From Streptomyces ferrugineus (GTDB taxonomy: Bacteria; Actinomycetota; Actinomycetes; Streptomycetales; Streptomycetaceae), in assembly GCF_015160855.1 (NCBI RefSeq), contig NZ_CP063373.1:2356001-2420000 (forward strand): DNA of 64,000 nt. Direction: 5' to 3'. Within the stretch, counting starts at the first letter, position 1. Every line of letters begins with the position of its first letter. The position numbers and the translations under genes were made by a program. Below the pieces are notes generated by a model. It saw only the letters and a list, made by a program, of their open reading frames with translations, did not search any database and was not told where the DNA came from. Shown piece by piece: positions 1-64,000 of this stretch.

Positions 1-705
1 TCGGTGTACTGGAAGCAGGAGGTCATCCACGGCAGCGGGGAGGCCGTCCAGCCGACCGAGTACACCGGCAACGGGGACGTGCAGGAGTTCCGGTACGCGT
101 ACGACCTCAAGCGCGTCTTCAACAGCGAGAACCTCGCCTACCTGAAGAACTACGGCGAGGGCTGGGGCTACCTGAGCAGCTCCGTCGCCGGCGTCTTCGT
201 CGACAACCACGACACCGAGCGCAACGGCTCGACGCTCAGCTACAAGGACAACGCCAACTACACCCTCGCGAACGTCTTCATGCTCGCCTGGCCCTACGGC
301 GCCCCGGACGTCAACTCCGGCTACGAGTGGTCCGACTCGGACGCCGGGCCGCCCAACGGTGGCACGGTCAACGCCTGCTGGCAGGACGGCTGGAAATGCC
401 AGCACAACTGGCCGGAGATCAAGTCCATGGTCGCCTTCCGCAACGCCACCCGCGGTGAGGCGGTCACCAACTGGTGGGACAACGGGGCCGACGCCATCGC
501 GTTCGGGCGGGGCGGCAAGGGATTCGTGGCCATCAACCACGAGTCGGGCTCGCTGAGCCGGACGTACCAGACGTCGCTGCCCGCGGGGACGTACTGCGAC
601 GTGCAGAGCAACACGACCGTGACGGTGAACTCCAGCGGCCAGTTCACGGCCACCCTGGGCTCGAACACCGCCCTGGCGATCTATGCCGGGAAGTCAGGCT
701 GCTGA
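1..705 (+). CDS. Secreted alpha-amylase, C-terminal part (5' truncated by window edge)
   Basis: This is the last 234 residues of a GH13 alpha-amylase; the frame is open from base 1, so the gene begins outside the window. Two catalytic motifs remain. WKQEVIHG (residues 4-11) holds the general-acid Glu, as in the QEVI motif of animal-type amylases. [12 protein letters not shown] (about residues 65-76) is conserved region IV, with the transition-state Asp. The last ~80 residues form the beta-rich Aamy_C domain, and no CBM20 starch-binding domain follows. It should be an extracellular endo-amylase cutting alpha-1,4 bonds of starch. A GH13 fusion enzyme lies 162 bp downstream on the same strand, so the two form a starch-degradation locus. 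Confidence 0.93.
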
Positions 706-778
706 GCTTCCTGATGGGGTGAGAGGTGGGCTGGTCGCGCCAGCTGGAAGATCGCGCCCCGAAAGCTCTTACCGATCG

Positions 779-798
779 TTTCAAGACTCTTGCTGAAA
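779..798. promoter_or_regulatory. Candidate LacI-family (MalR-like) operator
   Basis: In the amylase-pullulanase gap, an inner inverted repeat CAAGA-C-TCTTG (782-792) sits inside outer TTTCA...TGAAA arms. LacI-family control of maltose and starch genes (MalR) is known in Streptomyces and the site lies 70 bp before the start codon. The link to MalR is inference. Confidence 0.45.
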
Positions 799-867
799 AC
801 CTTTCGGCGGCGATACGGTCGCGCGGGGTCGGACCCACGAGAGCCGTATCGCAAGGAGTCCACGTCA

Positions 868-6270
<5,403 letters not shown>

Positions 6271-6287
6271 TACGGCACTAACTTGAG

Positions 6288-6317
6288 TGGGGCGGACCCG
6301 GTCACCGGGCCGCCCCA
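6288..6317 (+). terminator. Hairpin terminator after amylase-pullulanase gene
   Basis: Arms 6288-6301 and 6305-6317 pair, with one bulged A and a 3-nt loop, 17 nt after the stop codon. There is no U-tract, as is usual in Streptomyces. Confidence 0.7.
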
Positions 6318-6344
6318 TTCACGCGTATCCAAGGGCTGCCGACG

Positions 6345-8048
6345 ATGAACCCTTACGTCAAGCAGCCGGGCGCGACCGTGATGGTCGTCGATGACGTCCC
6401 GGCCAGCCGCTACGCCATGGGCGCCGTGCTGCGCCGGGCGGGCCACGACGTCGTCCCGGTCGCCAGCGCCGGCGAGGCGCTGATCGAACTCGACGTGCGG
6501 CTGCGCGCGGGCGCCCTGCCCGACGTGGCCCTCGTCGATGTCGGGCTGCCGGACATGAGCGGCTTCGAACTGTGCCGCCGGGTCAAGGCCCGGCCGTCCA
6601 CGGCCGCGCTGCCCGTCGTCCACTTCTCGGCCACGGCCATCGAGGCGGGGGACCGGTGCCGGGGGCTGGACGCGGGCGCCGACGCCTATCTGACCGTGCC
6701 GGCCGAGCCGAAGGAGATCCAGGCCGTCGTCCAGGCGGCGGTCCGCAGGGCGCGCCGGCGCACCGCGACCGAGGCGCTCGCCCACTGGCTGACGCTGCTG
6801 TCCGAGGCCATCGTCACCGTGCAGACCGCGCGCTGCCTGGGGGAGCTGGCCGACGCGGCGGCCGCCGGCGCGTCGCGCCTCATGGGCATGCCCGCGGTGG
6901 TCTTCGTCATCGGCCCGGACGGCGAGGCCCACCATGGCACGTCCCGCAACAGGCTCGCCCTGTCCGACGCGGACGCATACCAGGAAGCGGCCCGGCTGAT
7001 CACACGGATCGCGGGCGGGCGGGGCGGCGTGCACAGCACCGTGGTCCCGGCGGCCCTGTGGCCGACGGGTCTCTTCCGCCCCGGCGCCCAGGACGACGCC
7101 CACCTGGTGCTGGCGTCGGCCCAGGAGGGCCGGGCCCGGGTATGCATAGCGACACCGGCACGTGCGGCGCCGCCCCGGAGCGGCGCGGGGCCGTGTCGGC
7201 ACGCGGCCGCGCCGCGGGGCGCGAGCGGCCACGACGAACCCGCGGACGCCCGACGGCACGACGTGGCACTTCCTGTCGCGGCCCTCCCGGCGGAGCGCCT
7301 CGCGCAGGCCACCGCACTCGCCGCCGAGCCGCTGCTGATGTACCAGGAGGAGCGGAACGTCGCCCTCACCCTCCAGCACAGCTTCCTGCCCCTGCCGCAC
7401 CGGCTGCCCGACGTGCCGGGCGTCGACCTCGTCGTGCGGTACGTGCCCGCGTCCCGGCAGGCCGAGATCGGCGGGGACTTCTACGCCGCCCTGCGCACCC
7501 GGGGCGGGGTGCTCACGGCGGTCGGGGACGTCGTCGGGCACTCGCTGGACGCGGCGACCGTCATGGTGGAGATCCGGCACGCGCTGCGCGCCTACTGCGT
7601 CGAGGAGAGCGGACCGGGCGCGCTGGCGGAGCGGCTGGACCGGATGCTGCTGCACTACCACCCCGAGGTCACCGCCACGGTCTGCCTGGCCCTGGTCGAC
7701 CCCGGTTCGGGGCGGGTCCGGATCGCCAACGCGGGGCACATCCCGCCGGTGATCGTGCGGGACGGGGGCGGGGCCGAGTACGTCCCGGTGGACGGGCCGC
7801 TGCTCGGGCTCGGTCTGGACCGGCCCGGGCCGAGCGAGCTGGTCCTGGGGCCCGGGGACCGCCTCCTCATGGTCACCGACGGCCTCATCGAGACCCGCGG
7901 AGTCGACCTCGGCACCTCCATGGAGCAGCTGCGCACGGCCGCCGCCGACGCCCCGGCCGGCCTCGACGCGCTGTGCGACACCCTGCTGGGCCGCTTCGGG
8001 TGCGACCAAGAGGACGACATCGCGATGCTGGCCCTGAGGTTAGGGTGA
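6345..8048 (+). CDS. Response-regulator receiver fused to PP2C/SpoIIE phosphatase
   Basis: A 567-residue cytoplasmic protein. Residues 10-130 are a receiver domain with the acidic pair VDD (15-17) and phospho-acceptor Asp65 in LVDVGLPDMSG. Residues ~150-270 are probably a degenerate GAF-like sensor. Residues ~340-567 are a SpoIIE/PP2C Ser/Thr phosphatase, with metal-binding Asp motifs GGDFYAAL and GDVVGH and the late motif LLMVTDGLIETR. Such RsbU-like proteins usually dephosphorylate anti-anti-sigma factors in the Streptomyces partner-switching network. Residues ~275-302 are encoded by a diverged copy of the dispersed repeat described elsewhere, which looks like an inserted linker. No kinase is adjacent. 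Confidence 0.87.
   Translation: MNPYVKQPGATVMVVDDVPASRYAMGAVLRRAGHDVVPVASAGEALIELDVRLRAGALPDVALVDVGLPDMSGFELCRRVKARPSTAALPVVHFSATAIEAGDRCRGLDAGADAYLTVPAEPKEIQAVVQAAVRRARRRTATEALAHWLTLLSEAIVTVQTARCLGELADAAAAGASRLMGMPAVVFVIGPDGEAHHGTSRNRLALSDADAYQEAARLITRIAGGRGGVHSTVVPAALWPTGLFRPGAQDDAHLVLASAQEGRARVCIATPARAAPPRSGAGPCRHAAAPRGASGHDEPADARRHDVALPVAALPAERLAQATALAAEPLLMYQEERNVALTLQHSFLPLPHRLPDVPGVDLVVRYVPASRQAEIGGDFYAALRTRGGVLTAVGDVVGHSLDAATVMVEIRHALRAYCVEESGPGALAERLDRMLLHYHPEVTATVCLALVDPGSGRVRIANAGHIPPVIVRDGGGAEYVPVDGPLLGLGLDRPGPSELVLGPGDRLLMVTDGLIETRGVDLGTSMEQLRTAAADAPAGLDALCDTLLGRFGCDQEDDIAMLALRLG
7168..7250 (+). repeat. Dispersed repeat, diverged copy inside the PP2C gene
   Basis: This aligns end to end with the intergenic copy at 63024-63110: GCGCCCC head, GGCGCGGGG, a GC-rich middle, then a tail CCACGACGAACCCGCGGACGC. 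It is read in frame as residues ~275-302 of the phosphatase. Divergence is concentrated in the head and middle, while the tail is almost identical. Confidence 0.75.
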
Positions 8049-8076
8049 GCGCTGCTGACCGAGAACAGGAGTGCTC

Positions 8077-8433
8077 ATGCCGCAGATCACCGTCGACCAC
8101 TCGAAGACGCTCTCCTTCGACCGGGAGGGTTTCGCCCGGGACCTGCACACCGCGACCGTCGAGATCGCGGCGGCCAGGCCGGAGGCGTGCAAGACCCAGT
8201 TCCGGCCCAGTGAGTACACGGCGTTCGGCTACGAGGACCCCGCGGAGCAGGGCCACGCGGTCGTCCATGTCACGCTCGGCCTGCTCGCCGGCCGCACCGA
8301 CGAGGTCAAGGCACAGCTGACCGAGGCGGTACTGGAGCTGCTGCGCAAGCACATCGAGGACGACGGCGTCGTGCTGCACGCCTCCGCCGAGGTACGCGAT
8401 CTCGACCCGTCGTACCGCAAGTTCGAACGCTAG
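8077..8433 (+). CDS. 5-carboxymethyl-2-hydroxymuconate isomerase-like tautomerase
   Basis: A 118-residue protein of the tautomerase superfamily, CHMI-like. The mature protein would begin with Pro (MPQITVDH), the catalytic N-terminal proline of this superfamily. AGGAG (8067-8071) precedes the ATG at 8077; a GTG at 8071 overlaps it and is less likely. CHMI acts in homoprotocatechuate degradation, but no such pathway genes are nearby, so the real substrate is unknown. The stop codon TAG lies inside the 12-base string TAGGCCCTGTCG, which matches the end of the MITE-like element at 13184-13324. It converges with the TetR gene, 10 bp away. Confidence 0.8.
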   Translation: MPQITVDHSKTLSFDREGFARDLHTATVEIAAARPEACKTQFRPSEYTAFGYEDPAEQGHAVVHVTLGLLAGRTDEVKAQLTEAVLELLRKHIEDDGVVLHASAEVRDLDPSYRKFER

Positions 8434-8448
8434 GCCCTGTCGGCTAGG
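8431..8448. repeat. Solo MITE-end fragment flanked by GCTAGG repeats
   Basis: TAGGCCCTGTCG at 8431-8442 equals the outer end of the element ending at 13324. It is bracketed by GCTAGG (8429-8434 and 8443-8448). It supplies the tautomerase stop and abuts the TetR stop at 8444-8446. It may be an excision footprint or a relic. Confidence 0.5.
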
Positions 8449-9133
8449 ACGCCAGCGAGATCAGCCGGGCGACCAGGTCGCTGAACGGGCCGTCGGTCGG
8501 CTCGTCCTTGAGCATGCGGCGCAGCAGTGCGCCCATCTCCTCGTCGGAGGCGGCGCTGACGGCGGCCAGTGCGGCGAAGTCGTGCACGAGCTGGACCTCC
8601 AGCTCGGCGCGCGGGATGCGCCGGCCGTCCAGCCAGATCAGCGCCGTCGACTCGGCGAGCGAAATCCACGTGCGGACGACCAGCTCCAGTCGCGCGGGCG
8701 GATCCGTCACGTCCAGATGCGAAAGGATCTGGACATACGCGGCCTGCCGCACGGAGTCGATCAGCGCGTTCGTCGCGGTGGAGCCGACGGCCGGACCGCC
8801 GCGCATCAGCGCCGAGAAACCGGGGCCGTGCTCGTCGACGAAGTCGAAGAACCGCCGCATCACCCGCAGCAGCCGCGCCCCCAGCGGGCCTTCGTGCGGC
8901 TCCACGAAGCGGTCCGCCAGGTCCTCCGAGGCACGCTTCAACGCGGCCTCGTACAAGCTGAGTTTGCCGGGGAAGTAGTGATAGACCAGCGGACGTGAGA
9001 TGCCCGCGGTGGACGCTATCTCGTCGATGGAGACATCGTCGGGCGAGCGCTGGCTGAACAGTTCGAGGGCGACGCCGATCAACTGCTGCCGCCGCTCCTC
9101 GACTCCCATTCTTCGCCGTACCCCGGTAGTCAT
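8444..9133 (-). CDS. TetR-family transcriptional regulator
   Basis: A 229-residue repressor. The N-terminal helix-turn-helix DVSIDEIASTAGISRPLVYHYFPGK (about residues 30-54) is typical of TetR, and the rest is an all-helical ligand-binding and dimerisation domain. It is the last gene of an apparent operon on the minus strand after the metal-dependent hydrolase and ferredoxin reductase genes. It probably controls that operon and itself. Two perfect 12-bp palindromes lie just upstream (9167-9188). The ligand is unknown; given the neighbours, a fatty or hydrophobic compound is a guess. Confidence 0.9.
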   Translation of the reverse strand: MTTGVRRRMGVEERRQQLIGVALELFSQRSPDDVSIDEIASTAGISRPLVYHYFPGKLSLYEAALKRASEDLADRFVEPHEGPLGARLLRVMRRFFDFVDEHGPGFSALMRGGPAVGSTATNALIDSVRQAAYVQILSHLDVTDPPARLELVVRTWISLAESTALIWLDGRRIPRAELEVQLVHDFAALAAVSAASDEEMGALLRRMLKDEPTDGPFSDLVARLISLAS

Positions 9134-9166
9134 GCGAACACCTTACCGATCGATTCCGGCCCCGAA

Positions 9167-9188
9167 CGGTCCGGACCGACCATGGTCG
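9167..9188. promoter_or_regulatory. Twin palindromes, candidate TetR operator
   Basis: CGGTCCGGACCG (9167-9178) and CGACCATGGTCG (9177-9188) are each perfect 12-bp palindromes overlapping by 2 bp. They lie in the 56-bp gap between the reductase stop and the tetR start. Position and symmetry suggest autoregulation; direct binding is inference. Confidence 0.5.
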
Positions 9189-9189
9189 T

Positions 9190-10215
9190 TCACATGTCCA
9201 GTACGAGTCGATCACCTCGCGCCCGTGACACACAGATCAGCATCGAGTCGCCCCGCTCCGCCTCGGTCAGCAACTCGTCCCGGTGATCCACCTCGCCCTC
9301 CAGCACCCGCTGTTGGCAGGTCCCGCAGAAACCCTGCTCGCAGGAGTACGCGGTGTCCGGCAGCTCGGCGCGTACGGCGGCCAGCACCGACGAGCCCTCC
9401 GGCACGGTCAACGTCCGCCCGCTGCGCCGCAGTTCGACCTCGAACGCACCGCCGCCCGCCGAGGCGCGCGGCGCGAAGCGCTCCAGACGAACCCGGGGGA
9501 ACCGCTCCTCCACCGCGGCCATCAACCCCTCCGGCCCACAGCAGTAGACGGCAGCGCCCTCGGGCACCTCCGCGAGGAGACCGTCGAGATCCGGCACCCC
9601 CTCCACGACGCTCACCCGGTCCCCGCCCAGCTTCTCGACGTCCTCCAGGAACGGCATCGAGGCCCGGTCCCGCCCGCAGTACAGCAACCGCCACCGCACG
9701 CCCTCGCCCAGCGCCCGCAGCATCGGCAGCACGGGCGTGATCCCGATGCCGCCCGCGACGAAGACGTACGACTCGGCCCCGACGAGCGGGAATCGGTTCC
9801 GCGGCCCCCGCACCTGAAGCTCCATGCCCTCCCGCACCTGCTCGTGCACCTCGCGCGAGCCGCCTCGCCCGTCCGGGACCAGCCGGGTCGCCACGGTGTA
9901 CGACGAGGTGTCCTCCGGGTCCCCGCACAGCGAGTACTGCCGCACCAGACCCGACGGCAGCACCAGGTCGAGATGCGCGCCGGGCTCCCAGCGCGGCAGG
10001 TCGCGCCCCTCGAGGCGCAGTTGTACGACGCCCTCGGCGACCTCCTCGCGCGAGGCCACCAGCACACGCAGCGCCCGCGACCGGGGCCGCCCGGAGACCG
10101 GCTCGTCCAGGGCGGGCATCGGCCACAGCGGCGAGACCCGGATACGGCGCCGCATCGCCCGCCGGGCGAGCAGGGCGGCACCGGCGACGGCCGCGACGGT
10201 CCTCAGCTTCGGCAT
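9190..10215 (-). CDS. Ferredoxin--NAD(P)H reductase-type oxidoreductase with 2Fe-2S domain
   Basis: A 341-residue phthalate-dioxygenase-reductase-like flavoprotein. In order: an N-terminal segment with a short hydrophobic stretch, an FAD/FMN-binding barrel with RQYSLCGDP (~110), an NAD-binding domain with GGIGITPVLPML (~165-175) and CCGPEGLM, and a C-terminal plant-type ferredoxin domain with the C-x4-C-x2-C motif CEQGFCGTC plus a later Cys in LICVS. It moves electrons from NAD(P)H through flavin to the 2Fe-2S centre. The ATG overlaps the upstream hydrolase stop by one base (TGATG), so the two are translationally coupled and probably work together, perhaps with the di-iron-like hydrolase as terminal oxidase. 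Confidence 0.9.
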   Translation of the reverse strand: MPKLRTVAAVAGAALLARRAMRRRIRVSPLWPMPALDEPVSGRPRSRALRVLVASREEVAEGVVQLRLEGRDLPRWEPGAHLDLVLPSGLVRQYSLCGDPEDTSSYTVATRLVPDGRGGSREVHEQVREGMELQVRGPRNRFPLVGAESYVFVAGGIGITPVLPMLRALGEGVRWRLLYCGRDRASMPFLEDVEKLGGDRVSVVEGVPDLDGLLAEVPEGAAVYCCGPEGLMAAVEERFPRVRLERFAPRASAGGGAFEVELRRSGRTLTVPEGSSVLAAVRAELPDTAYSCEQGFCGTCQQRVLEGEVDHRDELLTEAERGDSMLICVSRARGDRLVLDM

Positions 10216-11102
10216 CAGGCGGCACCCTTCTCCGCGGCCAGCGCGGCGAGCGCGGCGGGGGACGTGGCGAGATAGGCGACGGCCTGTTCCGTGGAGCCCT
10301 CCCGCGAGGGGTGATACGACCGGCTCAGATACCGGGGTATGGACCTGAGCATCTCCCCGGTCGCCGGCAGCGTCCCGCGCCTGCCCCGGACGTGGAAGTC
10401 CCTGAAGGTCGCCTTGCCGTCGACGAGCGTCGGGTCGTTCTGCATGAAGAACCGCGCCCCGCGCTGCCAGAGGAAGACAAGCGCCGTGAACGCGGTCGCC
10501 CACGTCCGCACCCGCCGCCCGTAGTCCCCGTCGACGTGCATGAACAGATCGAAGGCGACCGACCGGTGCTCGACCTCCTCGGCGCCGTGCCAGCGCAGCA
10601 GGTCCAGCATGGTCGGGTCGGCGCCCCGGCGGTCCAGCTCCTCGGCGTTGAGCACCCAGTCGCCGAGGAAGGCGGTGTAGTGCTCGATGGCCGCGATCAG
10701 CGCCACCCGCTCCATCAGCCACCAGCGGCGCGCCCGGCCCGGCGGCAGCGTGCGGTCGCCGAGCAGCTTCTCGAAGAGCCAGTCGACCTGCGCGGTGTAC
10801 GGCGTCGGATCAAGACCCTGCTCCCGCAGATGCGGCAGCACCTCGTCATGGGCCTGTGAGTGCATCGCCTCCTGCCCGATGAACCCGAGCACGTCCTCGC
10901 GCAGCCGCTCGTCCCGTATGTACGGCAGCACCTGCTTGTAGACGTGCACGAACCACCGCTCACCGGCCGGCAGGAGCAGATGCAGCACGTTGATGGTGTG
11001 CGTGGTGAACGGATCCCCCGGCACCCAGTGCAACGGGGTGTCGTCCCAGGAGAAGGACACCTTGCGGGCCTTGAGGGGCACCCGGTCCTGCGTATTAGAC
11101 AT
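10215..11102 (-). CDS. Predicted metal-dependent hydrolase (PF10118 family)
   Basis: A 295-residue helical protein of the COG3687/PF10118 family. Ferritin-like metal motifs are visible: EAMHSQAH (~80), EHYTAFLGDW (~135) and a second E-x2-H in GAEEVEHRSVAFD (~170). The family is named hydrolase by annotation, but the paired E/H motifs and the coupled NAD(P)H reductase suggest a non-haem di-iron oxygenase or desaturase; that is inference. It is the first gene of the minus-strand operon hydrolase-reductase-tetR, with the promoter presumably in 11103-11180. Confidence 0.8.
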   Translation of the reverse strand: MSNTQDRVPLKARKVSFSWDDTPLHWVPGDPFTTHTINVLHLLLPAGERWFVHVYKQVLPYIRDERLREDVLGFIGQEAMHSQAHDEVLPHLREQGLDPTPYTAQVDWLFEKLLGDRTLPPGRARRWWLMERVALIAAIEHYTAFLGDWVLNAEELDRRGADPTMLDLLRWHGAEEVEHRSVAFDLFMHVDGDYGRRVRTWATAFTALVFLWQRGARFFMQNDPTLVDGKATFRDFHVRGRRGTLPATGEMLRSIPRYLSRSYHPSREGSTEQAVAYLATSPAALAALAAEKGAA

Positions 11103-11180
11103 GGCGTCAATGTACTGACGGGTAAGTCCCGGGTGAAGCCCCCTGTGCCACCTTGTTCACACGACCGTCAGCAAGGTGGC

Positions 11181-13106
11181 TCACTGGAGCCCGTTGATCG
11201 TCCGACCGCTCTCCAGCGTGCCCTTCAGCTCGGCCTGCGCCCCCTGTTTCGCCTTCGCCGCCAGCAGGTTGTCCCGGGAGGTGCCGTGCACACCACCCGT
11301 GGCGGTGATCGAGTCGGTGTCCCGGGTGCCGGCCGCGAGCAGGTACCAGTCGCCCGCCTTCGCCTTCCACAGCACCCCGGCCAGCACATGGGGATCGCGG
11401 GCACCGCACGCCGGCACGTTCTGCGCCTTCGCCGCCAGCGCCGCGCGCGTCGCGCCCGGCGTGCGGAACTGGGCCAGCACCCGCTCGCCACCGCCCCGCC
11501 AGGTCTCGGCACGGGTGCACACCCAGTCCGCGGAACCGGTGCCGTCGGGCAGCGGCTGTGCGGCGAACGACCAGGCGTTGACCGTGCGCACACCCGCGGA
11601 GCGCATCGCGCCCAGCCAGCAGGAGTACGGCGCCCAGGTGTGCAGAGCCCGTTCGCCGGTCACCTCCGCGGTCCTTCCGGGGTGGCCCGTGGTGAGGCGG
11701 GCCGGGACCAGTTCGGCGAGGTCGCTCAGCAGCCGGGTGCCGGTGCTGTCGGTCGTCTGGAGGACGTTCCAGGACGAACACGCCCCGGTCCGCTGGGACA
11801 GCGGGCTCGCCAGCGGCGAGGTGACCCCGTCCGTCACGGTGAGCTCCATCGCCCCGCCGTCCGGCTTCAGCAGATCCCGCTCGGCCGCCTCCTTCACCCA
11901 GGGCGCCAGCAGATAGCGGACATTGCCGTCGGCCCGGCTCAGCACCACCGCGCCCGCATCCGCCCTGGTCGCGCCGTCGACCCGGGAGAAGTCCAGGGCG
12001 GCACCGGCCGTGCCGTCGACCGGCTCGGCGTAGCGGGCGATGCGCAGACCGTCGTAGAGCAGGACCACGCGTGCGGTGTCGACGGTCCCCGCGTACAGCA
12101 ACTGCGGTGCGCCGGGCGGGCCGCCCGCCGGGGTGCCGGGCGTCGCCGAGACCGCGACCGTCTCGCCGGGGCGGGCCCACACGGCGAGGGCGCGGCGCAG
12201 CAGGGCCGTGTCGCCGGTGCGGTCGCCGCGCGCGGGCCACACCGAGAAGTCGGAGCGGGCGGCGGACTGCCAGGCCAGCGCGGGCACCTTCGTCAACTGG
12301 GCCGGGTCGAGGGCGGCCTCGGCCGCCGGGTTCTGCGCGTACGGGGGCGCGGCGGGGCCGTCGGGGGCCCAGCCCTCGCCGGGCAGGCCGAGCAGCGCCC
12401 CGCACACCAGGAGCGCGGCCCCGGCGGCGAGCGCGGCCCGCAGATGCTGTCTGCGCCGCATCAGATCGGTGGGCCGGGCCTGGAGCGAACAGGGGTCGAA
12501 CTCGGGGGAGTCGAGCAGCGCGTACTGCGCCGGTACGGCGTCGGCCTCCTCCAGCGCGTCGTCCACGTCCGCGACGCCGGCCGCCGCCAGGATCTCGCGC
12601 ACGTCACCGTCCGGGAGCTGCTCCAGGCCGCGCAGGACGTAGGCCGCCCGCGCCGGGCCGGACAGCGCCGACAACCGCTGGTCCAGGGCGAGTTCGTCGG
12701 CGCCGCCCGACCTGGGGAAGAGGCGCAGGCCCCAGACCTGGGGCAGCAGGGGCGGCAGTTGGGAGCGCCTGGGCCAGGCCGGGCGCTTGAGCGTCAGGCC
12801 CGCCTCCAGTGCCGTACGCAGCACCCGGAGCCGGAGATAGGCGTACCCCGGGTCGCCGTCGCGGCCGGTCGACTGGGCCGGGATCACGGGCGTCGCGGCC
12901 GCCCGGCCACGGGGCAGCGCGCGCTGTGTGAGGGAGTGCGCGGTCACCACGCGCCGGTTGCGGCCGAGGCTCGGCGGCAGCACCAGGTAGGCGAGCCGGA
13001 CGAGCCGCGGATAGTGCTCGACGAGCGCGGCCTCGGCCCGCTCGACATCGACGACCGGACCGGCCGGGGCGGGCCCTGGGCGCGAGGCGACATCCTGTGA
13101 CTGCAC
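11181..13106 (-). CDS. Sigma-factor-like protein with one membrane span and large extracytoplasmic domain
   Basis: A 641-residue protein I cannot name. Residues ~25-60 (VEHYPRLVRLAYLVL) resemble sigma-70 region 2. Residues ~145-200 (LSALSGPARAAYVLRGLEQL..., then VREILAAAGV) resemble region 4 of ECF sigma factors. A basic MRRRQ stretch and one transmembrane helix (~223-243) follow, then ~400 extracytoplasmic residues with no recognised domain. The start is GTG at 13106. The DNA-binding residues look poor, so it may be a signalling or anchoring derivative rather than a working sigma factor. It is well conserved in Streptomyces as I recall. Confidence 0.8.
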   Translation of the reverse strand: MQSQDVASRPGPAPAGPVVDVERAEAALVEHYPRLVRLAYLVLPPSLGRNRRVVTAHSLTQRALPRGRAAATPVIPAQSTGRDGDPGYAYLRLRVLRTALEAGLTLKRPAWPRRSQLPPLLPQVWGLRLFPRSGGADELALDQRLSALSGPARAAYVLRGLEQLPDGDVREILAAAGVADVDDALEEADAVPAQYALLDSPEFDPCSLQARPTDLMRRRQHLRAALAAGAALLVCGALLGLPGEGWAPDGPAAPPYAQNPAAEAALDPAQLTKVPALAWQSAARSDFSVWPARGDRTGDTALLRRALAVWARPGETVAVSATPGTPAGGPPGAPQLLYAGTVDTARVVLLYDGLRIARYAEPVDGTAGAALDFSRVDGATRADAGAVVLSRADGNVRYLLAPWVKEAAERDLLKPDGGAMELTVTDGVTSPLASPLSQRTGACSSWNVLQTTDSTGTRLLSDLAELVPARLTTGHPGRTAEVTGERALHTWAPYSCWLGAMRSAGVRTVNAWSFAAQPLPDGTGSADWVCTRAETWRGGGERVLAQFRTPGATRAALAAKAQNVPACGARDPHVLAGVLWKAKAGDWYLLAAGTRDTDSITATGGVHGTSRDNLLAAKAKQGAQAELKGTLESGRTINGLQ

Positions 13107-13183
13107 GTTCAGCAGAACGAGCGAATCGTCGGTTGGTCACAGCCCGCACGGGTTGCCCGACCGCGTCGCGGACCGGCTCGCTC

Positions 13184-13324
13184 CAGGCACCTGTCGTCAA
13201 ACTCCCGCCTGCCGCGCGTCGCCGTGCACGCACTCCGGCCGCACGGCACGAAAGCCCACGTAGCTTCTCCCTCCCGGCGCGGCACGCCCTCCGGGCGGAG
13301 GGCGGGAATTGACGACAGGGCCTA
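13184..13324. mobile_element. MITE-like element with terminal inverted repeats
   Basis: The left end (from 13185, CCTGTCGTCAA at 13190-13200, then CCCGCC) is inverted as GGCGGG and TTGACGACAGG (13309-13319) followed by GCCTA. That gives ~20-bp terminal repeats around ~110 bp with no ORF. The right end holds the TAG stop of the minus-strand TPR gene (13322-13324). The ends look like those of non-autonomous elements common in Streptomyces; no transposase is present. Confidence 0.7.
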
Positions 13325-13834
13325 GGGCTCCAGCAGCGCTCGGGCGTAATTCGCCATCGACCGCTGATACCGGGGCAGATGACCCGCGAGCGCCCCCAGG
13401 GCAAGGGCCAGCCCCTCCCGGTCACGCCCCAGACTCGACAGGCACAGCGCCAGCGTCGCCCGTACCGCGTCATCCAGTTCGTCGGACGGCGCGTCCAGCT
13501 CGGGGGTCAGCAGCTTGACGCCGTCCTCCGCCCGCCCGATGTTCCTCAGCGAGCTGGACAGCTGGATCTTGGCCCGCCGCCCCTTGTAGCCGCTCAGCCC
13601 ACCCTCCAGCGCCTCCCGGTACAGCGGCACCGCCTTGTCCGAGTGCCCGGTCGAGTCCCAGGCACAGGCCCGCTCGAAGAGGCCGAGGGGGCTGTCGGCG
13701 GGCAGTTCGGCGACGAGCGCGTCGATGACGGCGCGGAAGTCGGCCGCCTCCTCTTCGGTATAGCTGTCGAACGTCGCCCATGCGGCGGTCACGCGGTCTT
13801 CCCAGTCCTGGTTCACCGGCCCACACTCGCACAT
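13322..13834 (-). CDS. Tetratricopeptide-repeat protein
   Basis: A 170-residue cytoplasmic helical protein. Residues ~30-165 contain three to four TPR-like units, for example PLGLFERACAWDSTGHSDKAVPLYREAL and QLSSSLRNIGRAEDGVKLL. It matches the small TPR_5-type protein seen in many actinomycetes and is probably a protein-interaction adaptor. The longest start is ATG at 13834; a GTG seven codons in (NQDWEDR follows) is also possible, and neither has a strong ribosome site. The 3' end abuts the MITE-like element, which provides the stop codon, so the native C-terminus may have changed by a few residues. Confidence 0.82.
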   Translation of the reverse strand: MCECGPVNQDWEDRVTAAWATFDSYTEEEAADFRAVIDALVAELPADSPLGLFERACAWDSTGHSDKAVPLYREALEGGLSGYKGRRAKIQLSSSLRNIGRAEDGVKLLTPELDAPSDELDDAVRATLALCLSSLGRDREGLALALGALAGHLPRYQRSMANYARALLEP

Positions 13835-13938
13835 CCGTACCCGTGAGAGCCTCCCGTTTTTGAGCGCATCGCCCGCCGCAGCCGTATGGGAGGCGAGGGC
13901 CCCCGCCGGGGCTCACTGCGGCATGACCGGAGGAACCG

Positions 13939-14337
13939 ATGACATTGACCCGACCGATGCTCGCGCTGACCGGCGCGGTGGCGGTGCTCGCGCTGGCGGG
14001 CTGTGGCGCCGGCGGGGACAGCGAGGCTGCCGTTCCCAGGACGGCGACCGGCAGCCTGGAGAAGCTGGCCGCCGAAGCGAAGTGCGAGCCGGACATGCAG
14101 ACCGACGCCGACGAGATCCGCCAGGCCATCTGCAAGACCGGCAAGGAGAAGTACATCCTCGCCACCTTCGCCACCGACCGCGGCCAGCGTGAGTGGATCA
14201 ACACGGCCAAGGACTACGGCGGCTACTACCTCGTCGGCCGCAAGTGGGTCGCCGTCGGCCACGAGGACGTCGTGACGGGGCTGCGCGACACGCTCGGCGG
14301 AACCCTGGAGATCGGGACCGACCACTCCGCTCACTAG
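13939..14337 (+). CDS. Small lipoprotein of unknown function
   Basis: 132 residues. The signal peptide ends in the lipobox LAGC with the lipidated Cys at 22, so the mature protein should be anchored on the outer face of the membrane. GGAGG (13929-13933) sets the ATG. The mature domain has two Cys (EAKCEPDM and QAICKTGK) that could form a disulfide, and no recognised enzyme motif. It is a single-gene unit ending at a strong bidirectional terminator shared with the DUF1996 gene. Confidence 0.85.
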   Translation: MTLTRPMLALTGAVAVLALAGCGAGGDSEAAVPRTATGSLEKLAAEAKCEPDMQTDADEIRQAICKTGKEKYILATFATDRGQREWINTAKDYGGYYLVGRKWVAVGHEDVVTGLRDTLGGTLEIGTDHSAH

Positions 14338-14351
14338 AACCCCGGGCAAGC

Positions 14352-14387
14352 GAAAGCCGGCGGTGGGATCTCCCACCGCCGGCTTTC
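14352..14387. terminator. Bidirectional terminator
   Basis: A perfect 17-bp stem (14352-14368 and 14371-14387) with a 2-nt loop separates the convergent lipoprotein and DUF1996 genes. A/T bases at the stem ends serve both strands. Confidence 0.9.
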
Positions 14388-14413
14388 TGCGCTACGGCCT
14401 ACCGCCTAGTGCG

Positions 14414-15970
14414 TCACTGGCATTCCTGACCGCTGTTGATGCACTGGACCACCTGGTTCATCAGGTCTTCGGACATGAAGTTGATGAAGTCGTTGTGGTC
14501 GGTGATCGGCTTGTGCAACTGCTCGGGGAAGCCGTCCACCGCGAACGGGTTCACCACCTGCCCGTTCTCGATCTGCGGGGCGGGAACGTCGTACACCAGC
14601 TTGGCCTGCAGCTGGGGGATCGCCTGGAAACCGTTCGGGCAGCTGCCGTCCGCCTGGACGAAGGCAACGTGGTCACGGTGGTTGGCGCTGTCGGTGTTCT
14701 GGCCGTCCCAGCAGCTCTGGAAGTTGGACGTCCGCACCACCGAGCTGCCCTCGGGGCAGATCGGGTACTGCTCCGTCAACTGCCGGTCCTCGAAGCCGGT
14801 GCAGCTCCAGGAGGTGTTGGCGTTCGCGAGACCGTTGGTGAACGCCTTGGCGTCACCGGTGATGATGCGCAGGCCCGTCGGCATCGCAACGACATCGCTC
14901 GCCTTGTTGCCGACGAACCGCAGCTCCGCCTGGGAGGCTTGCAGGACCTTGCCCACGTTGCCTTCCAGACCGCCTCCGGCCTCGTTCGCGTCCGCCTCCT
15001 GCGTACCGTCCTGCAGACGCAGCACCGGCCAGTAGTACGTGGACTTGTCGGCCTGGTTCTGGCAGCTCGTATCGGCCTGCAGGAACTCCTCGTCGCTGGT
15101 GAAGGCGTCGTTGTCCTGGTTGCCGACGTAGTCGTGGCGGTGGTGGGCGCCGTTGTCGACACCGGGAGCGACGATGATGTTGTCCGTGTTGGCGTTGCCG
15201 TTCTCGTTGGTACCGCACTCGGTGGTGAAGGTACCCGTCGAGCCGGAGTCGCCGTTCGCGGCCAGACCGTTCTGCAGGTTGCGGGAGTTGGGCTGGACGT
15301 CCTGGATGTTGACGAAGTCCTGCGCCACCGGGCCGTTGCCGGCTTGACCGCCGTTGCCCTCGGGCACCGGGTCGAGGCCGTTGTCCTGGCCCTGGTCCTG
15401 GCCGCCGTCCTGTCCCTGGTCCTGACCGTCGTTGTTCTGGTCCTGACCGTCGTTGTTCTGGCCGTCGTCGCCGTTGCCGTCGTTGACCTCCGGCTGCTCG
15501 GCCGCGACGCCCTCGCACTGGGCGAGCTGGTCCAGTCCCTGCGGTCGCTGTCCACCGGCCCGGTTGATGTTGATACCGATCCGGTCGATCGTGGCCACTC
15601 GCTTGGACTTCAGCGGGCCGAGGATGGCGTTGTTGACGAAGTTGGGGTCCCCGGCCTGGGCCTGCCGCGTGTCGGCGAGACGCGCGTAGGCATCCGTGAT
15701 CTGTTTGTCGAGCAGCGCCAACTCCTTGGCCACGCCCTGGCGCGCACCTTCCGGCACGTCCTTCAGTTGCTGGCCGACGTCCGGGCAGTTGATCGTCGCC
15801 ATCTGGGCGCCCGTGGCCTTCGTCTGGTTCCACCCAGACGACTGGTCCTCATGTGCCGAGGCATAGAAGTTGGCCCATACAAGCCCGCCCCCACCGAGCG
15901 CTAGGGCCGCCGTCCCGGCAATGGCCTTGGTGGCCAGCGGCATCCGGCGTTTTCTTGTATTGCGTCCCAT
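14414..15970 (-). CDS. Secreted DUF1996 protein
   Basis: 518 residues from ATG at 15970, preceded by AGAGGAG. The signal peptide is basic (MGRNTRKRR) with a hydrophobic core to about residue 30. A helical segment (to ~150) is followed by a low-complexity Gly/Asn/Gln/Asp linker of DGQ-type repeats (~165-200). The DUF1996 domain (PF09362; ~240-500) has conserved Cys and the [13 protein letters not shown] / FQSCWDGQN region. DUF1996 occurs in fungal and actinobacterial secreted proteins, often linked to polysaccharide binding; the enzymatic role is unknown. The protein ends CINSGQECQ, suggesting a C-terminal disulfide. Confidence 0.9.
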
Positions 15971-16174
15971 GGAACTCCTCTGACTTCCTTTTTCGGGGGC
16001 ATCGAGGCGCCCGACAGGAGTGAAGCGGCTCCCTTTCATACGGAGGGCGTCCCAGGGGTGTTCAGCCGTCTCGGAAATTGTTGAGAGATTCGTGAGTGCG
16101 CTGTGTGCTCAACGTCCCCTGAAACACCAGGAGTTGTTGATCCCATACACCGGGTGAAATGGGCAGGTCCGGTT

Positions 16175-16828
16175 TTACCGGCCGTGGTTGAGATACGCGA
16201 GAACCGCCAGCACGCGACGGTTGTCGTCGTCCGACACCTCCAGGCCCAGTTTGGCGAAGATATTGGCGGTGTGCTTGGCGATGGCCCGTTCCGTGACGAC
16301 CAGACGCTCGGCGATCGCCGCGTTGGACCGGCCCTGCGCCATCAGCTCCAGCACCTCCGTCTCCCGGGGCGTGAGCCGGGCCAGCGGCTGGTCGTCGGCC
16401 GCGCGCCGGGAGAGCAACTGCTGGATCACCTGCGGGTCCATCGCCGTGCCGCCCGCCGCGACCCGCCGTACCGCGTCCACGAACTGCTCCGCGTCGAACA
16501 CCCGGTCCTTCAGCAGATACCCCACCCCGCCGCTGCCGTCCGCGAGCAGCTCCCGCGCGTACAGCTGCTCCACGTGCTGCGAGAGCACCAGCACCGGCAG
16601 CCCGGGCCGCTTCCGGCGGGCCTCGAGCGCGCACTGCAACCCCTCGTCGGTGTTGGTCGGCGGCAGCCGTACGTCGACCACGGCCACGTCCGGCTCCAGC
16701 TCGGCCAGCGCACGGGACAGCTCGGGGCCGGTCTCGACGGCCGCCGCGATCTCGAAGTCGTAGGCCTGAAGGAGCCGGACGAGCCCGTCCCGCAGCAGGA
16801 ACAGGTCTTCGGCTAGGACAACGCGCAA
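16175..16828 (-). CDS. LuxR/NarL-type response regulator
   Basis: 217 residues. The receiver domain has acidic ED (7-8), phospho-acceptor Asp52 in VVDVRLPP and Lys in YLLKDR. The C-terminal LuxR helix-turn-helix runs LTPRETEVLELMAQGRSNAAI ... KHTANIFAKLGL. The start overlaps the end of the histidine kinase gene by 16 nt, so they are co-translated as a two-component pair. The regulated genes are not shown by the sequence; the downstream DUF1996 gene is one possible target. Confidence 0.95.
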   Translation of the reverse strand: MRVVLAEDLFLLRDGLVRLLQAYDFEIAAAVETGPELSRALAELEPDVAVVDVRLPPTNTDEGLQCALEARRKRPGLPVLVLSQHVEQLYARELLADGSGGVGYLLKDRVFDAEQFVDAVRRVAAGGTAMDPQVIQQLLSRRAADDQPLARLTPRETEVLELMAQGRSNAAIAERLVVTERAIAKHTANIFAKLGLEVSDDDNRRVLAVLAYLNHGR

Positions 16829-18087
16829 GGGATCTCCATGGTGACCATGGTGGGGCCGCCCGCGGGAGAGCTGACGGCCAGGACGCCGTCGAATGTACCC
16901 AGTCGCCGCTCGATCCCGGCCAGGCCCGAGCCGGCCCCGACCACCGCGCCGCCCTTGCCGTTGTCGGTGACGCTGACGCGCAGCATGTCGCCGGTGTGGT
17001 GCAGGTCGAGCCAGATCCGGTCGGCGCCCGAGTGCTTGACGGCGTTGGTGAGCACCTCGCTGACCGCGAAGTACGCCGCCGACTCCACGGGCGCCTCTGC
17101 CCGCCCGGTCAGCTCCACGTTCACCTCGGTCGCCACCGGCAGCCGCAGCGCCAACGCCCGTACCGCGTCGCCCAGTCCGCGCTCGGCGAGGACCGGCGGA
17201 TGGATGCCGCGCACCAGGTCGCGCAGTTCGGCGAGGGCGTCGGCGGAGGACCGGCGGGCCTGCGCGACGAGCTGCTTGGCCTTCGCCGGGTCCTTCTCCA
17301 GCAGCATCTCGATCGTCCCCAGATCCATGCCCATCGCCACCAGCCGGGCCTGCGCCCCGTCGTGCAGATCCCGCTCGATGCGGCGCAGTTCGGCGGCCGA
17401 GGTGTCCACGGCGTCCCTGCGCGTCTCGGTCAGCACCCGCACCCGCTCGGCGAGTTCACCCTGGTTGGAGCCGAGGACGGCCCGGGTCAGCCGGAAGTGG
17501 ACCTGGAGCAGGCGCGCGGTGAAGAAGTGCGCGCAGAACAGCAGGCCGAGCCCGAGGGCCGCCGCGCCGAACGCGGACGTCTGATCGGTGACCGGCACGA
17601 AGCCGTACCAGTACGTGCCGCCGGTGGAGTCCACGAACACCCGCCACAGCCCGGCGGCGATGGCGAACCCCTCCAGCGGATAGAGGAGCAGCACGGCCGG
17701 CAGCAGCGCGGTGACGAACCCCGCCGTCATGTCGACCGGCAGCCACCGCAGGTCCCGCCAGGTCGCCGGGTCGCGCAGCATCCCGAAGGTGCGCGACCAC
17801 GGGTTGGCGTCCGGCGGCAGCGGCCGGTACGCGGGCGGGATCCGCACCCCGCCCCACTCGGCCGCGAGCACCCGCCGCCAGTCGGCGAAGGCCCGTACCC
17901 CCGTCAGCACCCACGGCGTCGTCACGATGCCGACGCCGATCGGTATGAGCGCGATGGACACGAGGGACAGGACGAAGCAGAGGACGGCCCCCGGCAGGGA
18001 CACCAGCGCCAGTGCCAGCCCTCGCAGGGCGGCGCGCCCCATGCCCCGCGCACTCGAGCCGCGGCCGCTCTTCTTGTCGTTGGTCAT
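16813..18087 (-). CDS. Sensor histidine kinase (NarL/HisKA_3 type)
   Basis: 424 residues from the ATG at 18087. The N-terminal sensor has about four membrane spans in two pairs (~25-75 and ~130-190), as in actinobacterial sensor-domain kinases. HisKA_3 contains the phospho-acceptor His242 in RRIERDLHDGAQ. The HATPase domain has an N-box (EVLTNAVKHSG), DNGKGG and GSGLAGIERR. It phosphorylates the overlapping LuxR-type regulator. The ligand is unknown. The 52-bp gap to the next upstream gene on the same strand is short, so read-through from it is possible. Confidence 0.95.
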   Translation of the reverse strand: MTNDKKSGRGSSARGMGRAALRGLALALVSLPGAVLCFVLSLVSIALIPIGVGIVTTPWVLTGVRAFADWRRVLAAEWGGVRIPPAYRPLPPDANPWSRTFGMLRDPATWRDLRWLPVDMTAGFVTALLPAVLLLYPLEGFAIAAGLWRVFVDSTGGTYWYGFVPVTDQTSAFGAAALGLGLLFCAHFFTARLLQVHFRLTRAVLGSNQGELAERVRVLTETRRDAVDTSAAELRRIERDLHDGAQARLVAMGMDLGTIEMLLEKDPAKAKQLVAQARRSSADALAELRDLVRGIHPPVLAERGLGDAVRALALRLPVATEVNVELTGRAEAPVESAAYFAVSEVLTNAVKHSGADRIWLDLHHTGDMLRVSVTDNGKGGAVVGAGSGLAGIERRLGTFDGVLAVSSPAGGPTMVTMEIPCALS

Positions 18088-18139
18088 GCCGTCAGTCTCG
18101 CGAAGGCCGCGGCGGTGGTCACGGGGCCGGGGCCCCGGA

Positions 18140-19162
18140 TCAGGGGGTGGTGCCAGGTACACCCCGCCCGGTCGCCGCGAGCACCTTCGCCTCCGCCTCG
18201 GGAGCGAGGCCCACCGCCGGCCGGTCCGGCCGCCGGGGTGCGGTTCCGCCCATGTCGCGCAGCCATTGCCAGGTGTCGGCCACGGTCTCGGCGACGGGAC
18301 GGCAGCGCAGCCCCGCCGCGACGGCCCGGGAGACGTCCGCACCGTGCAGCGCCGCGTGCCCCTCGCTGCCCGGCGGCACCCACACCGGAAGCTGGGTCCA
18401 CGGCTCGATGCCCGCGTCCAGGATCACCTCGGGTCCGGTCCAGCACAGCTCGGCGCCCGAGCCGGTCACGGCCACGCACGCGTCGAGCAGCTCACCCATC
18501 GTGGTGTGCCCCCGCGGGCTGATGAGGTTGTACGGCCCGCTCAACTCCCGTTCCACGGCGCCCAGCGCCCACTCCGCGAGATCGCGGACATCGACGTACT
18601 GCAAGGGGAGGTCTCGCGGCCCGGGCGCGAGGACGGGCCCGCCGCGCGCGATCCGGCCGAGCCACCACGGCAGCCGTCCGACGTTCTCGTACGGCCCGAG
18701 GATCAGCCCGGCCCGCACGAGCACGGAACGGTCGGCCCCGAAGCCCTCGACGGCGCCCAGCTCCCCGCCCAGCTTGTCCCGCGCGTACTCGCTCTCCTCG
18801 GCACCGGCCTCGGCGCCCTCGACCAGCGGCGCGTCCTCGGCGTACCCGGCGGGCGGCGCCCACGCGTACACCGAGCAGCTCGACACGTACACATACCGCC
18901 CGGCGCGGCCCCGCAGCAGCCGCGCCGAGTCCCGTACGGCACGGGGCGCCGCCGACCAGGTGTCGACGACGGCGTCCCACTCACCGTCCGCGAGGGCGGC
19001 GAGCCCGTCGGGCGCGGTGCGGTCACCGTGCAGCGACCGCACCCCCGCCGGGGGCTCGTGCCGCCCCCGGTGGAAGACGGTCACCTCCCAGCCCCGCCCG
19101 AGCGCCGCCTCCACGACGGCCCGCCCCGCGAACTCCGTACCACCCAGCATCAACAGCCTCAT
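18140..19162 (-). CDS. NAD-dependent epimerase/reductase (extended SDR)
   Basis: 340 residues. The N-terminal Rossmann motif LMLGGTEFAGRAVV has the modified glycine pattern of atypical SDRs. A YVYVSSCSVYAW segment follows, with a Tyr-x3-Lys (YARDK) near residue 145. LQYVDVRDLAEW is the typical late SDR motif. It resembles isoflavone-reductase/epimerase-like proteins of Streptomyces primary metabolism; the substrate is not evident. ATG at 19162. It lies between the kinase gene and the OmpR-type regulator, all on the minus strand. Confidence 0.85.
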   Translation of the reverse strand: MRLLMLGGTEFAGRAVVEAALGRGWEVTVFHRGRHEPPAGVRSLHGDRTAPDGLAALADGEWDAVVDTWSAAPRAVRDSARLLRGRAGRYVYVSSCSVYAWAPPAGYAEDAPLVEGAEAGAEESEYARDKLGGELGAVEGFGADRSVLVRAGLILGPYENVGRLPWWLGRIARGGPVLAPGPRDLPLQYVDVRDLAEWALGAVERELSGPYNLISPRGHTTMGELLDACVAVTGSGAELCWTGPEVILDAGIEPWTQLPVWVPPGSEGHAALHGADVSRAVAAGLRCRPVAETVADTWQWLRDMGGTAPRRPDRPAVGLAPEAEAKVLAATGRGVPGTTP

Positions 19163-19227
19163 GCCGTCGACTCTGCCCGGTGCGGACGGCGAACGGAACG
19201 GGACTCTGCCGTCAGCAGAGGGCGGGC

Positions 19228-19692
19228 TCAGCGCCCGGCCGGCGGAGCGTACTTGTACCCCACCCTGCGCACGGTCCGGATGGCGTCCCGGTGCTCGGCG
19301 CCCAGCTTGCGGCGCAGCCGGGCGACATGGACGTCGACGGTACGGCCGTCGCCCACATGCCCGTAGCCCCACACGGTGGTGACCAGCTGATCGCGCGTGT
19401 GCACCCGGTGCGGGTTGGCCACCAGATGGGCGAGCAGCTCGAACTCCAGGTAGGTCAGGTCGAGTTCACGCCCGTCGACCGAGGCGGTACGCCGCACGGT
19501 GTCGACGGCGACGAGAGGGTCGCCGCCGGCCTGCGGGACCGGCGGCTGCCGGTCGGCCGGGACGAGCACCAGGTAGCCGACCATCGGCGGCTGTCCCGGC
19601 AGGGTGGGCAGGGAGTGCTGGGGAGCGGGCAGCCAGGTGGCGCCCGGCGGCATGAGGTCCGCGACGTCGATCACAGGGGGAGTGGTCGCCAT
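19228..19692 (-). CDS. OmpR-type winged-helix regulator, candidate GlnRII
   Basis: 154 residues. The N-terminal 60 residues are Pro-rich with no receiver Asp. The C-terminal ~95 residues are a Trans_reg_C winged helix (LTYLEFELLAHLVANPHRVHTRDQLVTTVWG ... VDVHVARLRRKLG ... VRRVGYKY). It is an orphan DNA-binding protein with no kinase beside it. It lies 290 bp downstream of glnII on the same strand. In S. coelicolor a GlnR-like second regulator, GlnRII, is encoded near glnII, so orthology is plausible but rests on position and fold only. Confidence 0.8.
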   Translation of the reverse strand: MATTPPVIDVADLMPPGATWLPAPQHSLPTLPGQPPMVGYLVLVPADRQPPVPQAGGDPLVAVDTVRRTASVDGRELDLTYLEFELLAHLVANPHRVHTRDQLVTTVWGYGHVGDGRTVDVHVARLRRKLGAEHRDAIRTVRRVGYKYAPPAGR

Positions 19693-19930
19693 GAGAGGTC
19701 AGCTCTTTCGCGCGAGAAGTCGTGGGGAGACGTACGTCGATTCGCGCTGGCCGAAGGCCGGGAAGGTACGGCTTTACAGGGCCCGCGCGTTCATCGCGCG
19801 GCAACACACCCGGTCGAAGTCGTGGTGCTGACGGGAAGGCCAGAAGGGCTCGAGGTCATGGTGACCTGTCGCGGGATGCTCCTGGAAGCCGACCATGCCC
19901 CCATTGAAGCAGACCGCGGGACGACAGAGC

Positions 19931-19964
19931 GAGGGGCGCCCACCGTTCCCGGTGGACGCCCCTC
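19931..19964 (-). terminator. glnII terminator
   Basis: A 15-bp stem (19931-19945 and 19950-19964) with one G-U pair and a 4-nt loop starts 18 bp past the glnII stop codon on the minus strand. Confidence 0.85.
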
Positions 19965-19982
19965 GGAGCCGAGCGGTGCGGA

Positions 19983-21014
19983 TCAGACCTGGCCGGCCTT
20001 CTCCAGCGCGGAGCAGCAGGTGTCGACGAGCAGACGCGTCACGACGTACGGGTCGACGTTGGCGTTGGGACGGCGGTCCTCGATGTAGCCCTTGCCGTCC
20101 TTCTCGACCTGCCACGGGATACGGACCGAGGCGCCGCGGTTGGAGACGCCGTAGGAGTACTCGTTCCACGGGGCGGTCTCGTGCAGACCGGTCAGGCGGT
20201 CGTCGATGCCGGCGCCGTAGTTCTTGACGTGGTCCAGCGGCTTGGAACCCTCGCCCAGCGACTCGCAGGCGGTGATGATCGCGTCGTAGCCCTCGCGCAT
20301 CGCCTTGGTGGAGAAGTTGGTGTGCGCGCCGGCGCCGTTCCAGTCGCCCTTCACCGGCTTCGGGTCCAGCGTCGCGGCGACGCCGAAGTCCTCGGCGGTG
20401 CGATAGAGCAGCCAGCGGGCCACCCAGAGCTGGTCCGAGACCTCGAGCGGGGACAGCGGGCCGACCTGGAACTCCCACTGGCCGGGCATGACCTCGGCGT
20501 TGATGCCGGACAGGCCCAGGCCCGCCTTCAGGCAGTTGTCCAGGTGCGCCTCGACGACGTCACGGCCGAAGATCTCGTCGGCGCCGACACCGCAGTAGTA
20601 GCCGCCCTGGGGGGCCGGGAAGCCGCCCTTGGGGAAGCCGAGCGGATAGCCGTCCTGGAAGAACGTGTACTCCTGCTCGATACCGAAGATCGGCTCCTGC
20701 GCGGCGAACTTCTCCGCCACCTCGACGAGCGCGGCACGCGTGTTGGACGGGTGCGGGGTGAGGTCGATGTTCAGGACCTCGCACAGCACCAGTACGTCGT
20801 CGCCGCCGCGGATCGGGTCCGGGCAGGTGAAGACCGGCTTGAGCACGCAGTCCGAGGCGTGGCCCTCGGCCTGGTTGGTGGAGGACCCGTCGAAGCCCCA
20901 GATCGGCAGCGCGTCCAGACCGGCGGGCTCACCCGCGATGATCTTCGTCTTGGAACGCAGCTTGGCCGTCGGCTCGGTGCCGTCGATCCAGATGTACTCA
21001 GCCTTGAAGGTCAC
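19983..21014 (-). CDS. glnII: Glutamine synthetase type II (eukaryote-like)
   Basis: 343 residues. The GTG at 21014 (protein begins MTFKAEYIWIDG) is chosen because GAAGG lies 9 nt upstream; an ATG three codons earlier sits on top of that site. Family motifs are present: WGFDGSSTNQA (substrate Glu/Asp loop), DPIRGGDDVLVLCEV, FGIEQEYTFF, GPLSPLEVSDQ and NGAGAHTNFSTKAMRE. It makes glutamine from glutamate, ammonia and ATP as a decamer, and lacks the adenylylation Tyr loop of type I enzymes. It has its own GlnR array upstream (21116-21153), consistent with nitrogen-starvation induction. Confidence 0.97.
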   Translation of the reverse strand: MTFKAEYIWIDGTEPTAKLRSKTKIIAGEPAGLDALPIWGFDGSSTNQAEGHASDCVLKPVFTCPDPIRGGDDVLVLCEVLNIDLTPHPSNTRAALVEVAEKFAAQEPIFGIEQEYTFFQDGYPLGFPKGGFPAPQGGYYCGVGADEIFGRDVVEAHLDNCLKAGLGLSGINAEVMPGQWEFQVGPLSPLEVSDQLWVARWLLYRTAEDFGVAATLDPKPVKGDWNGAGAHTNFSTKAMREGYDAIITACESLGEGSKPLDHVKNYGAGIDDRLTGLHETAPWNEYSYGVSNRGASVRIPWQVEKDGKGYIEDRRPNANVDPYVVTRLLVDTCCSALEKAGQV

Positions 21015-21115
21015 GGGCCACATCCTTCGGGGGTGGGTCTAGGCGCACTTGCGGGTGCTGCGGCGCTGCGGCACTGAGGCGCCGCTCTTGATGCCCGCGA
21101 GCCTGTCAACAGGCG

Positions 21116-21153
21116 ATTTCCCGGCCGTTGCCCGTATGTGAACCCCGTGTTAC
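21116..21153 (-). promoter_or_regulatory. GlnR-box array of glnII
   Basis: On the minus strand four half sites GTAAC-n6-TTCAC-n6-GCAAC-n6-GAAAT occur with exact 6-nt spacers, as in the known a/b-site GlnR consensus (gTnAc-n6-GaAAc, twice). The array centre is about 120 bp before the glnII start. A TTGACA hexamer (21104-21109) lies just downstream as a possible -35. Confidence 0.85.
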
Positions 21154-21268
21154 CGGGTGATGGTGTGGCGCGATTCACGTGGTGAGCGGCTGTATACGTA
21201 CGCGGGTCCCGCCACCCGTGGCCGCGAGTGGCAGGACCCATGACACGTACGGTGTGGTGACCCGGGCC

Positions 21269-21910
21269 TCACCCCACCTTCTCGATCAGCGCCCGGCGGA
21301 TCAGGAACTTGCCGGGCTCACGGACCTGCTCGAACGCGGCGTTGTTCAGCAGCGCACAGCTACCGGAGGCCGAGGTGACCTCCACCGTCGTGGACTTGTC
21401 GTTGTCCAGGTTGGTGACCTTCAGCTTCGTGCCCACCGGGAACTGGTTGCTGGACGCGGCCGGAGCCCCGCCCTCGCCGGAGAGCGTGACCGTGGACCCG
21501 TTGCAGACCTGCTGCCCCGAGGCCGCGGCATCGCCACCGGCGTTCCCCGTGTCCCCGGCACCCTCCGCGGGCGCGCTCGGCTGTGCGGTCTGGGAGCCCT
21601 GAGCCGACTCCCCGACGACACACCCGGACGCCTCCTGCTGGACCTTGATCTGCTGGACCACGGCCTCACGGTTGGCGATCCTCGCCTCGGACTGGGCGTC
21701 GGGGTTCGCCCGTTGCCCCTCGATGAACCGCTCGTTGTTGCCGAGCGCGGTGGCGAGCCCCTGGCAGACACTCGACTCCGCGGCCGATTTCGGCGTCTGC
21801 GCGGCGTTCGAGGTGGTCGCCATGACGAAGGCGCCGCCGCCCGCCACCGTCGCCGCACTCACCAACAGGGCGAGCTTCTTCTTCGTGCTGAGAGTTCTCC
21901 TGCGCGACAT
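21269..21910 (-). CDS. Secreted protein with C-terminal RlpA-like double-psi beta-barrel
   Basis: 213 residues. AGGAGG precedes the ATG. The signal peptide starts MSRRRTLSTKKKLALLVSAA and is cleaved near SNAAQT. A helical region (~40-95) is followed by an Ala/Gly/Ser/Gln linker (~100-130). The C-terminal part, with VGTKLKVTNLDNDKSTTVEV and ALLNNAAFEQV, resembles the barrel of RlpA/expansin-like proteins, although the catalytic Asp of lytic members is not obvious. It is likely a wall-binding or wall-remodelling exoprotein. A GTAACC-n5-GTAACC direct repeat 58 bp upstream fits control by MtrA, a wall-related regulator. Confidence 0.8.
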   Translation of the reverse strand: MSRRRTLSTKKKLALLVSAATVAGGGAFVMATTSNAAQTPKSAAESSVCQGLATALGNNERFIEGQRANPDAQSEARIANREAVVQQIKVQQEASGCVVGESAQGSQTAQPSAPAEGAGDTGNAGGDAAASGQQVCNGSTVTLSGEGGAPAASSNQFPVGTKLKVTNLDNDKSTTVEVTSASGSCALLNNAAFEQVREPGKFLIRRALIEKVG

Positions 21911-21967
21911 GCGCGCCTCCTGAAGAGGTAGGGGAGCGTACGTCGCTATGTACGAGATACCGAACGA

Positions 21968-21984
21968 GGTTACTCAGCGGTTAC
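21968..21984 (-). promoter_or_regulatory. Candidate MtrA site
   Basis: The minus strand reads GTAACC-n5-GTAACC, a perfect 11-nt-phased direct repeat 58 nt before the start of the RlpA-like gene. It fits the MtrA consensus as I recall it. GlnR boxes use similar half sites but 6-nt gaps and GAAAC partners. Confidence 0.6.
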
Positions 21985-22029
21985 AGGAGTCACTGAAGTA
22001 ACGTGCGTCACAGTCCAGTTGGGAGATTC

Positions 22030-22395
22030 TCAGCCCTCACGGGACAGCGCGTCCCGTACCGCCTCCTCTGTACGCCCGACCACGGCCGTACCGTCCTCCG
22101 CGGTGATGATCGGCCGCTGGATCAGCTTCGGATGCTCGGCCAGCGCCTTCACCCACCGATCCCGCGCACCCGCGTCCCGCGCCCACTCCTTGACCCCGAG
22201 CTCCTTGGCGGCCGCCTCCTGGGTCCGGGTGATGTCCCACGGCTCCAGCCCCAGCCGCTCCAGCACCTCCCGGATCTCGTCCTCGCTCGGCACGTCCTGC
22301 AGGTAGCGGCGGACGGTGTACTCGGCGCCCTCGGCGTCGAGCAGTGTGATGGCGCTGCGGCACTTGGAACAGGCCGGATTGATCCAGATCTCCAT
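22030..22395 (-). CDS. ArsC/Spx-family thioredoxin-fold protein (arsenate-reductase-like)
   Basis: 121 residues from ATG at 22395 (MEIWINPACSKC). The N-terminal CSKC (Cys9, Cys12) is a CxxC redox motif as in Spx and some ArsC-like proteins. The family pattern continues with RYLQDVPSEDEIREVLERLGL and KLIQRPIITAEDG (the conserved RP loop). Classical ArsC has a single Cys with an Arg triad, so arsenate reduction is not certain and a general thiol reductase role is equally likely. No arsenic operon surrounds it. Confidence 0.85.
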   Translation of the reverse strand: MEIWINPACSKCRSAITLLDAEGAEYTVRRYLQDVPSEDEIREVLERLGLEPWDITRTQEAAAKELGVKEWARDAGARDRWVKALAEHPKLIQRPIITAEDGTAVVGRTEEAVRDALSREG

Positions 22396-22616
22396 GCGGC
22401 CCACGGTATCCCGAGGCGCCGTGTTCGATTTTCTCGCCGCCTCACAGGCATCTTGCGGACCGGGTGTGACACGGTGACAACTTCGTTGCTGACCAGGGCA
22501 TTTCATGGACGTTCGGAGCCCCCCGGATGTCAGTGCCGGGCACTAGAATACAAGTAGTGTTCGAGAGCGTCACCGGAGAACCCGGCCGGCGCTCTGACCG
22601 CGACAGGAGGATGCCT

Positions 22617-22949
22617 GTGCCCGCTGCCGCACTGAAGCCGAAGACGAAGCCGACCCACAAGCCGCTGCCCACCCAGTCCACCGCGAAGCACCCGGTGCTG
22701 CTCGACCTGCCGTACGCACCGCTGGAGAAGCGACCGCTGCCGCCGGGCCGCCCGCGCGAGTGGTACATCACCCACAACCGCCGCCTGAAGGCGATGCGCC
22801 TCGCCATAGCGCTCCTCGACTCGGGCGTCTACATGCCGAACCAGGCGCGCAACGAGACGATCCGGGACACCGCGGAGACGATCGGCGTCCACCCGCCGTC
22901 GGACACGACGTGCCACATGGTCAGGGCGCTGATGCGGTACTCGCGGTAG
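22617..22949 (+). CDS. Conserved hypothetical protein
   Basis: About 110 residues. AGGAGG (22605-22610) is directly followed by an ATG (22611), too close for initiation, while the GTG at 22617 has a 6-nt spacer and is preferred. The N-terminal third is Lys/Pro-rich (KPKTKPTHKPLPT) and the rest a compact helical domain (REWYITHNRRLKAMRLAIALLDSG). No known function. It resembles a small Streptomyces-restricted family and could bind nucleic acid given its basic tail. A hairpin terminator follows. Confidence 0.75.
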   Translation: MPAAALKPKTKPTHKPLPTQSTAKHPVLLDLPYAPLEKRPLPPGRPREWYITHNRRLKAMRLAIALLDSGVYMPNQARNETIRDTAETIGVHPPSDTTCHMVRALMRYSR

Positions 22950-22955
22950 CCGTGG

Positions 22956-22990
22956 CGCCGGGTGCCGCCTCCGCGCGGTGGCACCCGGCG
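22956..22990. terminator. Terminator between convergent genes
   Basis: A perfect 11-bp inverted repeat (22956-22966 and 22980-22990) lies in the 55-bp gap between the hypothetical gene and the winged-helix gene. Confidence 0.75.
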
Positions 22991-23004
22991 TCGAACGGCG
23001 TCCG

Positions 23005-24246
23005 TCAGCCCGACAACTCCCGCTCCAGCGGCGTCCGGAACCGGGGCGTCACCCGAGCCGCCCCCACCCACCCCCGCACCCGCTCCGCCTCCACCGCGAC
23101 CGCCGCCTCGACCGCGCGCCGCCGCGCGCCCCCGAGATCCTCCAGCAGCCGCCAGACGATCTCCCCGTCCCCGCGCTGGGCCCACCCGCCCACGACCCGC
23201 CCGTTCCACCACACCGTCGGCCCCACGTTGCCGCTCCCGTCGAACAGCGCGGGCCGCAACTCAGGTGCCAGATACCAGTCCCGCTGCCGCCACCCCATCG
23301 CCGTGGGGTCGAGCCCCGGCAACAGCGCCGCCCATGGCTCCGCGGGCCCGGCCACCGGCTCGACGTCGCCGGCGACGACATACCCCGTACCCTCGCCCCC
23401 CGTCCCCTCGTCCAGGGACACGGCCTGCGCCCCGATCGCCGCCAGCGCCCGGCGCACCTCCGTCACCCGCCACCCGGTCCACCACTTCAGGTCGGCCTCG
23501 GTCGCGGGACCGCACGCCGTGAGCCAGCGCCGCAGCAGCTCCGCCTGCGCCCCGGCCACGTCCAGCTCGGGATGCTCGGGCGCCACCGCCCACCGGAACT
23601 GCGAGGACGTCCAGGAGCCCAGCGGCCGCCCCCGTACGACCCTCCCCTCGACGCCCAGCACTCTCAGCAGCCGCGTCGAAACGGTGTGCGTCCCCTCGTA
23701 GCTCTTGCCGGCCGCGTACACGAACCGCACGCGCAACCGCGGTTCGTCCGCGGCGAGTTCGGCCGCCGTGGCCTGCCCCCGCCGGGCCAGCGCGGCCAGC
23801 GTCGACTCCTCGACGTCCGCGAGCCATGCCGCGTCCGGCGCTCCCGCCGTCGCCATCTGCTTGATCAGCGAGGCCCGCTCCCGGGCGGCGACCGCGAGGC
23901 CGGTGGAGGCGTGCACGACGGCGGTCAGCTCGGCGGGGAACACGAACACGGTGTGCCGCATGCCGTGCATCCGCACCAGCGCACGGTCCTCGTACAGCGC
24001 CCGCTCGGTCTCCACGACGGTCTTCGCGGCCTCCGCCAGCCGCGCGCCCACGGCCAGGTACACGGTCGCCGGATCGGTGCCGTGCAGCGCGACCAGCGAC
24101 TCGGCGACGTCGACCGGCCCCTGCGCCCGCGCCTCCTGGGCCAGCCGGTGCCGCACCGCCAGCCGGGCCCGCCGCTCGGCCACCCCGATGTACCGCACCC
24201 CGTCACCCATCCCGGCCTCCACCCGCGACGACACCATCGCCCCCAT
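23005..24246 (-). CDS. Winged-helix DNA-binding domain protein (HTH_42/DUF1006)
   Basis: About 413 residues. The pattern fits the AlkZ/YcaQ-like HTH_42 superfamily: an early VAERRARLAVRHRLA helix, VDVAESLVALHGTDPATVYLAVGAR, RALVRMHGMRHTVFVFP, and late motifs FRWAVAPEHPEL and PTVWWNGRVVGGWAQR. Members include the DNA glycosylases AlkX/AlkZ/YcaQ that unhook crosslinks; whether this branch has glycosylase activity is not known. The start is uncertain: in-frame GTG or ATG codons exist at 24267, 24246 and 24237. The gene is divergent from the small membrane-protein gene. Confidence 0.85.
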   Translation of the reverse strand: MGAMVSSRVEAGMGDGVRYIGVAERRARLAVRHRLAQEARAQGPVDVAESLVALHGTDPATVYLAVGARLAEAAKTVVETERALYEDRALVRMHGMRHTVFVFPAELTAVVHASTGLAVAARERASLIKQMATAGAPDAAWLADVEESTLAALARRGQATAAELAADEPRLRVRFVYAAGKSYEGTHTVSTRLLRVLGVEGRVVRGRPLGSWTSSQFRWAVAPEHPELDVAGAQAELLRRWLTACGPATEADLKWWTGWRVTEVRRALAAIGAQAVSLDEGTGGEGTGYVVAGDVEPVAGPAEPWAALLPGLDPTAMGWRQRDWYLAPELRPALFDGSGNVGPTVWWNGRVVGGWAQRGDGEIVWRLLEDLGGARRRAVEAAVAVEAERVRGWVGAARVTPRFRTPLERELSG

Positions 24247-24484
24247 CTTCCCCGCACCCACTGACACCGCCGTCCCGAAAAACGAGATGCACGCCGAGTG
24301 ACCGTCTCCCTACCCTGGACACGCGTAACGGAGCAGTTCACGCCGCTTTCCGCAGGGCGGGGGTCACCCTGCGGACTCGGGGCTACTCTCTACGCACCGA
24401 CGGGCGGCCGCCCTTCCCCCAGCGCCCCGTCGGGACAGATCACCGCTCAGATCCAGAGTCAACCCACGCACACGGAGGCCCGTG

Positions 24485-24772
24485 ATGGGCACCATCGTCT
24501 TGTCCGGGACCGTCGTCCTGGTGATCTTGGGATTCGGAAACCACCTCTACTGGCTCGCCGCCGTCGCCGTGCTGTTCCTGTACCTGCAGTACGGCCGGGA
24601 CTCCTCCGCGTCGGGCGGCGGGGCCGGGGGAGGGTCCTCGTCGGGAGGATCCATGCCCTCGGACTACCGCGCCTACCGCGACCGCCGTGATATGCAGGCC
24701 AAGTGGGAGCGCCGCTACCGCCGCGAGCGTCCCCTGGAGTCCCGTCGTCAGCAGCGCGAGAAGAGCAGCTGA
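24485..24772 (+). CDS. Small membrane protein, conserved hypothetical
   Basis: 95 residues. Two short hydrophobic segments (~4-18 and ~23-39) form a hairpin. A Gly/Ser-rich linker and a highly basic tail follow (RAYRDRRDMQAKWERRYRRERP). GGAGG about 8 nt upstream supports ATG 24485. Such basic-tailed membrane hairpins may contact lipids or nucleic acid, but the function is unknown. The stop codon is one base from the convergent pspAB gene end. Confidence 0.75.
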   Translation: MGTIVLSGTVVLVILGFGNHLYWLAAVAVLFLYLQYGRDSSASGGGAGGGSSSGGSMPSDYRAYRDRRDMQAKWERRYRRERPLESRRQQREKSS

Positions 24773-24773
24773 A

Positions 24774-25358
24774 TCACAGGCCGGGGGCGCCCCAGACCGG
24801 GAACCAGCGGGTCAGGTCCTGCTCGATCCGCAGGTCGTCGGCGAGGACGGCCTTCATCCGCAGTTCCAGCGAGTTGTCCCGGCGCTCCGCCGCGCCGGGC
24901 AGCGGCGCGAAGGGATAGAAGGTGCCGCGCTTGTAGAGGTAGACGAGGGTGAGCCGTCTGCCCTCGTCGTCCTCGAACCCGGCCAGTGAGCACAGCAGCT
25001 GCGGTCCGAAGCCGTTGACCTCCATCGCGCTGTTCACCGCGTGCAGATCGTTGACCAGCTCCGGCAGCTGGTTCGGGGTGCGCTCGGAGACCAGCCACGA
25101 GTAGCCGTAGCCGTCCCGGGTCAGCCGCACCGGCCGGCCCTCGCGCCCGGCGTCCGCGTCCAGCAGCGCCTGGACCTCGCGGTGCGTCTGCTCGAAGGCC
25201 GCGCCCTCGACCGTGGCGAAGCACACCGCGCCGCTGCCGGTCGGCCGGAACCCGGCCGCCGCCTCCAGCGTCACCGCCGCCGACGGCAGCCCGAAGAGCT
25301 GGTCGAGATCGGGTACGACCGGCTTGGTACGGCCGAGCAGAATGTCCAGCAGCCCCAT
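24774..25358 (-). CDS. pspAB: PspA-associated protein PspAB
   Basis: 194 residues, matching the actinobacterial PspAB family: an MGLLDILLGRTKPVVPDLDQLFGLP start and a conserved LYKRGTFYPFAP segment, ending in RWFPVWGAPGL. It is thought to act with PspA in membrane-stress response. The start lies one base after the htpX stop, so the two are one operon. This pairing with the HtpX membrane protease fits a role in envelope quality control. PspA itself is not in the window. Confidence 0.88.
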   Translation of the reverse strand: MGLLDILLGRTKPVVPDLDQLFGLPSAAVTLEAAAGFRPTGSGAVCFATVEGAAFEQTHREVQALLDADAGREGRPVRLTRDGYGYSWLVSERTPNQLPELVNDLHAVNSAMEVNGFGPQLLCSLAGFEDDEGRRLTLVYLYKRGTFYPFAPLPGAAERRDNSLELRMKAVLADDLRIEQDLTRWFPVWGAPGL

Positions 25359-25359
25359 C

Positions 25360-26277
25360 TCACGCCCCTCCGGGAGCCGCCGCCTCGCCCAGCTCGGTGG
25401 AGATCCGCCCGAGCTGTTCGAGCCGCTGCTCCAGGCTCGGGTGGGTGGAGAAGAGCGCCGCGACGCTCGGCTCCCGGCCCAGGGCCGGCGTGAAGTAGAA
25501 GGCGTTGAAGGCCTGTGCCGTGCGCAGGTCCTTGGTCGGGATCCGGGCGATGTCGCCGGAGACCTTGGTGAGGGCGGAGGCCAGCGCCGAGGGACGCCCG
25601 GTGAGCAGCGCCGCGGCCCGGTCGGCGGCCAGCTCCCGGTACCGGGACAGGGCCCGGATCAGCAGGAAGCTGATCGCGTACACGGCCGCCGACACCCCGA
25701 GCACCGCGGCGAAGATCACGGCGGTGTTCTGGTCCCGGCGTCCACCGCCGAAGAGCTGCGAGTAGAAGGCGAACCGCACGATCAGCCCCGCGATCACACC
25801 GAGGAACGAGGCGACGGTGATCACCGCGACGTCCTTGTGCGCCACGTGCGACAGCTCGTGGGCGAGCACACCCTCCAGCTCGTTCGGCTCCAGCCGCCGC
25901 AGCAGCCCCGTGGTCACACACACCACGGCATGCTCGGGATTGCGCCCGGTGGCGAACGCGTTCGGCATGTCCATCTCCGACACGGCGACCACGGGCTTCG
26001 GCATGTCGGCGATGGCACACAGCCGGTCGACGACCCCGTGCAGCTCGGGATACTCCTCCCGCTCCACGACCCGCCCGCGCATCGCGAACAGCGCGACCCG
26101 GTCGGAGAACCAGTACTGCGCTCCCAGCAGCCCCGCCGCGACGACCACCACGAGCACCCAGGACTTCAGCAGCACGATCAGCGCGGCGACGAACCCCACA
26201 TACAACAACCCGAGCAGAAACAGCGTGACCCCCATACGCGCGGTCAGCTGCCGATCACTCCGGAAGCGGCTCTGCAT
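25360..26277 (-). CDS. htpX: HtpX family membrane zinc metalloprotease
   Basis: 305 residues. Two N-terminal membrane helices (~12-55) precede the zinc-protease motif AHELSHVAH (about residue 140). Further helices (~155-175 and 190-210) and the third zinc ligand region SRYRELAADRAAA follow. HtpX degrades damaged membrane proteins at the cytoplasmic face. The ATG at 26277 (MQSRFRSDRQLTARMG) is preferred over an upstream ATG, which would add 16 residues atypical of the family. Operon with pspAB. Confidence 0.93.
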   Translation of the reverse strand: MQSRFRSDRQLTARMGVTLFLLGLLYVGFVAALIVLLKSWVLVVVVAAGLLGAQYWFSDRVALFAMRGRVVEREEYPELHGVVDRLCAIADMPKPVVAVSEMDMPNAFATGRNPEHAVVCVTTGLLRRLEPNELEGVLAHELSHVAHKDVAVITVASFLGVIAGLIVRFAFYSQLFGGGRRDQNTAVIFAAVLGVSAAVYAISFLLIRALSRYRELAADRAAALLTGRPSALASALTKVSGDIARIPTKDLRTAQAFNAFYFTPALGREPSVAALFSTHPSLEQRLEQLGRISTELGEAAAPGGA

Positions 26278-26382
26278 TTTGCACCACCCCGCACTCAGGC
26301 ACTCGTCCCACTGCCCAGTGTGCACCCGACCACGCCCATGAACGGGTCGCGATGGGCCCTGGGAGCAGCAAAAGGTCCCGGG

Positions 26383-26661
26383 TCAGTAGGTGCGGAAGTT
26401 GATGTACCCCAGTAGCACGATCACCCCGGCGACACAGCCCAGCACGATGGCCGTGGACACCCAGCCCGACCGGCGCTGCCGCCGTGCCACGTGATCGGGC
26501 TCGGCCCGGAACGGCACCGGACCGGGAGGGTTCTCCTTCCAGCGCGCGGCGAGCATGCGGGCCCGCGCCGAGGGCTCCTTGTGCTCGGCGTCGTCCGCCC
26601 ACCTCAGGTCGAACTCGCGCTCCTGGTCGTCGTGTTCGTGCCGCTCCTGCATCCCGTCCAC
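26383..26661 (-). CDS. Small tail-anchored membrane protein, hypothetical
   Basis: About 92 residues from the GTG at 26661, which has AGGAG 8 nt upstream; an ATG at 26691 would add 10 residues. The first ~70 residues are charged and cytoplasmic (ERHEHDDQEREFDLRWADDAEHKE). One C-terminal helix (VSTAIVLGCVAGVIVLLGYI) anchors it, with about five residues outside. No known domain. It lies just past the glnA terminator. Confidence 0.7.
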   Translation of the reverse strand: MDGMQERHEHDDQEREFDLRWADDAEHKEPSARARMLAARWKENPPGPVPFRAEPDHVARRQRRSGWVSTAIVLGCVAGVIVLLGYINFRTY

Positions 26662-26692
26662 CCCCGTCGTCTCCTCGACAGAATAGAACATA

Positions 26693-26735
26693 CGCCCGCG
26701 CCCCCGCTGTCGTCACAACAGCGGGGGCGCGGGCG
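26693..26735 (-). terminator. glnA terminator
   Basis: A perfect 18-bp stem (26693-26710 and 26718-26735) with a 7-nt loop, about 34 bp beyond the glnA stop codon. Part of it lies upstream of the small membrane-protein gene, which must have its own promoter or rely on read-through. Confidence 0.9.
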
Positions 26736-26768
26736 CTTGTGCCGGGTCGGCCTCGGGCCAGGCGTCGA

Positions 26769-28178
26769 TCACACGTCGAAGTACAGCTCGAACTCGTGCG
26801 GGTGCGGACGCAGCTGCAGCGGCGCGATCTCGTTCGTGCGCTTGTAGTCGATCCAGGTCTCGATCAGGTCCGGCGTGAAGACGTCGCCCTGGAGGAGGAA
26901 CTCGTGGTCGGCCTCGAGGGAGTCGAGGACGGCCGGGAGGGAGGTCGGGACCTGCGCGACGTTCGCGTGCTCCTCGGGAGCCAGCTCGTACAGGTCCTTG
27001 TCGATCGGCTCGGCCGGCTCGATCTTGTTCTTGATGCCGTCCAGGCCCGCCAGCAGAAGGGCGGAGAACGCCAGGTACGGGTTGCCGGAGGAGTCGGGCG
27101 CGCGGAACTCGACGCGCTTGGCCTTCGGGTTGGAGCCCGTGATCGGGATACGCATCGCGGCCGAGCGGTTGCGCTGCGAGTACACCAGGTTGATCGGTGC
27201 CTCGAAGCCCGGCACCAGACGGTGGTACGAGTTCACCGTCGGGTTGGTGAAGGCCAGCAGGGACGGGGCGTGCCGCAGGATGCCGCCGATGTAGTAGCGG
27301 GCGGTGTCCGACAGGCCCGCGTAACCGGCCTCGTCGTAGAAGAGTGGGGAGCCGGACTGCCACAGCGACTGGTGCACGTGCATGCCCGAGCCGTTGTCAC
27401 CGAAGATCGGCTTCGGCATGAAGGTCGCGGTCTTACCGTTGCGCCAGGCGACGTTCTTCACGATGTACTTGAAGAGCTGGAGGTCGTCGGCGGCGGCGAG
27501 CAGCGTGTTGAACTTGTAGTTGATCTCGGCTTGGCCGGCGGTGCCCACCTCGTGGTGCTGGCGCTCGACCTGCAGGCCGGCGTTGTTCAGCTCCAGGGAG
27601 ATCTCGGCACGCAGGTCGGCGAAGTGGTCGACCGGCGGGACCGGGAAGTAGCCGCCCTTGTAGCGGACCTTGTAACCACGGTTGTCCTCGAGGGCACCGG
27701 TGTTCCAGGCGCCCGCCTCGGAGTCGATGTGGTAGAAGGACTCGTTCGACGACGTGGCGAAACGCACGCTGTCGAAGACGTAGAACTCGGCCTCCGGACC
27801 GAAGTACGCGGTGTCCGCGATACCGGTGGAGGCGAGGTAGGCCTCGGCCTTCTTGGCCACGTTGCGCGGGTCACGGGAGTACTGCTCGCCCGTGATCGGG
27901 TCGTGGATGAAGAAGTTGATGTTGAGCGTCTTGTCGCGGCGGAACGGGTCGACCCGGGCCGTCGACAGGTCGGCACGCAGCGCCATGTCGGACTCGTGGA
28001 TCGCCTGGAAACCGCGGATCGACGATCCGTCGAAGGCGAGCTCGTCGTCCGGGTCGAACGCCTCGACGGGCACCGTGAAGTGCTGCATGACGCCCGGCAG
28101 GTCGCAGAACCGGACGTCGACGAACTTGACGTCCTCGTCCGCGATGAACTTCTTGGCCTCGTCGGCGTTCTGGAACAT
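26769..28178 (-). CDS. glnA: Glutamine synthetase type I
   Basis: 469 residues from ATG at 28178 with a GGAGG ribosome site. Family motifs are complete: [21 protein letters not shown], the [13 protein letters not shown] segment [19 protein letters not shown] and KPIFGDN. Tyr397 in [10 protein letters not shown] is the canonical adenylylation site, so activity should be controlled by GlnE. Dodecameric and central to ammonium assimilation. An exact GlnR array sits upstream (28276-28313). Divergent from the RDD gene. Confidence 0.98.
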
Positions 28179-28259
28179 CCAGCTCCTCCTACTCCCGACC
28201 GTCCGCGCCGGGGTGGTAGTTCGTTCGTGCGGCCAGTGCGGTGGCACACGCTGACCTCG

Positions 28260-28265
28260 ACCCTA
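28260..28265 (-). promoter_or_regulatory. Possible -10 element of glnA
   Basis: TAGGGT on the minus strand, about 10 bp after the GlnR array and about 80 bp before the start codon. No good -35 is seen, consistent with an activator-dependent promoter. Confidence 0.4.
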
Positions 28266-28275
28266 GGGACGGGTG

Positions 28276-28313
28276 ATGTCGCGGGCGTGACCCATTTGTT
28301 TCACACACGTTAA
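28276..28313 (-). promoter_or_regulatory. GlnR-box array of glnA
   Basis: On the minus strand TTAAC-n6-GAAAC-n6-GTCAC-n6-GACAT occurs with exact 6-nt spacers, a strong match to the GlnR consensus known for Streptomyces glnA. It lies about 100-135 bp before the start codon. Confidence 0.92.
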
Positions 28314-28376
28314 CCGGACATCCCACACCTCACCCCACCTGTCCACATCGCAAAACGGGCACAGTACCGTGGGCAC

Positions 28377-28844
28377 GTGGACAAGAGGCAAGCAATCGGA
28401 TCCTGGCTCTCCGGCCCCCGCGCGGCCGCCGAGGACGCCGGTGTCGACTTCGGATACCGGGGCCAACAGCTCGGCCTGCCGCAGGACGGGCCGGGCTCCA
28501 TCGCCGGTCCGGGCCGCCGGCTCGCGGCACTCGCCCTGGACTGGGGCATCTGCGTCTTGATCGCATACGGTCTCATCACCGACGGCTACGGCCAGGCGAC
28601 CAGCAACTGGGCCCTGCTCCTCTTCTTCGTCATGAGCGCCCTGACCGTCGGCTCGGTCGGCTTCACCCCGGGCAAGCGCCTCCTGGGCCTGCGTGTGGTC
28701 GCCCTGGAGACCGGCACGGTCAACCCGCTGCGCGCCCTGCTGCGCACGGCCCTGCTCTGCGTCGCCATCCCGGCCCTGATCTGGGACCGCGACGGCCGCG
28801 GCCTGCACGACCGGCTGGCGCGCACCGTGGAAGTGCGCGTCTGA
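28377..28844 (+). CDS. RDD family membrane protein
   Basis: 155 residues from a GTG. About 45 cytoplasmic residues precede the RDD motif region GRRLAALALDWGICVLIAYG (~45-65). A second hydrophobic segment (~78-95) leads to GFTPGKRLLGLRVV, the second signature of the family. A third segment (~120-135) ends in WDRDGRGLHDRLARTVEV. RDD proteins are small transport-like membrane proteins, mostly uncharacterised; some exchange Na+/H+. It shares the divergent control region with glnA, but nothing shows nitrogen regulation of it. Confidence 0.9.
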   Translation: MDKRQAIGSWLSGPRAAAEDAGVDFGYRGQQLGLPQDGPGSIAGPGRRLAALALDWGICVLIAYGLITDGYGQATSNWALLLFFVMSALTVGSVGFTPGKRLLGLRVVALETGTVNPLRALLRTALLCVAIPALIWDRDGRGLHDRLARTVEVRV

Positions 28845-28855
28845 GCCGTACGACG

Positions 28856-28888
28856 AAGGGGGCGCCCGGAAAGACCGGGCGCCCCCTT
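28856..28888. terminator. Bidirectional terminator
   Basis: A perfect 14-bp stem (28856-28869 and 28875-28888) with a 5-nt loop separates the convergent RDD and DUF4191 genes. Confidence 0.9.
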
Positions 28889-28904
28889 TCTCGTCAGAGG
28901 GGAT

Positions 28905-29606
28905 TCAGCGAGCCTTCGGCCCGCCCTTCGGCAGCTTCATGCCCTTCGGCATGGGCCCCTTCGGCATCGGCATGTTGCTCATCAGGTCGCCCATGGCCCG
29001 CAGCCGGTCGTTGGTGGCGGTCACCTGGGGGCCGGTGAGCACGCGCGGCAGCTTCACCATGGTGGTCCGCAGCTTCTTCAGCGGGACCTGGCCCTCGCCG
29101 ACGCCGACGATGAGGTCGTGCACCGGCACGTCCGCGACGACGCGGTTCATCTTCTTCTTCTCGGCGGCCAGCAGGCCCTTCACCCGGTTCGGGTTGCCCT
29201 CGGCGACCAGCACGATGCCGGCCTTGCCGACGGCCCGGTGGACCACGTCCTGGCTGCGGTTCATCGCCACCGCGGGTGTCGTCGTCCAGCCCCGTCCGAT
29301 GTTGTCCAGCACGGCCGCGGCGGCGCCCGGCTGGCCCTCCATCTGCCCGAAGGCCGCCCGCTCGGCTCGGCGCCCGAAGACGATCGCCGACGCGAGGAAG
29401 GCGAGCAGCAGGCCCAGGATGCCGAGATAGATGGGGTGACCGATCAAGAAACCGATCGCGAGGAAGACACCGAAGGTGACGATTCCGACTGCCGCGAGTA
29501 CAAGACCGATCTTCCTGTCGGCCCTGCGGGTCATCTTGTAGGTCAGGGCGATCTGCTTCAGTCGCCCGGGGTTCGCAGCGTCCGCTGCAGGTTCCTTCCT
29601 CGCCAT
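28905..29606 (-). CDS. DUF4191 integral membrane protein
   Basis: 233 residues from ATG at 29606 (MARKEPAADAANPGRLKQIALTYK). Two transmembrane helices lie at ~35-55 and ~58-78, followed by a cytoplasmic domain with RAAFGQMEGQPGAAAAVLDNIGRGW and NRVKGLLAAEKKKMNRV, typical of DUF4191 (PF13829). The tail is Met/Pro/Lys-rich. The family is restricted to Actinobacteria and usually sits beside lipA, as here. Function unknown; a link to membrane or lipoate metabolism is only positional. Confidence 0.88.
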   Translation of the reverse strand: MARKEPAADAANPGRLKQIALTYKMTRRADRKIGLVLAAVGIVTFGVFLAIGFLIGHPIYLGILGLLLAFLASAIVFGRRAERAAFGQMEGQPGAAAAVLDNIGRGWTTTPAVAMNRSQDVVHRAVGKAGIVLVAEGNPNRVKGLLAAEKKKMNRVVADVPVHDLIVGVGEGQVPLKKLRTTMVKLPRVLTGPQVTATNDRLRAMGDLMSNMPMPKGPMPKGMKLPKGGPKAR

Positions 29607-29660
29607 GCCACGAAGTCTACGTGGCTCCACAAGCGCCGACGACGGCAGTGCCGTGCGGGC

Positions 29661-29861
29661 TCAGGGACGGACGGTGGTGACCTGGTCCAGGACGCGCTGG
29701 GCCTCGACCCGGTCCTTGGCGCGACGGCGGTCCTCCAGCACGGAGGTCCAGGCGTTGCGGCGGGCGGTGCGCTGACCGCTGCTCATGAGCAGGTACTCGA
29801 CGGCACGGAGTGCATCGGTGAAGGACGGGATGGCGGTGGCGCGAACCGGCGCGGCCTGCAT
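29661..29861 (-). CDS. Small conserved hypothetical protein
   Basis: 66 residues from ATG at 29861. A single helical domain (IPSFTDALRAVEYLLMSSGQRTARRNAWTSVLEDRRRAKDRVEAQRVL) with many Arg residues and no membrane segment. It lies 54 bp upstream of the DUF4191 gene on the same strand, so likely co-transcribed. I recall a similar short protein at the same place in other Streptomyces, which supports it as a real gene. Function unknown. Confidence 0.7.
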   Translation of the reverse strand: MQAAPVRATAIPSFTDALRAVEYLLMSSGQRTARRNAWTSVLEDRRRAKDRVEAQRVLDQVTTVRP

Positions 29862-29998
29862 GGTGGAGGTCCCCCCTCGGGAATGGCGGCTTCGGTGGAT
29901 GGTGCACGGGGCGTACAACCAGGGTCACTGATTGGTGTTACCAGGGCGTGACCGACCGGTCAAACACCAATGAAGCCTTAATGCGCACCCGAAAAAGC

Positions 29999-30053
29999 TT
30001 GACGCGGCCCTGATGACGCCCCTATCTGCGGGGACGTCCCAGAACCGCGTCAA
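29999..30053 (-). ncRNA. Candidate structured RNA downstream of lipA
   Basis: TTGACGCGG (29999-30007) pairs with CCGCGTCAA (30045-30053). Inside, GACG-CCCC and GGGG-ACGTC form a second hairpin. The whole could be the lipA terminator or a leader RNA of the small gene at 29661. The 258-bp gap 29862-30119 has no ORF. Confidence 0.4.
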
Positions 30054-30119
30054 CAGCTCGCTACCCGGGAGTAGTTTCTTGTGCGCAGATTCACACGGGT
30101 GCGGTGGCACTCCGTGCCA

Positions 30120-31085
30120 TCAGACCGCCTGGGAGGCGATGTACGAGCCACGCTTCTCGATGGCCATCTGGTACAGGCGCCCGGCCCGGTAGGAGGAGCG
30201 GACCAGCGGGCCGGACATCACGCCGGAGAAGCCGATCTGCTCGGCCTCCTCCTTCAGCTCCACGAACTCCTGCGGCTTGACCCAGCGCTCCACGGGGTGG
30301 TGGCGGACGCTCGGACGCAGGTACTGCGTGATGGTGACCAGCTCGCAGCCCGCGTCGTGCAGCTGCCGGAGCGCCTCGCTGATCTCCTCGCGGGTCTCGC
30401 CCATGCCGAGGATCAGGTTGGACTTGGTGACCAGGCCGTAGTCGCGGGCCTCGGTGATGACCTTCAGGGAGCGCTCGTAGCGGAAGCCGGGGCGGATGCG
30501 CTTGAAGATCCGCGGAACCGTCTCGACGTTGTGCGCGAAGACCTCGGGGCGGGAGGCGAAGACCTCTTCGAGCAGCTCCGGTACGGCGTTGAAGTCCGGG
30601 GCGAGCAGCTCGACCTTGGTGCGGCCGGCCTCGCGCTGCGCCGTCTGCTGGTGGATCTGGCGGACCGTCTCGGCGTACAGCCAGGCGCCGCCGTCCGGGA
30701 GGTCGTCGCGGGCGACGCCGGTGATGGTGGCGTAGTTCAGGTCCATGGTGACCACGGACTCGCCGACCCGGCGCGGCTCGTCGCGGTCGAGCGCCTCGGG
30801 CTTGCCGGTGTCGATCTGGCAGAAGTCGCAGCGCCGGGTGCACTGGTCGCCGCCGATGAGGAAGGTCGCCTCGCGGTCCTCCCAGCACTCGTAGATGTTC
30901 GGGCAGCCGGCTTCCTGGCAGACCGTGTGCAGGCCCTCGCTCTTCACGAGGTTCTGCATCTTCGTGTACTCGGGGCCCATTTTCGCCCGGGTCTTGATCC
31001 ACTCGGGCTTGCGCTCGATGGGGGTCTGGCTGTTGCGGACCTCCAGGCGCAGCATCTTGCGTCCGTCCGGTGAGACTGCGGACAC
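30120..31085 (-). CDS. lipA: Lipoyl synthase
   Basis: 321 residues from GTG at 31085, with AGGGAG upstream. This is a radical SAM enzyme inserting two sulfurs into octanoyl-lysine domains. The auxiliary cluster Cys are C56, C61 and C67 ([12 protein letters not shown]); the radical SAM motif CxxxCxxC is C82, C86 and C89 (CTRRCDFC). [11 protein letters not shown] at the C-terminus holds the conserved Arg-Ser region. It acts after LipB, encoded 94 bp upstream, and its targets are the lipoyl domains of E2 (47865-49673) and of the glycine cleavage system. Confidence 0.98.
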
Positions 31086-31179
31086 GACTGGCTCCCTAGC
31101 GATTGATTCTTCGGCGCCCTCAAGGGTACGCCCGTGGATTTGAATGCCTGCGTGGGTGTCAGCCCCTCCACGGGCCTGT

Positions 31180-31980
31180 TTATGCCGCCGGCGTCTTCTC
31201 GATCTCCCGCGGCTTCAGCTCCGCGTTCTCCAGTACGTCCCGCAGGTGCCGCTCGACCACCGGCAGCACCTCGTCGATGGTGACGTCCCGGCCCAACTCG
31301 GCCGCCAGCGAGGCGACGCCCGCGTCCCGGATGCCGCACGGGATGATCCGGTCGAACCACTTGTTGTCCGGGTTCACGTTCAGCGCGAAGCCATGCATCG
31401 TCACGCCCTTGGCCACCCGGATCCCGATCGCCGCGATCTTGCGGTCCTCGCGCCGCTGGCCGGCGTTGGAGGGGGCGTACTCGGGGCCGTTCAGGCGCGG
31501 GTCGAACTCCTCGTCGGTGAGCCGGGGGTCGAAGTCCAGGGCCAGTCCGCCGAGAGCGGGACGCTGTTCGACGGGGTCGCCCAGCACCCACACCCCGCTG
31601 CGGCCCTCCACGCGCGTGGTCTCCAGGCCGAACTCCGCGCAGGTGCGGATCAGGGCCTCCTCCAGCCGCCGTACGTGCGCCACGACGTCCACCGGGCGCG
31701 GCAGTTTCTGGATCGGGTAGCCGACCAGCTGACCGGGGCCGTGCCAGGTGATCTTGCCGCCGCGGTCCACGTCGACGACCGGTGTGCCGTCCAGGGGCCG
31801 CTCGTTGTCCGCCGTGCGCCGGCCGGCCGTGTAGACCGGGGGGTGTTCGAGCAGCAGGACGGTGTCGGGGATCTCGTCCTCGAACCGCGCCGCGTGCACC
31901 CGGCGCTGCTCGTCCCACGCCTCCTGGTATTCGACGGCCTCCGCGCCGAATCCCATGCGGACGAACCGCAACTCACTCAC
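31180..31980 (-). CDS. lipB: Lipoyl(octanoyl) transferase
   Basis: 266 residues from GTG at 31980, preceded by GGGAGG. It transfers octanoate from acyl carrier protein to lipoyl domains. Active-site Cys215 is in [13 protein letters not shown], and the conserved Lys is in [33 protein letters not shown] is the substrate-binding region. The Streptomyces form has an insertion with [24 protein letters not shown], longer than the E. coli enzyme. First gene of the lipB-lipA unit and divergent from the HTH/TPR regulator gene. Confidence 0.97.
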
Positions 31981-32260
31981 GGCAAGCGCCTCCCTGGAAG
32001 ACCTGGCAAGTCGTAAGGCACGAAGCGTGCCTACGCCACTGTACGACCGGCCCGTTCGAGTGGGCTCCCGCGGTCCGCGTCAGCCCCGTAGGGCAATCCT
32101 CACACGATCGGATGAATGGGCGCCGTAATGTGCGATCGACTGCTTACTCTCCGCTACATTCGCGCCGTTCGAGAGGCCAAAAGGGCTGCTCACCGGCAAT
32201 CCGGGCACTCGATGGCCGTATGGCCTTGCGAGGCCCGAAAGGCAGGAGACCGCACCGCAG

Positions 32261-33700
32261 ATGACGGAACGACCCGCGCAGCGCACTCCCAACCGCCAGC
32301 TCGCCGCGCTCATCGCAGAAGCGGGATTCTCCAACGCGGGTCTCGCCCGCCGAGTGGACCAGCTCGGTCTCGAACATGGGCTTGATCTCAGATACGACAA
32401 GACCTCCGTGACCCGGTGGCTGCGCGGGCAGCAGCCGCGCGGCACGACGCCCGCCCTCATCGCCGAGGTCTTCACCCGTCGCCTCGGCCGCCGGCTCACC
32501 GCCCAGGACCTCGGCCTCGACGCCTGTGCGCCCGTGTACGCCGGGCTGGAGTTCGCCGCGACCCCCGAGGAGGCCGTCGACATCGTCAGCGGCCTGTGGC
32601 GCAAGGACTCCGGCAGCCACGCCGAACTGCGCAAGATCGCCTTCACCCCGGCCGGGCTCGTCGTGCCCAGCCGGGACTGGCTGATCGGCCGCGCCGACGA
32701 GAAGGTCGCCCGCGGCGAGCCGCTCACCCGCATCCCGGTCCAGGGCCGTCCGGCCGCCGTACCCCGCCAGCGCAACCAGGCCGAGCGAGGCCCCGGTCAG
32801 AAGGTCACCGGCGGCGACATCGCCGCGCTGCGCTCCGTCGGCGAACTGTTCCGCTCCCTCGACGACATGTACGGCGGCGGCCACGCCCGGCAGGCCCTCG
32901 TGCGCTATCTGGAGCACGAGTGCGAGCCGCTGCTGCGCGGCACCTACGGCGAGCAGACCGGCCGCCGCCTGTTCGCCGCCGCCGCGGACCTCACCAGGCT
33001 CGCGGGCTGGACCTCGTACGACATCGCGGCGCACGGGCTCGCGCAGCGCTACTTCGTGCAGTCGCTGCGGCTCGCCCAGGCCGCGGGGGACCGGCCCTAC
33101 GGCTCCTACGTCCTCGTCACGATGAGCCGCCAGGCCGTCTACCTCGGGCACGGCCGCGAGGCCGTCCAGCTCGCGCGGGTGGCCCAGCAGGGGGTGGGCA
33201 CCGGCGCACCGCCGGTCGTGCAGGCGCTGTTGCACGCGTGCGAGGCGCGCGGGCACGGCGTACTGGGCGAGGTGCGCGCCTGTACGGCCTCCCTGGTGCG
33301 GGCCGAGCGCGCCCTGGAGGCCGCCCGGCCCGGCGACGACGTTCCGCACTGGGCGCGGTTCTTCGACGAGGCGCAGCTCGCCGACGAGTTCGGGCACTGC
33401 CACCGGGACCTGCAGCAGTTCCGGGCGGCGGCGCAGCACGCGGAGCGGTCGTTGCAGCTGCGCGCGCCCGCGTATGCCCGCAGCCGGCTGTTCAGCCGCG
33501 TGGTCCTCGCCTCCGCGCGGCTGGGCCTGGGCGAGCTGGACCAGGCCTGTGCGCTGGGGGCGGAGGCCGCGGGCGCCGCCGCGGAGATGCGGTCCGTGCG
33601 GGCGATCGAGTACGTCAGGGACTTCGAGCGGAGGTTGGAGCCTTATCGGGACGCGGCGCCGGTGAGGGGGTATCGGGACAAGGTGGCGGCGTTGTTGTAG
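32261..33700 (+). CDS. HTH/TPR regulator of the NsdA-like type
   Basis: 479 residues. The N-terminal ~70 residues look like an XRE-like helix-turn-helix (LAALIAEAGFSNAGLARRVDQLG ... KTSVTRWLRGQQPRGTTPALIAEVF). Residues ~185-460 are helical repeats of TPR character (AALRSVGELFRSLDDMYGGGHARQALVRYLEHE ... SRQAVYLGHGREAVQLARVAQ). This layout matches a Streptomyces family that includes NsdA, a negative regulator of antibiotic production and sporulation, but this is probably a paralogue. It is divergent from lipB, with a 280-bp shared promoter region (31981-32260) where I see no further clear signals. Confidence 0.8.
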   Translation: MTERPAQRTPNRQLAALIAEAGFSNAGLARRVDQLGLEHGLDLRYDKTSVTRWLRGQQPRGTTPALIAEVFTRRLGRRLTAQDLGLDACAPVYAGLEFAATPEEAVDIVSGLWRKDSGSHAELRKIAFTPAGLVVPSRDWLIGRADEKVARGEPLTRIPVQGRPAAVPRQRNQAERGPGQKVTGGDIAALRSVGELFRSLDDMYGGGHARQALVRYLEHECEPLLRGTYGEQTGRRLFAAAADLTRLAGWTSYDIAAHGLAQRYFVQSLRLAQAAGDRPYGSYVLVTMSRQAVYLGHGREAVQLARVAQQGVGTGAPPVVQALLHACEARGHGVLGEVRACTASLVRAERALEAARPGDDVPHWARFFDEAQLADEFGHCHRDLQQFRAAAQHAERSLQLRAPAYARSRLFSRVVLASARLGLGELDQACALGAEAAGAAAEMRSVRAIEYVRDFERRLEPYRDAAPVRGYRDKVAALL

Positions 33701-33738
33701 GGATCTCGCCGTAACTCCGGCTGGTTGTATGCCGTCTT

Positions 33739-33785
33739 GCGGGTTCGTTGTGGCTGGTCGCGCAGTTCCCCGCGCCCCTTGGGGA
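33739..33785 (-). repeat. Dispersed repeat copy (reverse orientation)
   Basis: The minus strand reads CCCCAAGGGGCGCGGGG, AACTGCGCGACCAGCC, then AACGAACCCGC. It starts 3 bp beyond the stop codon of the FAD oxidoreductase gene, with the hairpin end toward that gene. It is also downstream of the convergent regulator gene. Confidence 0.85.
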
Positions 33786-33787
33786 GT

Positions 33788-35170
33788 TCAGGCCACCGCC
33801 CTTAACGGCTCAGCCTTGTGCAGCGACCCCGCCGCCCCCAGGTCCGTCAGGATCGCCGCCGCGGCCCGGTGGGCCGAGTGGAGGGCGCCCTGGACGGTGC
33901 TGGTGTCCCGGTGGTCGCCGCAGACGTACAGGCCCGCCAGGAGGCGTACCGGGCGGCGCAGGTCGTGGGGTGGGCGCATGGCGGGGACGGCCTCGGGGGT
34001 GTGGTGCACGGCGAGGGTCTCCCAGCGGGCCGTGGAGGTGCCGTAGAGCCGGGACAGGTGCATGCGTACCGCCGTGTCGATGTCGGGCGGCGGGGTGCCC
34101 AGGACCGTCGAGGAGACCAGGGCCCGGCCCGCCGGTGCGCGGGTCGGGTCGACCTGGCTGATCAGCGCCGTGTGCGCGACCGGGCCGCCCCGGTCGGCGT
34201 CGAGCAGCAGCGACGCGCCGGTCGTGGGCGGCTCGTCCGTCGTGTGGTGGACGACCGTCACCGGGTGGAAGTCGGGCACGCGCAGGCCCGGCAGCAGTTC
34301 GGCGGCGGTCCGCGCGTCCGTCGCCAGCAGCACGGCCCGGCAGCGTATCTCGCCGTGCTCCGCGGCGGTCACGGACGTCGTGGCCACCGACGTCACCCGC
34401 ACCCCGGTGTGCACGGTGCCCGGCGGCAGCGCCGCCGCGAGCAGCTCCGGCAGGGCCTCGGCGCCGCCCTCGGGCACGCACAGCCGCCCGCTCGCGAAGG
34501 CGCGCAGGGCGAGGTCCGCGCACCGGCTGGACGTCGTCAGCCCGGGGTCGCACAGCAGCGCGGCCAGCAGCGGCCGCAGGAAGCCGTCGACCGTCCGCGC
34601 GGGAACCCCCCGCTCGGCGAGGGCCTGCGCGGCCGGCAACTCGGGGCGGGCCAGCAGCCGTTCGACGGGGGAGGAGGCGAGGCGGGCGAGCGCGGCGCCG
34701 AGCCGTGCCTGGTCGACGGCGCTGCCCAGCGGGGCGCCCGCGCGCACCCGCGGTATCGCCGCCGGTCCCGGAACGCCCCGCGCGGCCCCCGTCCGAGGGG
34801 CGCTCGCCAGGGCGCGTACCGCGTGCAGTGCGCCCCTTGCGCGCCTCGCGCCCAGTGCGCTCGGCACCGCGCCCGCGCGCTGTCGGCGTCCGTCGCTGTG
34901 CAGCAGTACCCCCGGTGCGAAGGGGCGCAGCGCCAGTGCGTCGAGGCCTGGGGTGAGGCGCAGTTCGGGATACGAGGTCGACAGGAGTTGGCCGATCCGG
35001 TCGAGCCGGAACCCGTCGATCTTCTCGGTCGACATGCGGCCGCCCGGACACGGGGCGGCCTCCAGGACCGCGGTCGTCACTCCTGCGCTGGTCAGCCGAT
35101 GCGCCGCGGAGAGTCCGGCGACCCCGGCTCCCACGATCACGACGTCCGCCTGGTACGCGGGCTCAAGCAC
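33788..35170 (-). CDS. FAD-dependent amine-oxidase-like oxidoreductase
   Basis: 460 residues from GTG at 35170, with AGGAGG 6 nt upstream. Dinucleotide-binding motif ADVVIVGAGVAGLSAAHRL (~8-26) with a GGRM second motif (~42-45), and a C-terminal FAD motif (LYVCGDHRDTSTVQGALHSAHRAA). The middle is a substrate domain as in protoporphyrinogen oxidase, phytoene desaturase and monoamine oxidase relatives. It lacks a signal peptide. The substrate is unclear; neighbours give no pathway. The stop codon abuts a dispersed repeat. Confidence 0.88.
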   Translation of the reverse strand: MLEPAYQADVVIVGAGVAGLSAAHRLTSAGVTTAVLEAAPCPGGRMSTEKIDGFRLDRIGQLLSTSYPELRLTPGLDALALRPFAPGVLLHSDGRRQRAGAVPSALGARRARGALHAVRALASAPRTGAARGVPGPAAIPRVRAGAPLGSAVDQARLGAALARLASSPVERLLARPELPAAQALAERGVPARTVDGFLRPLLAALLCDPGLTTSSRCADLALRAFASGRLCVPEGGAEALPELLAAALPPGTVHTGVRVTSVATTSVTAAEHGEIRCRAVLLATDARTAAELLPGLRVPDFHPVTVVHHTTDEPPTTGASLLLDADRGGPVAHTALISQVDPTRAPAGRALVSSTVLGTPPPDIDTAVRMHLSRLYGTSTARWETLAVHHTPEAVPAMRPPHDLRRPVRLLAGLYVCGDHRDTSTVQGALHSAHRAAAAILTDLGAAGSLHKAEPLRAVA

Positions 35171-35323
35171 GTGCCCCTCCTCGAGGTTGCGCGGCCGGTG
35201 GAGACGTGATGCCCCCAACCGGCTCCGGGGATACCCGAGTTCGGCACGAGGTTAGGGCCGTGATCGGTCGGGAACAGTCGCGCATCGACAGGGCACGGTC
35301 GCACGGTGGTCGCATACGGGCAC

Positions 35324-36226
35324 TTACCGTGCCGCCCGGATCGCCCCCTCGATCTCCGGGAAGGCGAACGTGAACCCGGACTCCAGCAGTCGCGCGGGCA
35401 GCACCCGTTGGCTGCCGAGCACGTCCCCGGCCATCTCCCCGAGCACCGTGCGCAGCACCGGAGCGGGGACCGTGAACAGCGTCGGCCGGTGCAGCACCCG
35501 GCCCATCGCCTCGGTGATCTCACGGTTCGTCAGCGGCTGCGGCGCGGTCACGTTGAACGGGCCCGACAGATTGTCGCGGTCGATCAGATGCCGGATCGCG
35601 GCCACCTCGTCGTGCAGCGACACGAACGACCAGTACTGCCGCCCGTTCCCCATCCGCCCGCCGAGCCCGGCCTGGAACAGCGGGAACAGCCGTCCCCAGG
35701 CCCCGCCGTGGCGGGCCACGACCAGCCCCGTGCGCGGGAACACCGTCCGTACGCCCGCCTCCTGGGCCGGGGCCGCGGCGCCCTCCCAGTCCACCACCAG
35801 CGACGGCAGGAAGCCCTCCCCGGCCGGCGCGCTCTCGTCGACGGCCCGCCCGCCGGTCTCGCCGTAGTAGCCGATCGCACTGCCGTTGACGAAGACCCGC
35901 GGCCGCTCTTCGGGACTCAGCGACGCCAGGGCCTTCGCCAGCGCCGCCGTGCCCTGCACCCGGCCGCGCCGGAGCTTGGCCTTGTACGCCTCCGTCCAGC
36001 GCCGCGAGCCCACGTTCGCGCCGGCCAGATTGACCACGGCGTCGCACCCGGCGAGCCCCGCCGCGTCCACGGAGCCGCCCTCCGGGTCCCAGCGCACCTC
36101 GTCCTCGGACCGGGGCGCCCGGCGCACCAGCCGCACCACCTCGTGCCCGTCGGCGGCCAGTGACCGCACGAGGGCGCCGCCGATCAGACCGGAGGAGCCG
36201 GCCACGGCGATCCTTGAAAGTTCCAT
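35324..36226 (-). CDS. TIGR01777 family SDR / NAD-dependent epimerase
   Basis: 300 residues from ATG at 36226, with GGGAG upstream. Rossmann motif IAVAGSSGLIGGALVRSL, then CDAVVNLAGANVGSRRW and SAIGYYG as the family's active-site region. The C-terminal DUF1731 part has FTFAFPEIEGAIRA. Related to plant and cyanobacterial SulA/YfcH proteins, which bind NADP but have no settled substrate. The gene is monocistronic on the minus strand, 153 bp from the FAD oxidoreductase. Confidence 0.92.
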   Translation of the reverse strand: MELSRIAVAGSSGLIGGALVRSLAADGHEVVRLVRRAPRSEDEVRWDPEGGSVDAAGLAGCDAVVNLAGANVGSRRWTEAYKAKLRRGRVQGTAALAKALASLSPEERPRVFVNGSAIGYYGETGGRAVDESAPAGEGFLPSLVVDWEGAAAPAQEAGVRTVFPRTGLVVARHGGAWGRLFPLFQAGLGGRMGNGRQYWSFVSLHDEVAAIRHLIDRDNLSGPFNVTAPQPLTNREITEAMGRVLHRPTLFTVPAPVLRTVLGEMAGDVLGSQRVLPARLLESGFTFAFPEIEGAIRAAR

Positions 36227-36297
36227 AACTCCCATCCTGCCTCTGACCATGTAAAACCCCGGTCGGGTTCCCGCACCCGGGTCATAGGGTGGCGCTC

Positions 36298-36798
36298 ATG
36301 CCCGAGCTCTACCAGTCGCCGTACATACGCACAGCCCTGCCGGACGACGAGGAGGAGCTGTCCCTCCTCGACCGTCGCACGTGGTCACCGCTGCACGCGG
36401 TAGCGCCGCAGCCGAAGCCGCCCTACGCCCCGTTCTTCGACGAGCGGCACGCCCCCGGCGACCATCTCGTCGCCGAACTCGACCGCCGCATCGTCGGCTA
36501 TGTCCGCCTGGGTTTCCCCACGCCGCTCGCGTCCAACGCGCATGTGCGGCAGATCCAGGGCCTCGCCGTCGCCGACGAGGCCCGGGGCCGGGGCGTGGGC
36601 CGGGCGCTGATCCGCGCGGCCGTCGAGGAGGCCCGCCGCCGGGGAGCACGCCGCCTCACGCTGCGCGTCCTCGGCCACAACACGCCCGCCCGCAAGCTGT
36701 ACGAGTCCGAGGGGTTCGTGGTGGAGGGGGTGCTGCCCGAGGAGTTCTACCTGGGCGGCCGGTACGTGGACGACGTGATCATGGGGCAGGGGCTGTGA
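36298..36798 (+). CDS. GNAT family N-acetyltransferase
   Basis: 166 residues. The ATG at 36298 is favoured by AGGGTGG about 7 nt upstream; a GTG lies three codons earlier. Motif A is clear: IQGLAVADEARGRGVGRALIRAAVEEARRRGA, followed by the motif B helix NTPARKLYESEGFVVEGVLPEEFYLGG. It transfers acetyl from acetyl-CoA to an amine; the ELYQSPYIRTALPDDEEEL start resembles GNATs acting on proteins or small amines, but the substrate is unknown. Convergent, 3 bp from the marP end. Confidence 0.9.
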   Translation: MPELYQSPYIRTALPDDEEELSLLDRRTWSPLHAVAPQPKPPYAPFFDERHAPGDHLVAELDRRIVGYVRLGFPTPLASNAHVRQIQGLAVADEARGRGVGRALIRAAVEEARRRGARRLTLRVLGHNTPARKLYESEGFVVEGVLPEEFYLGGRYVDDVIMGQGL

Positions 36799-36801
36799 CC
36801 C

Positions 36802-37986
36802 TCACGAGCTGACGAGCTCCCCCGTGTCCACCGGCGCCGTCGCGTTCGCCGCGCGCTCGGCGTCGGAGGCGACCTCGGCCGCCGTCAGCACGTAGCCGGT
36901 CTCGGCGTCGGAGGTGGAGCGGGCGAAGACCACGCCGAACACCTTGCCGTCCGTGGTCAGCAGCGGTCCGCCGGAGTTGCCGGGACGGACCGTGGAGCGG
37001 ATCGAGTAGATCTCGCGGGTGACGGTGTCGTCGCTGTAGATGTTCTGGCCCGTCGCCCGCACCCGGTTCGCGACCGTCGCCGCCTGAAGGTTCAGGTCGC
37101 CGTCCTCCGGGTAGCCCGCCACGACCGCCGAGTCGCCGCGGGTGGCGGCGTCGTCGAACCGCAGGACGGGGGCGTCCAGTTCGGGAACGTACAGCACGGC
37201 GACGTCCCGCTCCGGGTCGAAGAGCACCACCCGTGACTCGTACGACCGCCCGACGCCGCCTATCCGGACGCTCGGCTCGTCGATGCCGGCCACCACATGG
37301 GCGTTGGTCATCACATGCCGCGGGGCGTAGACGAAGCCGCTGCCCTCGCGGCCCTGGGTGCCCGAGACGCCCTCGATCTTGACGGTGCTGCGCTGGGCGG
37401 CGTTCGTCGCGGCCGCCGTGACGCTGTCGCCGGAGGGCTTGGCGACCTCGGCGGTCGACTCGTTCTCGAACGGGTTGAAGACCTGCGGGAAGCCCGCCTC
37501 GGTGAGTGCGGAGGTGGCCCGGGAGAACCAGGCCGGCGTCGTGTCCGGCATGGCGTCCTGCACCGTGCCCAGCAGCCGGGAGTCCCGGATCGCCGACGTC
37601 AGCAGCGGGGAGGAGGTGGCGGCGAGGACGCTGGCCGCCACCCAGGCCACGAGCAGCACGGCCACCGAGTTGGCCACCGCCCCGCCGACGCCGTCGGCCA
37701 CCCTGAGCGGCCCGCGGTCCAGCTCCCTGCGCAGCCGCAGCGCCAGCCGCCCCGCCAGCTCGTGCACCACCGCGGCCGGGACCAGCACCGTGAGCACCGC
37801 GGTCACCGTCGCCTGCGTCGTCCCCGGTGTGACCAGGTCCATCATCCACGGCAGGAGCCATACGCCGATCACCGCGCCGCCCACGAAACCGGCCAGTGAG
37901 ACACAGCCGGCGACCAGTCCCCGGCGGTAGCCGGACGCCGCGTAGGCCAGGATCACCAGCAACAGCAGGATGTCGAGCAGGTCCAC
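36802..37986 (-). CDS. MarP family membrane serine protease
   Basis: 394 residues from GTG at 37986. An N-terminal CvpA-like domain with four transmembrane helices (~2-20, 25-45, 60-80 and 98-120) is followed by an extracytoplasmic trypsin-like protease. The catalytic triad is intact: His230 in TNAHVV, Asp261 in RDVAVLYV and Ser338 in RPGNSGGPLL. In mycobacteria MarP protects periplasmic pH under acid stress and cleaves the wall hydrolase RipA. Here it lies close to a PGRP amidase and FemX, so a role in wall homeostasis is likely. Confidence 0.93.
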   Translation of the reverse strand: MDLLDILLLLVILAYAASGYRRGLVAGCVSLAGFVGGAVIGVWLLPWMMDLVTPGTTQATVTAVLTVLVPAAVVHELAGRLALRLRRELDRGPLRVADGVGGAVANSVAVLLVAWVAASVLAATSSPLLTSAIRDSRLLGTVQDAMPDTTPAWFSRATSALTEAGFPQVFNPFENESTAEVAKPSGDSVTAAATNAAQRSTVKIEGVSGTQGREGSGFVYAPRHVMTNAHVVAGIDEPSVRIGGVGRSYESRVVLFDPERDVAVLYVPELDAPVLRFDDAATRGDSAVVAGYPEDGDLNLQAATVANRVRATGQNIYSDDTVTREIYSIRSTVRPGNSGGPLLTTDGKVFGVVFARSTSDAETGYVLTAAEVASDAERAANATAPVDTGELVSS

Positions 37987-38174
37987 TCCAGCCGCCTTTC
38001 TCTCGGACCCCTTAGTACGCGCGGAAGGCGCCCGTTGATCAGCACACACGCCCGTGCCGCCCGGAACCGGCCACGCTGCGTGCACCTGGAGAAACGCCCC
38101 GGACCCGGACGATGGTTCCACTGCGTGTCACACCACACATCGCGGGCGGACCGGATCCGTCGGACAGTAGGACC

Positions 38175-39014
38175 ATGCGTGTCTTCCGACGGGCAACCCG
38201 AAGGGTCTTCAGGCGAACGCGGGGGAGACGAAGACCCCGTCGCGCCGTGCGCATACCGTGGGAGCGGGTCCCGCCCGTGCTGCTCGCCGGTGCCCCCGGG
38301 CTCGCCGCGGTGCTCGCGCTGGTGCTCTGCGCCAGCGGCGTCGAGTACACCGTCGCGTCGGGGCGACGGCCGGCCCCGGCCAAGCCCGCCGCCCCGCACG
38401 AGGCGGCCAGGCCGCACATCGTGTCGCGGGCGGCCTGGCTGGACGACGAGGTGCGGCACGATCAGCCGCCGCCGCGCTACGACGACCGGGTCGTCGCCGT
38501 GTTCGTGCACCACACCGACTCACCGAACGCGTACGACTGCGCCGACGTGCCCCGCATCATCCGCTATCTGTACGCCGGCCAGACCGGCTCCCGGGACTGG
38601 GACGACATCGGCTACAACTTCCTCGTCGACCGGTGCGGGACCATCTACGAGGGGCGCGCGGGCGGCGCCGACCGGCCCGTCACCGGCGCCCACACCCAGG
38701 GCTTCAACCACCGCACCACCGGCATCGCCGCCATCGGCACCTTCACCGCCGGCGTGCCCGTGCCGAAGGCCATGACCGACGCGATCGCGGCGCTCGCCGC
38801 GTGGAAGCTGGGGCCCTCCGACACCGACCCCCGCGCGAGCGTCCGCCTGACGTCCAGCAACAGCCACAGCCGCTACGCCGCCGGCAGCACCGCCACCCTC
38901 CCGGCCGTCGCCGGCCACAACGAGGGCTACATGACCAGCTGCCCCGGCGCGGCCCTCACCGCCCGCCTCCCGGAGATCAGGGAGACCGCGGCCCGGCTGC
39001 AGGGCAGACACTGA
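38175..39014 (+). CDS. Peptidoglycan-recognition (PGRP/amidase_2) secreted protein
   Basis: 279 residues from ATG at 38175. A strongly basic N-terminus (~1-35) and one hydrophobic helix (~38-60) anchor or export it. The PGRP/N-acetylmuramoyl-L-alanine amidase domain (~85-275) has VFVHHTDSP (first zinc His), IGYNFLVDRCGTIYEGRAGG and AGHNEGYMTSCPG (second His and Cys). The three zinc ligands His/His/Cys suggest a working amidase cutting the bond between MurNAc and L-Ala. Divergent from marP, 188 bp apart. Confidence 0.93.
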   Translation: MRVFRRATRRVFRRTRGRRRPRRAVRIPWERVPPVLLAGAPGLAAVLALVLCASGVEYTVASGRRPAPAKPAAPHEAARPHIVSRAAWLDDEVRHDQPPPRYDDRVVAVFVHHTDSPNAYDCADVPRIIRYLYAGQTGSRDWDDIGYNFLVDRCGTIYEGRAGGADRPVTGAHTQGFNHRTTGIAAIGTFTAGVPVPKAMTDAIAALAAWKLGPSDTDPRASVRLTSSNSHSRYAAGSTATLPAVAGHNEGYMTSCPGAALTARLPEIRETAARLQGRH

Positions 39015-39025
39015 CCGGCCCACCG

Positions 39026-40168
39026 TCATCTGCGGCCGAGATACACCCCCACCGCCCGCTGCAGCGCCCTGCCCTGGCTGCCCACCGGACGCTCCCACTC
39101 CCCGAGGTACTCCACGGCCCGGCCGCCCGCCCCCGTCTTGAACAGCAGCCGGCCGAGCAGCCGGTCGCCCTCGGCGAGACCGGGCGTGATGGAGCGCAGG
39201 TCGTACGTCCGCGCCCCCGACTGCCGGGCGTCCCCCAGCATCCGCCACAGCAGCGCGCTGCTCGGCCGCAGCTCCCGCCCCCGGCGGCCGGACGCGGCGT
39301 ACGAGTGCCAGACCCGGGAGCCGACGCTGATCATCAGCGCCGCGGAGAGCACCTCGCCGTCGTACTCGGCGAGATAGACCCGGACCCGGTCGCCGTCCAC
39401 GGCGTTCAGGGCCGCCCACAGGCGCTGGAAGTAGACCAGCGGCCGGGCCCGGAACCCGTCGCGGTCGGCGGTCGCGGTGTACAGGCGGTGGAACTCGGGC
39501 AGATCGGCCGCCGTGCCCCAGGAGACGACGACACCCGACCGCTCGGCCGTGCGCAGGGCCTGCTCCCAGTGCGGCGCCAGTGCGGCGCGCAGCTCGTCCA
39601 TCGAGCGCCCCGCCAGCGGCACCTGGCAGCCGTAGCGCGGCTGACCGAGCCCGAACCCGTTCCCGCTGCCCTCCGCGCACCGCCGCCACCCGAGCCGGCC
39701 CAGCCGCTCGGCCACGTCCAGCGCGTGCCCGTCGAGGCCGTCCGCGGGCAGATCGTGCAGATCGCGTACGTCGGGGTCGGCGACGCCCGCCGCGACGGTG
39801 TCCGCCTCCCAGTGCCGTACGACGAGCGGCGGCCCGATCCGCACCGAGAACGCCCCGCGCCGCTCCACGTGGGCGACGAGGGCGTCCAGCCATCGGTCCA
39901 CGCGCGGGGCACGCCAGTCGATCCCCGGCCCGTCGGGGACGTAGGCGAGGCAGCGCCGGGTGCCGGGCAGCGGGCGGTACAGGACCAGCGCGGACGCGAC
40001 CATGACCTCCCCGGCCGGGCCGTCCTCGAACCAGCCGACGCTCTCCGCCCGCCAGTCGGGCTTCACATCGCCCCACTCGGGGATCTGGAGATGGCTCGCG
40101 TCGGGGTACAGCCGCAGATGGGCCAGATGGTCCTCGCGCGTGATCTCCCGCACGTACGGGCTGGTCAT
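39026..40168 (-). CDS. FemX/FemAB-family peptidoglycan branching transferase
   Basis: 380 residues. Two GNAT-like domains, as in FemABX: the first has HLQIPEWGDVKPDW (the SxxQxxxW-like start of the family) and AYVPDGPGIDW; the second has DLPEFHRLYTATADRDGF and a late LLFKTGAGGRAVEYLGEWERPV. These enzymes use aminoacyl-tRNA to add the first residue (Gly in Streptomyces) to the lipid II stem peptide for the 3-3/3-4 cross-bridge. It converges with the PGRP gene, strengthening the wall-synthesis context. Confidence 0.92.
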   Translation of the reverse strand: MTSPYVREITREDHLAHLRLYPDASHLQIPEWGDVKPDWRAESVGWFEDGPAGEVMVASALVLYRPLPGTRRCLAYVPDGPGIDWRAPRVDRWLDALVAHVERRGAFSVRIGPPLVVRHWEADTVAAGVADPDVRDLHDLPADGLDGHALDVAERLGRLGWRRCAEGSGNGFGLGQPRYGCQVPLAGRSMDELRAALAPHWEQALRTAERSGVVVSWGTAADLPEFHRLYTATADRDGFRARPLVYFQRLWAALNAVDGDRVRVYLAEYDGEVLSAALMISVGSRVWHSYAASGRRGRELRPSSALLWRMLGDARQSGARTYDLRSITPGLAEGDRLLGRLLFKTGAGGRAVEYLGEWERPVGSQGRALQRAVGVYLGRR

Positions 40169-40343
40169 GGGCTGGTACTCCTGTTCGGGGCGGCCACGGT
40201 AAGCCGGAGATCACGCCACGGGTCAAGAGACGGGGAGTGAACCTTCGCGGAAGCCCCTCACAGGCTTCTCGCAGGCGGCTCAAGGATCTCCCCGAGGCAG
40301 CGTGCCTATCGTCATGGACACGCACTGACCGGAGGTGGGGATC

Positions 40344-40505
40344 ATGAGCGGCAACAGCAGCGGCCGCGGCAGGAAGCGGATCTGGACCGTCGTCCGCGCG
40401 GTCGCGAGCGTCGTCCTCGGACCGGCCGCCGTCACGGCGTCCGCGCTGGACCAGGCCAACAAGGCGCCGACGTACCACGCGGCGGACCGCGGACTCAGTC
40501 CTTGA
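40344..40505 (+). CDS. 53-residue hypothetical protein
   Basis: ATG at 40344, preceded by a strong GGAGGTGGGG site. The product has a basic N-terminus (MSGNSSGRGRKRIW), a hydrophobic stretch (TVVRAVASVVLGPAAVTASAL) and a short polar tail ending ADRGLSP. Its size and a helix with a charged head suggest a small membrane protein. Its last 11 bases overlap the 3' end of the convergent DUF4240 gene. I recall similar short proteins in other Streptomyces; function unknown. Confidence 0.7.
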   Translation: MSGNSSGRGRKRIWTVVRAVASVVLGPAAVTASALDQANKAPTYHAADRGLSP

Positions 40506-41013
40506 ACCGCTCCCACAGCCTGGGGAACCGCTCCGCCAGCACCCGTTCGTTCTCGAGGTCGATCGCGGTGCCCGCCGGTTCCGGGGGCGCGGGCGGGATG
40601 CCGAGGTCGGGGGCCACGGTGCCGGTGAGCTGTTCGTAGGCCTCGTCCGCGGCGTAGCCGAGCTCCTCGCCGTCGCCGTCGAACTCCTCGTCGAAGTCGT
40701 CCAGCAGGTCGGCCAGCGAGTCGGGGTCGTGCACCCCGCCCTCGTACACCTCGCGGCCCTGGCCGATCAGCCAGCACCGGAAGAAGTCGAAGGCGTCGTC
40801 GCTGGCCCCGTCCAGCAGGACCCACGCGGCGCCCCACAGGTCCCAGGTGTACGCGCGGTTGTAGCGGGCCTCGAAGTGACGGGCGAAGTCGAGCACCGCG
40901 TCGGGGTCCAGTTGGGCAAGCCGGTCCACGAGCAGGTCGGCCTGCTCCTCGGGGTCCCCCTCGGCCGCCTCACGGGCGCCGTCCACCAGCTCCCAGAACT
41001 CCGTCTCGTCCAT
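40495..41013 (-). CDS. DUF4240 domain protein
   Basis: 172 residues from ATG at 41013, with a GTG one codon earlier. The start is MDETEFWELVDGAREAAEGDPEEQADLLVDRLAQL. The helical DUF4240 domain (~2-130) has HFEARYNRAYTWDLWGAAWVLLDG and DFFRCWLIGQGREVYE. The protein is very acidic, with no membrane segment. Members are cytoplasmic and uncharacterised, occurring in many Streptomyces paralogues. Confidence 0.85.
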   Translation of the reverse strand: MDETEFWELVDGAREAAEGDPEEQADLLVDRLAQLDPDAVLDFARHFEARYNRAYTWDLWGAAWVLLDGASDDAFDFFRCWLIGQGREVYEGGVHDPDSLADLLDDFDEEFDGDGEELGYAADEAYEQLTGTVAPDLGIPPAPPEPAGTAIDLENERVLAERFPRLWERFKD

Positions 41014-41069
41014 CACGGGTCAAGCATCGTGCCTGGGGGAGTGGGGCGCACGCGGAGTGCGACGGATTG

Positions 41070-42056
41070 TTATGTCCCGTACAGCGCGGCCAGCCGCCGC
41101 GCGTCCTGGGCGAACCTCTCCCGTAGGGCCCGCGGCGCCAGCACCTCGACCTCCGGCCCGAGCGAGGCGAGCTGGCTGTGGGCGACCTCCTCGGACTCCA
41201 CCGGGAGCGTCAGCGTCACCCAGCCCTCCGCGTCCGGGGCACCCGCCGCCTCCAGCGCCTCCCGCGCGGACTGCGGATCGACGGTGTACGGCAGTCTGCG
41301 CACCCCGCCCGGGGACAGCCGCACCACGACCTCGGCCCGCAGAATCGACCGCGCGAACTGCTCGGCCCGCTCCTCCCAGAAGCCCGGCAGATCGAACTCC
41401 TCGTCCCGCTCGAACCGCTCCCCGGCTGTGTCCACGGCGGTGAACCTGTCGATCCGGTACACCCGGTACGACCCGTGCCCCACGACTCGGGCCGCCACGT
41501 ACCAGACCCCTGCCTTCAGCACGAGCCCGTAGGGCTCCAGCTCCCGCACCACGTCCCGCTGACGCTCCCGCTCGCCGCGCCGGTAGCGCGCCACGATCCG
41601 CCGGTCGTCCCACACCGCGTCCGCGACGGCCGGCAGCAGCTCGGGGGTCTTCGGTTCCCTGAACCAGTTCGGCGCGTCCAGGTGGAACCGCTGGGCCGCG
41701 GTGCGGGAGGCGTCGCGCAGGGAGGGGAGCAGGGCGGCGGACACCTTCAGCCGGGCGGCGGAGGCGGCGTCCTCCAGCCCCATCTCGCGCAGCGCTCCCG
41801 GCACGCCGCTGAGGAACAACGCCTCGGCTTCACTCCGTGCCAGCCCCGTCAGCCGCGTCCGGTACCCGCCGATCAGCCGGTACCCGCCGACCCGACCCCG
41901 GTCCGCGTACACCGGAACCCCCGCCTCCGACAGCGCCTGCGCGTCCCGGGTGACGGTCCGCTCGGACACCTCCAGCTCCCGCGCGAGCTCGGCGGCGGTC
42001 ATGGCGGGCCGGGACTGCAGGAGCAGCACCATCTTGATGAGCCGGGCAGCACGCAT
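41070..42056 (-). CDS. YafY/WYL-domain transcriptional regulator
   Basis: 328 residues. The N-terminal HTH_11 domain (LIKMVLLLQSRPAMTAAELARELEVSERTVTRDAQAL) binds DNA. The WYL domain (~135-215) holds the namesake GVWYVAARVVGHGSYRVYRID, and a WCX-type C-terminal extension follows. WYL proteins sense nucleic acid or small ligands and often control DNA damage or defence, though many Streptomyces paralogues act on metabolism. The 80-bp gap to the divergent NSS transporter suggests that transporter may be its target, which is inference. Confidence 0.92.
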   Translation of the reverse strand: MRAARLIKMVLLLQSRPAMTAAELARELEVSERTVTRDAQALSEAGVPVYADRGRVGGYRLIGGYRTRLTGLARSEAEALFLSGVPGALREMGLEDAASAARLKVSAALLPSLRDASRTAAQRFHLDAPNWFREPKTPELLPAVADAVWDDRRIVARYRRGERERQRDVVRELEPYGLVLKAGVWYVAARVVGHGSYRVYRIDRFTAVDTAGERFERDEEFDLPGFWEERAEQFARSILRAEVVVRLSPGGVRRLPYTVDPQSAREALEAAGAPDAEGWVTLTLPVESEEVAHSQLASLGPEVEVLAPRALRERFAQDARRLAALYGT

Positions 42057-42136
42057 GACCTCATTCTGCCGGGTCCGTCACCTGCCTGGACGCACACACC
42101 CTGTGGTCGGCCCGGAACCGTTGGTAGCGTCGACAC

Positions 42137-43720
42137 ATGGCGAACAAGCCCCAACAGCCCCGCGAACAATGGGCCACGCGCACGGGATTCCTGCTGGCGG
42201 CGATCGGCTCCGCCATCGGGCTCGGCAACATCTGGCGCTTTCCGGCCGTCGCCTATGAGAACGGTGGCGGCGCCTTCCTCTTCCCCTATCTCATCGCCCT
42301 GCTCACGGCCGGTATCCCGCTGCTCATCATGGAGTACGCGATCGGGCGCAGATACCGGACCTCGCCCCCCGCCGCGCTGCGGCAGATGGCCCGCCCGGCC
42401 GAAGTGATCGGCTGGTGGCAGGTGGCGATCTCCTTCGTGATCGCCACCTACTACGCCGTCATCATCGCCTGGGCGGTCCGCTACGTCGGATTCGCCGCCG
42501 ACGAGGCCTGGGGCGACGACCCCGAGGGCTTCCTCTTCGGCAGCTTCCTCAAGGCCTCCGAAGCGCCCGGCTTCGTCTCCGGGTACGTCTCCGGAGTGCT
42601 GTGGCCGCTCATCGCGGTCTGGGTGGTGGTGCTGGTCATCCTGGCGTTCGGCATCCGGCGCGGCATCGAGCAGGCCAACAAGGTCTTCATTCCACTGCTG
42701 GTGATCTTCTTCGTCGCCCTGGTGATCCGGTCCCTCACCCTGGACGGGGCGGTGGAGGGCCTGGACGCCTTCTTCCGGCCCGACTGGTCCGAACTCGGCA
42801 ACGGCAGCGTCTGGGTGGCCGCCTACGGCCAGATCTTCTTCTCGCTGTCGATCGGCTTCGGCATCATGGTCACGTACGCGTCCTATCTGCGGCGCCGCTC
42901 CGACCTCACCGGGTCCGCCATGGTCGCGGGCTTCGCCAACAGCTCCTTCGAGATCCTCGCCGGTATCGGCGTGTTCGCCGCGCTGGGCTTCATGGCGCAG
43001 AGCGCGGGCGTGCCGGTCGACGAGGTGGCGACCGCGGGACTCGGACTGGCCTTCGTGGCCTTCCCGACGATCATCTCCGAGATGTGGCTGGGCGGAGTGT
43101 TCGGCGTGATCTTCTTCGTCTCGCTGGTGATCGCCGGACTGTCCTCGCTGATCTCCATCGTGCAGGTGGTCGTCTCGGCCGTGCAGGACCGTACCGGCAT
43201 GCACCGCATTCCCGCGGTCTTCATCTTCGGCGGTGCCGTGGCCCTGGCGTCCATCCTGCTGTTCCCGACCAACGAGGGCGTCTATCTCCTCGACGCCTCC
43301 GACCACTTCATCAACCAGTACGGCATCGCGCTGGCCGCGCTGGTGGGTGTGGTCGCGGTGGCCTGGTTCATGCGGAAGCTGCCCGAGCTCCAGCGGGACG
43401 CCGACGCGACGTCCGCCGTGCAGCTGCGCCTGTGGTGGCGGATCTGCCTCGGCCTCATCACACCGGTCGTGCTGGGCTGGATGATGGTCGACAGCCTGCG
43501 CGACGAGTTCGACGAGAACTACGAGGGCTACTCCACCGAGTTCCTGCTGGGAGCGGGCTGGAGCGTGGCGATCGGCGCGCTGGTGGTCGGTGTGCTGCTC
43601 TCCCTGATCCCCTGGAAGGCTGCCCGGGGCGGGCTGATCGACCTGGACATGGAGACCTCCGAGGAGCAGGAGGCCCATCGCAGGCGAAGGCAGGGCGAGC
43701 ACGGAGAGGAGGACCGCTGA
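42137..43720 (+). CDS. Sodium-dependent NSS (SNF) amino-acid symporter
   Basis: 527 residues with about 11-12 hydrophobic helices. The NSS signature is in the first helix: TGFLLAAIGSAIGLGNIWRFP, with the Na+-site Gly-Asn. Further family motifs include NGGGAFLFPYLIALLTAGIPLLIMEYAIG and FFSLSIGFGIMVTYASYLRR (Na2 site). Bacterial members import Met, Ala, Leu or Trp. The next gene encodes the small subunit typical of methionine/alanine importers (MetPS of Corynebacterium), so a Met/Ala importer is the best guess. Its stop overlaps that gene's start as TGATG. Confidence 0.92.
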   Translation: MANKPQQPREQWATRTGFLLAAIGSAIGLGNIWRFPAVAYENGGGAFLFPYLIALLTAGIPLLIMEYAIGRRYRTSPPAALRQMARPAEVIGWWQVAISFVIATYYAVIIAWAVRYVGFAADEAWGDDPEGFLFGSFLKASEAPGFVSGYVSGVLWPLIAVWVVVLVILAFGIRRGIEQANKVFIPLLVIFFVALVIRSLTLDGAVEGLDAFFRPDWSELGNGSVWVAAYGQIFFSLSIGFGIMVTYASYLRRRSDLTGSAMVAGFANSSFEILAGIGVFAALGFMAQSAGVPVDEVATAGLGLAFVAFPTIISEMWLGGVFGVIFFVSLVIAGLSSLISIVQVVVSAVQDRTGMHRIPAVFIFGGAVALASILLFPTNEGVYLLDASDHFINQYGIALAALVGVVAVAWFMRKLPELQRDADATSAVQLRLWWRICLGLITPVVLGWMMVDSLRDEFDENYEGYSTEFLLGAGWSVAIGALVVGVLLSLIPWKAARGGLIDLDMETSEEQEAHRRRRQGEHGEEDR

Positions 43721-43860
43721 TGTCCGGTGGCGCCATCATCATGATGATCATCGCGATGCTCATCGTGTGGGGCGGCCTGGTGCTGGCCATCATCCAGCTC
43801 CGCCGCCACCCCGACCCGGGGCCGGAGCCCGACGAGATGGGCATCCCCACCGCGGAGTAG
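43720..43860 (+). CDS. NSS transporter small subunit (MetS-like), 46 aa
   Basis: ATG at 43720 overlaps the NSS transporter stop (TGATG), giving tight coupling. One transmembrane helix (IIMMIIAMLIVWGGLVLAII) is followed by RRHPDPGPEPDEMGIPTAE, the conserved layout of the methionine/alanine-import MetS subunit, which is required for MetP activity in Corynebacterium. It ends in TAG before a strong terminator. Confidence 0.88.
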   Translation: MSGGAIIMMIIAMLIVWGGLVLAIIQLRRHPDPGPEPDEMGIPTAE

Positions 43861-43873
43861 CGTCGCGAGGACG

Positions 43874-43912
43874 GGAAGGGGCCGGCAGCGTCGCGCGCTG
43901 CCGGCCCCTTCC
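43874..43912. terminator. Bidirectional terminator
   Basis: A perfect 17-bp stem (43874-43890 and 43896-43912) with a 5-nt loop lies between the transporter operon and the convergent aceE gene. Confidence 0.9.
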
Positions 43913-43941
43913 GGTTGCCGTTCCGGTCGGCGTCCGCGGCC

Positions 43942-46647
43942 TTACAGGCCGTACTTCTCCCGGGCCTCCTTGACCGCCGTCGCCTTGACCTCGCCCCGCT
44001 TCGCGAGCTGGGCCAGGGCCGCGACGACGATCGACTGGGCGTCGACGCCGAAGTGGCGGCGGGCCGCCTCGCGGGTGTCGGAGAGGCCGAAGCCGTCGGC
44101 GCCGAGGGAGGAGTAGTCCTGCTCGACCCACTGGGCGATCTGGTCGGGCACCTGGCGCATGTAGTCGGAGACCGCCAGCACCGGGCCCTCCGCGCCCTGC
44201 AGCGCCCGACGGACGTACGGGACCCGCTCTTCGCCGCGCAGCAGCGCAGCGTCCGCCTCCAGGGCGTCCCGGCGCAGCTCCGTCCAGGACGTCGCGGACC
44301 AGACGTCGGCCGCCACGCCCCACTCCTCGGCGAGCAGCTTCTGCGCCTGAAGCGCCCAGTGGATCGCGGTGCCGGAGCCGAGCAGCTGGATGCGCGGGGC
44401 GTTCGCCGCCGCCACGGTCACGCCCGCCGACTCCGCGGTGTTGAAGCGGTACAGGCCCTTGACGATGCCCTCTTCGATGCCGTCCACGGCCGGCTTGGCG
44501 GGCTGCGGCAGCGGCTCGTTGTAGACGGTGAGGTAGTAGAAGACGTTCGGGTCCTCACCCGGCGCCGCCTCGCCGTACATGCGGCGCAGACCGTCCTTGA
44601 CGATCGCCGCGACCTCGTAGGCGAACGCCGGGTCGTACGTCAGCGCCGCCGGGTTCGTCGCCGCGATCACCGGCGAGTGACCGTCCGCGTGCTGCAGGCC
44701 CTCGCCCGTCAGCGTCGTACGGCCCGCCGTCGCGCCGACGAGGAAGCCGCGGCCGAGCTGGTCGCCGAGCTGCCACATCTGGTCGGCGGTGCGCTGCCAG
44801 CCGAACATCGAGTAGAAGATGTAGAACGGGATCATCGCCTCGCCGTGCGTCGCGTACGCGGTGGACGCGGCGATGAAGTCGGCCATCGAACCGGCCTCCG
44901 TGATCCCCTCGTTGAGGATCTGGCCGTTCTTGGCCTCCTTGTAGTACATCAGCTGGTCGCGGTCGACCGGCTCGTACGTCTGGCCCTTGGGGGAGTAGAT
45001 CCCGAGCGACGGGAAGAGCGACTCCATGCCGAAGGTGCGCGCCTCGTCCGGCACGATCGGCACCCACCGCCTGCCCGTCTCCTTGTCGCGGACCAGGTCC
45101 TTGATCAGACGGACGAAGGCCATGGTGGTGGCCACGTTCTGGGAGCCCGAGCCCTTGTCGAAGGAGGCGAACGCCTTCTCGGCCGGGGCGGGCAGCGGCG
45201 CCAGGGCGTGCGTACGGCGGGCCGGGGCGGGACCGCCCAGCGCGGCCCGGCGCTCCTGGAGGTAGCGGACCTCGGCGGAGTCGGCGCCGGGGTGGCCGTA
45301 GGGGACCACGCCGTCGACGAAGGCGCTGTCCGCGATCGGCAGCTCCAGCAGGTCCCGCATCTTCTTGAACTCGTCCACCGTCAGCTTCTTCATCTGGTGG
45401 TTGGCGTTCTTCGACGCGAAGCCCTCGCCGAGCGTGAAGCCCTTGACCGTCTGGGCCAGGATGACCGTCGGCGCGCCCTTGTGGTCGAGCGCCGCCTTGT
45501 AGGCCGCGTACACCTTGCGGGCCTCGTGGCCACCGCGGGAGAGGTGGAAGCACTCCAGGATCTTGTCGTCGGACAGCAGCCTGGCCATCTCGACGAGCGC
45601 GGGGTCGGCGCCGAAGAAGTCCTGGCGGATGTAGGCGGCGTCGCGGGTCTGATACGTCTGCACCTGCGCGTCCGGTACCTCGCGCAGCCGGCGTACGAGC
45701 GCGCCCGTGGTGTCGAGCTGGAACAGCTCGTCCCAGGCCGTGCCCCACAGCGTCTTGACGACGTTCCAGCCGGCGCCGCGGAACTGGGCCTCCAGCTCCT
45801 GCACGATCTTGAAGTTGGCGCGAACCGGGCCGTCGAGGCGCTGCAGGTTGCAGTTGATGACGAAGGTCAGGTTGTCCAGGCCCTCGCGGGAGGCCAGGGC
45901 GAGGGCCGCCGTGGACTCCGGCTCGTCCATCTCGCCGTCGCCGAGGAACGCCCAGACGTGGGAGTTCGAGACGTCCTTGATGCCGCGCGCCGTCAGATAG
46001 CGGTTGAAGCGCGCCTGGTAGATCGCCGACAGCGGGCCGAGGCCCATGGAGACGGTGGGGAACTCCCACAGCCAGGGCAGCCGGCGCGGGTGCGGGTACG
46101 ACGGCAGGCCGTTGCCGCCCGCCTCCTGGCGGAAGTTGTCGAGGTGCTGCTCGGTGAGGCGGCCGTCGAGGAAGGCGCGGGCGTAGATGCCGGGGGAGGC
46201 GTGGCCCTGGATGTAGAGCTGGTCGCCGGAGCCGTCGGCCTCCTTGCCACGGAAGAAGTGGTTGAAGCCGGTCTCGTACAGCCAGGCCGCGGAGGCGAAG
46301 GTGGCGATGTGGCCGCCGACGCCGTGTTTCGAGCCGCGGGTCACCATCGCGGCCGCGTTCCAGCGGTTCCACGCGGTGATACGGGACTCCATCGCCTCGT
46401 CACCGGGCACGGACGGCTCGGCGGCGGTCGGGATGGTGTTGACGTAGTCGGTCTCGAGAAGCTTGGGCAGCGCGACACCGGTGCCCTCCGCGCGCTCCAG
46501 CGTCCGGCGCATCAGGAACGCCGCACGGTGCGGGCCGGCAGCCTTGGCGACCGCGTCCAGCGAGGCCTGCCATTCGGCGGTCTCCTCGGGGTCGCGGTCC
46601 GGGAGCTGGTCGAGCTCGCTCGGCTGGATGGCGTTGGGGTCGGTCAT
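43942..46647 (-). CDS. aceE: Pyruvate dehydrogenase E1 component (homodimeric type)
   Basis: 901 residues from ATG at 46647 ([16 protein letters not shown]), with AAGG-CGG upstream. The thiamine-diphosphate motif is [13 protein letters not shown] ... [39 protein letters not shown] and NKGKTAALTGEG-like [15 protein letters not shown] are typical of AceE. It decarboxylates pyruvate and passes acetyl to the lipoyl arms of E2. The stop is TAA, unusual in this GC-rich region. A GntR gene lies 284 bp upstream on the same strand, with a perfect palindrome between (46793-46809), the likely regulator site. Confidence 0.96.
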
Positions 46648-46792
46648 GTCGCCGCCTTCCTCAGTCGAAGGGGGTTCCCTCATCGGTAAGGGTTCGGGGG
46701 TGCCCTTTGTCTTTGGCAGGACAGGGCGCAGACCTCGGTGCTGTGACACCTTGCGGCTACCGCCGCGTGGTCCGTCGGCGACAATAACTCCC

Positions 46793-46809
46793 TGATCGAT
46801 GATCGATCA
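46793..46809. promoter_or_regulatory. 17-bp palindrome, candidate GntR operator of aceE
   Basis: TGATCGAT-G-ATCGATCA is a perfect inverted repeat about 146 bp before the aceE start and 123 bp past the GntR stop. FadR-type regulators bind short palindromes of this kind. The remaining gap, 46648-46931, shows no ORF. Confidence 0.65.
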
Positions 46810-46931
46810 AAGGGTCCCAGGGCAAAACTTCTCGATTACGGGAAAGTCGGCATGCGGTGCCTTTGGAGATGGCACCGGGTGCCGCGTTTTCGAACGGTTT
46901 CCGCAGGTGAGCGCGTGGATGCTCGGCTGTG

Positions 46932-47555
46932 TCACGCCCGCGGCGCGCAGCCGAGGACGTGTGCCTTCACCAGTTCCGCGATCCTCGGGTCCCGCCTGCG
47001 GAACGCCTGGACCAGCTCCTCGTGCTCCTCCGCGTACGACTGCTGAACGGTCCCGAGCCAGCGGATGGACAGGGCCGTGAAGACCTCGATGCCCAGGCCC
47101 TCCCAGGTGTGCAGCAGCACGGAGTTGCCGGCGGCCCGCACCAGTTCGCGGTGGAAGGCGACCGTGTGCCGCACCTGGCCCGTGCCGTCGGCGTTGCGGT
47201 CGGCCTCGTAGAGGGCGCTGACGTGGGGTTCCAGGGCCGAGCAGTCCTCGGCGAGACGGTCGGCCGCGAGCTCGGCGGCGATGGCCTCCAGGCCGGCCCG
47301 GACCGGGTAGCTCTCCTCCAGGTCGGCGGCGGTCAGATTCCGCACCCGCACGCCCTTGTTGGGCGCGGACTCGATCAGGCGCAGCGACTCCAGCTCGCGC
47401 AGCGCCTCACGTACGGGTGTCTGGCTGACCTCCAGCTCCGTGGCGATCCGCCGCTCCACGATCCGCTCGCCCGGCTGCCAGCGACCGCTGATGATCCCCT
47501 CCAGGATGTGCTCGCGGATCTGTTCGCGCAGCGAGTGGATGACGGGGGCGGTCAT
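46932..47555 (-). CDS. GntR-family regulator (FadR/FCD type)
   Basis: 207 residues. The N-terminal winged helix (LREQIREHILEGIISGRWQPGERIVERRIATELEVSQTPVREALREL) is typical of GntR. The C-terminal all-helical FCD domain has Asp/His metal ligands (e.g. AFHRELVRAAGN, HEELVQAFRRRD and the final VKAHVLG). It probably senses an organic acid. The position directly before aceE and the palindrome in the gap suggest that it controls pyruvate dehydrogenase, as PdhR does in E. coli, but it could also act elsewhere. Confidence 0.92.
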   Translation of the reverse strand: MTAPVIHSLREQIREHILEGIISGRWQPGERIVERRIATELEVSQTPVREALRELESLRLIESAPNKGVRVRNLTAADLEESYPVRAGLEAIAAELAADRLAEDCSALEPHVSALYEADRNADGTGQVRHTVAFHRELVRAAGNSVLLHTWEGLGIEVFTALSIRWLGTVQQSYAEEHEELVQAFRRRDPRIAELVKAHVLGCAPRA

Positions 47556-47714
47556 GAGGGCTCCTTAGGGCGCGGCTGACGTTTAGACAATAAGGCCGGT
47601 GCGCTCCGTGGGGAGGGCGCGTGGGGGCGCTGTCGTGCAGGTGAGACGAGACTTACACGGGGTTTGGGTAGGGGCGGGCGCCTAATGCGGTGGGGTGATC
47701 TGTCGTTTGGCGAG

Positions 47715-47787
47715 TGCGGGCGGTGTGTGGCTGGTCGCGCCCACGCGGCGGAGCCGCATATCGATACAGCCCCGCGCCCCTGGGGGG
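47715..47787 (-). repeat. Dispersed repeat copy with GC-rich middle (reverse orientation)
   Basis: The minus strand reads CCCCAGGGGCGCGGGGCTG, TATCGATATGCGGCTCCGCC, GCGTGGGCGCGACCAGCC. It is the long form with the CGGCTCCGCCGCG segment, the same variant as at 63024-63110. It follows the E2 terminator, hairpin end toward the E2 gene. Confidence 0.85.
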
Positions 47788-47810
47788 TTGCCGGTGCCCC
47801 CGACCAAGAG

Positions 47811-47847
47811 CGACGCCCCGTCCGGAGAGGCTCCGGACGGGGCGTCG
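47811..47847 (-). terminator. E2 gene terminator
   Basis: A perfect 17-bp stem (47811-47827 and 47831-47847) with a 3-nt loop, 18 bp beyond the stop codon. Confidence 0.92.
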
Positions 47848-47864
47848 TACTGCTTGATCGGCGA

Positions 47865-49673
47865 CTACAGGCCGAGCTCGACCTCGAACTCGCCCGCCTC
47901 CAGGATCGCCTTGACCGCCGTCAGGTAACGGGCCGCGTCGGCGCCGTCCACCAGGCGGTGGTCGTAGGAGAGGGTCAGGTACGTCATGTCGCGGACGCCG
48001 ATGACCGTGCCCTCCGCCGTCTCGATCACGGCGGGACGCTTGACCGTCGCGCCGATGCCGAGGATGGCCACCTGGCCCGGCGGCACGATGATCGTGTCGA
48101 ACAGCGCGCCGCGCGAACCGGTGTTGGAGATGGTGAAGGTCGCGCCGGACAGCTCGTCGGGCGTGATCTTGTTGGCGCGGACCTTGCCGGCCAGGTCGGC
48201 GGTGGCCTTGGCGATGCCGGCGATGTTCAGGCCGCCGGCACCCTTGATGACCGGGGTCATCAGGCCCTTCTCCGAGTCCACCGCGATACCGATGTTCTCG
48301 GTGTCGAAGTAGGTGATCGTGCCCTCGGCCTCGTTGATCTTGGCGTTGATGACCGGGTGGGCCTTCAGCGCCTGGGCCGCCGCCTTCACGAAGAACGGCA
48401 TCGGGGAGAGCTTGACGCCCTCGCGCGCGGCGAAGGAGTCCTTGGCCTGGCCGCGGAGCTTCATCAGCCGGGTGACGTCGACCTCGACGACCGACGACAG
48501 CTGCGCCTGCTCGTGCAGCGCCTTGACCATGTTGTCGCCGATGACCTTGCGGATGCGCGGCATCTTGACGGTCTGGCCGCGGAGGGGGGAGACCTCCAGG
48601 GCCGGCGCCTTCTTCGCGGCGGCCGGAGCCGCGGCCGCGGCGGGAGCCGGAGCAGCGGCGGCGGCCTTCGCGGCCTCGGCGGCGGCGATGACGTCCTGCT
48701 TGCGGATCCGGCCGCCGACGCCGGTGCCCTTGACGGTGGCCAGGTCGACGCCGTTCTCGGCGGCGAGCTTGCGCACCAGCGGGGTGACGTAGGCACCCTC
48801 GTCGGTCGCCTGGGCGGCGGCCGGAGCGGCCGGAGCCGGGGTGACCGGGGCCGGGGCCGCGGGCGCGGGAGCCGGAGCGGCCGGAGCGGGAGCCGGGGTG
48901 GCGGGAGCGGCCGGAGCCGGAGCGGCAGCGGCGGGCGCGGCCGGGGCGGCGGGGGCCGGAGCCGGAGCGGCGGGCGCGGCCGGAGCCGGGGCAGCAGCGG
49001 CGGGAGCCGGAGCCGCCGGGGCCGGAGCGGCCGCCGGAGCGGCACCCGCGGCGCCGATGACGGCCAGCTTGGCGCCGACCTCGGCCGTCTCGTCCTCGCC
49101 GACCACGATCTCCAGCAGCGTGCCGGAGGTCGGGGCGGGGATCTCGGTGTCGACCTTGTCCGTCGACACCTCCAGCAGCGGCTCGTCGGCCTCGACACTG
49201 TCGCCGACCGACTTCAGCCAGCGGGTGACGGTGCCCTCGGTGACGGACTCGCCGAGCGCGGGCAGGACCACGTCCGTGCCCTCGGCGGCGCCACCGGCCG
49301 GAGCGGCGGGGGCGGCGGCCGGGGCGGGGGCGGCCGGAGCCTCGGCGGCCGGAGCCTCGGCGGCCGGAGCCGGGGTGGGCTCGGCAGCGGGGGCCGGGAC
49401 CTCCTCGACGGCCGGCGCGGCGGCGGGCGCGCCCGTGCCGTCGTCGATGACGGCCAGCTCGGCACCGACCTCGACCGTCTCGTCCTCGGCGACCTTGATG
49501 GAGGCCAGGACGCCGGCGGCGGGGGAGGGGATCTCGGTGTCGACCTTGTCGGTGGAGACCTCGAGCAGCGGCTCGTCGGCCTCGACGCGCTCGCCCTCGG
49601 CCTTCAGCCAGCGGGTGACAGTGCCCTCGGTGACGCTCTCGCCGAGCGCCGGAAGGGTTACGGAAACCGCCAT
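47865..49673 (-). CDS. sucB: 2-oxoacid dehydrogenase E2 (dihydrolipoyl acyltransferase), two lipoyl domains
   Basis: 602 residues. Two almost identical lipoyl domains (~1-78 and ~130-208) carry Lys43 and Lys173 in STDKVDTE. They are joined by very Ala/Pro-rich linkers, the second running ~210-290. A peripheral subunit-binding domain (~295-330, [28 protein letters not shown]) precedes the catalytic domain (~365-602), which has [15 protein letters not shown] with the catalytic His and DG motif. It is annotated as succinyltransferase in Streptomyces, but in actinobacteria one E2 may serve both pyruvate and 2-oxoglutarate complexes. Next to lpdA and near aceE; depends on LipB/LipA. Confidence 0.93.
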
Positions 49674-49732
49674 GGTTTCGGTTGCTCCTTACGAATTGCG
49701 GAAGTCTGAGTCGTCGCTTCTTCGACCGAGGG

Positions 49733-51121
49733 TCAGTCGTGCGAGTGGAGCGGCTTGCCCGCAAGGGCCAGGTGGGCCTCGCCGAGCGCCTCGTTCTGCG
49801 TCGGGTGGGCGTGGACGAGCTGGGCGACCTCGGCCGGCAGGGCCTCCCAGTTGTAGATCAGCTGGGCCTCTCCGACCTGCTCGCCCATGCGGTCGCCGAC
49901 CATGTGGACGCCGACCACCGCGCCGTCCTTGACCTGGACGAGCTTGATCTCGCCCGCGGTGTTCAGGATCTTGCTCTTGCCGTTGCCCGCCAGGTTGTAC
50001 TTCAGAGCGACGACCTTGTCCGCGCCGTAGATCTCCTTGGCCTTGGCCTCGGTGATGCCGACGGAGGCGACCTCCGGGTGGCAGTAGGTCACGCGGGGGA
50101 CACCGTCGTAGTCGATCGGAACGGTCTTCAGACCGGCCAGACGCTCCGCCACCAGGATGCCCTCGGCGAAGCCGACGTGCGCGAGCTGGAGGGTCGGGAC
50201 GAGGTCACCGACGGCGGAGATGGTCGGGACGTTGGTCCGCATGTACTCGTCGACGAGGACGTAGCCGCGGTCCATGGCGACGCCCTGCTCCTCGTAGCCG
50301 AGACCGGCGGAGACCGGGCCCCGGCCGACGGCGACCAGCAGGACCTCGGCCTCGAACTCCTTGCCGTCGGCGAGGGTGACCTTGACGCCGTCGGCGGTGT
50401 ACTCGGCCTTCTGGAAGAAGGTGCCGAGGCTGAACTTGATGCCGCGCTTGCGGAAGGCGCGCTCGAGAAGCTTCGAGGAGTTCTCGTCCTCGACCGGGAC
50501 GAGGTGCTTCAGGCCCTCGATGACGGTGACCTCGGAGCCGAAGGACTTCCAGGCGGAGGCGAACTCGACGCCGATGACGCCGCCGCCCAGGATGATCGCG
50601 GACTTCGGCACGCGGTCCAGGACGAGGGCGTGGTCCGAGGAGATGATGCGGTTGCCGTCGATCTCCAGGCCGGGCAGCGACTTCGGCACGGAGCCGGTCG
50701 CCAGCAGGACGTGGCGGCCCTGGACGCGCCGGCCGTTGACGTCGACGGAGGTCGGGGAGGACAGCCGGCCCTCGCCCTCGATGTACGTCACCTTGCGGGA
50801 GGCCACGAGGCCCTGGAGGCCCTTGTACAGGCCGGCGATCACGCCGTCCTTGTACTTGTGGACCCCGGCGATGTCGATGCCCTCGAAAGAGGCCTTCACA
50901 CCGAACTGCTCGCTCTCGCGGGCCTGGTCGGCGATCTCGCCCGCGTGCAGCAGGGCCTTGGTGGGGATGCAGCCCCGGTGCAGGCAGGTGCCGCCGACCT
51001 TGTCCTTCTCGATCAGGGCGACGTCCAGGCCCAGCTGCGCCCCGCGCAGGGCCGCGGCGTAACCGCCACTACCACCGCCGAGGATCACTAGGTCGAAAAC
51101 GGTGCTGGCGTCGTTCGCCAC
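49733..51121 (-). CDS. lpdA: Dihydrolipoyl dehydrogenase (E3)
   Basis: 462 residues from GTG at 51121, preceded by GGAGGAC. FAD motif LVILGGGSGGYAAALRGAQLGL, redox disulfide Cys46/Cys51 (GGTCLHRGCIPTKA), NAD motif AIILGGGVIGVEFASAW and active-site base HAHPTQNEALGEA. It reoxidises E2 dihydrolipoyl groups and makes NADH. It lies 59 bp upstream of sucB on the same strand, forming lpdA-sucB. The pepA gene upstream is separated by a strong terminator, so this operon has its own promoter in 51122-51327. Confidence 0.97.
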   Translation of the reverse strand: MANDASTVFDLVILGGGSGGYAAALRGAQLGLDVALIEKDKVGGTCLHRGCIPTKALLHAGEIADQARESEQFGVKASFEGIDIAGVHKYKDGVIAGLYKGLQGLVASRKVTYIEGEGRLSSPTSVDVNGRRVQGRHVLLATGSVPKSLPGLEIDGNRIISSDHALVLDRVPKSAIILGGGVIGVEFASAWKSFGSEVTVIEGLKHLVPVEDENSSKLLERAFRKRGIKFSLGTFFQKAEYTADGVKVTLADGKEFEAEVLLVAVGRGPVSAGLGYEEQGVAMDRGYVLVDEYMRTNVPTISAVGDLVPTLQLAHVGFAEGILVAERLAGLKTVPIDYDGVPRVTYCHPEVASVGITEAKAKEIYGADKVVALKYNLAGNGKSKILNTAGEIKLVQVKDGAVVGVHMVGDRMGEQVGEAQLIYNWEALPAEVAQLVHAHPTQNEALGEAHLALAGKPLHSHD

Positions 51122-51327
51122 GTCACGTCCTCCATGCATGTGCGCCGTACGCCGGTCAGCGTTGACCGGTCGGCGGCTGGTGTCCGGCCGCTCTTTCTTC
51201 GGCCCTGTGGTGGGGGCCCTGTCCTGCCGAGCCCCATCTTCGCACTTGTCCACACCGAACGAGACGCCGGGCCGGTGTGTGAGACGCCCCACGTTCGGTT
51301 GAGCGCGCGTACAAGACGCGCATACAA

Positions 51328-51364
51328 GAGGGGGCTCCGCCCTACCCGCGCGCGGAGCCCCCTC
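51328..51364 (-). terminator. pepA terminator
   Basis: A perfect 13-bp stem (51328-51340 and 51352-51364) with an 11-nt loop, 14 bp past the pepA stop. Confidence 0.85.
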
Positions 51365-51378
51365 GGTCGTCGACGACG

Positions 51379-52920
51379 TCAGCCCAGGTCGCCCGAAGCC
51401 GTCAGCTCGGCCAGCCGGACCAGCGTCCGCACGGCGGACCCCGTACCACCCTTCGGCGTGTACCCGAAGGGACCGCCCTCGTTGAACGCCGGCCCCGCGA
51501 TGTCCAGGTGCGCCCAGGTGACCCCCTCGCCCACGAACTCCCGCAGGAAGAGACCGGCGACCAGCCCGCCGCCCATCCGCTCACCCATGTTGGCGATGTC
51601 GGCGGTCGGCGAGTCCATCCCCTTGCGCAGGTGCTCCGGCAGCGGCATCGGCCAGGACGGCTCCCCGACCTCCTCGGCCGCCTCCACGATCGCGGAGCGG
51701 AACGCGTCGTCGTTGGCCATCACGCCGAACGTGCGGTTGCCGAGCGCCAGCACCATCGCGCCGGTGAGCGTGGCCACGTCCACGATCGCGTCCGGCTTCT
51801 CCTGCGACGCCGCCCACAGCGCGTCGGCGAGCACCAGCCGGCCCTCGGCGTCCGTGTTGAGTACCTCCACGGTCTTGCCGCTGTACATGCGCAGCACGTC
51901 ACCCGGGCGCACCGCGGACCCCGACGGCATGTTCTCGGCGAGCGCCAGCCAGCCGGTGACGTTCACCCGGAGCCCGAGGCGCGCGGCGGCGACGACGGCG
52001 GCGAACACGGCGGCCGCGCCGCTCATGTCGCACTTCATCGTCTCGTTGTGCCCGGCCGGCTTCAGCGAGATGCCGCCCGAGTCGTAGGTGATGCCCTTGC
52101 CGACCAGGGCGAGGTGCTTGTCCGCCTTGGAGTGGGTGTACGACAGCTTCACCAGCCGCGGGCCCGCCGCCGACCCGGAGCCGACGCCGAGGATGCCGCC
52201 GTAGCCGCCCTTGGTCAGCGCCTTCTCGTCGAGCACCTGCACCTTGATGCCGTGCTCCTTGGCGGCCGCCGCGGCGACCGCGGCGAACGACTCGGGGTTG
52301 AGGTCGTTGGGCGGGGTGTTGATCAGGTCGCGGGCGCGGTTGAGCTCCTCGGAGACGGCGGTGGCGCGCTCGATGGCGGCCTTGTGCTCCTTGTCGCGGG
52401 GCTTGGCGCCGAGCAGCGCGGCCTCGGCGAGGGGCGCCTTGCCGTTCTTCTTGCCCTGGGCGCCCTTGCCGGCGTCCTTGGCGTTCTCCTTGTAGGCGTC
52501 GAAGGCGTACGCCCCGAGCAGCACGCCCTCGGCGACGGCGCCGACGTCACCGGAGTCGCCCAGCGGCAGCGCGAACGCGGCCTTCTTGGAACCGGCGAGG
52601 GCGCGGGCGGCGACACCGGCGGCCTTGCGCAGGGCCTCGCCGTCGTACGCGGCGTCCTTCTCGGGCGCGGCACCCAGCCCCACCGCCACCACGAGCGGGG
52701 CCTTGAAGCCGGCTGGTGCGGGGAGCTTCGTCACCTCGCCCTCGGCACCCGAGGCACCGAGGGTCTCCAGGACGCCGGCGAGCCTGCCGTCGTACGCCTT
52801 GTCCACGGGCTCGGCGCCCGGTGCGACGACGGGGCCGTCGGCGCCCTTGGCGACACCGATCACGATCGCGTCGGCCCGCAGGCCGGGCGCCGCGGCGGTG
52901 CTGAGAGTGAGAGCAGTCAC
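51379..52920 (-). CDS. pepA: Leucyl aminopeptidase (M17)
   Basis: 513 residues from GTG at 52920. The N-terminal ~170 residues are a variable domain. The M17 catalytic domain has GKGITYDSGGISLKP with the metal-binding Lys/Asp, MKCDMSGAAAV and the diagnostic VLNTDAEGRLVLADAL (Asp, Glu and catalytic Arg). It works as a hexamer with two divalent metals, releasing N-terminal residues in peptide turnover. Divergent from the exopolysaccharide-type cluster across a 332-bp region. Confidence 0.96.
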   Translation of the reverse strand: MTALTLSTAAAPGLRADAIVIGVAKGADGPVVAPGAEPVDKAYDGRLAGVLETLGASGAEGEVTKLPAPAGFKAPLVVAVGLGAAPEKDAAYDGEALRKAAGVAARALAGSKKAAFALPLGDSGDVGAVAEGVLLGAYAFDAYKENAKDAGKGAQGKKNGKAPLAEAALLGAKPRDKEHKAAIERATAVSEELNRARDLINTPPNDLNPESFAAVAAAAAKEHGIKVQVLDEKALTKGGYGGILGVGSGSAAGPRLVKLSYTHSKADKHLALVGKGITYDSGGISLKPAGHNETMKCDMSGAAAVFAAVVAAARLGLRVNVTGWLALAENMPSGSAVRPGDVLRMYSGKTVEVLNTDAEGRLVLADALWAASQEKPDAIVDVATLTGAMVLALGNRTFGVMANDDAFRSAIVEAAEEVGEPSWPMPLPEHLRKGMDSPTADIANMGERMGGGLVAGLFLREFVGEGVTWAHLDIAGPAFNEGGPFGYTPKGGTGSAVRTLVRLAELTASGDLG

Positions 52921-53010
52921 GGTGGTGAAATCTCGCTTCCGATGTGAAGTTGCGATGGCCGATTGGTGTGGGTCGACCGGGCCCGACGGCCGACCCTAGT
53001 TCCGTCCTGC

Positions 53011-53040
53011 GGGTGCGGTATCGGCGGGTGCGGTATCAGC
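53011..53040. repeat. 15-bp tandem direct repeat
   Basis: GGGTGCGGTATCGGC (53011-53025) is followed at once by GGGTGCGGTATCAGC (53026-53040), with one difference. It is a recent duplication or paired binding site in the pepA promoter region. Confidence 0.75.
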
Positions 53041-53079
53041 GGGGCCTTCCCCGGTACGGCGAACACTCGGGATGAGCCT

Positions 53080-53102
53080 ACGCTCGTGTGAGCGTTCGCT
53101 CA
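53080..53102. promoter_or_regulatory. Overlapping inverted repeats, candidate operator of the exopolysaccharide-type cluster
   Basis: ACGCTC-n4-GAGCGT (53080-53095) overlaps TGAGCG-TT-CGCTCA (53089-53102), sharing the GAGCG arm. It is ~150 bp before the deacetylase start. The three GAGCG/CGCTC arms could form alternate dimer sites for a TetR-like repressor; the regulator is unknown. Confidence 0.5.
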
Positions 53103-53252
53103 TTCCTGCGGGCGTTCACCTGTCGGTGGCGTCGCGGCCATTTCTTGATCCCCGCGCCCGGTGAGCTGAGTCACACTCGTCTGGATCCGGTGAGCCGCCG
53201 GCTTGCCGCTTTGCATGATTTCCACGGGGATCTTCTGGGGGGAAGGCAATCA

Positions 53253-55289
53253 ATGGCGCACACCGCGCACAGATGGAGAAATGCTGCCGCCGTGCTCACG
53301 GCCGCCGGCCTGCTGGCCCTGGGGCCGGCAGCACCCGGCGCCGCGGCCGCCGGGGAACCGCGCATCGATCTCAGGGTGCTGGTCGTGGACAACGGCGACA
53401 GCCCCGTGCGGGCCATCGCCGCCCAGCTCGAGAGCACCGGCATCCCGTACACCACCGTCGACCTGAACGACGCCGACCGCCCGACCATCACCGACACGTT
53501 CCTCAGCGACACGGTGAACGGCGTACCGCGCGCCAGGTTCCAGGGCGTCGTCCTGCCCAACGAGACCCCGTTCGGCGCGGGATCCGCCGAACAGACCGCG
53601 TTGGAGAGCTACGAACGGACCTACGGCATCCCGCAGGTCGACGCCTACACCTGGGCCCACCCCGGAGTCGGCCTCGACCACACCGGTGACGGCGGCTGGG
53701 CCGGCACCCTCGACGGGCGCGAGGCGTCCGTCACGACCGAGGGAAGGACGGGGTACTTCGGCTATCTCGACGGCGCCTTCACGTTCGAGGACAACGACCC
53801 GGCCGTACCGGAGAGTTACGGCTTCGTCGCCCGGCCCCGCACCGGCTTCACCAGCTATGTCGACATTCCCGTGCCCAGCGGCTCCGGGCGCGGCAGCCTG
53901 ATCGGCGAGTACCGCCACGACGGCCGCCGCGAACTCGTGGTGACCTTCGCCTACAACGAACACCAGCAGCAGTTCCGGGTGCTGGCCCGCGGCATCGTCG
54001 AATGGCTCACCCAGGGCGTGCACCTGGGGCGGGCGCGCAACTACTTCGCCGTGCACGTCGACGACGTCTTCGCGCCCGACAGCCGCTGGGACACCGAACG
54101 CAACTGCACGCCCGGTGACTTCGACTGCGCGGGCGGCGACGGCGAGGGGACCACGCCGATCCGGATGACCGCGGCCGACGCGCAGTACGCGGCCCAGTGG
54201 CAGCGCGAGCGCGGGTTCACGCTGGACATGGTCTACAACGCCGGCTCCGGAGAGGAGTGGAAGGCCCAGCACGGCGGCACCGACGCCCTCACCGACCGGC
54301 TGCTCGCCGACAGGGCGCGGTACCGCTGGATCAACCACACCTACACGCACCCGTTCCTCGGCTGCGTCCAGGACACCTCCACCGTCCCCTGGAGCTGTGC
54401 CGAGAACGCCGACGGCTCGACGCGGTACATGAGCCGCGCGGACATCTCGGCAGAGATCAGGAACAACTACAACTGGGGCGTCGCCAAGGGCCTCCCGCTC
54501 GACCGCGCGGAACTCGTGACCGGCGAGCACTCCGGCCTGCGGACCCTGCCGCAGCAGCCCGACGACAACCCCCACCTCGCCGGCGCCCTCGCCGACAACG
54601 GCATCCGCTGGCTCGCCTCCGACAACTCCCGGGAACCCGAGCAGCGTTCGCTCGGCACCGGCACCCGCACCGTGCCCCGCCACCCGATGAACGTCTACTA
54701 CAACGCGGGCACCGACGAGGAGATGGCCGACGAGTACAACTGGATCTACACCTCGGCAGCCGACGGCGGCAGCGGCGTCTGCACGACGAACCCCGCCGCG
54801 ACCTGCCTGGACGAGCCGCTGGACACCGCCACCGGCTACCGCGAGCACATCGTCCCGCAGGAGGCCCGCACCGCCCTCGGGCATGTGATCGGCAACGACC
54901 CGCGCCCGCACTACGCCCACCAGTCCAACCTGGCCGAGGACCGCACGCTGTACCCGGTCCTGGACCGGGTGCTCGCCGACTACCAGGCGCTCTTCGCCGA
55001 CAACACCCCGGTGCAGAACCTCGCGCAGAGCGCCATCGGCACCGAGCTCCAGCGCCGCGCCGCCTGGCGGACCGCGCTCGCGAACGGCTCCGTCACGGCG
55101 TACCGCATCGGCGACACCGTCACCGTCACCGCCCCGTCCGGGACACAGATCCCGGTGACGGCACCGGAGGGCACCACCAAGCAACGCCTCATCGGCACCA
55201 CCGCGTTCGGTACGCCGTACGCGGGCAGGCGCTCGGCCTGGACCACGCCGGAGCCACTGCAGTCGGCAGTAACGCTGAAGCTGCCTTAG
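53253..55289 (+). CDS. Secreted polysaccharide-deacetylase-like protein (Pel-cluster type)
   Basis: 678 residues from ATG at 53253, with GGAAGG upstream. The signal peptide ends near GAAAAGEP (~35). Residues ~38-250 look like a flavodoxin/GATase-like domain (IDLRVLVVDNGDSPVRAIAAQLE ... LVVTFAYNEHQQQF). Residues ~262-520 are NodB/CE4-like: NYFAVHVDDVFAP with Asp270/Asp271 and RWINHTYTHP with His362 and His366 (H-x3-H). These are the expected metal and base positions of a deacetylase. The combination resembles PelA without its hydrolase domain. It is followed by a PelF-like glycosyltransferase. The polymer is unknown. Confidence 0.8.
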   Translation: MAHTAHRWRNAAAVLTAAGLLALGPAAPGAAAAGEPRIDLRVLVVDNGDSPVRAIAAQLESTGIPYTTVDLNDADRPTITDTFLSDTVNGVPRARFQGVVLPNETPFGAGSAEQTALESYERTYGIPQVDAYTWAHPGVGLDHTGDGGWAGTLDGREASVTTEGRTGYFGYLDGAFTFEDNDPAVPESYGFVARPRTGFTSYVDIPVPSGSGRGSLIGEYRHDGRRELVVTFAYNEHQQQFRVLARGIVEWLTQGVHLGRARNYFAVHVDDVFAPDSRWDTERNCTPGDFDCAGGDGEGTTPIRMTAADAQYAAQWQRERGFTLDMVYNAGSGEEWKAQHGGTDALTDRLLADRARYRWINHTYTHPFLGCVQDTSTVPWSCAENADGSTRYMSRADISAEIRNNYNWGVAKGLPLDRAELVTGEHSGLRTLPQQPDDNPHLAGALADNGIRWLASDNSREPEQRSLGTGTRTVPRHPMNVYYNAGTDEEMADEYNWIYTSAADGGSGVCTTNPAATCLDEPLDTATGYREHIVPQEARTALGHVIGNDPRPHYAHQSNLAEDRTLYPVLDRVLADYQALFADNTPVQNLAQSAIGTELQRRAAWRTALANGSVTAYRIGDTVTVTAPSGTQIPVTAPEGTTKQRLIGTTAFGTPYAGRRSAWTTPEPLQSAVTLKLP

Positions 55290-55293
55290 CCGG

Positions 55294-55345
55294 AGCGCCC
55301 CGTCAGGGGCGCGGGGAACTGCGCGACAAGCCACGACGAACCCGC
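55294..55345 (+). repeat. Dispersed repeat copy, short form
   Basis: GAGCGCCCCGTCAGGGGCGC, GGGGAACTGCGCGACAAGCC, then ACGACGAACCCGCC, starting 4 bp after the deacetylase stop. A partial extra tail with CGCGGTTCCCCCC follows. The hairpin end faces the gene. Confidence 0.9.
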
Positions 55346-55406
55346 CGTCGGGCACGATCGCGCGGTTCCCCCCACAGATTCCGCAAACAGGGGGAGCCGC
55401 GCAGCG

Positions 55407-56915
55407 ATGCACGTCACCATGCTCACCGAAGGCACCTATCCGCACGTCCACGGCGGGGTCAGCACCTGGTGCGACCAGCTCGTCAAGGGCATGCCGGAGG
55501 TCGACTTCCACATCGTCTCGCTCACCGGGACCGGCCGCGAACCCGTCGCCTGGGAGCTGCCGCCGAACGTCTGCCGGCACACCTCCGTGCCGACCTGGGG
55601 CCCGCGTCCGGGGCGCAGGAGAGCGCCGTACGGCCGGGCCCGTCGCCGTTTCACCGACGCCTACGAGCGCTTCCTGCTCTCCTTCCTCGACCCCGCCGCC
55701 CGCCGCGACTTCGGCGACGCCCTGGACGAACTGGCCCGACTCGCCCGCGACGGACGCCTGTCGGCGGCCCTGCGCACGGAATCAGCGCTGCGGTCGCTGA
55801 TGTGGATCTGGACGATGCCGCATCTGCCGACCGCGGCCGCCCGCCCCACCGTCCACGACGCCCTGACCGCCACCGACCTGCTGGAACACGCCCTGCGCCC
55901 GCTCGGTACCCGCGTCCCGGAGGACTCCGTCGCCCACGCCGTCAGCAGCGGCCTCGCCACCCTCCCGGCCCTCGCCGCCCGCCGGCTGGACGGCGTCCCC
56001 TTCCTCCTCACCGAGCACGGCATCTATCTCCGCGAGCGCTACCTCGGCTACCGCAGCGCCGCCCAGCGCTGGCCCGTGAAGGCGTTCATGCTCGGCTTCT
56101 ACCGCGAGCTGAACTCCCACGGATACCGCACGGCCGACCTGATCACCCCGTGCAACCAGTACAACCGCCGCTGGGAGGAGCGCGGCGGCGCCGACCCCGA
56201 CAAGATCCGTACCGTCTACAACGGCGTCGACCCGCACGCCTTCCCGCACGCCGGCCCCGAGCCCGACGTCCCCACCCTCACCTGGTGCGGCCGCGTCGAC
56301 CCCATCAAGGACCTGGAGACCCTGCTGCGGGCCTACGCCATGGTCCGCGCCGAGCTCCCGGAGACCCGTCTGCGCCTGTTCGGCCCCGTCCCGCCCGGCG
56401 GCGAGGCCTACCGCACCAAGCTGGAGAAGCTCGCCGCGGAGCTGGGCGTGCGGGACGGCCTGACGTTCGAGGGCCGCGTCAGCGAGGTCTGGCGAGCTTA
56501 CGCGGCCGGCCACATCGTCATGCTGTCCTCCATCTCCGAAGGCTTCCCGTTCTCCATCATCGAGGCCATGTCCTGCGGCCGTACGACCGTCTCGACGGAC
56601 GTCGGGGGAGTGCGCGAGGCCGTCGGGGACACCGGCCTCGTCGTCCCGCCGCGCGAGCCGGAGAAGATGGCGGCCGCCGCGCTCACCCTCCTCCACGACG
56701 ACGAACGGCGCCTGACACTGGGCGAGTCGGCCCGCCGGCGCGTGATCGACCGCTTCACCCTGCGCCGCTCCGTGGACCACTTCCGGACGATCTACCAGGA
56801 GCTCGCGGGCAGCTGCGAGGTCTACGAGCCCACCCTCGAAACGGTCGCCGACTGGACCCTCGAGCTGCGCGACCCCTGGTACGAGAAGGTCGCGACGGAC
56901 GGAACCGGCTGGTGA
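55407..56915 (+). CDS. GT4 glycosyltransferase, PelF-like (DUF3492)
   Basis: 502 residues, cytoplasmic. The start MHVTMLTEGTYPHVHGGVSTW is the PelF hallmark. A DUF3492 N-terminal domain (~1-260) and a GT-B C-terminal domain follow, with GRVDPIKDLETLLRAY, LTFEGRVSEVWRAYAAGHI and the E-x7-E motif in SEGFPFSIIEAMSCG. PelF uses UDP-GalNAc/GlcNAc to build the Pel polymer in Pseudomonas; the donor here is unknown. GGGGAG precedes the ATG. Its stop overlaps the next gene's GTG by 4 nt (GTGA), so the two are coupled. Confidence 0.92.
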   Translation: MHVTMLTEGTYPHVHGGVSTWCDQLVKGMPEVDFHIVSLTGTGREPVAWELPPNVCRHTSVPTWGPRPGRRRAPYGRARRRFTDAYERFLLSFLDPAARRDFGDALDELARLARDGRLSAALRTESALRSLMWIWTMPHLPTAAARPTVHDALTATDLLEHALRPLGTRVPEDSVAHAVSSGLATLPALAARRLDGVPFLLTEHGIYLRERYLGYRSAAQRWPVKAFMLGFYRELNSHGYRTADLITPCNQYNRRWEERGGADPDKIRTVYNGVDPHAFPHAGPEPDVPTLTWCGRVDPIKDLETLLRAYAMVRAELPETRLRLFGPVPPGGEAYRTKLEKLAAELGVRDGLTFEGRVSEVWRAYAAGHIVMLSSISEGFPFSIIEAMSCGRTTVSTDVGGVREAVGDTGLVVPPREPEKMAAAALTLLHDDERRLTLGESARRRVIDRFTLRRSVDHFRTIYQELAGSCEVYEPTLETVADWTLELRDPWYEKVATDGTGW

Positions 56916-58339
56916 GCGGAAGCATCTGGATGCCGCCCGGCGCCCGCCCCGACACCCTGCCCGTCATCCCACACCAGCGCACCCGGCCCAGCTGGGCGCG
57001 GCCCGACCCGGTCGACGAACTCGCCGCCCGCCTCGACGACTTCATAGCCGCCGCCGTCCACCCCGACGAGATCGCCGCGCTGCTGGAGTCCGACGGCCTG
57101 TCCGACGACCAGATACGCGAGCGCTACGGCGTCAGGAACTCCTTCGCCCTCGCCGAGGAGTTGTACGAGCGGGGCGAGCGCCGCTATCCCGAGCCGGACG
57201 GCCCGGTTCCCGACCCCTGGCAGGTCGGACTGCTGGGCTGCCTCCTGCGCGGCCTGGTCTTCGCGCTCCCGGGCCTCGGCTACGTCCTCGGCGCCCCCCT
57301 CCTCGCCGGCCCGAGAGACGACTTCGGCCTCCCGGCGGGCACGGTCCCGCTACTGGCCGGCGCCCTGTGCGGCTGGACCTGGAACCAGGGGCTCGCTCAT
57401 CGGGCGTACTCCTGGCTGGGCCTGGGCGACCGCGCCGCCGCCCGCCGCTCGCTGCTGGCCGGCGCACCGGCGGGTGCACTGCTGGGCGCCCTGGTCGCGT
57501 TCGCCGTCACCGGCACGGCCGCCCCGACGGCACTCGCCTTCGCCGTCGGCCAGTCCTGCTACCTGGGCGCGGCGACGGTACTGCTGGTCATGGGCCGCGA
57601 GAGAGCTCTGCTGGCGGCCCTGCTGCCGATGGCGGCGGGCGCGGTGCTGGCGCTGGTCCATCCGGTGCCGGACGCGGCACGGCTCGTCCTCTTGCTGGTC
57701 TCGCTTGCCGCGGTCGCCTTTCTAGGCCTACGCGAGGTCGCGCCCCTCAAGGGGCGCGGGGAACTGCGCGACCAGCCCCCACGCACCCGCAGACAACCGA
57801 CAACAACGGCCCCCCACCTCACCGCATCCCTCCCATACGCCCTGTTCGGCCTGGCCACCGGCACCCTCGTGCTCTACGCGGCCGTCGGAGACACCTCCGC
57901 CGCCGTCGCCCTGACCCTCAGCATGGGCCCCGCCGAATGGCTCCTGTACCGCTTCCGCAGCGGCAGCCTCGCGGGCCTGCGCTCCAGCAGCACACCGAGG
58001 GCGTTCCGGCGGGCGACGGCGTTCACGGTCGTCGAATGCCTCGCCGTCTACCTGGCGGCCCTCCTGGCCCTCACCCTCGCCACCGGCGTCACCGATGTAC
58101 GCCTCGCCGATCTGCTCCTGCTCGGCGTCGTCCTGTGGACGGGCCTGCTGCTGCAGTCCTTCGGCGCGGTGCTCGGCGCGGCCGCGGTCTGCTCCGCCGC
58201 CGCCCTCGCCCAGACGATCGCCCTGGCCGCGCACCCGGGCAGCCCGCACTGGATCGGCCCGATCGTCCACGGCACCGCGGCGATCACCCAGGCCGCCCTG
58301 GTCTGCGCGCTGTTGGGGAGAGCGACGGCCCACCGATGA
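56912..58339 (+). CDS. Polytopic membrane protein of the Pel-like cluster
   Basis: 475 residues from the GTG at 56912, overlapping the PelF-like stop. About 100 cytoplasmic residues (with AARLDDFIAAAVHPDEIAALLESDGLSDDQIRERYGV) precede 10-12 membrane helices in two bundles. Between the bundles, residues ~276-294 are encoded by a dispersed-repeat copy (57738-57792) in frame, giving a charged loop. It may do the job of PelG, a flippase-like transporter, but sequence relation to PelG is not shown. Its stop overlaps the next start (ATGA). Confidence 0.8.
   Translation: MSGSIWMPPGARPDTLPVIPHQRTRPSWARPDPVDELAARLDDFIAAAVHPDEIAALLESDGLSDDQIRERYGVRNSFALAEELYERGERRYPEPDGPVPDPWQVGLLGCLLRGLVFALPGLGYVLGAPLLAGPRDDFGLPAGTVPLLAGALCGWTWNQGLAHRAYSWLGLGDRAAARRSLLAGAPAGALLGALVAFAVTGTAAPTALAFAVGQSCYLGAATVLLVMGRERALLAALLPMAAGAVLALVHPVPDAARLVLLLVSLAAVAFLGLREVAPLKGRGELRDQPPRTRRQPTTTAPHLTASLPYALFGLATGTLVLYAAVGDTSAAVALTLSMGPAEWLLYRFRSGSLAGLRSSSTPRAFRRATAFTVVECLAVYLAALLALTLATGVTDVRLADLLLLGVVLWTGLLLQSFGAVLGAAAVCSAAALAQTIALAAHPGSPHWIGPIVHGTAAITQAALVCALLGRATAHR
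57738..57792 (+). repeat. Dispersed repeat copy inside the membrane-protein gene
   Basis: GCGCCCCTCAAGGGGCGC, GGGGAACTGCGCGACCAGCC, then CACGCACCCGCAG, nearly intact and read in frame as a 19-residue loop (KGRGELRDQPPRTRRQ). This copy is close to the intergenic ones, so insertion looks recent. Confidence 0.88.
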
Positions 58340-58995
58340 ACGACCTGCTGATCCCCTACTACGAGCACCCGTCCGTCCGCCCCGCCGAATGGGAGGCGAT
58401 CATCGCGGCGGCGCCCCGCCTCTACGGGGTCGTGCTGAACCCGGCCAGCGGCCCCGGTGACGCGCCCGACCCGGCGTTCGCCGAGGTCGCGGCCCGGCTG
58501 CGGGCGGCGGGCGTGCGGGTGCTCGGCTACGCCGACACCGACTACGGCCGCCGCCCGCACACCGCCGTCGTCCAGGACATCGCGCGGCACCGCGACTGGT
58601 ACGGCGCGGACGGCGTCTTCCTCGACCAAGTCGCCGCGGGCCGTGCGGAGTTCCCGTACTACCGAGGGCTCGTGACGGCTGCCTGGGGCGCCGGCCGCGG
58701 CACGCTCGCCCTGAACCACGGCACCGCACCGCACCCGTCGTACGCCAGGATCGCCGACCTCCTGGTCACCTTCGAGGGCACCTGGGCCTCGTACACCCGG
58801 CTCGGCCCGCAGCCGTGGCGGGGCGGCGGCGGAGTACGGCTGTGCCACCTGGTGTACGGCGTCCCGGCCGGCGTCGACCCGGCGCGGGCGGCCCGCTCGC
58901 GGGGCGCCTCGGTGCACTGCGCGGTGCCGGGTGCGGGCGATCATCCGTGGGGCACGTTGCCGCACGCTCTGGCGTGCCGAGGGTCAGCCCAGTGA
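58336..58995 (+). CDS. Spherulation-specific family 4 / GH114-like protein
   Basis: 219 residues, starting in an ATGA overlap with the membrane-protein stop. A TIM-barrel-like pattern is seen: LIPYYEHPSVRPAEWEAIIA, LYGVVLNPASGPG, VRVLGYADTDYG, WYGADGVFLDQV (with a conserved Asp) and LLVTFEGTW. The family (spherulin 4; GH114 endo-alpha-1,4-polygalactosaminidase relatives) is the type of hydrolase fused in PelA. There is no signal peptide, which is odd for a hydrolase of an exported polymer; it may be cytoplasmic or leave by another route. It converges with cobS and overlaps it by 12 bp. Confidence 0.82.
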   Translation: MNDLLIPYYEHPSVRPAEWEAIIAAAPRLYGVVLNPASGPGDAPDPAFAEVAARLRAAGVRVLGYADTDYGRRPHTAVVQDIARHRDWYGADGVFLDQVAAGRAEFPYYRGLVTAAWGAGRGTLALNHGTAPHPSYARIADLLVTFEGTWASYTRLGPQPWRGGGGVRLCHLVYGVPAGVDPARAARSRGASVHCAVPGAGDHPWGTLPHALACRGSAQ

Positions 58996-59775
58996 CAGCA
59001 CCACGAGCGCGGTCGTCGCCGCCGTCTCCGCGAGGCCGCCGAAGACATCGCCGGTGACACCGCCGAAGCGGCGTACGCAGTGCCGCAGGAGGAGTTCGGC
59101 GGCGCCGAGCGCGGCCAGGACCGCGAGGGCGGTGCGGGCGAGGTCGTCCGTCCCCAGCAGCGCGCCCGCCGCGGCGGCGACGCCGGTCACCGCCAGGGCG
59201 ACGGCCACCGCGCCCGGTACCGGAACCACCCCGGCCACCGCGGCCCCCAGCCCCTCCGGGCGGGCCGCGGGCACGCCGGTGCGGGCGGCGAGGGTGAGCG
59301 CGAGGCGGGCGGCGGCGGCCGAGACGACGGTGGCGAGGGCACCCCGGGCCCATGAGCCGTCGTAGAGCTGTGCCAGCGCCGCGATCTGCGCGAGCAGCAC
59401 GAGGACGAGCGCGATGACGCCGAACGGCCCGATGTCCGACTGCTTCATGATGCGCAGTGCGTCCTCGGCCGGCTTGCCGCTGCCGAGCCCGTCGGCGGTG
59501 TCGGCGAGCCCGTCGAGATGCAGCCCCCGGGTGAGCGCGGCGGGGACGGCGGCGGCCGCGACGGCGGCGAGGAGGGGGCCGGCGCCGAGGAGGAGCAGGA
59601 CGAGGGCCACGGCGGCGGCCGCGCAGCCCAGCACCACCCCGACCAGCGGGGCGCACAGCATTCCGCCGCGCGCCGTCTCACGGTCCCAGCGGCTCACCTC
59701 GACGGGGAGCACGCTCAGGGTGCCGAAGGCGAAGCGGAGACCGGGCAGGCGCGGCGGGGGCGGGGGCGTGGTCAC
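58984..59775 (-). CDS. cobS: Adenosylcobinamide-GDP ribazoletransferase
   Basis: 263 residues from GTG at 59775. The family motif GLHLDGLADTADGLGSGKPAEDALRIMKQSDIGPFGVIAL (~95-135) is clear. Several hydrophobic helices embed it in the membrane. It joins adenosylcobinamide-GDP with alpha-ribazole, the last step of B12 assembly (adenosylcobalamin or its 5'-phosphate). Its partner CobT is encoded about 1.1 kb away with a membrane-protein gene between. No cobalamin riboswitch is visible upstream. Confidence 0.95.
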   Translation of the reverse strand: MTTPPPPPRLPGLRFAFGTLSVLPVEVSRWDRETARGGMLCAPLVGVVLGCAAAAVALVLLLLGAGPLLAAVAAAAVPAALTRGLHLDGLADTADGLGSGKPAEDALRIMKQSDIGPFGVIALVLVLLAQIAALAQLYDGSWARGALATVVSAAAARLALTLAARTGVPAARPEGLGAAVAGVVPVPGAVAVALAVTGVAAAAGALLGTDDLARTALAVLAALGAAELLLRHCVRRFGGVTGDVFGGLAETAATTALVVLSLG

Positions 59776-59842
59776 CCGCGCAGACTAGCCCGCAGGCCGT
59801 ACCCGCCAGGCAGCCCACCCCTGCCACGGACACACTGGGAAC

Positions 59843-60607
59843 ATGGGTGACTGGTGGCAGCAGAACATCGTCGAACCGGGGAAGCTCCCCCTTCTCCTGG
59901 CCCTGACCGCCTTCGTGGTGACCTTCGTGGTCACCCGCCTCATCACCCGTCTGATCCGGGCCGGCAAAGGGCCCTTCCGCAACATCGAGACCGGCTCCGT
60001 GCACATCCACCACGTCGTCCCCGGAGTCGTCCTCACGATCATCGGAGGCTTCGGCGCGGTCGCCGGCGGCCAGCGTGGCTTCCCCGCGTCCGTGGCCGCT
60101 GTGATCTTCGGGATCGGCGCGGGCCTCGTCATGGACGAGTTCGCGCTGATCCTGCACCTCCACGACGTCTACTGGACCGAGGCCGGCCGCAAGAGCGTCG
60201 AGGTGGTGGTGCTCACCGCCGCCTTGGTCGGCCTGGTCCTCCTCGGCTTCGCGCCCTTCGGCGTCAACGACCTCAGCGACGACGAGCTGCAGGACCGCGG
60301 GTCGGTGATCACCACGGTCATCGGGAACTTCCTCCTCGCCCTGATCGCCCTGGCCAAGGGCAAGGCCCGGATCGCGATCTTCGGGGTCATCGTCCCCTTC
60401 ATCGCCCTGTTCGGCGCCGTCCGCCTGGCCCGTCCGGACTCCCCGTGGGCGAAACGGCTCTACCGCCGCCGCCCGCGCGCCCGCGCCAAGGCCCAGTTGC
60501 GCGCCTACCACCACGACCGGCGCTGGGCGGGCCCCAGCCGCAGGTTTCAGGACTGGATCGGCGGCGCGCCCGACGCGGACCCGGCCCGGGCCCTGGAACG
60601 CCGCTGA
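59843..60607 (+). CDS. Integral membrane protein, conserved hypothetical
   Basis: 254 residues with about five hydrophobic segments (~15-35, 58-80, 85-105, 125-145, 165-200). Notable are NIETGSVHIHHVVPGVVLTIIGG and GLVMDEFALILHLHDVYW, with His-rich and acidic residues near the membrane, reminiscent of proteins that bind lipid head groups or metal. The basic tail has many Arg. It is inserted between cobS and cobT on the opposite strand. Function unknown. Confidence 0.85.
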   Translation: MGDWWQQNIVEPGKLPLLLALTAFVVTFVVTRLITRLIRAGKGPFRNIETGSVHIHHVVPGVVLTIIGGFGAVAGGQRGFPASVAAVIFGIGAGLVMDEFALILHLHDVYWTEAGRKSVEVVVLTAALVGLVLLGFAPFGVNDLSDDELQDRGSVITTVIGNFLLALIALAKGKARIAIFGVIVPFIALFGAVRLARPDSPWAKRLYRRRPRARAKAQLRAYHHDRRWAGPSRRFQDWIGGAPDADPARALERR

Positions 60608-60824
60608 CGCACCGCCGCCACCGCGCACAGCACCAGCACCGCGGCGATCGCCGACGACGTGCGCGTCCGAGGCGGGCAGCCCGATCGGGGGGCGGGCCGA
60701 GCGTGACGCCCACGCGCGCGTACCTCGGCGATTCCGAACACGATCAGGATCTGCGCCGGCGCACAGGGGGTCCTCGGCGCGTACGGCCCCGACCGGCACG
60801 GGCCCAGCGGCCGAGGGTGTCAGC

Positions 60825-60853
60825 GATCACGAATGGTGATCATATGGGCCCAT
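60825..60853. promoter_or_regulatory. Two palindromes downstream of cobT
   Basis: GATCAC-n5-GTGATC (60825-60841) and ATGGGCCCAT (60844-60853) lie 15 bp past the cobT stop. The first could be an operator or a weak terminator. Confidence 0.35.
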
Positions 60854-60868
60854 GCCCCGCTTCGCCCT

Positions 60869-61996
60869 CTAGTCGACCTCGGACGCCTCCGGCACCTCGG
60901 CCGCGCCCAGGACCTCCCCGTCCGCTGCCGCCTCCGCCGTCTCCGACTCCTTCGGCCTCTCCGGCAGCTCCGCCGCCAGCGCCGCCGCGGCCTGCACCGT
61001 CGGCAGGGCCAGCAGCCCACCGGCGCCCTCGCCGACCTTCACACCCTGGGCGAGCACCGGCTCCAGGGCCATCCGGTCCAGCGCCTTCGCCTGCCCCGGC
61101 TCCCCGCTGTCGTGCGCGGCCAGCCACCAGTCCGGCGCCCGGAACGCGATCCGCTGCCCCACCAGCGCACAGGCGGCCACCACGACGCCGTCCAGCACCA
61201 CCGGCAGTTTGCGCACCGCGCACTGGAGCAGGAACCCGGTGATCGCCGCGAGATCGGCACCGCCCACCGTCGCGAGCAGCTGAAGCTGATCGCCGAGCAC
61301 GGGCCGGGCCCGCCGCAGCGCGTCCCGGATCGCCGCGCACTTGCGCATCCACGCGAGGTCGTCGATGGCCAGGCCGCCGCGCCCGGTGACCACGGACGCG
61401 TCCGTCCCGCACAGCGCGGCGACCAGCACGCCCGCCGCCGTGGTCCCGCCGACGCTCACATCGCCGAGCACCACCAGATCCGTACCGGAGTCGGCCTCCT
61501 CGTCGGCCACCGCCACCCCGGCCCGGAACGCGGCCTCGGCCTCCGCCGGCGTCACCGCGTCCTCGATGTCGATACGGCCGCTGCCGCGCCGCACCCGATG
61601 CCGTACGACCGCCTCCGGCAGCGACTCCGGGTCGCAGTCCAGCGCCATGTCGACGACCCGCACCGCAACCCCGAGCCGCCGCGCCAGCACCGACACGGGC
61701 CGGCCGCCCTCGAGGATCTCCCGCACCAACTCCCCGGCGCTGCCCGCGGGCCGCGCCGACACCTCCAGCTCGGCGATGCCATGGTCACCGGCGAACAACA
61801 CGACCCGCGGCTGCTCGATCGGCCGCACCGGCACGGCCGACTGCGCCGCCGCCAGCCACTCACCCAGTTCGTCGAGGCGGCCCAGCGCCCCGGGCGGCAC
61901 GACCTGACGCTCACGGCGCGCCTCGGCGTCACGGCGCACCCCACCGTCGGGGCGCTCGATCAGGTCGGAGAAGTCGTCGAGATTAAGCGAGCTCAT
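60869..61996 (-). CDS. cobT: Nicotinate-nucleotide--dimethylbenzimidazole phosphoribosyltransferase
   Basis: 375 residues from ATG at 61996 (MSSLNLDDFSDLI); an earlier ATG would add 14. CobT motifs are LGRLDELGEWLAAAQ, VVLFAGDHGIAELEVSA, LVVLGDVSVGGTTAAGVLVAAL and the catalytic Glu region VKVGEGAGG near the C-terminus. It makes alpha-ribazole phosphate for CobS. The last ~30 residues are an acidic Ala/Glu tail not needed for the fold. Oriented with cobS and cobU, but each is separated from the next by an unrelated plus-strand gene. Confidence 0.95.
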   Translation of the reverse strand: MSSLNLDDFSDLIERPDGGVRRDAEARRERQVVPPGALGRLDELGEWLAAAQSAVPVRPIEQPRVVLFAGDHGIAELEVSARPAGSAGELVREILEGGRPVSVLARRLGVAVRVVDMALDCDPESLPEAVVRHRVRRGSGRIDIEDAVTPAEAEAAFRAGVAVADEEADSGTDLVVLGDVSVGGTTAAGVLVAALCGTDASVVTGRGGLAIDDLAWMRKCAAIRDALRRARPVLGDQLQLLATVGGADLAAITGFLLQCAVRKLPVVLDGVVVAACALVGQRIAFRAPDWWLAAHDSGEPGQAKALDRMALEPVLAQGVKVGEGAGGLLALPTVQAAAALAAELPERPKESETAEAAADGEVLGAAEVPEASEVD

Positions 61997-62211
61997 TCGC
62001 CGAACAGTACCGGCACCGGTCGAACAGAGCAGCGCCACATGGCCACCACGGGCTCCGCCACGTCAGCCCCCTCTCCGCGCGACGTCGTTGCACCCAAGAT
62101 CGTCATCCCATATGTTCCGTTTCGCAATGGATTGTCGGGGCATGCTCGCACGGTCTCGCACCGCCCTTGCCGTACGCCCTGTCGTACTCCCCCCACGCCC
62201 GGGAGCCGCCC

Positions 62212-63018
62212 ATGACCGCGACCGCACCCCCCGAACGCCCCCACACCGACTGCGCGTTCACCCCCGCCGGGTGCCGGGAGCACACCTACGTCCCCCGCCA
62301 TCTGGGGCTCACCCGGCGCGGCCCACGCCGGCTGAGAGCCGCCGCCCGTATGGCGCTCGCCTTCCCCGAGCCGGAGAGCTGGCTGGACGTGGGCACGGGA
62401 TACGCCCGCTTCCCGGAGTCGGCGAAGGAGGTCTTCCCGTACACGTCGTTCGACGGCGTGGACCCGACCTACCGCGTCCTGCACGCGCGCGTGGCCGAGC
62501 GGGTGGAGGAGGCCCACGTCGGCCGCCTCACCGACGCCCGCATCACGGCCCGTCTGCGCGCCCGCTACGACGTCGTCAGCATGTTCCGCCACCTGGAACA
62601 CGCCCGCGACCCCCGAGAGGAACTCCGCGCCGCCCTCACGGCCCTGCGCCCCGGCGGCCACCTCGTCCTCGAACTCCCCAACCCGCAGTGCCTGTTCGCC
62701 GCCCTGCTGGGCAGACTCTGGGTCCCGCACAGCCCTCCGGGCCACCTCCACCTGCTGCCCATGGACACCCTGTGCGAGGAACTCCGCTCCCAGGGCTGCA
62801 CGATCGTCGCGACGGGTTACCGCACCGCGCACATCCCCTACGACCTCGCGGCCGCGACGTCATTGGTCCTGTCACACGTGCTGCCGTCGCTGCTGTCGAG
62901 CCTGGGCGCGCCCTTGGTGGCGATCGCCTGGACCATCGACCACCTGTTGGCCCCGTTCCTACGCCACACGCGCTTCTCGAACGCGTACCGAATCATCGCC
63001 CGCAAGGACCCAACCTGA
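62212..63018 (+). CDS. Class I SAM-dependent methyltransferase
   Basis: 268 residues from ATG at 62212, with GGGAG upstream; an earlier ATG at 62167 is possible. Motif I is SWLDVGTGYARFPESAKEVFP. Motif II is in YDVVSMFRHLEHARDP, followed by LRPGGHLVLELPNPQC. A hydrophobic C-terminal segment (LVLSHVLPSLLSSLGAPLVAIAWTIDHLLAPF) may touch the membrane. It resembles methyltransferases of lipid or polysaccharide metabolism; the substrate is unknown. A dispersed repeat begins 5 bp after the stop. Confidence 0.85.
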   Translation: MTATAPPERPHTDCAFTPAGCREHTYVPRHLGLTRRGPRRLRAAARMALAFPEPESWLDVGTGYARFPESAKEVFPYTSFDGVDPTYRVLHARVAERVEEAHVGRLTDARITARLRARYDVVSMFRHLEHARDPREELRAALTALRPGGHLVLELPNPQCLFAALLGRLWVPHSPPGHLHLLPMDTLCEELRSQGCTIVATGYRTAHIPYDLAAATSLVLSHVLPSLLSSLGAPLVAIAWTIDHLLAPFLRHTRFSNAYRIIARKDPT

Positions 63019-63023
63019 GCTGA

Positions 63024-63110
63024 AGCGCCCCTCAAGGGGCGCGGGGCTGCATCGATTTGCGGCTCCGCCGCGTGGGCGCGACAAGCCACGACGAACCCGC
63101 GGACGCATAC
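63024..63110 (+). repeat. Dispersed repeat copy, long form (reference copy)
   Basis: GCGCCCCTCAAGGGGCGC hairpin, GGGGCTGCATCGATTTGCGG, CTCCGCCGCGTGGGCGCGAC, AAGCCACGACGAACCCGCGG, ACGC. It starts 5 bp after the methyltransferase stop and ends just before the cobU 3' end (63129). Confidence 0.9.
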
Positions 63111-63128
63111 CAACAAGCCGTGGCACCC

Positions 63129-64000
63129 TCATCCGCGAAGCACCACCGCCTGCCCCGCAACCACCAGAACCACCTGCTCGCACTCACCCGCAAACGCAGC
63201 ATTGAGCCGCCCGAGCTCATCCCGATACCGCCGCCCGGACGCCGTGGCCGGCACAATCCCCGACCCCACCTCATTCGACACGGCGACGACAGTCCGCCGT
63301 GTCGCCCGCACCGCCGACGTCAACTCCCGCACCCGCTCCCGAAGCGCCCGCTCCCCACCATCCGCCCACACCGCGTCGTCCCAGGCCCCGACGGAGTCCA
63401 TCGCGTCCGTCAGCCACAGGGACAGACAGTCGATCAGCACCGGCGCCCCACCCTCGGAGAGCACCGGCACCAGGTCGCAGGTCTCGGCCGTACGCCACGA
63501 CCCCGGCCGCCGCTCCCGGTGCGCGGCCACCCGCGTCGCCCACTCGGTGTCCCCGCCGCGCGTGCCCCCGGTCGCCACGTACAGCACGTCCGGGAACGCC
63601 TCCAGCCGCCGCTCCGCCTCCACCGACTTCCCCGACCGGGCACCGCCCAGCACCAGGGTCCGCCGCGGCACGTCCGGCACGTCCTCGTACGCCCCCACCA
63701 CCAGCGTCGTCCCGTCCGGCACCGCCCGCGCCCCGGCCGCGGCCAGCCGCCGCCGCAACTCGGCGCCCGGCGGAGCGTCATGGTCCAGATGTACGGCGAC
63801 GACATCCGTCGTCGGCCCGACGGCCCCCACCGCCCGCAGCTTGGCCAGCGCGTCCGGCCGCGCCACGACGTCGGCGACCACCATGTCGTACATCCCGACG
63901 GCGCTCTCCTCCAGCCCGGCCGGCGCACCGCCCGGCGGCAGATACAGCAGCCGCTGCCCGTCCGGCCCGGTCACCGCGTACCCCGTGCCCGGCGCGTCCA
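63129..64000 (-). CDS. cobU: Adenosylcobinamide kinase/guanylyltransferase, fused to an MBL-like N-terminal part (5' truncated)
   Basis: The frame is open to the window end, so the start lies outside; ~290 residues are seen. The C-terminal ~175 residues are CobU: P-loop LVLGGARSGKSVEAERRLE, ATGGTRGGDTEWATRVAAHRERRPGSWRT and VPVLSEGGAPVLIDCLSLWLTDAM, with GSGIVPATASGRRYRDELGRLNA near the end. Upstream (AVTGPDGQRLLYLPPGGAPAGLEES ... VVAVHLDHDAPPGAELRRRL) is a segment I recall as part of a metallo-beta-lactamase-like domain fused in Streptomyces CobU. It phosphorylates adenosylcobinamide and adds GMP, feeding CobS. Confidence 0.93.
   Translation of the reverse strand, partial: DAPGTGYAVTGPDGQRLLYLPPGGAPAGLEESAVGMYDMVVADVVARPDALAKLRAVGAVGPTTDVVAVHLDHDAPPGAELRRRLAAAGARAVPDGTTLVVGAYEDVPDVPRRTLVLGGARSGKSVEAERRLEAFPDVLYVATGGTRGGDTEWATRVAAHRERRPGSWRTAETCDLVPVLSEGGAPVLIDCLSLWLTDAMDSVGAWDDAVWADGGERALRERVRELTSAVRATRRTVVAVSNEVGSGIVPATASGRRYRDELGRLNAAFAGECEQVVLVVAGQAVVLRG

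Follow-up and report, generated by a model that had tools for sequence, protein, structure and literature searches.

A probable Pel/galactosaminogalactan-type locus in Streptomyces ferrugineus with a PelF glycosyltransferase and a candidate PelG derivative

Galactosaminogalactan serves moulds as a biofilm adhesive, and its cluster in Aspergillus consists of gtb3, agd3, ega3, sph3, and uge3. Operons containing agd3 have also been described in bacteria, where the gene is accompanied by a glycosyltransferase, a multi-spanning membrane protein, and often a GH114 gene, with spherulin-4 in some Actinobacteria (Bamford et al. 2020, PMC7229062); the discussion of the same paper supports a bacterial origin for the fungal cluster. 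Because these bacterial operons were published in 2020, a cluster of the kind described here is known in outline.

The locus lies in a window of 64,000 nucleotides (the whole stretch analysed, contig C1, positions 2356001-2420000) of the Streptomyces ferrugineus genome (G000), which is 9.96 Mb long in one contig. Its four genes, called A, F, M, and S below, and their neighbours are:

51379-52920, minus strand: M17 leucyl-aminopeptidase gene (pepA), upstream neighbour
53253-55289, plus strand: gene A, 678 aa, predicted secreted Agd3-like (CE18/CBM87-type) polysaccharide deacetylase
55407-56915, plus strand: gene F, 502 aa, PelF-type GT4 glycosyltransferase
56912-58339, plus strand: gene M, 475 aa with a GTG start, membrane protein with multiple spans, probably a divergent PelG that has an additional domain at its N-terminus
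57005-57184, plus strand: conserved N-terminal domain of M, approximately residues 32-91, delimited from the alignment, comparison with the paralog M2, hydropathy, and gene fusions
58336-58995, plus strand: gene S, 219 aa, spherulin-4/GH135-like hydrolase without an evident signal peptide
58984-59775, minus strand: cobS, downstream neighbour, its 3' end overlapping the 3' end of S
60869-62038, minus strand: DBI_PRT gene, downstream, beyond cobS

The arrangement originally reported from this DNA, four plus-strand genes of which the last three are joined by 4-nt overlaps, is confirmed by the coordinates (4 nt at both F/M and M/S, with a gap of 117 nt between A and F). With the bacterial agd3 operons the window locus shares an Agd3 homolog with CE18 motifs and a glycosyltransferase with a multi-spanning membrane protein, but it lacks the GH114 gene that is common there; the bacterial operon section of that paper is silent on any kinship to PelG, on PelF-M fusions, and on the location of the spherulin-4 protein (PMC7229062). 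With the Aspergillus cluster it shares an Agd3-type deacetylase, an Sph3-type hydrolase, and a GT4 synthase with a membrane part; however, the synthase and its membrane part are here encoded separately, neither an epimerase nor a GH114 gene is present at the window locus, and the membrane anchor that Sph3 is reported to have (PMC12054363) is missing from S. The Gram-positive pelDEA(DA)FG operon (PMC7112168) has in common with it PelF, a probably PelG-related protein, and a deacetylase without a hydrolase domain, whereas the window locus has no adjacent PelD or PelE, its deacetylase is CE18-like, and M carries an extra N-terminal domain and gives no direct match to PelG.

Because the flanks are the M17 leucyl-aminopeptidase gene and cobS, no Pel-type accessory gene stands directly beside A-F-M-S, and neither PelD nor PelE was found at the locus when these flanking genes were examined, as had been noted. 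Searched for across the whole genome, the PelD GGDEF domain (PelD_GGDEF) gave no match in S. ferrugineus, but it gave none in the control genomes either, so this negative carries no weight. Outer-membrane export by PelB and PelC is not expected in a Gram-positive cell.

Some other sequence elements occur in the region. Window positions 50000-60000 had no Rfam match. A 21-base interspersed repeat has three exact copies in the window, at 33758-33778 (minus strand), at 55306-55326 (plus strand) between A and F, and at 57751-57771 (plus strand) inside M, where it encodes part of the loop after the sixth hydrophobic segment; the genome has 48 exact copies and 58 at no more than one mismatch, and the reversed pattern has none. 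Approximately 80 bases upstream of A lies a palindrome-like GTGA-N-TCAC element (53161-53174), a pattern present in 33 of 78 A upstream regions as compared to 1.4 in mononucleotide shuffles, although this enrichment is only a hint because the upstream sequences are related. A reading of an upstream palindrome as a BldD site was dropped owing to its misfit to the BldD consensus.

The deacetylase had been described as CE4-like and, together with the hydrolase, as one half of a PelA protein split into two genes. By itself, A scored 20.2 bits against Pfam Agd3_CE, under the cut-off of 27.6, and its single sequence matched no PDB chain in phmmer. For a profile of eight A homologs, Agd3 (6NWZ, E 9.3e-9) was the sole PDB match at E ≤1, and no better alignment with an unrelated NodB family was seen. 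Catalytic positions were transferred from Agd3 (described in PMC7229062) by profile alignment, with the HxxxH motif and the last His (the CM4 His) placed by local pattern only; on this basis D270, D271, H362, H366, and H556 are kept in all 91 aligned rows and R476 in 90 of the 91. PelA is assigned to CE21 and is without the Arg found in CE18 (PMC12022489), and because it has the adjacent Asp-Asp and an Arg at 476, A fits CE18 and not CE21. Judged by its sequence, A is an Agd3-like (CE18) deacetylase rather than a plain CE4 enzyme. Hydropathy in the first 45 residues exceeded 1.6 in 86 of 92 A proteins and in none of 96 F proteins.

The last gene product, first described as GH114/spherulin-4-like, belongs with the second of these names and gave no GH114 match. 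S scored 104 bits against Pfam Spherulin4 (cut-off 30.2) and matched the PDB spherulin-4 (Sph3) structures 5c5g/5d6t at E 2-3e-10. Residues D97 and E147 align with an Asp and a Glu that are conserved in the Sph3 structures, whose catalytic pair is described in PMC12054363. Each of the two residues is retained in 90 of 91 rows; the one row that differs is a paralog in locus L048. Judged by its sequence, S is a spherulin-4/GH135 protein; because the catalytic Asp and Glu are kept, S looks active, and its predicted substrate is acetylated alpha-1,4-GalNAc polymer.

A reduced Pel locus with PelA split into separate deacetylase and hydrolase genes would account for the presence of PelF, for the link between M and PelG set out below, and for the placement of the two activities on separate genes, but this last feature is not peculiar to a split PelA, as fungi likewise encode Agd3 and Sph3 by two distinct genes (PMC4817252). 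The family assignments point elsewhere: A has the adjacent Asp-Asp and Arg 476 of Agd3/CE18 rather than the CE21 pattern, S fits GH135, and no PelA-type match was seen for either protein, including to the PelA hydrolase. We therefore regard this part of the original prediction as quite improbable.

As had also been pointed out, S has no evident signal peptide when read from the start that overlaps M. In 82 of 93 S homologs the protein start and the barrel motif are no more than 9 residues apart, leaving no room for a signal peptide; the distance is 12-41 residues in 9, and the motif was not found in 2; homolog starts were picked as those nearest to the start of the window protein, and the motif distance is therefore partly circular. 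Hydropathy in the first 45 residues exceeded 1.6 in 45 of 93 S proteins and 71 of 77 GH114 proteins and did not separate S from secreted proteins; we attribute the passing S values to the first barrel strand. Location in the cytosol is probable for S.

S. ferrugineus has a second Spherulin4 gene, S2, in a paralogous cluster (L141, 3143-9312, within G000:C1:8545000-8563000) composed of F2, M2, an epimerase-like gene, S2, and a ThiF/rhodanese (moeZ) gene. This cluster resembles A-F-M-S in having a PelF-like F2, an M2 with the same N-terminal domain, and a spherulin-4 protein, and differs in having the epimerase-like gene in place of the deacetylase. S2 was found in 16 of 17 loci examined, with the catalytic Glu lost in 16 of 16 and the Asp kept in 9. 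Because the Glu is lost, S2 looks inactive, and these loci seem to have retained a GH135 protein without activity.

The glycosyltransferase was correctly named at the outset. F scored 166.5 bits against the NCBIfam PelF model NF038011 (cut-off 100), and its EX7E motif at 378-386 retains the first Glu in 95 of 96 rows and the second in all 96; by family assignment F is PelF. Its partner M matched nothing in Pfam, NCBIfam, or the PDB. By hydropathy, M starts with an N-terminal part of 107 residues, followed by 11 hydrophobic segments on family average and perhaps by a twelfth, against the 10-12 helices first proposed.

That F and M function as partners is well supported by gene fusions. Among 120 of the 188 PelF proteins with at least 649 aa, 63 carried an M domain (E ≤1e-3), as compared to none with reversed sequences; the M match starts past residue 300 in all 63 and spans at least 250 M positions in 57 of them. 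The conserved N-terminal domain, which precedes the membrane segments in M, is placed between the glycosyltransferase and membrane parts in the fusions. Carriers named among the matches listed include Anaerolineae, Caldilineaceae, and a Dormibacteraeota bacterium, and there are no fungal names among the 120, most of which are without a name. At least one of the 63, P0247 from Streptomyces olivoverticillatus, does not stay in frame near its junction, probably because of an artefactual frameshift.

The fusions also connect M to PelG. M was compared by hhalign with a set made up of 28 fusion C-termini and a single protein (L147) and gave 99.6%, or 96.3% for its membrane part alone; the same set compared with seven PelG sequences gave 94.4% over 371 colinear columns, or 89.8% with L147 removed, while controls (reversed alignments and cobS) gave at most 2.4%. 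In contrast, direct comparison with PelG gave 0.1% for M and 0.3% for 26 actinobacterial fusion domains. The proposed link between M and PelG thus runs through one bridging set of fusion domains, and the expected kinship of the membrane protein to PelG is probable by this indirect route but is not seen in direct comparison. Pfam PelG matches were seen in 3 of 9 fusions tested, at 17-26 bits and all under the cut-off of 29, and L147 combines a Pfam PelG score of 20.6 bits with the M N-terminal domain. With an offset of 73 residues, the starts of hydrophobic segments one to seven differ by no more than 4 residues between M and PelG. A separate PelG-like match elsewhere in the S. ferrugineus genome (3018767-3019132; 27.9 bits) is below the cut-off and looks unrelated.

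PelG itself exceeded the Pfam cut-off in only 2 of 198 actinobacterial genomes, both of one genus outside the class. In both (L168 and L169), PelF, PelG, and an A homolog (E ~1e-59) stand in a row, with a spherulin-4 gene nearby on the other strand. The A homolog of L168 is over the Pfam cut-offs for Agd3_CE and CBM87, a GAF/GGDEF protein (Pfam) is encoded upstream, and the spherulin-4 protein has a hydrophobic stretch at its start as judged by eye. A PelE-like reading of one L168 ORF was dropped for want of search support. A was present in 7 of the 198 genomes, and all 7 have a full M, a PelG, or an intermediate protein (in G041 on another contig), which suggests that M fills the place of PelG. 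In G041 (L167), one protein joins the M N-terminal domain to a weak PelG match, and a PelF protein whose C-terminal part matches HEAT repeats adjoins a HEAT-repeat protein. M is a probable divergent derivative of PelG. The PelF-M fusions, the link between fusions and PelG, and the occurrence of PelF-PelG beside Agd3-type and spherulin-4 genes argue for a Pel/galactosaminogalactan-type locus, and the NF038011 score, the fusion-bridged alignments, and L168/L169 support the earlier reading of these genes as an exopolysaccharide locus of Pel type, in which PelF is accompanied by a probable membrane-protein relative of PelG. Overall, the earlier observation is confirmed and its interpretation partly supported.

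When named genomes were scanned using 14 M homologs, at least 409 relatives came up, of which the best 80, Streptomyces loci, were kept. The genes do stay together in Streptomyces, as was originally to be checked: A-F-M occurs in this order in 77 of these best 80 of at least 409 relatives, the exceptions (L057, L080, L085) starting at or near a contig end, and S is present in 75, not being found at L110 and L121 (contig end) nor at L057, L095, and L100. The compactness noted earlier is accurate for the four genes here but is partly local, as a GH114 gene follows S in 64 of the best 80 of at least 409, and only 12 of the 80 pass from S to cobS without it, as in the window. A lipobox-like motif was present in 70 of 75 GH114 proteins. 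S. ferrugineus has one GH114 gene elsewhere, with no more than 34% identity to the cluster GH114 proteins. In a second Streptomyces lineage (L038, L040-L045), M and S are ~3 kb apart; the gap in L040 holds an epimerase gene, a nucleotidyltransferase gene, and a second epimerase-like gene, and L041 has a GH114 gene after S.

Because the best 80 were picked by similarity to M, the frequency of A without M cannot be read from them. Among 121 Streptomyces genomes, A was present in 59 and full-length M (E <1e-90) in 54, and all 54 have A (Fisher p 5e-29, uncorrected for relatedness); any M-type match was found in 113 of the 121, mostly the N-terminal domain alone. The 5 of 59 genomes with A and without full M are two fragmented assemblies (G239, G305), one with a decayed cluster (G277), and two with a lone divergent A (G258, G308). 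Two Streptomyces loci (L186, L187) have a lone divergent A homolog at ~7200-9600 with F, M, and S unmatched in the 18 kb around it, and L188 is a decayed cluster copy in which A, M, and S match in pieces only.

We propose, with a probability of roughly 0.7, that this is a Pel/galactosaminogalactan-type locus making a partly deacetylated alpha-1,4-GalNAc polymer. UDP-GalNAc would come from a chromosomal epimerase, for which the genome offers four galE genes over cut-off as candidates, and F would join it on the cytosolic face. M, as a divergent PelG with its own N-terminal domain, would pair with F, the N-terminal domain perhaps serving in docking, and would pass the chain through the membrane. 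Secreted A would then strip acetyl groups outside, giving a cationic, sticky polymer, while S would probably cut the acetylated chain inside the cell at the synthase, whether to release it, to control its length, or to clear it. Outside, the polymer could be trimmed by a GH114 protein in most of the relatives that were examined.

The same machine might instead make another amino-sugar polymer, for example one based on GlcNAc or on mixed galactose and GalNAc, since GT4 specificity is unreadable from sequence, fungal galactosaminogalactan is itself mixed (PMC8647848), and the locus has no epimerase. However, three independent families of alpha-1,4-galactosaminan enzymes meet in these loci (Agd3-, Sph3-, and GH114-type, the last in 64 of the best 80 of at least 409 relatives), and we consider another polymer unlikely, if less so than a split PelA. 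Soil-sharing fungi make galactosamine polymers. These would be a source of substrate if the genes were a degradative or foraging set directed at the polymers of other microbes, and both A and the GH114 proteins of relatives appear secreted; yet the tight linkage to a PelF-type synthase and membrane partner, and an S that is apparently not secreted, make foraging the least probable of these explanations, with very little to recommend it.

For the proposed GalNAc polymer locus, a more specific and distinctly tentative version can be put forward. PMC13254593 presents PelE as a hub for interactions and PelG as an exporter with 12 helices. F-M might form a minimal alpha-1,4-GalNAc synthase-translocase without PelD and PelE, occurring elsewhere as a single chain, in which the M N-terminal domain replaces the PelD/PelE scaffold and a cytosolic GH135 enzyme cuts the polymer before export; the PelF-M fusions might then be a bacterial counterpart of Gtb3. 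This version is possible but doubtful. In the open-licence literature searched, we found no statement on M as a relative of PelG, on PelF-M fusions, or on a cytosolic GH135 protein, and what appears new here is M as a probable PelG derivative, its fusions with PelF, and a probably cytosolic hydrolase.

The M family, which has no library match and is full-length in 54 of 121 Streptomyces genomes, can now be seen as the likely PelG-type partner of PelF. With the reduced F-M form, and with the fusions that occur in nature, synthesis and export could be studied without PelD and PelE. Why loci of this kind should contain hydrolases becomes testable through a hydrolase that looks catalytically intact and is apparently cytosolic. 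The locus points to a cationic galactosamine polymer, which many Streptomyces might use at their surface or in pellets, and it may offer bacterial comparators for the poorly understood fungal synthase.
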